This document shows, piece after piece, positions 1 through 24,915 of a stretch of 24,915 bases of DNA. Each line of letters starts with the position of its first letter. Position 1 is the stretch's first letter. The notes beneath the pieces are model-generated. The model did not search any database. It was not told the origin of the DNA and saw nothing but the letters and a program-made list of their open reading frames with translations. The position numbers and the translations under genes were made by a program. The stretch lies in IMG/VR virus record IMGVR_UViG_3300020205_000307, positions 1-24,915 of that record; one strand, 5' to 3'. This DNA comes from a virus.

Positions 1-600
1 GTTTAAAATTGCTTTTCTATATTTCTCCAATCTTTCGTATTTACTATCATTAGTGCTTACGTATGATTGAAATGCGTTTGCTGCTTTTTGAGTTGGCTCG
101 GCAGTTGGAGTGTTTGAAAGTGCTTCTACTAATTCAGCTACTTGTGCAAACCCGTTTTTTACCTTACTTTCTAATTCAGCAATTTTTGCTTCTAATTCCA
201 TTTTTTTCTTTTCGTAGTCATTCTTTAACTCTGCAATCATTGCATTTGTATCTTGTGCAGGTGGCACAGGAGCAGCAGGAGCAACAGGTTCTTCTACAAT
301 TATATCTTCTTTTGGGGAAGAGATTTCTACGATAGCACCTAATTCATCAACTTGGATAGATGTACCATCCATTAATTGATGCTCTCCCATAGGAGCAGGA
401 GTGCCGTCAGCCATTTCTACCATACCACCTATTTCCAAAGCAGATATCATAACTTTTGTTCCATCTACTAAAGAATATTCAGCCATCTCTACCTTTGTTA
501 CTTCAGGCACTTCAGGTGCAACAGGAGCAACAGGCTCAACAACTTGTGGCATATCTTCAAATAATGCTCTTATTTGTTGTAATGCTTCTTTTGGATTCAT
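1..600 (-). CDS. Probable capsid scaffold protein (partial, C-terminus cut by window edge)
   Basis: An open frame runs from an ATG at 600 to the window edge, giving 200 residues without a stop. It begins MNPKEALQQIRALFEDMPQV. Next come Pro/Ala/Val/Glu-rich linkers and two related segments, EYSLVDGTKVMISALEIGGM and EHQLMDGTSIQVDELGAIVE (about residues 41-60 and 74-93), then another Pro/Ala linker. A charged, probably coiled-coil stretch (about 121-155) follows. The gene lies 49 bp downstream of the XkdF-type protease, where phages usually keep the scaffold or capsid-assembly protein. Low complexity, charge and position support scaffold; the true C-terminus is unseen. A minor head protein is the alternative. 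Confidence 0.6.
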   Translation of the reverse strand, partial: MNPKEALQQIRALFEDMPQVVEPVAPVAPEVPEVTKVEMAEYSLVDGTKVMISALEIGGMVEMADGTPAPMGEHQLMDGTSIQVDELGAIVEISSPKEDIIVEEPVAPAAPVPPAQDTNAMIAELKNDYEKKKMELEAKIAELESKVKNGFAQVAELVEALSNTPTAEPTQKAANAFQSYVSTNDSKYERLEKYRKAILN

Positions 601-649
601 TTTTCTTTTTATTTAAATGTTAATAAATATTATTGTTTATCACTTAGAA

Positions 650-1237
650 CTAAACTTGTTCTAATATGTTTATTATCTTTTGCATCTTAATTTCCTCATT
701 AGTTAATTTAGGAGTGTAATTAAATATGCCCTCAATAGAGAATCCATTAATTAACCCTTCCTTAACTTTATTCCATACTTCGTCATTCTCTACTAGCATA
801 GATACAAACCAACTTCCGTTTGGAGCATCCTCAAAACCTTTCATTGGCATAATACCTCTTGCTTTGTCGCTAATAAAACTTTCAAACATAGTTACCCCTG
901 TTTCTACTTGATTAGGGTCGTGCATTAGGTTTACATTATTTTGATAACCTTTCTTAAAATATTTCTGTACAATCTTTGTAATAGTATCTTTAGAGAAAGC
1001 CACGTAATAGTCCCCAAAATTAGCATCACTCCTAAAAATAGGTGTATCAGCCAACATAGCGCACCCACTAATAATTCGCTTATCTTCGCTAACAATTTGA
1101 AACTTTTGTTCATTCTTAAATGCATTCCAATTCTTTTGAATTGCAGGTCTATCGACTAAAGAAACGAATTGCACCTCTGCATCATCGTTTAAGTCATCCG
1201 ATATTTCCAACATATATAAAGGTAATTCCATACTCAT
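650..1237 (-). CDS. XkdF-like phage serine protease (prohead protease candidate)
   Basis: This 195-residue protein resembles the XkdF / Peptidase_S78_2 family, putative phage proteases that act on scaffold during head maturation. Recognisable parts are the N-terminal VQFVSLVDRPAIQKNW block (about 24-39), the ISGCAMLADTPIFR block (about 57-70) and NVNLMHD (about 101-107), which supplies a candidate catalytic His. FISDKARG and NGFSIEGIF follow. The last gives a Ser in the position expected for the nucleophile. The scaffold-like gene directly downstream supports the call. The residue assignments are inference from the family pattern. The gene follows the tape measure gene, an unusual place for a head gene. 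Confidence 0.75.
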   Translation of the reverse strand: MSMELPLYMLEISDDLNDDAEVQFVSLVDRPAIQKNWNAFKNEQKFQIVSEDKRIISGCAMLADTPIFRSDANFGDYYVAFSKDTITKIVQKYFKKGYQNNVNLMHDPNQVETGVTMFESFISDKARGIMPMKGFEDAPNGSWFVSMLVENDEVWNKVKEGLINGFSIEGIFNYTPKLTNEEIKMQKIINILEQV

Positions 1238-1257
1238 AAATAGTGTTTTATTAAATA

Positions 1258-3054
1258 TTAACTAAATCTTGCTCTTTGTCTAATTGCAGCTATCCTTTGT
1301 TGATTGCTAGTTACATCGCTTTCAATTACGTATGCTCTAACCGCTTGATTGCCAATATCGTTTATAGATTGTTGACTTATGTTTGTTGTTTGCGCTCTTG
1401 GTAATTGTGGTATCATTGGCGCTTGTGTTGAAATAGATGGCATCCCACCACTTGCTGAACCACCACCTGATGCTGCTGAATTAATTTGTTGAATACCTTG
1501 TGCTGATGCAGCAATAACAGATGCAATAGATAATGCACCTCCTATTCTAGCAGGTATAAAAGCAGGGTTAGGTGCGCCAGGTGGTAAGATTGCAGGCACA
1601 CTCATCATTTGTGTAACAATTTTAGCAATAGCTGCACCCTTTTCGATTAATAATCCTGCAATAGCTACGGCTTTACTTTTACCTGCTATTTGTGATAATA
1701 GGTTACCTGCTTGTTCTGCAAACCCAAGATATTGTAATGTTAATTGTTTTTTAGCTTCTTCTTCAGCTTTTTTAGTTGCAGTAATTTCTTTGTCAATATC
1801 CTGTTCTTGCTTTGCATATTTAGAAATAATATCTATTCTTTCCTTTTCGGTTAATTCTAGATTTGATAACTCAATAGCTTTTTGTTCAGCAATATAGGCT
1901 TCTTTATTTGCAAGCCTTTGTATGTCTTCCTCAAAGTCAAAGTCTAATAAATCGTTCTTATAATCTAAATCTGTAACTAAATTCTGTATATTTTGAAAAT
2001 CTAATTCTCTTTTTTTAGTAGCCTTCTCTTCATCAAGTTGCATTAAGCGTTGCTGAAGTTGAGTGTCAAAATCTTCAATTTCTTTTCTTCTTGCAATACC
2101 CGCTTCTTTATCTGCTATTTCATCTGCTTCCTTTTTTTTCCTTGCAGCCTCATTATCTTCAGCTATTTTCTTTTTTCTAGCTGCCTCTTGATTATCTAAA
2201 ACTTTTATTTCAGTATTTAAATCTGCTATTGCTTGCAACTCTTCTGCAGTTGCTCCCTTGATTAAACTTAATTGTTTTTGAATTCTATCCCTCTTAGCAT
2301 CGTATATTTCTTTTTCTTTGCCTCCTTGTGATTCTAATTCTTTAATAACTCTATCTGCTGACTTTATATATGCATTAGTAGCTTCAGTTAATGCATCCAT
2401 ATCTCTTGCAGCCTGACTTGTTAAGCCTATAAAATCGGTAAACCCTTGTACAATTCCTTTTACTTTGCTTGCAAATTCTACAAGGGATGGGAACATATTA
2501 ACAATAGCTTCTTTTACTTTATCAAAGTTAGCTATAAGCAAACCTAAACCAACTGCTAATGCACCTACCCCTGTTGCAATAATTGCGCCTCTTAGTGTAC
2601 TAAATGCGCTTACAACTTGTGTTCTAATTACTGCACCTAATTGCTTAAAAGAATCGATACTTTCTCCTACTGCTTGTAATCCTTGCGAAAGTGCCATAGC
2701 AGATTGTACCTTTAATAAAGTCTTTTGTACGTCTTCCGATTCTTTACCGAATAAAGCCATCGCTCCTTGTACTGCACCAAATCCACCTGCTACTCCTGAT
2801 AAAGATGCAGTTAAGGCTTTAAACTTAGCATCAGGATTAAATGCGTCAACTAAATCTTTAGCATCGCCTATTCTATCCCTTAGTTCTGCAGCTTTTTTTG
2901 CTGCGTTTACTGCCTCTACTGAAGTAGCACCAAACTTGTCCGATAACGCAATTACTTCGGCTTGTGCTTCCCTCATTTGCTTTTTAAGTGAGCCAATAGA
3001 ACTATCTGCACCTGAAGTGTTGACGTTAATATTTAAATTTAAATTCTCTGCCAT
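1258..3054 (-). CDS. Tail tape measure protein
   Basis: This 598-residue protein has the usual build of a siphovirus tape measure. The N-terminus is helical and Ala/Lys/Glu-rich (about 15-80). A hydrophobic Gly/Ala region includes a clear membrane-like stretch near 155-175 (IIATGVGALAVGLGLLIANF). A long charged coiled coil follows (about 235-435, with repeated AARKKK segments). Then comes a hydrophobic segment with Pro/Gly (about 440-530) and a Gly/Ser-rich tail. In this family length sets tail length; 598 residues implies a tail of roughly 90 nm if the usual 1.5 angstrom per residue holds. The start overlaps the upstream stop as TAATG. Confidence 0.85.
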   Translation of the reverse strand: MAENLNLNINVNTSGADSSIGSLKKQMREAQAEVIALSDKFGATSVEAVNAAKKAAELRDRIGDAKDLVDAFNPDAKFKALTASLSGVAGGFGAVQGAMALFGKESEDVQKTLLKVQSAMALSQGLQAVGESIDSFKQLGAVIRTQVVSAFSTLRGAIIATGVGALAVGLGLLIANFDKVKEAIVNMFPSLVEFASKVKGIVQGFTDFIGLTSQAARDMDALTEATNAYIKSADRVIKELESQGGKEKEIYDAKRDRIQKQLSLIKGATAEELQAIADLNTEIKVLDNQEAARKKKIAEDNEAARKKKEADEIADKEAGIARRKEIEDFDTQLQQRLMQLDEEKATKKRELDFQNIQNLVTDLDYKNDLLDFDFEEDIQRLANKEAYIAEQKAIELSNLELTEKERIDIISKYAKQEQDIDKEITATKKAEEEAKKQLTLQYLGFAEQAGNLLSQIAGKSKAVAIAGLLIEKGAAIAKIVTQMMSVPAILPPGAPNPAFIPARIGGALSIASVIAASAQGIQQINSAASGGGSASGGMPSISTQAPMIPQLPRAQTTNISQQSINDIGNQAVRAYVIESDVTSNQQRIAAIRQRARFS

Positions 3055-5075
3055 TAGTATGTTGTTTCAATTACTTTTAATAAACTTATTTTGGTCGTGT
3101 TGTATTCCATAGGGTTATAATTCTCAACCTTATTTAATCTAAATAGAACCCCGTCAATCCATATATACTTGCTAAAGTCTAGGTCGTTAATATCTATTGT
3201 ATTTAACAACGCAGAGCAAGTTAATAGTTTACTATCCTTGCTAGTTATTTCGGCTATATATTGACTATGATATGCATTAAATAGATTTGTAGTTGGATAT
3301 GTACCTGCACTATATTGTATTTCAAATGGCGCACCAAAGTTAATATCATTCGTAGGTGTATAAGGGTCGTTAATATGACCCCCATATCCATAAGTGGTTA
3401 TAGTATCAACTACTGATACTCCATTTAAAATATTATAACTAGTTCTCCCTGTTATCTTTTTAGCTTGCATAATTCTAATAACACTATCCATTGAATTTTC
3501 TTTTGTGTTATTATCTGACACTTTATAAATAGCAGGGTATATTTTATCTGTTCCTACCTTTTGATACAATACACTTGCTGCAAATATTACATCAAGCGTA
3601 TCTGTTTGTTTGCTAAAATCAAATTCTGTATCATAAATTCTGTCTCCATATCCTTCATTATATTTTTTAGTATAGTTCTCATTATAAAAATCATTGTCCT
3701 GTTTATACTTATAATTAAAATATCTTGCGTTTAATTCACTCATAGGCTTAATGCTTAAAGGCTTAGACCTGTCTATCTTATTAGACCAATCTAAAGCGTT
3801 TGCATAAGTATCAGGATAGAAATTAATGTAAGGCTTAATAATTATCTTTTTGTCATCCCAAGTATCTTCATAAACATATAAGTTAAACATTTTAACTATG
3901 CTTAAAAAGAAGTCTCTTTGAAATACCCCTCTTGGAATTGTATCATTAATAACTAATGCATCATTATAATTTACAGGAACAGGAACAAATGCATCTGAAA
4001 AAAAAGATACTTGTGCTTCAGTTAATAAAATAGGTGGGTCATCTCTATTAGGTGCAGTATTTGTAAACCTAAATCTAATTGCATCTCCTGTATTTACTAA
4101 TAATTCAAATTCTTCACTTATACCAAATGCATCAACAAAATTAGAACTATAAACGATAGTGCTATTTTTATAGATGTAAAATGTCCCACTTGTAGAATCT
4201 CCACCAAAAGTATATTGCATCTTTAAGTTTATAGAAACAGAACCTGAATATGTAAATGTACTTCCACCTGCACTTACAACTAATCCTGAACCCGTAACAG
4301 TATCAAATGCTACTGCACTTGTGCCTGTAATTTCTAAATTAGTTGTTCTCGTAGCTACATTTAATGTGCCTGTTGTTTTAGTTAAAGCCTTTTGATTATG
4401 TGGAATAATAAGCCTGTTAAATAGTTCTTGGTCTCCTGCTAACAAGTCTAAGGTATAAGTATAATCTGTACCTGCAAATATTTTTTGTAAATATTCTTTT
4501 ACATATAATGCAGGTCTATACGCAGTAAATTGAAAATTTATCTTGTCTGTACTTACATTACCATAATCTATTAATGGATAATAGTATCCTGTCCCTGCAA
4601 TAGTATCCCAACTAGCCTTAATATTAGCTATATTATAATCGTGATTATATGCACTAAAATCTAAATCTTGTAATCTATTATTGCCTAATGCAGTTATAAA
4701 ACCTCCTAATTCTCCGAACACAGAACATTGATACTCAATAGTTTTGTTATCAATTACAATTTCTAATATTCTTAATGTCCCTTTAAATATCTGTACCTTG
4801 TCAATAAAGATTCTACATTGAGCGGACTTTGATGCATTAAAGTTATAGTTTACATTAGGCAATGTATTGTCTGTAAAGTTTGCGTTCCCTAAGTCAAATA
4901 CAAAGCCAAATATCTTATTGTTTATAGCAGTACCTGAAATATTAATGGTCTTAGAATAGGATGTATTTCTACTTCCGAAATCATTAACGTCATCGATAGC
5001 ATAATTAAACTCTGTACTTATATCTTGCAATAAGTCTAATTTATAATCCTCAATATATATCTCTGTACTTATCAT
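3054..5075 (-). CDS. Tail structural protein (distal tail/baseplate-like), function unassigned
   Basis: A 673-residue protein rich in Asn, Thr, Tyr and Ile, the composition of a beta-rich virion protein. The N-terminus (YKLDLLQDISTEFNYAIDDV then SRNTSYSKTINISGT) looks like the opening of long tail proteins common in Bacteroidota siphophages. The middle (about 220-330) is a Thr/Ser/Gly-rich beta region. The C-terminus ends in a compact YIWIDGVLFRLNKVENYNP segment. It joins its neighbours by TAATG overlaps at both ends, upstream of the tape measure. Position suggests a distal tail or baseplate component. No enzymatic motif was seen. Confidence 0.6.
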   Translation of the reverse strand: MISTEIYIEDYKLDLLQDISTEFNYAIDDVNDFGSRNTSYSKTINISGTAINNKIFGFVFDLGNANFTDNTLPNVNYNFNASKSAQCRIFIDKVQIFKGTLRILEIVIDNKTIEYQCSVFGELGGFITALGNNRLQDLDFSAYNHDYNIANIKASWDTIAGTGYYYPLIDYGNVSTDKINFQFTAYRPALYVKEYLQKIFAGTDYTYTLDLLAGDQELFNRLIIPHNQKALTKTTGTLNVATRTTNLEITGTSAVAFDTVTGSGLVVSAGGSTFTYSGSVSINLKMQYTFGGDSTSGTFYIYKNSTIVYSSNFVDAFGISEEFELLVNTGDAIRFRFTNTAPNRDDPPILLTEAQVSFFSDAFVPVPVNYNDALVINDTIPRGVFQRDFFLSIVKMFNLYVYEDTWDDKKIIIKPYINFYPDTYANALDWSNKIDRSKPLSIKPMSELNARYFNYKYKQDNDFYNENYTKKYNEGYGDRIYDTEFDFSKQTDTLDVIFAASVLYQKVGTDKIYPAIYKVSDNNTKENSMDSVIRIMQAKKITGRTSYNILNGVSVVDTITTYGYGGHINDPYTPTNDINFGAPFEIQYSAGTYPTTNLFNAYHSQYIAEITSKDSKLLTCSALLNTIDINDLDFSKYIWIDGVLFRLNKVENYNPMEYNTTKISLLKVIETTY

Positions 5076-6301
5076 TATCTAAATTGACTTGTTATATATT
5101 TACCAACCTCAATATCTATTTCAAAGTTAAATAGCTTGTCCGAACTTTCTAACTTATACTCGTAATTTGTGCTGCTTATTGTAACAGGGAAGTATGCACC
5201 TTGTACTTCCATATAAGTAATTGTACTTGCAAATAACTGCGCTAACCATTCATAATCTTGTTGACTTACCCAATCGGAAATAAGATGAAACTTATCCTTA
5301 TGCTGAATAGCGTAGTTTAGAGTCGTCTCATTGTACTTATTATAAGAATCGATATTAGTCATTGTATTGCCTGATAACTGCCAATCATTGCGTCTATATG
5401 ATGCTCTCTGCACCTCTGTTGACCTTTTGTTAACTAGGGCAAACTTCATTGTATCCCAACCGCCTAGTCTATTTAAGAAATGTAAGTTATACTGCTTATA
5501 TTTAGGATAGCACTTTTGTTTAAATTGTAGCTTCCTAGATATTGCAACTCCTCTCTTTAAGTAAACATTATAGCCATAAGTATTCTCTGTTATTAAAGTT
5601 CTGCCTGCAAAAGTATTAATATGCCCTGCTTGACAATTAAATAGATTCATTTCGCCTGTGAATGTAATATTACCACTAGCAGTATCTATAACTGCGTTTG
5701 ACTCGTTAACTACTTCTATCCAAGCCGAATAACTACCTGCCGTAATTTTAAAATATGTGGCATAGAAGTTATCGCCATACTCTATTGTAATATCCTCTGC
5801 ATCTCTTTCGGTTAGCCAATCATCTGTAAAGTTCTCGATTAATAGGTTATCATAATAATCAGATAGAACTAATGGAGTATTGCTATTAACAAATAGAATG
5901 TCCGCAAACAATGGCGGGTAATAGTTATATGCACTTAATGCACCTGAAACTAAATCTAAGCTAGTAACTAAATTGCCACCACTTACATATTCTTCTCCTA
6001 TGCGAATAGTAGAATTAACTTTTATCTTATCATTAGATGCAACTAAGATAGAACTACCCGATGGCTCAAAGTAATTAGTTACATATGCCCTAACCATAGG
6101 GGATGCGTTAAATACCCCATAGCTACCTTCCGCTGATGGCGAAGGATATATCTTTGTTCTGCTTACTTGTGCACCATTAACGAAAACGTCATAAACGAAC
6201 TTAAATGCAGTTTCGCCTACATTAGTTGAACTAGAAACGTACCATAAGTCATCGTGCATACTTGAATAAGGAGCAGGACTACTTTGAATTGTTATTGCCA
6301 T
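5075..6301 (-). CDS. Virion structural protein, probably tail
   Basis: A 408-residue beta-rich protein with many Tyr, Asn, Ser and Thr residues and no catalytic motif. It starts MAITIQSSPAPYSSMHDDLWY. Later segments include RKLQFKQKCYPKYKQYNLHF (about 255-274) and LNRLGGWDTMKFALVNKRS, which recall large unassigned tail proteins of Bacteroidota phages. The start lies 23 bp inside the end of the gp10-like gene. The stop overlaps the next ATG by one base, so translation is probably coupled. A tail tube, sheath-like or distal tail role are all possible; only 'virion protein' is supported. Confidence 0.55.
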   Translation of the reverse strand: MAITIQSSPAPYSSMHDDLWYVSSSTNVGETAFKFVYDVFVNGAQVSRTKIYPSPSAEGSYGVFNASPMVRAYVTNYFEPSGSSILVASNDKIKVNSTIRIGEEYVSGGNLVTSLDLVSGALSAYNYYPPLFADILFVNSNTPLVLSDYYDNLLIENFTDDWLTERDAEDITIEYGDNFYATYFKITAGSYSAWIEVVNESNAVIDTASGNITFTGEMNLFNCQAGHINTFAGRTLITENTYGYNVYLKRGVAISRKLQFKQKCYPKYKQYNLHFLNRLGGWDTMKFALVNKRSTEVQRASYRRNDWQLSGNTMTNIDSYNKYNETTLNYAIQHKDKFHLISDWVSQQDYEWLAQLFASTITYMEVQGAYFPVTISSTNYEYKLESSDKLFNFEIDIEVGKYITSQFR

Positions 6302-6947
6302 TTGTTATTTCTTTACCGATTTGTCTAATTTTAATTTGTATATCTTTACCTAATGCAGCCTCCATAACCTCGTAGAAGTTCTTTCCAAATGTAGCCTTTT
6401 CTGCATTATCAAAATAATGTGTTGACCTTATACCCTTTCTATGTATTGACCTAGCTATAACATAAGCTAAGGACTTTTTAGCATCAACTGCCTTACCTTC
6501 AACACCTAGCTTTCTATAAGGTTTTACAGATACTGCTTTTAATTTATTGTATCCTAGCCATTTTTCTACTGCCGAAATAGGTATGCTCTTTTTAGCAGGA
6601 TTAAACTTATAAGGAGTCTTTGAGTCTGCCTTTATGTTTCTTGTACCTTTTACCCCTTTGTTTATAAAATCCCAATACTTAGATGCAGGTTCGCTTTTAG
6701 GGTAACCAATTGATAATGTATAGCTTGTACCAAATTTAGTAACAAACATTTTTATATCATTAATTGCACCCGAAGCTATTGAATTGTTTGCTCGTAAGTT
6801 TCTTTGAGCCTGTAATATAAAGTCTGCGCCAAAGTCTCTAAGCAATCTTTCTGCAACAGGCAAATCATTAGGCTTCATAGGTTGTTCGCCTATGGTATTT
6901 AGGAATCCTTCTCCTAATGCTATTGCTTGTGCTTTTGTAATACTCAT
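6279..6947 (-). CDS. HK97 gp10-like / tail completion protein candidate
   Basis: A 222-residue basic protein. The pattern LQAQRNLRANNSIASGAINDI (about 45-65), followed by a beta segment (KFGTSYTLSIGYPKSEPA) and then YWDFINKGVKGT (about 91-102), resembles head-tail connector or HK97 gp10-type proteins. These carry an SGxL helix, a beta sheet and an aromatic-FxxxGxxGT turn. The rest is Lys-rich and looks extended. It lies between the tail chaperone pair and the tail structural genes, and its start follows a terminator-like hairpin by 34 bases. The assignment rests on pattern and position only. Confidence 0.45.
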   Translation of the reverse strand: MSITKAQAIALGEGFLNTIGEQPMKPNDLPVAERLLRDFGADFILQAQRNLRANNSIASGAINDIKMFVTKFGTSYTLSIGYPKSEPASKYWDFINKGVKGTRNIKADSKTPYKFNPAKKSIPISAVEKWLGYNKLKAVSVKPYRKLGVEGKAVDAKKSLAYVIARSIHRKGIRSTHYFDNAEKATFGKNFYEVMEAALGKDIQIKIRQIGKEITNGNNNSK

Positions 6948-6981
6948 ACCAATAAATAGTGTTATAACATAAAAATAACTA

Positions 6982-7005
6982 TCCCCACCTTTTTAGGGAT
7001 GGGGA
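6982..7005 (-). terminator. Terminator-like hairpin after the tail chaperone genes
   Basis: On the minus strand TCCCCATCC pairs with GGTGGGGA around a short A-rich loop. The outer six pairs (TCCCCA/TGGGGA) are perfect and two more form past a bulge. ATAGTTATTTTT follows, U-rich but not an uninterrupted run. It lies in the 84-base gap between the chaperone extension and the next virion gene. It may only lower read-through, giving more chaperone than tail protein, because the genes beyond it still need a transcript. Confidence 0.5.
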
Positions 7006-7031
7006 AGTAACCAAAAATCCAACTATGAAAA

Positions 7032-7304
7032 CTATCTTATCTTTTTAATCTGCTCGTTGTCGTAATCTGTTTTAGCTTTTAGATAGGATAGTATGTTTAA
7101 ACACTCTATTGTGCTAAGTTCATACGCTTCGCTAACTCTGCAATTTTCGTACTCGGCAATAAGTTTGGTGCTATATTGCCATCCAAAATAGTCAATAAAC
7201 TTTGAACCACCTCTGTCGCTTGTTGATGACTCATTCCCGCTTCCTGCATCTTGTTCGCCAAATAATCCTGTGAAATTTCTATCCAATTTCTGTATACTTG
7301 ATAA
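7032..7304 (-). CDS. Tail assembly chaperone, -1 frameshift extension (gpT-like part)
   Basis: This frame has no good start of its own; the first candidate is a TTG at 7286. It is open upstream to the T-run at 7311-7303. Relative to the 227-residue gene it lies in the -1 frame. A -1 slip in the T-run would join the first 162 residues of that gene to 90 residues here, about 252 in all. The C-terminal part, with W, YELSTIECLNILSYLKAK and a charged tail, has the pattern of the T domain of phage tail chaperones. That domain is made only as a frameshift product and recruits the tape measure. Confidence 0.65.
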   Translation of the reverse strand, partial: LSSIQKLDRNFTGLFGEQDAGSGNESSTSDRGGSKFIDYFGWQYSTKLIAEYENCRVSEAYELSTIECLNILSYLKAKTDYDNEQIKKIR

Positions 7305-7789
7305 AAAAAAACCAACGAGTGATATACGTCTACAAATCTTGCTTCTAACATATCATCTGCATAGTCTTTGTGATTACTTGCATCGTATGGCTTACTTACC
7401 CAAAATCCAAATCTACTGCGCTCCTGCGGAATTATCATAGTAGCTGCTAACTTATGTAGGTTGCCATATAGGTCTTCGCTAAATACTTTGCTTTCTATAT
7501 ACCTTGCGAATGGCATCTTACTTACATCATAATTAATCTTGTATCTTTTGTTTTTAGAAATAGGTATATACTTAACCGCTTTGCCATTTATAGGCTCATT
7601 AAGGAAGGATATTGTTTCTTTTAACTCTGCGTACTTGTTTAATGGGAGGCTATCTATTTGCATCTCTGTCATATTATTGACTATTGCAATTAGCTTTACA
7701 TCTGTATCTAAGTCAGTATCGTTTTTGTCTTTTGTCTTTATGACATTATAAATCTGTTGATATTGCCATACGTTTATTTTGTCCCACAT
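7106..7789 (-). CDS. Tail assembly chaperone (gpG-like, zero-frame product)
   Basis: A 227-residue protein upstream of the virion genes and tape measure. It begins MWDKINVWQYQQIYNVI and contains TEMQIDSLPLNKYAEL, ISFLNEP and KRYKINYDVSKMPFARYIESK. This series is typical of Bacteroidota phage chaperones (VWxFQxIY, then a FLN and a 'YxxxK' region). The family binds the tape measure and assists tail tube polymerisation. The T-run at codons 160-162 provides a -1 slip into the extension frame. The start overlaps a 37-residue membrane ORF by 16 bp. Function is inferred from position, frameshift architecture and remembered family pattern. Confidence 0.6.
   Translation of the reverse strand: MWDKINVWQYQQIYNVIKTKDKNDTDLDTDVKLIAIVNNMTEMQIDSLPLNKYAELKETISFLNEPINGKAVKYIPISKNKRYKINYDVSKMPFARYIESKVFSEDLYGNLHKLAATMIIPQERSRFGFWVSKPYDASNHKDYADDMLEARFVDVYHSLVFFYQVYRNWIEISQDYLANKMQEAGMSHQQATEVVQSLLTILDGNIAPNLLPSTKIAELAKRMNLAQ
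7303..7312 (-). other. Slippery sequence for -1 ribosomal frameshifting
   Basis: In the frame of the 227-residue gene the minus strand reads GTT TTT TTT TAT, so T TTT TTT forms an X XXY YYZ heptamer inside a nine-T run. The -1 frame entered here stays open to the stop at 7032. No other in-frame heptamer of this type was found between this point and the zero-frame stop. A nine-T run could also allow polymerase slippage, which would give the same two products. Confidence 0.6.
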
Positions 7790-7887
7790 AGCTGCTTGAT
7801 TTTACATAAAGATACTGCAATTATATATACAAAACAAGCTAATGGTACTGAAATAATAAAGAACTTAATAAGTTGTAGTATTTTCAT
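7774..7887 (-). CDS. Small membrane protein, 37 residues, unknown function
   Basis: ATG at 7887, stop TAA at 7776-7774. The product is MKILQLIKFFIISVPLACFV followed by YIIAVSLCKIKQLCGTK. It has one hydrophobic helix (about 5-29) and basic ends, with more positive charge at the C-terminus. The start lies 23 bp inside the end of the 57-residue gene and the stop 16 bp inside the chaperone gene, so the three are probably translated in a coupled way. It falls below usual length cut-offs and is not recognised as a named family. Confidence 0.5.
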   Translation of the reverse strand: MKILQLIKFFIISVPLACFVYIIAVSLCKIKQLCGTK

Positions 7888-8038
7888 ATGTATTTGTTAA
7901 TAGGTCTTTTTTAAGCATTTTAATTGATAGTTCCTTTTGTGCTAGTTCTTTTTCTAACTTCTCAATTTTTTGAATAAGACATTCATTTTCTAGTTTAATT
8001 AGATATTCCTGACTTATAGTATAGTTGTTTTTTGTCAT
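7865..8038 (-). CDS. Small coiled-coil protein, 57 residues, unknown function
   Basis: ATG at 8038, stop at 7867-7865. The sequence has a helical, Lys/Glu/Leu-rich core (LIQKIEKLEKELAQKELSIK, about 21-40) that should form a coiled coil, ending in NTYENTTTY. It is the first gene after the hairpin terminator at 8051-8114. Its leader (AAACAAACACT directly before ATG) is shared with the genes starting at 21252 and, nearly, 8378. It could start the tail operon transcript. No family was recognised. Confidence 0.55.
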   Translation of the reverse strand: MTKNNYTISQEYLIKLENECLIQKIEKLEKELAQKELSIKMLKKDLLTNTYENTTTY

Positions 8039-8050
8039 AGTGTTTGTTTT

Positions 8051-8114
8051 AAAAAACCACCCCGAGTACCCGTAATTACTATTTTTGTTTTAAATATTTA
8101 ATTTCCCGAGGTGG
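8051..8114 (-). terminator. Long-loop hairpin followed by T6
   Basis: On the minus strand CCACCTCGGG (8114-8105) can pair with CTCGGGGTGG (8066-8057) over ten positions, two of them G-U. The loop is 38 bases and AT-rich, and six Ts follow at once (8056-8051). These are the ingredients of an intrinsic terminator, though the loop is long. It separates the small early-looking genes (8820-8123) from the tail block. The arms are clearly more GC-rich than the surroundings. Confidence 0.5.
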
Positions 8115-8122
8115 CTATGTCA

Positions 8123-8206
8123 TTAAATGTTTTGATAGATAGCTACTATTGTAAAGGCTAGTATTAGTATTAATACTGCCTGAATGTTATACTGCTTCTG
8201 TTTCAT
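8123..8206 (-). CDS. Small membrane peptide, 27 residues, unknown function
   Basis: ATG at 8206, stop TAA at 8125-8123. The product is MKQKQYNIQAVLILILAFTI followed by VAIYQNI: a basic, polar start then one hydrophobic helix. It overlaps the end of the 63-residue gene by 20 bp and ends nine bases before the terminator hairpin, so it would be the last gene of that transcript. Small membrane peptides are common in phages, but nothing identifies a function. Confidence 0.4.
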   Translation of the reverse strand: MKQKQYNIQAVLILILAFTIVAIYQNI

Positions 8207-8378
8207 ATTGGTGTATTAATTTAGTTTGTAATTGTTCTAATATTGCCTTGTCGTTTGAGTAGATTTCTATTAGATTATCATTTTCAAAACTTTGTAATAA
8301 TCTGTCTATCTGCTTTATTCTTGCAAATATAGAGTCTAATAATAATGTTTGCTCTTGGGTTGTTAGTTGTAGTTTCAT
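8187..8378 (-). CDS. Hypothetical protein, 63 residues, helical
   Basis: Begins MKLQLTTQEQTLLLDSIFAR and ends KLIHQYETEAV. Leu, Gln, Glu and Ile dominate, so it is probably all helical; there are no Cys or metal-binding motifs. The leader AAAACCAACACT directly precedes ATG, a near copy of the leader at 8038 and 21252. It lies 10 bases after the 143-residue gene and so probably shares its transcript from the promoter near 8845. Not recognised. Confidence 0.55.
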   Translation of the reverse strand: MKLQLTTQEQTLLLDSIFARIKQIDRLLQSFENDNLIEIYSNDKAILEQLQTKLIHQYETEAV

Positions 8379-8388
8379 AGTGTTGGTT

Positions 8389-8820
8389 TTATGCTTCTTT
8401 TAATTTAAAACTATTTACAAATTCTATTGGTGTACCTCTAAAAAATTCTGTTTGACAATGGTCGTTGTGATATGCTACGAATTCTATTGTTCTGTTTGGC
8501 TTAACTATAATGTCATATAGATAATCCTCTGAACAATTACCTCTGCTTTGTAGTCCGTAAACATATACTCCGCCTGCTCCGTCTTTCATCTTAGCTATTA
8601 ATTGAGCCGTTAAACAACCTGCTCCGTTAAAAACTAATGTTTCGTCTTTTAATCCTAGTCCGTTAACTACGTATCCTTTTGAAAGCCAAAAGGCGGTTTC
8701 TAATGGATGCCCTTCAGGGTAGCCATCATACTGAACATAAATTAAACTAATTTCATTGCTTGTTATTGAGTCTTCTTGTTTGTGTTGCTCAATAATTCTG
8801 TACGTGCTTCTTGTTCCCAT
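8389..8820 (-). CDS. Conserved phage protein of the MGTRSTY...QYDGYPEGHP type, unknown function
   Basis: A 143-residue protein beginning MGTRSTYRI with YVQYDGYPEGHPLETAFWLS at about 28-47. I recall this N-terminal combination from a protein family widespread in phages and bacteria, but know of no function for it. The rest has GGVYVYGLQSRGNCSEDYLYDI and an HNDHC cluster (about 118-122) that could bind metal. It is the first gene downstream of the 8842-8849 TATATTTG promoter and the operator-like boxes, so it should be strongly regulated. It lies between terminase and the tail genes. Confidence 0.65.
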   Translation of the reverse strand: MGTRSTYRIIEQHKQEDSITSNEISLIYVQYDGYPEGHPLETAFWLSKGYVVNGLGLKDETLVFNGAGCLTAQLIAKMKDGAGGVYVYGLQSRGNCSEDYLYDIIVKPNRTIEFVAYHNDHCQTEFFRGTPIEFVNSFKLKEA

Positions 8821-8841
8821 TGTATTATTTTTTGGTTAACA

Positions 8842-8862
8842 CAAATATACGCAGACTTATCC
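8842..8862 (-). promoter_or_regulatory. Bacteroidota-type promoter with GGATAAG box
   Basis: Read on the minus strand: GGATAAG (8862-8856), six bases TCTGCG, then TATATTTG (8849-8842), which matches the Bacteroidota -7 consensus TAnnTTTG exactly. The ATG of the 143-residue gene lies 21 bases further on. No TTTG -33 element occurs at the usual spacing, so an activator or phage factor binding GGATAAG may replace it. The same GGATAAG plus TATATTTN arrangement occurs in the control region at 21867-21886. Confidence 0.55.
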
Positions 8863-8931
8863 TAGATATCCTAACAATATACTAACTATTTTTAAACAAT
8901 ATGATAAGTGGTAAATAAGAAGGATAAGCGG
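8853..8931. repeat. Operator-like boxes, copy A (three sites)
   Basis: Three related sites lie in the gap after terL: CTTATCC at 8856-8862 (plus), GATAAGTGGT at 8903-8912 and GGATAAGCGGT at 8922-8932 (both minus when written CTTATC). The stretch from about 8901 to 8933 is nearly the same as 21737-21769: ATAARTGGTAAWTAAGAAGG then ATAAGCGGT. CTTATCCT (8856-8863) and AGGATAAG (8921-8928) form a perfect 8-bp inverted repeat. The likely role is binding of one regulator at both operons. Confidence 0.65.
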
Positions 8932-10092
8932 TTATGCAAGGCTATATCTGCCTGAACCACGTCTAGAATTATAACTTGACCAAGCTAATGCTAATGCCAT
9001 AACGCAGTCATCGTGAAATCCGCTAGGTGCGGAATACTTAACTCCTGTACTTGTAAAGATATACTCAAAGATATTTAACTCATCAACAATAACTCCATCA
9101 GGATACTTGATTAACTTTTGTTGTATCGCTGCAGATAAGCCTTCCATTAGTTGTTGCTTACTAGAACTCGTAAACCTTAAACCCTCAATCATCATTCCGC
9201 TTCTTTGCAAGTCCTCTAATACAGGGTCGCCTACTCCTGTACTATCAATTAAGGTATGCGCTTTAGGCAATCGCTTAATGTTTTCCTTAGTGTTATGCCA
9301 ATCCATTTGAAACCTATCAAAATAACATACTTGCCCTAAGTCATCTAATCCAACAATAACTGTCCAATCGACAGACTTTGCTACGTCAATACCAAATGAT
9401 ACAGGTATTCTGCCACTCATAGGGGAAATACATTTTCTAATAAACTCGTTCCCAAAAGGGTTTGCACTATTCTCTGCAGGGTTTGCCATATACTCCTGCT
9501 CAAATACTATATGTGGTAATTGAAACTTAGCCGCATCAACTTCTTCGGCAGGTATTGTAGGGTTGTCGTATGTAGTAAACTTATAGCTTTCCCAATCCTT
9601 CTCCCCTCCTTTCATATAGAGGCTATAAAAGTAGTTAGTACCCTTAGGGGTTGATAAGAAGATTGCGCCTCCCTGATAGTCCGTAAGGGTAGGTCTTATA
9701 GAATTTAGCCATCCCTTCTCTAGGTCAGGAATAAAAGATGCCTCATCTATAATAACCTTATGGAATTTTAAACCTCTAAAAGAATCAAGCCTTGTTCCTG
9801 TAAAGAATCTAATCTTGCCGCCTGTTACAAATTCAATAATTAAATCGGACTTGTTAGTCTTATAGCTTCCACTAGGCAAATGCTGACATAGTTCCTCAAA
9901 GAATACCTTTGACAATAAATAGGTAGGTGTAACGTAGGCAACGGACTTGCCCTGTAACGCTTCCTTAATTGCTATTACTTGCGACACTAGAGACTTGCCC
10001 CATCGTCTGCCGCACATTAAAACAATAAACCTGCTTGTTGATTCTAGGACAGGTAATTGTGTCTTATGTGGTTGAGGAAGTATTATTTCCAT
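8932..10092 (-). CDS. terL: Terminase large subunit
   Basis: The 386-residue packaging motor has both expected domains. The ATPase part has Walker A CGRRWGKS (27-34), Walker B VIIDEAS (113-119) and a coupling motif LSTPKG (146-151). The RNase H-like nuclease part has Asp in GIDVAKS (D236), LIDSTGVGD (D283) and HDDCVMALA (D361/D362). It would cut concatemeric DNA and drive it into the prohead. It overlaps the probable small subunit by 29 bp. It is followed not by a portal gene but by a regulated intergenic region. At 386 residues it is compact for the family. Confidence 0.95.
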   Translation of the reverse strand: MEIILPQPHKTQLPVLESTSRFIVLMCGRRWGKSLVSQVIAIKEALQGKSVAYVTPTYLLSKVFFEELCQHLPSGSYKTNKSDLIIEFVTGGKIRFFTGTRLDSFRGLKFHKVIIDEASFIPDLEKGWLNSIRPTLTDYQGGAIFLSTPKGTNYFYSLYMKGGEKDWESYKFTTYDNPTIPAEEVDAAKFQLPHIVFEQEYMANPAENSANPFGNEFIRKCISPMSGRIPVSFGIDVAKSVDWTVIVGLDDLGQVCYFDRFQMDWHNTKENIKRLPKAHTLIDSTGVGDPVLEDLQRSGMMIEGLRFTSSSKQQLMEGLSAAIQQKLIKYPDGVIVDELNIFEYIFTSTGVKYSAPSGFHDDCVMALALAWSSYNSRRGSGRYSLA

Positions 10093-10441
10093 AAGGCATA
10101 AACTTAACTGTTATTTTGTTATCGCTTGTAATGTCGATTTCAGCCTGTTCCTTCGGCTTTCCATATACTCTAGTTAATAAGGTCTCAAGAGAATATAAGC
10201 TGCCCTTAATGAGGCTCTTATTCATCGCATTGGCTATTGTCTTCTCTAGTATGGTTGCATCAGGATTGTCATAGACCGATTTAAGTTCTTCGCTATTCAT
10301 TGACATCATAGCCTGTATCGTGTCGTTAATTTCGCTTAGTCTATATCCTTGCGCCTTTAATGATGTAACATACTTTCTAGGCCTTCCATTAGGATTGCCT
10401 GACTGACCTTTTACAAAAGGTATTAAATGCTCTTTGCTCAT
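10064..10441 (-). CDS. terS: Probable terminase small subunit
   Basis: A 125-residue protein directly upstream of terL, overlapping it by 29 bp. The N-terminus has PFVKGQSGNPNGRPRKY (about 8-24), a Gly/Pro/Arg DNA-contacting motif often found at the start of phage small terminase-like proteins. A helical region follows (LKAQGYRLSEINDTIQAMMS, then AMNKSLIKGSLYSLETLLTRVYGKPKE). Small terminases recognise the packaging site and load the large subunit. The assignment rests on this motif, size and position; a typical HTH is not obvious. Confidence 0.7.
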   Translation of the reverse strand: MSKEHLIPFVKGQSGNPNGRPRKYVTSLKAQGYRLSEINDTIQAMMSMNSEELKSVYDNPDATILEKTIANAMNKSLIKGSLYSLETLLTRVYGKPKEQAEIDITSDNKITVKFMPYGNNTSSTT

Positions 10442-10445
10442 TCTG

Positions 10446-11102
10446 TTATTGTTCTGTTAATGATTCGTTGTATTTGTGCCTAATCTTAATCTGCTCCTTA
10501 GACTCCCAAGCCTTTTTATATTCCATATCTTCGAATAACTTACTAAACCCTGTTATGTGTTTTAGCCTAAGTATCTCTTCCGATTCCATCCCTAGTTCGT
10601 TACATACCTCTGCGTCTGTCCAACCATTCTCTAACATTTGAAATACCATACTTGACATACCCGATACGCTATGCTTCCCTCTTGCTCTGTTGTGTCTCAC
10701 GGTGCTAGCCATCCTGTCGTTAATGTCCTTCTCAATTACTACAATAGGCAGACAACCATTGTTCCTTTCTAGTATGTCCTTGTTTGATTTGCAGGTAAAG
10801 TACCTATGGAAGCCATCAACAATAATGTACTTGTCTAATGCCTCATCATAAATTGTAACCACAGGTTGTGTGTACCCATCGTGTTTAATAGAAGTATAAA
10901 GCAAACCCATCTCAATCTTTGCTACTGAATTAGGGTTGTAATCGTTCGCCTGTACTTTGTTAATGTCAACCCATCGAACTAGGTCAATAGGCTGCGTATT
11001 TACAGGACTTAGGTCTTTATGGATAAATTCTCTTAGGTCATAGATAAATTTCATTTTATCCTCTGCATTATTAAATGCCTCTTTTAGTTGTTCGTATATC
11101 AT
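10446..11102 (-). CDS. ParB/sulfiredoxin-fold protein, IbrB-like
   Basis: A 218-residue protein with a ParB N-terminal-like nuclease domain. It has DINKVQANDYNPN (about 46-58), then GYTQPVV and YIIVDGFHRYF with the DGFHR signature (96-100), then NRARGKH (138-144). A helical C-terminal part follows (WTDAEVCNELGMESEEILRL, HTH-like). ATGA overlap couples it to the upstream PP-loop gene. This pair matches IbrA/IbrB, known together in E. coli and many phages. DndB of phosphorothioation systems has a comparable DGQHR motif, but the relation is only suggestive. The phage role is unknown. Confidence 0.75.
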   Translation of the reverse strand: MIYEQLKEAFNNAEDKMKFIYDLREFIHKDLSPVNTQPIDLVRWVDINKVQANDYNPNSVAKIEMGLLYTSIKHDGYTQPVVTIYDEALDKYIIVDGFHRYFTCKSNKDILERNNGCLPIVVIEKDINDRMASTVRHNRARGKHSVSGMSSMVFQMLENGWTDAEVCNELGMESEEILRLKHITGFSKLFEDMEYKKAWESKEQIKIRHKYNESLTEQ

Positions 11103-12253
11103 ATATATTTATTTTTAAGCATATGTCTTGATACCTTCCCCTTCTTGTATTTTCTCCAAGTGTCTACCTCTGGCCCACGTTCCCAATTACCAAGCTTTAC
11201 AAATCCAAAGTCATTGATAACTATTGACTGAACACAAATCTTATATAGCTTGTCAATGTTTTTCATTGTACCATATTTTTCGTCTAGCTTCTCGAACTTC
11301 TTTTTAAAGATAGGTATTGATGATTCGGGCAATAGCTTCTCGGTTAGGAAGTCTCTGTACTCTTTCCAATCCTTAAACATATATGGTAACTCTTTAACAA
11401 AAAAGTCGTCTTCTCCAAACCTACTTGCGGTTGATACCCCTTGCAATCTTTCTGTTAGTTTGTTATAGGTGTCCCCCTCAATTTCTTGTAGGAAGAATAA
11501 TTGCTTAATAGCGGTTTCGTGATGCAGGTTACTTACACGCATATCTTGGATAGCATAACCATACTGATACATATAATCGTAAACCTTGCAATACTGCCAA
11601 CTATGTTCGTGTATAGCTTTCCATACGTCTGTATAACTCCAATCGTATAATGGGTAAAAGGTATAATGTTCGTCTGCTTTGTTAAGGGTCTTGCCCCAAG
11701 TAATATCTTTGTATGTTACCCCATTAGTTAAAGCCATTGCTCGTGTTGGACTTTCCTCTGCTCTTACACCGGCTAGGTATGCTGACTTTTGTTTCGGGAA
11801 TTGATGCTTAAAGAAATTAGGGAAGAACTTATAGAATTCATCTAAGTGCGAAGAATTTTTACTTGTAGCAAAAGTATTCTCTTTAATAGAAATAGGGTCT
11901 TTTTCACGCATCCATTTTTGTCCTTCTCCCCAAGCCTCTAAGCAGTCTGTACTTGTTGAAGTTGAGTTTGTAATCTTAAAAGGTGCTTGTATCCAAAAAG
12001 GCTCTACGTCTTCTCTGTACATTACGTCTTTCACATAGTCGATTGTAAACTGCCACTCTGCTTCTTGGTCGACAAACATAACCTTTTGAGGCAACCTATT
12101 CCTTTCTTTAGCTATTTCTAATGTTAGGTTTAGAACACAAGTGCTATCCTTACCACCGCTAAAACCTACAACGACATTCTCAAATTCATCAAATATCCTG
12201 TTGATTCTAGCTTTAGCCTCGACTAATACGCTTGCATCTTTGTAGAATTTCAT
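11099..12253 (-). CDS. PP-loop ATP pyrophosphatase, PAPS reductase/IbrA-like
   Basis: A 384-residue member of the adenine nucleotide alpha-hydrolase fold. The PP-loop SGGKDST lies at 32-38, GVRAEES at 162-168 and FYPLYDWSYTDVWKAI at 199-214, as in PAPS reductase-like proteins. The long C-terminal part (about 220-384) fits the DUF3440 region of IbrA. True PAPS reductases end in a catalytic ECGLH motif, not seen here, so sulfate reduction is unlikely. A nucleotide-activated modification or regulatory role fits better. The gene overlaps GNAT upstream and ParB downstream by 4 bp each. Confidence 0.85.
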   Translation of the reverse strand: MKFYKDASVLVEAKARINRIFDEFENVVVGFSGGKDSTCVLNLTLEIAKERNRLPQKVMFVDQEAEWQFTIDYVKDVMYREDVEPFWIQAPFKITNSTSTSTDCLEAWGEGQKWMREKDPISIKENTFATSKNSSHLDEFYKFFPNFFKHQFPKQKSAYLAGVRAEESPTRAMALTNGVTYKDITWGKTLNKADEHYTFYPLYDWSYTDVWKAIHEHSWQYCKVYDYMYQYGYAIQDMRVSNLHHETAIKQLFFLQEIEGDTYNKLTERLQGVSTASRFGEDDFFVKELPYMFKDWKEYRDFLTEKLLPESSIPIFKKKFEKLDEKYGTMKNIDKLYKICVQSIVINDFGFVKLGNWERGPEVDTWRKYKKGKVSRHMLKNKYI

Positions 12254-12621
12254 ATTGTTAATTTAATATTTGTACATATTTTATATTCCCTTTCTATTAT
12301 TGCGCCTCGTTTTAAATACTCTTTAACAGACATTTTTGTACAGGCAGCAACAACTTCCGTACAACCATTAACCTTTGCCTTCCATATACTAAAGTCTAAT
12401 AACTCTTTAAAGTAGCCATTACCCCTATGCTCTTTAAATATAAAATGATTGTTAAACTTTGCTTTCTTGCCGTAATACTGAATACTTGTAAACCCGACTA
12501 GCTTATTGTCAACAAACGCACCATAATATTCTGCCTTATTAGAATAACCTGCCATACCTTCTCGCTTTGTTTCAGCAATATAGGGTTGTATTAATTCTAA
12601 TTTGATTGCAGATATTATCAT
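12250..12621 (-). CDS. GNAT-family acetyltransferase
   Basis: A short 123-residue GNAT fold. AFVDNKLVGFTSIQYYG (about 35-51) gives the central strands. HFIFKEHRGNGYFKELLDF (about 59-77) includes the acetyl-CoA motif A, R-G-N-G-Y (66-70), and KEYLKRGAIIEREYK forms the C-terminal part. The substrate cannot be told. It overlaps both neighbours by 4 bp. The phage Mom protein, which modifies adenine, is also GNAT-related, so a nucleic-acid modification role with the PP-loop neighbour is worth considering, but nothing here proves it. Confidence 0.8.
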   Translation of the reverse strand: MIISAIKLELIQPYIAETKREGMAGYSNKAEYYGAFVDNKLVGFTSIQYYGKKAKFNNHFIFKEHRGNGYFKELLDFSIWKAKVNGCTEVVAACTKMSVKEYLKRGAIIEREYKICTNIKLTI

Positions 12622-13196
12622 AGGACAGGGTCAATAAATGTTTTAGATTGTCTTTTCTGCGGTCTTCTCTTATCTATCATTGACCTTGTAACTCTGTGTT
12701 CTACTAAAGACGGAACGTGTATCCAATACTTCTCCTTTCTACTCTTTAGCCAATCGTTAATCATTAAATCACTTCCGCTTGGTAATTCTTCTAGCTTCCC
12801 CCAAGATTTGTAATACTCTGCTATTTGCCTACCATAACCTGCAGGAAGGTAAAAGCATTGATTCATAATATAGTTATTGTCGTATCTGCTCCCCTTCTTT
12901 ATGTCATCCCCCCTCATTGAAAAGAACTGAATTAACTCGTTTGGTCTTTGACTTATTGCAAAGTTTAACTTATTAATAAAATCCTTTGTTATAATAACAT
13001 CCTCTTCCATATGTACACAAGGTACGTCTGCTCCCATCGTTAATGCATCAATAAAGTTTTTCATATGCCTAACTCTTCTGTCAGGCTCAACAATAAACCT
13101 TCTATCTATACACCATTCTGCTTGTGGCAATACCCTATTTAAATAGTCAATATATTCTTGCCTATCAGGTACACCCCTTATTATAATTTTAACCAT
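12618..13196 (-). CDS. Glycosyltransferase-like protein (GT25-type)
   Basis: A 192-residue protein with a GT-A-like order of elements. VEPDRRVRHMKNFIDAL is at about 37-53. VHMEEDVIITKDF (61-73) has an acidic cluster in the place of a metal-binding DXD motif. NYIMNQCFYLPAGYGRQI (about 108-125) and SGSDLMINDWL (about 140-150) follow, then VPSLVEHR (161-168). This resembles LPS-type GT25 transferases, which use a similar 'EDD' and a final 'S.xxH' turn. The N-terminus is basic. It may modify a host glycan, virion or DNA. Confidence 0.55.
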   Translation of the reverse strand: MVKIIIRGVPDRQEYIDYLNRVLPQAEWCIDRRFIVEPDRRVRHMKNFIDALTMGADVPCVHMEEDVIITKDFINKLNFAISQRPNELIQFFSMRGDDIKKGSRYDNNYIMNQCFYLPAGYGRQIAEYYKSWGKLEELPSGSDLMINDWLKSRKEKYWIHVPSLVEHRVTRSMIDKRRPQKRQSKTFIDPVL

Positions 13197-13476
13197 AAGT
13201 TACTTCTCGTAATGCTCTATTAATTAAAATAGGTTGTTCGCCAACCTTTTCCATAGTCCAATACTTATATTCTCCGAAATAAAAGTAATTAAAATGTGTA
13301 CTAAAAAACCTTTCCTTAACTAAATTTAGTTTCATATGCGCTACAAACCTATTGTACTCTTCCCTATCTAGGCTTCTATTAAATAAGCAATACTCGTGCG
13401 GTGTGGTCTTTGCATATGTTTTAGCGAATATCCATTCGTTATTGTTTATGAATTGTTGGATTTCTGTATCTATCAT
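13189..13476 (-). CDS. Conserved phage hypothetical protein (WIFAKTYAKTTPHEY family)
   Basis: A 95-residue protein with WIFAKTYAKTTPHEYCLFNRS (about 15-35), a block of aromatic residues (FFSTHFNYFYFGEYKYWTME) and a final ILINRALREVTYG. I recall this order (FAKTxxxxPHEY, then YWTM, then INR) from proteins found in many phages and bacteria with no known role. The stop overlaps the glycosyltransferase-like start by 8 bp and the start overlaps ParB by 4 bp, so it belongs to the accessory operon. Confidence 0.6.
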   Translation of the reverse strand: MIDTEIQQFINNNEWIFAKTYAKTTPHEYCLFNRSLDREEYNRFVAHMKLNLVKERFFSTHFNYFYFGEYKYWTMEKVGEQPILINRALREVTYG

Positions 13477-14024
13477 ATTGTTACCTTAAATTCATTTCCA
13501 CAAGCAGGGCAAATTACCTCTGCGTGTTTTGATTCTTGTATAAACTTATCTGCTAGTTCTTGCGCCTTCTTTAATATATCGTTGTCAGTTACGTCCTTAT
13601 GATTTGTTTGTGGTTCTAATACAGGTTGATAATCAGGCACTTCCCATTGAATTACGTCCCACTCTTTTAATGCGCTTGTATCCCAAGAGTTTGCTAATTC
13701 GTCCCAATCAAATTCTCCTGCGTTTGTATTGTCCTTAATCATAAATTCATCTTGTTGCTCTTGAGACCAACCCGATGTGTATATTACAGGAATTTCTTTG
13801 TAACCAAGTTCTTTAGCAGCCTTATACCTCATATTGCCTCCAAGTATAACCCCTTCTTCATTAACAACAATAGGTCTTGCATTTAACATTTCAGGAAATT
13901 CTGTTAAACTTTTAACAAGTTTTTTGAACTTAGCATCTTTTATTAATCTTGGATTGCTAGGATGAGGCTTTATGTCATTAACCTTAACGACCTTGACCTC
14001 TGTAGTTGCGTTCTTTTCTGTCAT
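13473..14024 (-). CDS. ParB N-terminal-domain protein
   Basis: The preferred start is the ATG at 14024 (MTEKNATTEVKV), giving 183 residues. An upstream GTG at 14090 would add 22 residues, but that stretch is coding in another frame for the 40-residue ORF. The ParB nuclease/sulfiredoxin-like domain has VVKVNDIKPHPSNPR (about 12-26), RPIVV and GVILGGNMRYKAAKELG (58-74), with GGNMRY replacing the GERR motif. The C-terminal CPACGNEF (172-179) is a half zinc finger. Such proteins often accompany phage methylases; none is present here. Confidence 0.75.
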   Translation of the reverse strand: MTEKNATTEVKVVKVNDIKPHPSNPRLIKDAKFKKLVKSLTEFPEMLNARPIVVNEEGVILGGNMRYKAAKELGYKEIPVIYTSGWSQEQQDEFMIKDNTNAGEFDWDELANSWDTSALKEWDVIQWEVPDYQPVLEPQTNHKDVTDNDILKKAQELADKFIQESKHAEVICPACGNEFKVTI

Positions 14025-14106
14025 TTTTATTGTATGATTTTTTTGCTTTGCCATTCTTTCTTTTACCAAAGTTAACCTTTTTTGAATCACTTTTAACTTT
14101 TGCCAT
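13984..14106 (-). CDS. Small basic protein, 40 residues, overlapping ParB
   Basis: ATG at 14106, stop TAA at 13986-13984. The product starts MAKVKSDSKKVNFGKRKNGK and ends KKSYNKNDRKERNYRGQGR, very rich in Lys, Arg, Asn and Gly. I recall near-identical small proteins (FGKRKxGKAKKSxNKxxxK...YRGQGR) in Bacteroidota phages. It starts 14 bp inside the HNH gene and runs 41 bp into ParB in another frame. The charge and size suggest nucleic-acid binding; no function is known to me. Confidence 0.7.
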   Translation of the reverse strand: MAKVKSDSKKVNFGKRKNGKAKKSYNKNDRKERNYRGQGR

Positions 14107-14350
14107 TTAATTTCTCTTTATGTTTGCTTTTTAAATATTCCATATGTGTTTTAGTGTCCCCCATTACAACGTGGCATTGTCTACATAATGCCATAAGATT
14201 TTCTATTGTATCTGCACTTTTGCTTCCGCCCATACCTCTAGCTTCTATGTGGTGTATATCTACTGCTTTTGCTCCGCAAGATTCACAAGGTATAAAACAT
14301 TCCGTTGTATAATTAAAATGTTCAAGATATATTTTAGTATGCTTTTTTAT
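14093..14350 (-). CDS. HNH endonuclease with apparent ATA start
   Basis: This frame encodes 85 residues if it starts at ATA 14350: MKKHTKIYLEHFNYTTECFI. There is no ATG, GTG or TTG before the nuclease core except a TTG-free A-rich stretch, and a stop lies 6 bases upstream. The core has CESC (22-25), DIHHIE (31-36), N51 and CRQCH (56-60), the HNH beta-beta-alpha metal fold with two Cys pairs. The first residues match the KKHTKIYL start I recall from related phage HNH proteins. ATA overlaps the upstream stop as ATAA. It may help packaging or act as a homing-type nuclease. Confidence 0.75.
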   Translation of the reverse strand: MKKHTKIYLEHFNYTTECFIPCESCGAKAVDIHHIEARGMGGSKSADTIENLMALCRQCHVVMGDTKTHMEYLKSKHKEKLNGKS

Positions 14351-14874
14351 TTTTTATCTATTTGTTTTAGTTTATTTATTGCCCATTCAATCCCTGACGT
14401 GCCACCCCAAGCATCCCACATTAAACCACCGCAACCTTCTGTATAAGGTACGTCTTTGCTTTGTTGATGTCTTTTAAATGATGCCATCCTTGCAATAGTA
14501 TCCCTAGATATATTTTCTTTTTTAGCTAATTGATTTGCCCTAGCCTTCCCGACTGCAGTTCCACAACCTCCCCAACCATTTTCGTCTGCCCATTTCAATG
14601 CACGTTTAGCATTATTAGAAGCAGATTCAGGATAGTCATTATAAGTTTCTTCAAGTTGTTGACTAATAGGAACACAATTTGGAGAACCATCAGGTTTTAA
14701 TCCAATAGGCTCGTAACCTTCCCAACAAGGGTTTGGCTCTATATCTAATGCGGCTTTAGGTAATAAACCACTTTGAATGGCAGACCAAACTTTTTCAGCC
14801 TTTTCTTGTGTGTCATAAATACAACTTCCTGTACCTATTCTGTACTTTCCGTTGCTACATTTAGTTATTGGCAT
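14347..14874 (-). CDS. Phage protein with C-terminal 'TAVGKARANQLA...GGLMWDAWGG' module
   Basis: A 175-residue protein in three parts. The N-terminus (KCSNGKYRIGTGSCIYDTQEKA) is a short Cys-containing strand-rich segment. Then comes CWEGYEPIGLKPDGSPNCVP (about 49-68). The C-terminal part (from TYNDYPESASNNAKRALKWADENG, about 77-100, to GIEWAINKLKQID) contains CGTAVGKARANQLA, ISRDTIARMASFKRH and GCGGLMWDAWGG. I recall this last module attached to head protease or portal-type proteins in other phages; here it stands alone, among glycosyltransferases. Function unknown. It overlaps the GT4-like gene by 14 bp and HNH by 4 bp. Confidence 0.6.
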   Translation of the reverse strand: MPITKCSNGKYRIGTGSCIYDTQEKAEKVWSAIQSGLLPKAALDIEPNPCWEGYEPIGLKPDGSPNCVPISQQLEETYNDYPESASNNAKRALKWADENGWGGCGTAVGKARANQLAKKENISRDTIARMASFKRHQQSKDVPYTEGCGGLMWDAWGGTSGIEWAINKLKQIDKK

Positions 14875-15865
14875 TGCTTATTAATTTATTATATATAGCA
14901 AATCTTTTGTTATTTATGGTGTGAAGGTTAAAATTAGTATTGCAATATTCAAATAGCTTTTGACCATACTCTGTCCTTGCAGCCTCGTCAAAGGTTAATA
15001 GCTTAATCCATTTATACCAATCTTGTTGGTTGTTAACATAGCAAACAGGCATATTTTTATAAGGATGCACGTTGCTAACAATAGCAGGGTTTTTCTTTGC
15101 GGCAGTCTCTAATACCTTTAAATTAGATTTCATTGCTCCAAACTTATTTTCTACTAAAGGTATAATACTTATGTCCGAATCTGCGTATGCACCCATATAT
15201 TTGCTTACTTCCGAATAGTCATATATAGTTGGATTAAGTTTTAAACCATTAGTAAATACCCCAATCATTCTATCCCAAAGATGCTTTTCCCCTAGATTAT
15301 ATCCTGCTATAATTGTCCTAACAGGGAAATTAATCTTTTTCATTGGGTTGCGCAGGATATCAATATCAGGAACGTGAGTGCCTGACCCTGCCCAAAACAA
15401 CCTGACAATATCGGATTCTAATTTATTGTCTTGAAATTGTTCTTCTCCGTATGGTAAAGCGTTTGGTAATATTTCTACATTAGGATTGTATTTATATATT
15501 TCTTCAGCCAACCTTTCGTGTGTACAAGTGCATAGGTCTGCTACTCGCATATACTCTGTAATAATATCTGTAATGTTGCTTTCTCTATATCTTTGTGCAA
15601 GTATATGTGTTGGTGGCAATATCCAATAATCGTCATTATCGACAACTAACTTAAAGTTATATTTCAACTTCATTTCAACTAATAGCTTTGCATCTGTTGA
15701 TGCTAAAAATCTGTTAAATATTACGATGTCATAGTTATTGTCAAATACTGCCTCGTTAATTGTATCTGTAATAAGGCAATAATCTTTTTGCATATTAACT
15801 AATGGCATCATAATTCTATGATAACCAACCCCACTAAACTTACTTGTTATTGCTAGTATTCTCAT
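14861..15865 (-). CDS. Glycosyltransferase, GT4/GT-B-like
   Basis: A 334-residue protein with a two-Rossmann (GT-B) arrangement. The N-terminal half begins MRILAITSKFSGVGYHRI (about 1-18) and has LVVDNDDYW (73-81) and a helix-rich segment ending in LPNALPYG (about 136-143). The C-terminal half has VRLFWAGSGTH, ISIIPLVENKFGAMKSNLKVLETAA (about 234-258), where a nucleotide-sugar site is usual, and IVSNVHPY. Such enzymes move a sugar from a nucleotide donor; the acceptor is unknown. It sits in a cluster with GT2 and LpxA-like genes and overlaps both neighbours. Confidence 0.75.
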   Translation of the reverse strand: MRILAITSKFSGVGYHRIMMPLVNMQKDYCLITDTINEAVFDNNYDIVIFNRFLASTDAKLLVEMKLKYNFKLVVDNDDYWILPPTHILAQRYRESNITDIITEYMRVADLCTCTHERLAEEIYKYNPNVEILPNALPYGEEQFQDNKLESDIVRLFWAGSGTHVPDIDILRNPMKKINFPVRTIIAGYNLGEKHLWDRMIGVFTNGLKLNPTIYDYSEVSKYMGAYADSDISIIPLVENKFGAMKSNLKVLETAAKKNPAIVSNVHPYKNMPVCYVNNQQDWYKWIKLLTFDEAARTEYGQKLFEYCNTNFNLHTINNKRFAIYNKLISNANN

Positions 15866-16449
15866 AAAGGAATGTAATATGATTTAGTTCTATTAGAATA
15901 GTCTGATACATTTTGATTATGTAAATCCCAAGTCTTTTTAACTAAATCCATCTTGTTATAACCATAGGCATCAATGCCATTTTGTTCTATATGTGTCGCT
16001 TTTGTATTCGGTATAAATTTAGTATGCAATCCTGCTGCTCTGCATCTAGTGCAATAATCTAGGTCTATTGCTCCATATGGGTCTAGTTCTTCATTAAATG
16101 CACCGACCTTATTAATTACCTCTGCCTTGATTGTAAAGTTGCCAATTAAGTCTAGTGAGTCCCCATTAAAACCATCTAAGGGGATTGAGCAAATGCCTAT
16201 TGTATTATCTTCCATATACTCGTTTCTAGTTTGCAACCAATTATTAGGCTCTAATATGTCATTCCCCATAATTGTAACATACTCAACATAGTCATAGTTA
16301 AAATGTCTTAACCCTTTGTTGATTGCATAGGCAATCCCTATTTCATTAACTATGCTTATAAAATCTATATGCTTTCCTGCATTTTTAATGTTAGCAAACA
16401 AAGTATCTGTGTTTCTATCCTGATAGTTTAAATAAATTATTGCATTCAT
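15862..16449 (-). CDS. Glycosyltransferase, GT2-like
   Basis: A 195-residue, short GT-A enzyme. It has IIYLNYQDRNTDTLFANI near the start, GIAYAINKGLRHF (about 38-50), a MGNDILEPNNW segment (about 61-71) standing in for the DXD region, and GAFNEELDPYGAIDLDYCTRCRAAG (about 117-141), the acceptor/catalytic base region of GT2 proteins. TKATHIEQNG closes it. It overlaps the LpxA-like gene upstream and GT4-like gene downstream by 4 bp. It lacks a membrane segment, so is probably soluble. Confidence 0.75.
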   Translation of the reverse strand: MNAIIYLNYQDRNTDTLFANIKNAGKHIDFISIVNEIGIAYAINKGLRHFNYDYVEYVTIMGNDILEPNNWLQTRNEYMEDNTIGICSIPLDGFNGDSLDLIGNFTIKAEVINKVGAFNEELDPYGAIDLDYCTRCRAAGLHTKFIPNTKATHIEQNGIDAYGYNKMDLVKKTWDLHNQNVSDYSNRTKSYYIPL

Positions 16450-16928
16450 CGAGGCTTATTTTCTCCTAATTTTCTTGCAGGTACTCCTGCGTATTTTGTA
16501 AACGCTTTCGATTCTCCCTTAAAAAAAGCACTTGCTCCAATCATACAACCTTCTTGAATTATACTAAATTGATGCAATACTCCGTTAAGTCCTATGTTTG
16601 AATTTTGCATAATAGTAGAATGTCCCCCTATTTTTGCTCCGCAACTAATTGTAACATTATTAAAAATTTTACAATCGTGTCCGATATGTGCGTGTTTCAT
16701 TATAAAACAATTATGCATAATTATTGTATCTTCCGTTGTACCTGCATCTATTGTAACTAAGCCTGTAATAATATTATTGTCCCCTATAAATACTTTGCCT
16801 TTAGGATTATCCCAATACTTTTTGTGTTCTGCAGGGTCGCCTATAATACAATAAGCACCTATGTAATTGTTGTCCCCTAGTACAACATTGTCCCCTATTA
16901 TTGCGGTTGGGTGTATATAATTAGCCAT
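16446..16928 (-). CDS. LpxA-like hexapeptide acyltransferase
   Basis: The start is best placed at ATG 16928 (MANYIHPTAIIGDNV), which overlaps the upstream stop by 8 bp; a GTG at 16949 would only add residues read in frame through that gene's end. The 160 residues form hexapeptide repeats of a left-handed beta helix. HAHIGHDC has the His of the LpxA active site and VLHQFSII matches its conserved 'VHQF' turn. LpxA puts an acyl chain on UDP-GlcNAc; here the C-terminal helical domain is absent, so the substrate may differ. Genes for sugar transfer follow. Confidence 0.8.
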   Translation of the reverse strand: MANYIHPTAIIGDNVVLGDNNYIGAYCIIGDPAEHKKYWDNPKGKVFIGDNNIITGLVTIDAGTTEDTIIMHNCFIMKHAHIGHDCKIFNNVTISCGAKIGGHSTIMQNSNIGLNGVLHQFSIIQEGCMIGASAFFKGESKAFTKYAGVPARKLGENKPR

Positions 16929-17193
16929 CTGTTTTTGGTTTGCGACCACGCTTTTTTGGTTCTAAAAGGTTTTCTATTGGTAAACTATTATAGTATTTGT
17001 ATAATCTTACAACCATATCCATACGGCAGTTGCCGCACCAAATTGTTAATATAAAATTAGGGTCAATATATTTTCTGTATATTGCCTCGTATGTCTTCAT
17101 AATCGACAAATCTAAGTTTCTAAGGTAACCGCTTTGTGAGGTTTCGTAATTGTTATAATGCTCTTGCAGGTATAATCTATCGACTAATTCCAT
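16921..17193 (-). CDS. Hypothetical protein with basic AT-hook-like tail
   Basis: A 90-residue protein. The N-terminus is hydrophilic and helical; ILTIWCGNCRMDMVVRLYKYYNSL (about 48-71) includes a CxxC pair; the C-terminus ends KKRGRKPKTDG, an AT-hook-like RGRKP motif that may bind AT-rich DNA. Only one CxxC is present, so any metal site would need a second molecule. It lies upstream of the acyltransferase and overlaps both neighbours. Not recognised. Confidence 0.55.
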   Translation of the reverse strand: MELVDRLYLQEHYNNYETSQSGYLRNLDLSIMKTYEAIYRKYIDPNFILTIWCGNCRMDMVVRLYKYYNSLPIENLLEPKKRGRKPKTDG

Positions 17194-17423
17194 ATCTTAT
17201 AAATTAAAGTTTCAACAATAGATGCCATAAAGCCTGATATAAATAAAACACTTGCTATGTTTACAATTAATTCAGGTGCGAAATACAATATAATCGCAAT
17301 CCACGAAGCCAAGCAACTTCCGCAACTGAAAGGCTTGAAATCGAGTCCCCATTTACGATGCAGGTTGTGGATAGTATTAAAAAATAATGATGCACAGATA
17401 CTTGTTAAAATTATTTGAATCAT
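17184..17423 (-). CDS. Small membrane protein, 79 residues
   Basis: Two or three hydrophobic stretches are visible: IILTSICASLFFNTI (about 3-17), ASWIAIILYFAPELIVNIASVLFI (about 39-62) and a further hydrophobic end. FSCGSCLASW (about 32-41) has a CxxC before the second helix. A stop-start overlap joins it to the sigma-like gene (4 bp) and to the next gene (10 bp). It may be an inner-membrane protein of the phage's host-takeover set; no family is recognised. Confidence 0.5.
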   Translation of the reverse strand: MIQIILTSICASLFFNTIHNLHRKWGLDFKPFSCGSCLASWIAIILYFAPELIVNIASVLFISGFMASIVETLIYKIWN

Positions 17424-17902
17424 TTTCGAATGTATTTTTTTAGTTCAGTTTTAGTTTGTTTTAAAGTTCTTATGATTGACATATATGGAATCCCTGTTTG
17501 TCTGCTTAACTCCTTTGCATTCTTGTTAAAGTCAAAAGTATATAGCCTTAATATTTCCTTTTGATACCAATGTAGCTTTTCTATTCCATTCTCCATAAGA
17601 CTTATAATGCAATTATCTTCTACCTCTGCTACCTCTTTACCATTGTATTCTGTGTAATTCCTGTACTTCTTCCAAAATTGACTTCTATCTGACTTAATCA
17701 TATTTAGCATAGTCCTAACTATGTAAAATCTAATTTCGCCTCTTTCGTATAAACCAAATAGCTTTTCTTCAGGCATTTCTAATAACACTAAAAACACTTC
17801 TACCTTTAAATCATACTGCAATTCTTCAGGCTGCATTTTTGCAAAAGCCTGATTTACTTCATCATTAAGCCAATATTGCTCTATAATTTTATTTTTGTCC
17901 AT
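17420..17902 (-). CDS. Sigma-70-like / HTH transcription protein
   Basis: A 160-residue protein with an order resembling a small sigma factor. An N-terminal helical part (VEVFLVLLEMPEEKLFGLYERGEIRFYIVRTMLNMIKSD, about 34-72) resembles region 2. A C-terminal HTH (NAKELSRQTGIPYMSIIRTLKQTKTELKKYI, about 127-157) resembles region 4. If it redirects host RNA polymerase it is a candidate to read the phage's GGATAAG/TATATTTG promoters; that is a guess. A plain HTH regulator is the alternative. It overlaps VRR-NUC by 22 bp. Confidence 0.55.
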   Translation of the reverse strand: MDKNKIIEQYWLNDEVNQAFAKMQPEELQYDLKVEVFLVLLEMPEEKLFGLYERGEIRFYIVRTMLNMIKSDRSQFWKKYRNYTEYNGKEVAEVEDNCIISLMENGIEKLHWYQKEILRLYTFDFNKNAKELSRQTGIPYMSIIRTLKQTKTELKKYIRK

Positions 17903-18195
17903 TCCACAAATGCAGGTTTGTTATCTATTTCTGTACAAATATAGACAATTCCACCACATTTGTGTATATCTTCTAACCTTTCTTTTTGTTCAGGACTTAA
18001 CTTGTCGCCTATCTTTTTAACTTCTACTGCAACATATCTGCCTGAAGATGTATAACCTTGTAAGTCTGCCCATCCTTTTTGTATTGTTCCTTTACGCTTT
18101 CCGTATGGAATATTATTAACTCTATTTAATCTGTAACCTACATATTCTAGGTTTCTTTTTGCCCATTTTGTAAGGTCGTTTGCTGATATGTCCAT
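17881..18195 (-). CDS. VRR-NUC domain nuclease
   Basis: A 104-residue protein matching the standalone VRR-NUC fold of the PD-(D/E)xK group. GWADLQG provides the catalytic Asp (D44), VAVEVKK the ExK pair (E58, K60) and KLSPEQKERLEDIHKCGGIVYIC the trailing Gln-containing helix and strand. Phage VRR-NUC proteins resolve branched DNA or act in recombination. Its location among replication and recombination genes fits. Start chosen at ATG 18195, inside the end of the preceding ORF. Confidence 0.8.
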   Translation of the reverse strand: MDISANDLTKWAKRNLEYVGYRLNRVNNIPYGKRKGTIQKGWADLQGYTSSGRYVAVEVKKIGDKLSPEQKERLEDIHKCGGIVYICTEIDNKPAFVEWTKIKL

Positions 18196-18353
18196 AATAA
18201 TTCGTAAAATTGTTTTTTAAAGGTAAGCCTATTTATTCCATCAATAGCATCTTGTCTTGTTGGATAGCAATCAAAAAAGTTAATTGTATAACAATATTTA
18301 AGGCTACCACAATAAGTGTACTTAACCTGAAAAACCCTCAAAGTATTTTGCAA
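18147..18353 (-). CDS. Hypothetical protein, up to 68 residues, start uncertain
   Basis: The frame has no ATG before its core; the longest version starts at TTG 18353 and another TTG lies at 18341. The product VFQVKYTYCGSLKYCYTINF then YPTRQDAIDGINRLTFKKQ looks like a small alpha/beta protein, with a Tyr/Cys-rich strand pair and one helix. It overlaps the upstream gene by 20-32 bp and VRR-NUC by 49 bp. Amino-acid make-up supports a real protein despite the non-ATG start. Not recognised. Confidence 0.45.
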   Translation of the reverse strand: MQNTLRVFQVKYTYCGSLKYCYTINFFDCYPTRQDAIDGINRLTFKKQFYELLWTYQQTTLQNGQKET

Positions 18354-19062
18354 GTGCTAATTTTTTACATTGTTTATCTATAAAATCTGCGTCTAATGTA
18401 TTGCGTTTAAATTCAGTGTACTCTTTACCAAACAATTTGCTTGATTTTTGTAGGTTATCTTCCTTAACTATTGCAATTATTTCTAGTATTTCCTTAGGCT
18501 CTATCTTTAACCTTCCATTTTTTATAAGAATATTAAATACCCTGTCTGCGTTAAATATCCTATTGTAGTCAATCTTAGGCGAATTTAACCACTCTGTTTG
18601 TGTAAATAGGACTATCTCTTCGTCTGTTAATTTAGGAGGCTCAATTTCGTTAACAATGTGTTTTGTCATTTTTCTTACTTCGTTTGCTTTTTTTGTATAT
18701 GCTGCTATAACCTGACCTATAAACTTTGGACTAAACTTTTCGTAGTGTTCTACTGAACAATCTAACTTCCCTTGTACTGCCATTTTAAATGCTATAACAA
18801 ATTCTTCTATTGTGTACTTAGGATAGCTTGACCTAATAAAATCTTCTATAACCATAAACTCTTCCTTTTCAGGATACCTTGTCATTCCGAGCAAAGTAAA
18901 TATGTATGCTAAATTTTCTTTTAGCGTAATAGGGGATACTAGATTTAGCTTTTGCCCTTTAAATGCTTTAGCTATTTCGTTATCAACTATTAACCCATTG
19001 TTTGAGGTTGTCCATTCGTTGCTGACTTGTAGTGCCTGACTTAAGTGCTTTTGTATTTCCAT
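18322..19062 (-). CDS. Hypothetical protein, probable replication accessory factor
   Basis: A 246-residue, mostly helical protein following the winged-helix replication gene and overlapping it by 80 bp. Helix-rich blocks include LAYIFTLLGMTRYPEKEEFMVIEDFIRSSYPKYTIEEFVIAFK (about 51-93) and FSPKFIGQVIAAYTKKANEVRKM (about 110-132). There is no Walker motif, so it is not a helicase or an AAA loader. Position after an initiator-like gene suggests a helicase-loading or similar replication role, by analogy with lambda O-P and related gene pairs. This is inference only. Confidence 0.5.
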   Translation of the reverse strand: MEIQKHLSQALQVSNEWTTSNNGLIVDNEIAKAFKGQKLNLVSPITLKENLAYIFTLLGMTRYPEKEEFMVIEDFIRSSYPKYTIEEFVIAFKMAVQGKLDCSVEHYEKFSPKFIGQVIAAYTKKANEVRKMTKHIVNEIEPPKLTDEEIVLFTQTEWLNSPKIDYNRIFNADRVFNILIKNGRLKIEPKEILEIIAIVKEDNLQKSSKLFGKEYTEFKRNTLDADFIDKQCKKLALAKYFEGFSG

Positions 19063-19609
19063 ATCTGTTGGTGTTTTTATTCCAAGTATTTATTCTTCTT
19101 TTTATGTCAAAAAACTTTTCGCATTGAAATCTTAGTTTGCCTTTTGCGTTTGGCTCTGACCAATATTCTAAAAATTCTTCGTAGTTATTAGCTAGTATTT
19201 CCTTAAATGGAATTAATAATTTTTCGAAGTCCTCTTTATATATATGTGTATTATTAAATATTGTATTATTATCCTTCGCCTTTTCCGAATACCCCCCTTC
19301 GGTTTTCCGAGTACCCCTATTCGGTATTCCGAATACCTTATTTGTTTTTAGTATTCTCATTTTTACCTGCAATCCTTCGTAAATTAATTTGCTAGTTATG
19401 TACTTTTTTTCTACTAGGCTACTAACTATTTCGCTAATCCTAGATGCGCTTAGATTAAAAAAATCTGCAAAGTATTGATTTGATGCGTAACATCCTTCTG
19501 CGTTGTCAAGGCTATTAATTTCTACTAATAATAGCTTTTCCATCCAAGTTAAGTCCTTGTCAATCCAAACTTCTTTTGGTATCCAAACTCCTTTAAAATC
19601 TCTGTTCAT
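18983..19609 (-). CDS. Winged-helix replication initiator / replisome organizer candidate
   Basis: The start is taken at ATG 19609 (MNRDFKGVWIPKEVWIDK), giving 208 residues; a TTG at 19627 would add six residues of homopolymeric sequence. The N-terminal winged helix has DLTWMEKLLLVEINSLDNAEGCYASNQYFADFFNLSASRISEIVSSLVEKKYI (about 18-70), the pattern of phage replisome organisers. A Gly/Arg-rich linker (about 90-110) is coded by three 22-bp DNA repeats and followed by an AT-rich stretch. A basic, Trp-containing C-terminal part follows. The arrangement resembles lambda O, which binds iterons inside its own gene. Confidence 0.65.
   Translation of the reverse strand: MNRDFKGVWIPKEVWIDKDLTWMEKLLLVEINSLDNAEGCYASNQYFADFFNLSASRISEIVSSLVEKKYITSKLIYEGLQVKMRILKTNKVFGIPNRGTRKTEGGYSEKAKDNNTIFNNTHIYKEDFEKLLIPFKEILANNYEEFLEYWSEPNAKGKLRFQCEKFFDIKRRINTWNKNTNRYGNTKALKSGTTSQQRMDNLKQWVNS
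19235..19272. other. AT-rich stretch next to the iterons (candidate unwinding element)
   Basis: Only three of these 38 positions are G or C, which is extreme even here. It directly follows the third 22-bp repeat when read in the coding direction, the position of the unwinding element in lambda-type origins. It encodes NTIFNNTHIY of the replication protein, so some AT bias could come from codon choice. Confidence 0.45.
19272..19337. repeat. Three tandem 22-bp iterons inside the replication gene
   Basis: Units lie at 19272-19293, 19294-19315 and 19316-19337 with no gaps. Each ends TTTTCCGARTACC or TATTCCGAATACC on the plus strand, and the two right-hand units share 18 of 22 bases. Unit 19316-19337 holds a perfect dyad, TATTCGG-TATT-CCGAATA. 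Since 22 is not a multiple of three, the copies are read in three frames, so repetition is kept at DNA level. GC content is far above the surroundings. Confidence 0.75.
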
Positions 19610-19632
19610 AAAAAAAATAGGGTTCAAGCCTT

Positions 19633-19651
19633 CCGCAGGTCGTATCTGCGG
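19633..19651 (-). promoter_or_regulatory. Hairpin in the leader of the replication gene
   Basis: On the minus strand CCGCAG (19651-19646) pairs perfectly with CTGCGG (19638-19633) around a seven-base loop. The ATG at 19609 follows after AAGGCTTGAACCCTA and T8. The U-run is about 15 bases from the stem, so this is not a standard intrinsic terminator. It could be a leader structure controlling the initiator, or a weak terminator after the DnaA-like gene. Confidence 0.4.
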
Positions 19652-19704
19652 TTGACTCTCCCCCTAATGTATTTGTAATTACTATATACGACATAGTAGT
19701 TGTT

Positions 19705-20130
19705 TTATTTTGACAAATATAGCGCATATTCATCTAATTCTTCACATAATTGAATTATTTTTTCTTTAAACCAATCTTCTGTTTTCATAATGTCACTACA
19801 TTTTTTAATTGAGTAGTGGACTGTAGTGTGGTCGCTAACACCTATGTATTTAGATATTTCGCTAAGACTTAACCTAGTGTAAATTCTAAGTAAATATGCG
19901 GCTGCTTGTCTTCCGAAGATAGTGCTTTGTTTTCTATCTTGATTCTTTACGCTAGTGTTAAAAACATCTTCGACTAATTGTACAATCCTTTCAGGTTTTA
20001 GGGTCTTGTCGGTTATAGGTATTTTAATGTCGTCAAATATAATACCTTCCCTTGCCATAATCTTATGTAAAAAATTGTAGCTATCTTTTTGCATCTTGTA
20101 TGCTGCAAATATTTCTTCTTTTGTTGTCAT
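19705..20130 (-). CDS. Orphan DnaA domain IV protein
   Basis: A 141-residue protein whose C-terminal two thirds match the DNA-binding domain of DnaA. It has KPERIVQLVEDVFNTSVKNQ (about 46-65), the basic segment RKQSTIFGRQAAAYLLRIYT (66-85), and LSLSEISKYIGVSDHTTVHYSIKK (87-110) with the DnaA signature DHTTVHYSIKK. The AAA+ ATPase and helicase-loading domains are absent. It may bind origin or operator DNA with TTATCC-type sequence and recruit or compete with host DnaA. It sits next to the replication initiator gene. Gene length is complete: ATG to stop. Confidence 0.85.
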   Translation of the reverse strand: MTTKEEIFAAYKMQKDSYNFLHKIMAREGIIFDDIKIPITDKTLKPERIVQLVEDVFNTSVKNQDRKQSTIFGRQAAAYLLRIYTRLSLSEISKYIGVSDHTTVHYSIKKCSDIMKTEDWFKEKIIQLCEELDEYALYLSK

Positions 20131-20132
20131 AA

Positions 20133-20321
20133 TTAAAATTCTAAATCGTCTTTGGGTTTGTAATTGTCTTCATAAATTTGATAATCAGGCTGATTTGATT
20201 CAGGCTTTTTAAATGTGTTCTTCCACATATTATACTTTTTACCTTCGATTGTAAAGTTAATTACTTCGCCTTTTGGAGTTGTTTTAAGCCAAGCTCCGTA
20301 CTTCTTTTTTTCTTCTGACAT
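20133..20321 (-). CDS. Hypothetical small protein, 62 residues
   Basis: A hydrophilic protein beginning MSEEKKKYGAWLKTTPKGEV, with VINFTIEGKKYNMWKNTFKK (about 20-39) and an acidic end KPDYQ/EDNYKPKDDLEF-like tail. Strand-turn-strand with GK and W suggests a small beta fold, and the acidic tail recalls single-strand binding proteins, but the match is too weak to name it. It lies two bases upstream of the DnaA-like gene and overlaps the HTH gene stop by one base. Confidence 0.55.
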   Translation of the reverse strand: MSEEKKKYGAWLKTTPKGEVINFTIEGKKYNMWKNTFKKPESNQPDYQIYEDNYKPKDDLEF

Positions 20322-20533
20322 TACTTCTTAGTTTTAATTAATGAATATTTAGCTACAAATTTAGGCTTATTTTTACTGCCTACGTTTACTCTTTCCGAAA
20401 GAATATTGTGCCCTTCGTCTTTAAGATTAAATACTAATGCGGCTAATCTTAATGTTCCATATTTTTTTAATGCCACTAATGGAGTAAGTGGTTCTCTTTT
20501 AAGGTGATTAAGCACCTGCGTTTGTTGGCTCAT
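20321..20533 (-). CDS. Helix-turn-helix protein, 70 residues
   Basis: MSQQTQVLNHLKREPLTPLV followed by ALKKYGTLRLAALVFNLKDEG and a basic end fits a small winged HTH often seen in phages (VLxHL, then 'YGxxRLAAxIxxLxxxG'). It could regulate early genes or help at the origin. The C-terminal wing has NVGSKNKPKFVAKYSL. It overlaps the previous gene by 26 bp. The family match is by pattern. Confidence 0.7.
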   Translation of the reverse strand: MSQQTQVLNHLKREPLTPLVALKKYGTLRLAALVFNLKDEGHNILSERVNVGSKNKPKFVAKYSLIKTKK

Positions 20534-20705
20534 TTTGTTTGTTTTTAATTTTAGAAAAATCGTAATCGTTATTTAGTGAATGATGATAATTGCTATTGCT
20601 TTTGTAGTTTGATGATACATTTAGCATCCTTACCCATTGATTAAATGATGGTTTTTCTTTTGGTAAAGCTATTCTGCTTATTTTAATTCCCCATTTATTT
20701 TCCAT
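20508..20705 (-). CDS. Hypothetical protein, 65 residues
   Basis: The N-terminus (MENKWGIKISRIALPKEKPSF) may form a small strand pair; then comes NQWVRMLNVSSNY and a Ser/Asn/Tyr/His-rich tail that looks disordered. It starts one base after the ERF stop region (20707) and overlaps the HTH gene. The composition is like other phage early proteins. No family was recognised. Confidence 0.45.
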   Translation of the reverse strand: MENKWGIKISRIALPKEKPSFNQWVRMLNVSSNYKSNSNYHHSLNNDYDFSKIKNKQNEPTNAGA

Positions 20706-20706
20706 A

Positions 20707-21252
20707 TTATTTAGTTTGATTTGCTAAAAGAATTTTTAATGCCTTTTCGTATTGCTCTATTTTAGTATAGCTTTCAATCTTTAAGGCTTGTTTAATTTTA
20801 GTATTTTCATCAAATGGCGCTGCCTCTAATAATGTAATTAGATACAACCTTTTGTCATCGCCTAGTTCGTCTTGATGATTGTTAGTAGCATCTGAATCTT
20901 TGGTATCATCTATTGCTAATAGACCATTTAATGCGTACTTCCTAGCGTAACTTGATGCGCTCCCTGTTATTTGTGCTGAATCCATCCCCTTCTTGACTTC
21001 CTCTTCCCTTGCCCAACCGCTTACGCTAATGCTATCGTCTGTGCCATCTAAAAGTGTAGCGGTTGCTTTAACATAAATCCTGTCTCCTACTTGTACTACT
21101 TCGTCTGTAATTACTAATGCAGTTCCGTACTTGCTTAGAATTGGCTTTACGGCTTCTACAATGTCTTCTGCGCTTCGGTACTTGTACTTACCAAATGCGT
21201 TTGTTTGGTTTTTAGGTGCTTTTAATTCGGCTTGAATTTTTACTAAGTTCAT
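20707..21252 (-). CDS. erf: ERF-family single-strand annealing protein
   Basis: A 181-residue recombinase of the ERF group. GKYKYRSAEDIVEAVKPIL (21-39), GDRIYVKATATLLDG (56-70) and KKGMDSAQITGSASSYARKY (87-106), then ALNGLLAIDD, form the conserved core. Proteins of this kind coat and anneal single strands in recombination and circularisation of phage DNA. The C-terminal 60 residues are variable, as usual. The leader CAAACACT directly before ATG is the same as at 8038. Expected partners in the window are the 3'-5' exonuclease and VRR-NUC. Confidence 0.9.
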   Translation of the reverse strand: MNLVKIQAELKAPKNQTNAFGKYKYRSAEDIVEAVKPILSKYGTALVITDEVVQVGDRIYVKATATLLDGTDDSISVSGWAREEEVKKGMDSAQITGSASSYARKYALNGLLAIDDTKDSDATNNHQDELGDDKRLYLITLLEAAPFDENTKIKQALKIESYTKIEQYEKALKILLANQTK

Positions 21253-21267
21253 AGTGTTTGTTTTTGT

Positions 21268-21510
21268 TTATTGATAATCGTTAAATTCGAAATACTCTCT
21301 TTGGTCGTCTAATCTTATAAATTTTGTATGCTTGATTGTACTTTTAGGTTGTTCTAATAATTTAGGACAATGTTTTAGCTTGTATTCTTTTAATTCTTTC
21401 CAAGCCTTTTGCATATTATTATAATGCCTATCTATGCTAAATTCATTACTTTTATTGTATTGCCATTTAGACGTTGTATATTCTAGTTGTAGCTTTTCTA
21501 GTTGTGTCAT
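21268..21510 (-). CDS. Hypothetical protein, 80 residues
   Basis: Starts MTQLEKLQLEYTTSKWQYNK and continues as a charged helical protein (MQKAWKELKEYKLKHCPKLL, about 33-52) with an acidic Phe/Tyr-rich end. The start overlaps the stop of the 45-residue gene by one base (TAATG). The first residues MTQxEKLQ are shared with that gene. It lies upstream of ERF in the early operon. Not recognised. Confidence 0.55.
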   Translation of the reverse strand: MTQLEKLQLEYTTSKWQYNKSNEFSIDRHYNNMQKAWKELKEYKLKHCPKLLEQPKSTIKHTKFIRLDDQREYFEFNDYQ

Positions 21511-21647
21511 TATAGTTTATTTAATGCGTTTCCGTAATCTATTACTGCTTTAATTGTAACTGCAACGGGATTTTCTTTGTCTTCAAATGCCTCGTATTGC
21601 TTAATTAAGGTGTCAATAAAAAATTGTAATTTTTCGGTTTGTGTCAT
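21510..21647 (-). CDS. Small protein, 45 residues, first gene of the early leftward operon
   Basis: ATG at 21647, stop TAA at 21512-21510. The product is MTQTEKLQFFIDTLIKQYEA followed by FEDKENPVAVTIKAVIDYGNALNKL: an acidic helical protein. It is the first gene after the control region and its minus-strand promoter, and is coupled by TAATG to the 80-residue gene. Its start resembles the start of that gene. Function unknown. Confidence 0.55.
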   Translation of the reverse strand: MTQTEKLQFFIDTLIKQYEAFEDKENPVAVTIKAVIDYGNALNKL

Positions 21648-21678
21648 TTGTTATAATTTTTGGTTTTTAATTATAACA

Positions 21679-21707
21679 CGAATATATAGCCTATAAACGG
21701 CTTATCC
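21679..21707 (-). promoter_or_regulatory. Leftward early promoter candidate
   Basis: On the minus strand GGATAAG (21707-21701) is followed by CCGTTTATAGGCTA and then TATATTCG (21686-21679), one mismatch from TAnnTTTG. The ATG of the 45-residue gene is 31 bases downstream. The flank ACACRAATATA on the plus strand is shared with the promoter at 8842. The box-to-promoter spacing (14) is longer than at the other two sites (5-6). Confidence 0.5.
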
Positions 21708-21770
21708 TAATATTATCTAATAAATTTTCAAATAATATTATAAATGGTAATTAAGAAGGATAAGCGGTAA

Positions 21771-21806
21771 ATTGTCCGAAAAATTGTCCGAACAAAAAAG
21801 TGGACA
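21771..21806. repeat. 12-bp direct repeat with inverted TGTCC/GGACA
   Basis: ATTGTCCGAA occurs at 21771-21780 and 21783-21792, one period of 12 bases, and GGACA follows at 21802-21806 in reverse orientation. The group lies at the centre of the box array's symmetry. It looks like the binding site of a second protein, perhaps a repressor. Confidence 0.55.
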
Positions 21807-21866
21807 GAACCAAAAAATTTAGTATTGCCGTTTATACTTCTATATTACCGCTTGTGTAAAAGATTT

Positions 21867-21886
21867 GGATAAGTCGTTTATATTTC
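21867..21886 (+). promoter_or_regulatory. Rightward promoter candidate
   Basis: GGATAAG (21867-21873), five bases TCGTT, then TATATTTC (21879-21886), one mismatch from TAnnTTTG. It repeats the layout of the leftward promoter at 8842-8862 (spacer 6). The first ATG downstream is 21974, about 85 bases on, leaving a long A-rich leader. Confidence 0.45.
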
Positions 21887-21973
21887 GTATATTAAAATAT
21901 AATTAAGAAATTAATTAAGCTCTTTGAAATAAACCAAAAAAAGTGAGGCACACTATAAACTGCAATATTACTT

Positions 21974-22213
21974 ATGAAAAAGCTAACACAAAAAAGATTA
22001 TCAAAACCTATTTACGTTATAGTAAGGGAAGATAATCAAACAAAAGAAATCCAAATTTTATCATTATTAAGAGCAAAGAAAACACTTAGTAATTATTGGA
22101 AAAGCAAAGACATAGAAAAAATGTTAGACAAAGGACAAGAACTACATACTCCTTATGCTACATATTCAAAACAAATTATTGGGTTTTATGCAGAACCTAT
22201 TATAGTTAGTTAA
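21974..22213 (+). CDS. Only plus-strand gene; 79-residue hypothetical protein
   Basis: MKKLTQKRLSKPIYVIVRED leads into a charged helical middle (LLRAKKTLSNYWKSKDIEKML, about 32-52) and an aromatic/hydrophobic end. It is basic (many Lys and Arg) and has a small beta-alpha layout; no HTH is clear. AT-rich codon use matches the minus-strand genes, and there is no longer competing frame on the other strand, which supports it as real. It starts downstream of a rightward promoter candidate and faces the metallopeptidase gene. Divergent position suggests a regulator, but no motif shows this. Confidence 0.6.
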   Translation: MKKLTQKRLSKPIYVIVREDNQTKEIQILSLLRAKKTLSNYWKSKDIEKMLDKGQELHTPYATYSKQIIGFYAEPIIVS

Positions 22214-22227
22214 GTCTAAAATCAGGG

Positions 22228-22246
22228 GTGCGACTGACCAACGCAC
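22228..22246. terminator. Hairpin between convergent genes
   Basis: GTGCG (22228-22232) and CGCAC (22242-22246) form a five-pair GC-rich stem around a nine-base loop, preceded by TAAAATCAGGG and followed by TTATTTA. It lies between the plus-strand gene's stop and the stop of the minus-strand metallopeptidase gene, where a shared bidirectional terminator is expected. The stem is short and no clean U-run follows. Confidence 0.35.
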
Positions 22247-22516
22247 TTATTTACTTCCGTCTTGTAATGGCAAGTGCTTACTATTGTCAACTTGCCTGTA
22301 ACCTAAAGACCATAGCATCTTTGTAAGAGTAACACTCTTTTCTATTATTTGTTCTTCGCTATCTTCTGCATTTAGCAGGTGGAAAATTTCGTGGATATAA
22401 ATTTCCAATTTCTTGCGACCCTTTAATCTAGGGTCAATATATATAATGCCATCGCTTTCGGCAATGCCGTGCGCTTGTTCTCTGCCTAGCTTCTTATATA
22501 CTATTTTTATTTTCAC
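22247..22516 (-). CDS. Zinc metallopeptidase-like protein (HExxH)
   Basis: An 89-residue protein. IYIDPRLKGRKKLEIYIHEIFHLLNAED (about 25-52) contains HEIFH (42-46), the zinc-binding HExxH of ImmA/IrrE-like peptidases, with a following acidic residue. The N-terminal MKIKIVYKKLGREQAHGIAE makes a strand pair. ImmA-type proteins cleave repressors in mobile elements; proximity to the control region fits such a role, but it may equally be a small structural or host-directed peptidase. It overlaps the next gene by 4 bp. Confidence 0.65.
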   Translation of the reverse strand: MKIKIVYKKLGREQAHGIAESDGIIYIDPRLKGRKKLEIYIHEIFHLLNAEDSEEQIIEKSVTLTKMLWSLGYRQVDNSKHLPLQDGSK

Positions 22517-22698
22517 GCTTTCATTAATAATTCATCAGGTCTGTCCATTTCTAATAATTCAACCTTTTGACCGCCTCTAATCTTTGCTAGGATTCTTCTA
22601 TACTCTGCCTCAATAGAATGTATTTCCTGTAATTTACTATTAAAATAATTCTCTTGTTCTAATAGTGTCCATTTGTTAAAACCTTTTGGCATTTTCAT
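22513..22698 (-). CDS. Hypothetical protein, 61 residues, coiled coil
   Basis: MKMPKGFNKWTLLEQENYFN is followed by a helical segment (KLQEIHSIEAEYRRILAKIRGG, about 22-43) and an acidic end. It is hydrophilic and likely all helical. It overlaps the metallopeptidase gene by 4 bp and the MazG-like gene by 23 bp. A DNA-binding or scaffolding role cannot be told from sequence. Not recognised. Confidence 0.5.
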   Translation of the reverse strand: MKMPKGFNKWTLLEQENYFNSKLQEIHSIEAEYRRILAKIRGGQKVELLEMDRPDELLMKA

Positions 22699-22879
22699 TT
22701 TGTTTAGTTTTTATAATTTTCTTTAAATAAATAGCTAAATCTAGTGCTTCTTCATATGCGTGTTGCAACCAATCTTCCTCACTTAAATCAGTCCTATCCA
22801 TTGTAGTTCCATATTCTTTTAACCCTTTATCTTCTCTTATTAAAAGGTCATCTATAATTGAGTATAATATTCTGCTCAT
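22676..22879 (-). CDS. Small MazG-like / conserved phage protein
   Basis: A 67-residue helical protein: LLIREDKGLKEYGTTMDRTDLSEEDWLQHAYEEALDLAIYLKKII (about 12-56). I recall the pattern GLKEYGTTxDRxDLxxxxWLQHAYEEALDxAxYLKK from many phages. EEALDxAxYLKK resembles the metal-binding helix of all-alpha NTP pyrophosphatases (MazG, EExxD). If so it could cleave non-canonical or alarmone nucleotides; at 67 residues the fold would be minimal or need a dimer. It overlaps the exonuclease gene by one base. Confidence 0.55.
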   Translation of the reverse strand: MSRILYSIIDDLLIREDKGLKEYGTTMDRTDLSEEDWLQHAYEEALDLAIYLKKIIKTKQNENAKRF

Positions 22880-23613
22880 TATTTTTCAGTTTTTGAATGC
22901 AGTTTCCCGCAAATTTTACACTTATATTGTATCTTAACTAATCCTGATGCCGTAACTCTTCTATTGTTTTTTACAACCTCTTCGCTTCCACATTCAGGAC
23001 AACTACCCCTGTCCCCTCCGAATATAACTCCATAATGTGTCTTAGCAGGGATATGATTGTTTAATGCCTTGTGTACCTTCTCTAACAAAACAACGTCTTG
23101 AATGCAATAGTCAATCATTGTATTCATTGCAGTAGGACAATTCTTTAACATTATATCCTTCCATAGGTCAAAAGATGTATGGTTCTTTTGCCCTAACCCT
23201 AGAAATTTACCAATATAATCAAGCCTATTTGAATTAAACCTAAACTTAGAACGAGCAACCTTTAAAGTATCTATTGTATTATATGTAGGGAACATATCAA
23301 TTTTATGCAATAAACATCTAGTTCTAATCCAAGACAAATCAAACTTATCGCCATTATGTCCTACTAATTCGTCAGCCTCGTTTGCTACATTAATAAACTC
23401 TTGTAATAGCTTTTTGTCGCATTGTTTCTTATCCCATTGAAGATAATATACGTCTTCGTCATCTTCCCATTTATAACAGATGCAAATAACTGCACGTTCT
23501 TTAATAATATTCTCTGTACCTACTTGTAATTTGTAACCTGACTGCCAAAATAAACCCACGTTTGCACTTACTTCAATATCAAAGTAAAGCCTTCTGCGTT
23601 TTGTTTTTAACAT
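22879..23613 (-). CDS. 3'-5' exonuclease (RNase H-like) with zinc ribbon
   Basis: A 244-residue protein with the three exonuclease motifs of the DnaQ/PolB group. FDIEVS gives D12 and E14 (Exo I), HNGDKFDL gives N87 and D92 (Exo II) and YCIQD gives Y169 and D173 (Exo III). NRLDYIGKFLGL precedes motif III as in the PolB-type exonucleases. The C-terminal part has CPEC (205-208) and CKIC (232-235), a four-Cys zinc ribbon. No polymerase domain is present, so this is a separate exonuclease, probably working with ERF in recombination. It overlaps the M15 peptidase gene by 1 bp. Confidence 0.8.
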   Translation of the reverse strand: MLKTKRRRLYFDIEVSANVGLFWQSGYKLQVGTENIIKERAVICICYKWEDDEDVYYLQWDKKQCDKKLLQEFINVANEADELVGHNGDKFDLSWIRTRCLLHKIDMFPTYNTIDTLKVARSKFRFNSNRLDYIGKFLGLGQKNHTSFDLWKDIMLKNCPTAMNTMIDYCIQDVVLLEKVHKALNNHIPAKTHYGVIFGGDRGSCPECGSEEVVKNNRRVTASGLVKIQYKCKICGKLHSKTEK

Positions 23614-24077
23614 TATATTTGTTTGTAGTGTGTATTCCCATTAGTTCTTATAGCTTTTAAAACTTGTTTTCTTTGTTTGCCTGTACTTTCATAAGAAACG
23701 TGTACCCAATCAGGATTTGACTCTGTACCGAACTCCCAAATTAATTGGTCAAAATCTAGGTTTTCTTTAATATAATCAAACACCATTTTATTTGTTACTC
23801 CATTAGGTGTGCCATCCATATCTACGTCAATCGCTTCTCCCGTGCAATGTTGTGAAGAACTACTCCCGTTAACCGCCTTATTAAGAGCAACAGATCTGTA
23901 TCCACTAGAAATATGAATAGGGCATCTAAAGTTATTTCTAATAGGCTCAAATATTTTTTCTGCTAATAGCTTAAAATTAGCAATATGTTGCTCTGTTGGC
24001 ATATTACTAATGCCATTTCGCTTTGCGCTTTCGCTTCTAATAACTTCGGATAAGTCTAAATGCTCACTTAATTTCAT
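23613..24077 (-). CDS. M15-family peptidase (endolysin candidate)
   Basis: A 154-residue enzyme with the M15 zinc-site arrangement. SSGYRSVALNKAVNGSSSSQH leads to H77, TGEAID gives D84 and DWVHV gives H126. This family cuts D-Ala-D-Ala or L-Ala-D-Glu bonds in peptidoglycan. A lytic role is supported by the adjoining membrane peptide and holin-like gene. There is no signal peptide, so it would need a holin to reach the wall. Gene size fits the small phage endolysins. Confidence 0.85.
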   Translation of the reverse strand: MKLSEHLDLSEVIRSESAKRNGISNMPTEQHIANFKLLAEKIFEPIRNNFRCPIHISSGYRSVALNKAVNGSSSSQHCTGEAIDVDMDGTPNGVTNKMVFDYIKENLDFDQLIWEFGTESNPDWVHVSYESTGKQRKQVLKAIRTNGNTHYKQI

Positions 24078-24160
24078 AAAATGTATTTAAAGAAATAAAA
24101 CAATAATGTTATATATAAAATGCCAACCGAAATTAGCAACCTTTTTTCATAATTAGTCAT
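24074..24160 (-). CDS. Membrane micro-protein, 28 residues, lysis cassette
   Basis: ATG at 24160, stop TGA at 24076-24074. The product is MTNYEKRLLISVGILYITLL then FYFFKYIL: a charged start and one long hydrophobic helix. It overlaps the upstream stop (TAA at 24155) by 8 bp and the downstream ATG as ATGA, so both edges are coupled. Position between the holin-like and endolysin genes suggests a holin, antiholin or other lysis peptide. Codon content is short, so this is a candidate. Confidence 0.5.
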   Translation of the reverse strand: MTNYEKRLLISVGILYITLLFYFFKYIL

Positions 24161-24368
24161 TCTTCTTAAAGATTTTCTCTAATGAAGTTAACCCTAAACA
24201 ACCAAATGCTAACAAAGCAACTGACTCAACAAGTATTGAACTTGGAGCAGTATGTTCCTCACTAAAGCTATTATGGTACATAGTAACACATAATGCTATT
24301 ACACATAGTAAACCACAAAGTCTTTTCATACTTAAACGACCATTGTCTTCTGTAAAAAATTGTTTCAT
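24153..24368 (-). CDS. Holin-like membrane protein, 71 residues
   Basis: Two hydrophobic segments are visible: LCGLLCVIALCVTMY (about 18-32) and SILVESVALLAFGCLGLTSL (about 44-63). A short polar loop (HNSFSEEHTAPS) joins them and the C-terminus is basic (KIFKKND). The N-terminus has charged MKQFFTEDNGRLSMKRL. Small size, two helices and a place next to an M15 peptidase fit a holin that opens the inner membrane. No sequence-level family is recalled. Confidence 0.65.
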   Translation of the reverse strand: MKQFFTEDNGRLSMKRLCGLLCVIALCVTMYHNSFSEEHTAPSSILVESVALLAFGCLGLTSLEKIFKKND

Positions 24369-24369
24369 A

Positions 24370-24762
24370 TTATAACTGACTAAATTGTAAAATAATTATA
24401 CCGACTAATATTAATTTGCTTACTGAATGTAGCTTTTCAATTTTTGCTTGATTAAGGTTATATGCTTCATAAATCCTTTTATTTTCTGTATATTTCCACT
24501 TCCAACTATAAAAAGAATCTTTGACCAAAGAAATTGAATTGAATAAACTATCATATTTTAATTGCTTTAATTTTAAACTATCCTTTGTTAAAGTTAAATC
24601 TTGATTATACTTATTAAAAGTTTTATTAATTTGTTCGCCTTGTTTTAAGGTCATTATTACAACTGTATCTTCCCCAATCTTTTTAGTTATTGGATATTGG
24701 CAATAACACAAATTTGCCACCTGTATCAATAGTAACAGAATCCAACTTGCTTTTAACTTCAT
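24370..24762 (-). CDS. Spanin-like protein (signal sequence, coiled coil, C-terminal membrane helix)
   Basis: A 130-residue protein. The N-terminus MKLKASWILLLLIQVANLCYCQYP looks like a signal sequence with cleavage near CYC-Q. Then DTVVIMTLKQGEQINKTFNKY (about 33-53) and a long charged helical region (LTLTKDSLKLKQLKYDSLFN...). The C-terminus SKLILVGIIILQFSQL (about 115-130) is hydrophobic. Signal at one end and membrane helix at the other, separated by a coiled coil, fits a unimolecular spanin linking outer and inner membranes. A canonical lipobox was not found. It overlaps the next gene by 80 bp. Confidence 0.5.
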   Translation of the reverse strand: MKLKASWILLLLIQVANLCYCQYPITKKIGEDTVVIMTLKQGEQINKTFNKYNQDLTLTKDSLKLKQLKYDSLFNSISLVKDSFYSWKWKYTENKRIYEAYNLNQAKIEKLHSVSKLILVGIIILQFSQL

Positions 24763-24904
24763 TTAATTCAATTTTTAAATCTTTAATTTCTTCTTTCATT
24801 GATACTATTGTTGCAACTGCTTTTGTAACTAACTCCGCTTCTTTTTTACTTGCCTTTGCTTGTACTTGTACTGACAAAGCATTCGTTTCAGTTACCTTAT
24901 TCAT
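24683..24904 (-). CDS. Hypothetical coiled-coil protein, 73 residues
   Basis: A protein with MNKVTETNALSVQVQAKASK and a long heptad-like stretch (IVSMKEEIKDLKIELNEVKSKLD, about 33-55), then TIDTGGKFVLLPISNN. It is the first gene seen at the right edge and overlaps the spanin-like gene by 80 bp in another frame, so one boundary could be mistaken. The composition, rich in Lys, Glu and Val, favours a real helical protein. Function unknown. Confidence 0.5.
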   Translation of the reverse strand: MNKVTETNALSVQVQAKASKKEAELVTKAVATIVSMKEEIKDLKIELNEVKSKLDSVTIDTGGKFVLLPISNN

Positions 24905-24915
24905 TAACTTTTGGA

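Follow-up and report, generated by a model that had tools for sequence, protein, structure and literature searches.

Does a gene lying close to the terminase gene of a Bacteroidota phage give one protein or two and, if two, is it RNA polymerase or the ribosome that slips? The question is raised by a run of nine T's (T9) in the virus record IMGVR_UViG_3300020205_000307, whose whole length of 24,915 bases is here called the window and whose genes lie nearly all on the minus strand (Table 1). A preliminary description of the window had proposed a -1 frameshift on this run, joining two parts of a tail chaperone of the G/G-T type. A frame transition at the T9 is very probable from the comparison of sequences, and it would in all likelihood yield the pair G and G-T, which are probably tail chaperones, irrespective of the machine involved. 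Concerning the machine, we lean slightly towards RNA polymerase adding one U over -1 slippage of the ribosome; this is a judgement and not a computed posterior. All of the evidence in the analysis is comparative.

Table 1. Positions of the features discussed, numbered along the window
Feature	Position	Strand	Remarks
T9 slippery run	7303-7311	-	Codons 160-163 (GTT TTT TTT TAT) of the 227-aa ORF
In-frame heptamer T_TTT_TTT	7304-7310	-	Phase right for a -1 shift
0-frame ORF, G-like protein	7106-7789	-	227 aa: 162 aa shared and a C-terminal tail of its own of 65 aa
-1 extension (T domain)	7032-7310	-	Glycine/serine-rich linker, then helical GW...LN.LxYLKA domain; stop 7032-7034
Dual-coding overlap	7106-7302	-	Conservation of the 0-frame tail as well as of the -1 frame, from diversity by codon position
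Terminator-like hairpin and T tail	6981-7005	-	27 bases past the G-T stop; consensus match only
Terminase large subunit	8932-10092	-	Close upstream of the gene, same direction
Probable tape-measure protein, 598 aa	1258-3054	-	Weak similarity to the tape-measure protein beside G in locus L384

The run, its four codons and the heptamer are present as first described, except that position 7312, counted there as part of the run, is the G of GTT. The -1 frame is indeed open to its stop: its translation is FFLSSIQKLDRNF...KKIR and, with the two Phe codons ahead of the slip included, FFLSSIQKLDRNFTGLFGEQDAGSGNESSTSDRGGSKFIDYFGWQYSTKLIAEYENCRVSEAYELSTIECLNILSYLKAKTDYDNEQIKKIR. It was also correctly seen that the T frame has no good start codon of its own, TTG 7286 being the only one available in the window. 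What had been missed is that the 0-frame runs on for about 65 codons past the slip, so that this stretch is dual-coding. The terminator-like hairpin downstream is represented by two overlapping matches, against 0.4 expected.

The window has a GC content of 33%, and the runs of at least nine bases expected in it number about 0.8 for A and 2.4 for T; one is observed. A nine-base run by itself is unremarkable in such AT-rich DNA; its phase and the fact that the -1 frame is open go beyond chance, and its conservation does so most of all. When the 0-frame tail of the window is recoded synonymously, the -1 frame stays open in 0.35% of cases, and the same recoding in ten members gives 0.05-0.95%. Based on 77 representatives with equal T length, the diversity at 0-frame codon positions 1, 2 and 3 is 0.31, 0.24 and 0.56 upstream of the slip, which is the pattern of ordinary coding; it is flat in the overlap (0.22, 0.24 and 0.25), as when both frames are constrained, and after the 0-frame stop it takes the phase of -1 coding (0.20, 0.53 and 0.27). 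The number of 0-frame codons left past the slip is 57-88 in nearly all relatives and about 25 in the phage P12024S. The presence of TTT TTT at every site is not a matter of codon bias, because TTC is frequent among the upstream Phe codons of the relatives' genes (471, compared with 839 TTT). No other heptamer within the shift window is widely conserved across the relatives.

A first scan of IMG/VR gave 311 related stretches, of which 80 loci were kept, and further scans brought the set to 315 loci: nearly all are from IMG/VR, and the others are the phages P12024S and P12024L, one MAG locus and the window itself. Some of these loci are one contig fetched twice (there are 221 distinct product pairs) and loci overlap between searches; counts are of loci unless they are called distinct. 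An in-frame T_TTT_TTT is found at the homologous place in 311 of the 315 loci, that is in all those that are readable, as T9 in 298, T10 in 12 and T8 in one (L111). The four loci with no readable site are three truncated ones (L117, L168 and L169) and L116, which was considered as a true exception and ruled out by the several indels in its contig. The G/G-T pair with a -1 transition that the preliminary description put forward agrees with this site in all 311 readable IMG/VR relatives and with the conservation of both frames, and no relative encodes the two as separate proteins with the slip site missing. The gene is seen twice (L119 and L120), about 33 kb apart, on the 49,966-base contig IMGVR_UViG_3300002835_000289, which perhaps exceeds a single genome length or is chimeric.

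Among 50,697 phage records the sole relatives are the Nonlabens phages P12024S and P12024L (about 28% identity over 61% of the query), and tblastn against named phages also finds these two only, faintly. Their homologous site is CTT TTT TTT TAT CAT, with the T frame in -1. P12024S_38 and P12024S_39 (L256, 5914-6608; JQ823122.1, 23136-23830) are annotated as two hypothetical genes, the second as a separate ORF from an internal ATG; judged by their frames they are the two halves of one putative frameshifted gene. Their families, phrog_32199 and phrog_38404, are direct relatives of G and T which are listed separately, as of unknown function, and the frameshift joining them is not annotated there. 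The attribution to Bacteroidota holds: P12024S infects a flavobacterium, one locus (L170) is located in a Chitinophagaceae MAG and prophages are found in many Bacteroidota genomes. T9 is no general rule of Bacteroidota phages, since a heptamer scan of 6H, P2559S, B40-8 and P12002L gave no comparable T9 site.

When Bacteroidota genomes were searched with a profile, about 45 loci that are prophages or resemble them were recovered, and in one Bacteroidota family the gene is present in 28 of 101 genomes. The prophage proteins are 16-23% identical to one another, with site, phase and T frame unchanged. The T domain lies in the -1 frame in all of these loci except L382 (the T matches are weak in L378-L381). 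T9 is found in 42 of the 45; the remaining three have T7 (L374) or T6A, i.e. T_TTT_TTA (L377 and L380), and all three keep the T domain in -1. Wherever a member has its T domain in -1, an in-frame T_TTT_TT(T/A) stands at one column. The run is read in two registers: NTT TTT TTT TAN (2+3+3+1), as in the window, and in most prophages NNT TTT TTT TTG or TTA (1+3+3+2), where the first codon is GCT, AGT, GGT, ACT, AAT, TAT or TCT; both registers give exactly nine T's. The 57 representatives (<75% identity, that of the window included) comprise 52 T9, two T10, one T7 and two T6A, so that the run has at least nine T's in 54 and is shorter in three. On one quick FastTree tree of these short, diverged proteins, the 5' base which sets the register changes four times and the run length four times. 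The two flanking bases are associated (31/22/3/1, Fisher 1.4e-11, a strength that is overstated because descent is ignored), and TTR makes up only 33% of the Leu codons in those genes. The T9 could be upheld by protein constraint, through a swap between a hydrophobic residue and Leu at the flanks together with a hydrophobic residue in the -1 frame.

Some of the prophage loci have features of their own. In L382, a very distant relative, one frame at about 1500-2250 on the reverse strand seemingly holds both G and a T-like stretch (GWDYVLREV...), with no T run; neither match is strong (E 6e-4 for G, about 0 bits for T) and, if real, this would be a natural G-T fusion. In L383 the gene is flanked by what resemble host genes, and in L384 the G/G-T gene is followed by one for an outer-membrane receptor. 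These two loci and L340-L369, which belong to the family with 28 positive genomes out of 101, may be domesticated or remnant tail modules.

Concerning the function, the gene quite probably encodes a tail chaperone, by its architecture and neighbourhood rather than by family membership. This part of the preliminary description stands as probable on those grounds; the family models lend it sub-threshold matches, and named tail chaperones appear only as weak matches in BFVD, where the significant ones belong to an uncharacterised family that includes P12024S. The match of the window protein to Phage_TAC_7 (PF10109) has an E-value of 0.044, below the cut-off, and 6 of 44 members match the same model, also sub-threshold (best 0.0059). 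The NCBIfam scan gave no match and no curated chaperone model passed. The AlphaFold model of G is mostly helical and fairly confident (pLDDT 82.7), and that of T has a disordered linker and helices with block means of 88-96 pLDDT over residues 41-90. A PDB fold search of G and T gave no usable match, an absence which says nothing on their role. The terminase large subunit gene, close upstream in the window, immediately precedes the gene in P12024S and L385, and in L384 a tape-measure protein (phrog_3336, E 6.7e-4) is encoded directly upstream of G. In G/GT systems the chaperone gene lies between the genes for the tube and the tape measure; in the window, G and the probable tape-measure gene are not adjacent, the latter being fourth downstream.

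The arrangement resembles that of lambda gpG/gpGT, where a G protein is likewise accompanied by G-T, a product extended in the -1 frame by a linker and T domain, in the late structural region. In lambda, however, the slip site is GGGAAAG and five codons of G are left after it, compared with T9 and about 65 codons here; the gene order is V-G-T-H, and there is no sequence match to G. P2 gpE/E+E' and the P2-like phages share with this family the all-T slip in equal phase, and Phage_TAC_7, weakly matched by several members, is described as the E/41/14 family. P2 differs in having six codons left past the slip and a run shorter than nine, and profile comparison with P2 E, like that with a Bacteroidota TAC_7 protein and with lambda G, was not significant. 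A slip near the end of G is usual for G/GT chaperones, though not strictly required, and is not seen in this family. The genes with transcriptional slippage (Thermus dnaX, Shigella mxiE and spa genes, IS elements) share a homopolymer of about nine and an alternative C-terminus, according to the sections of PMC5009743 and PMC1088944 drawn on here; the same sections have no phage tail chaperone among the genes that they describe, and transcriptional slippage in this gene is a candidate mechanism.

Elements in the RNA that could assist either machine were sought around the run. At the T9 sites there is no sign of a simple 3' stem (the z-scores of minimum-energy folds are near zero and no pairs covary) and no consistent SD-like stimulator was found; -1 ribosomal frameshifting commonly has such a 3' structure or upstream SD but does not require it. 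A hairpin of the T run with GGATAGAA can be drawn in some members and was rejected, covariation giving it no support. No conserved 5' hairpin of the nascent RNA that could aid polymerase slippage was found, and the Rfam and tRNA scans gave no matches.

Two explanations dispense with slippage. The T domain might be a separate protein with its own start (the TTG in the window, the internal ATG of P12024S_39), as the database annotation of P12024S_39 has it, and TTG or ATG is present in the T frame of many relatives. This is very improbable: the stretch between the slip and the T domain lacks any ATG, GTG or TTG in 40 of 217 distinct relatives, the -1 frame is conserved right from the slip site, the conserved TTG is forced by a Trp of the other frame and the T9 would be left with no role. 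The probability is negligible that the two frames stem from an indel made in sequencing or assembly, or that the gene is phase-variable or decaying; a T9 is error-prone and the contig of L116 is ridden with indels, but T9 and phase agree across independent contigs, isolates and genomes, and the frames are fused by an indel at the run in no readable member.

The other two explanations place the event on the run itself. RNA polymerase may insert one U on the T9 in some of the mRNAs, ordinary translation of which would give G-T; we consider the chances of this to be evenly balanced. Alternatively, and with somewhat lower probability, the process is purely ribosomal, with -1 slippage of tandem tRNA-Phe on U_UUU_UUU as in the P2-like phages and the extra T's due to amino-acid constraints; both machines may also slip at the T9. 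To our knowledge, the tail chaperone shifts tested so far are all ribosomal, and we know of no example of transcriptional slippage in a phage tail gene. Seven T's suffice for a ribosomal slip. Transcriptional slippage rivals ribosomal slippage here because nine A's or T's is the slippage threshold reported for the polymerase in many bacteria (PMC1088944) and because no RNA stimulator was found; Tn with n >8 has likewise been linked to transcriptional realignment (PMC3711429). The run is exactly T9 in those 52 representatives in spite of the two registers, which also counts against a purely ribosomal event, and other runs of at least nine are depleted in the relatives' DNA (T 0.28 and A 0.10 of expected), although the depletion of T runs sets in at T7-T8 and not sharply at T9. 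Against the polymerase, side-chain constraints in two frames could hold the run at T8 to T9 with no selection on length, every T9 contains an in-frame heptamer anyway, and the runs of L374, L377 and L380 are too short for it (L111 has T8). The heptamer, in frame in all members with a -1 T domain including these short-run cases, speaks for the ribosome, as do the T6G, T7G and T7C sites used at tail genes of P2-like phages (PMC3931495) and the description of chaperone frameshifting as classically ribosomal (PMC5009743). The downstream folds of L374, L377 and L380 are the strongest (-18 to -24 kcal/mol per 60 nt vs -2 to -15 in T9 members), a contrast with n = 3 that is confounded by GC, the three being GC-rich, and the sequences favour the ribosome as the putative slipping machine in those lineages. 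At the T9 sites, by contrast, heptamers with no stimulator would be expected to be weak, since the E. coli values for them are no more than about 10-fold a 0.055% background (PMC4066793), against the 6-7% measured for two HK97-like chaperone genes (PMC3711429). Of the frameshift first proposed, the -1 transition stands; a ribosomal slip is not established, given T9 in two registers, no stimulatory RNA found and a length that fits transcriptional slippage.

Under the proposed mechanism, most products of the gene would be G (227 aa), and a minority would switch to the -1 frame on the T9 to give G-T (252 aa), in which the 162 N-terminal residues of G would be followed by a flexible linker and the helical T domain. 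If the pair works like lambda gpG/gpGT, the tape-measure protein would be coated by many copies of G for each G-T, and recruitment of the tail-tube protein would fall to T; in the G/GT system neither protein is part of the virion. Rather tentatively, this large family of Bacteroidota phages may set its G:G-T ratio by polymerase slippage on exactly nine T's, some lineages having swapped, at one homologous site, to ribosomal slippage on T6A or T7 with downstream structure. A run length kept at nine in very distant relatives suggests that RNA polymerase may be the slipping enzyme, instead of or beside the ribosome. Even where protein identity is down to 16-25%, the run at the homologous site still counts nine T's exactly although its register has changed, and a few relatives have switched naturally to a classical ribosomal heptamer; this gives a comparative handle on polymerase versus ribosome slipping that is testable in the isolated phages P12024S and P12024L. 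Also, two PHROG families of unknown function are named as halves of one G/G-T gene. The dual coding extends over about 200 bp and would be missed by tools tuned to short overlaps; in PRFect the distance from the slip to the in-frame stop averages 26 nt (PMC10885494).

Other parts of the window were also noted. The late-gene order is unusual (650-10441), with tail genes close after the terminase and the head protease (650-1237, Peptidase_S78_2) placed beyond the probable tape-measure gene. A PAPS-reductase/DUF3440 protein lies beside two ParB-N domain proteins (11099-12253, 10446-11102 and 13473-14090), one of the two ParB-N matches being below the cut-off, and this group adjoins the terminase genes. 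Probable glycosyltransferase-like genes and a hexapeptide transferase gene are found at 14861-16949, a block with a possible role in glycan or surface modification. A 22-base tandem repeat of 2.9 copies is located at 19273-19337, within the ORF 19627-18983.
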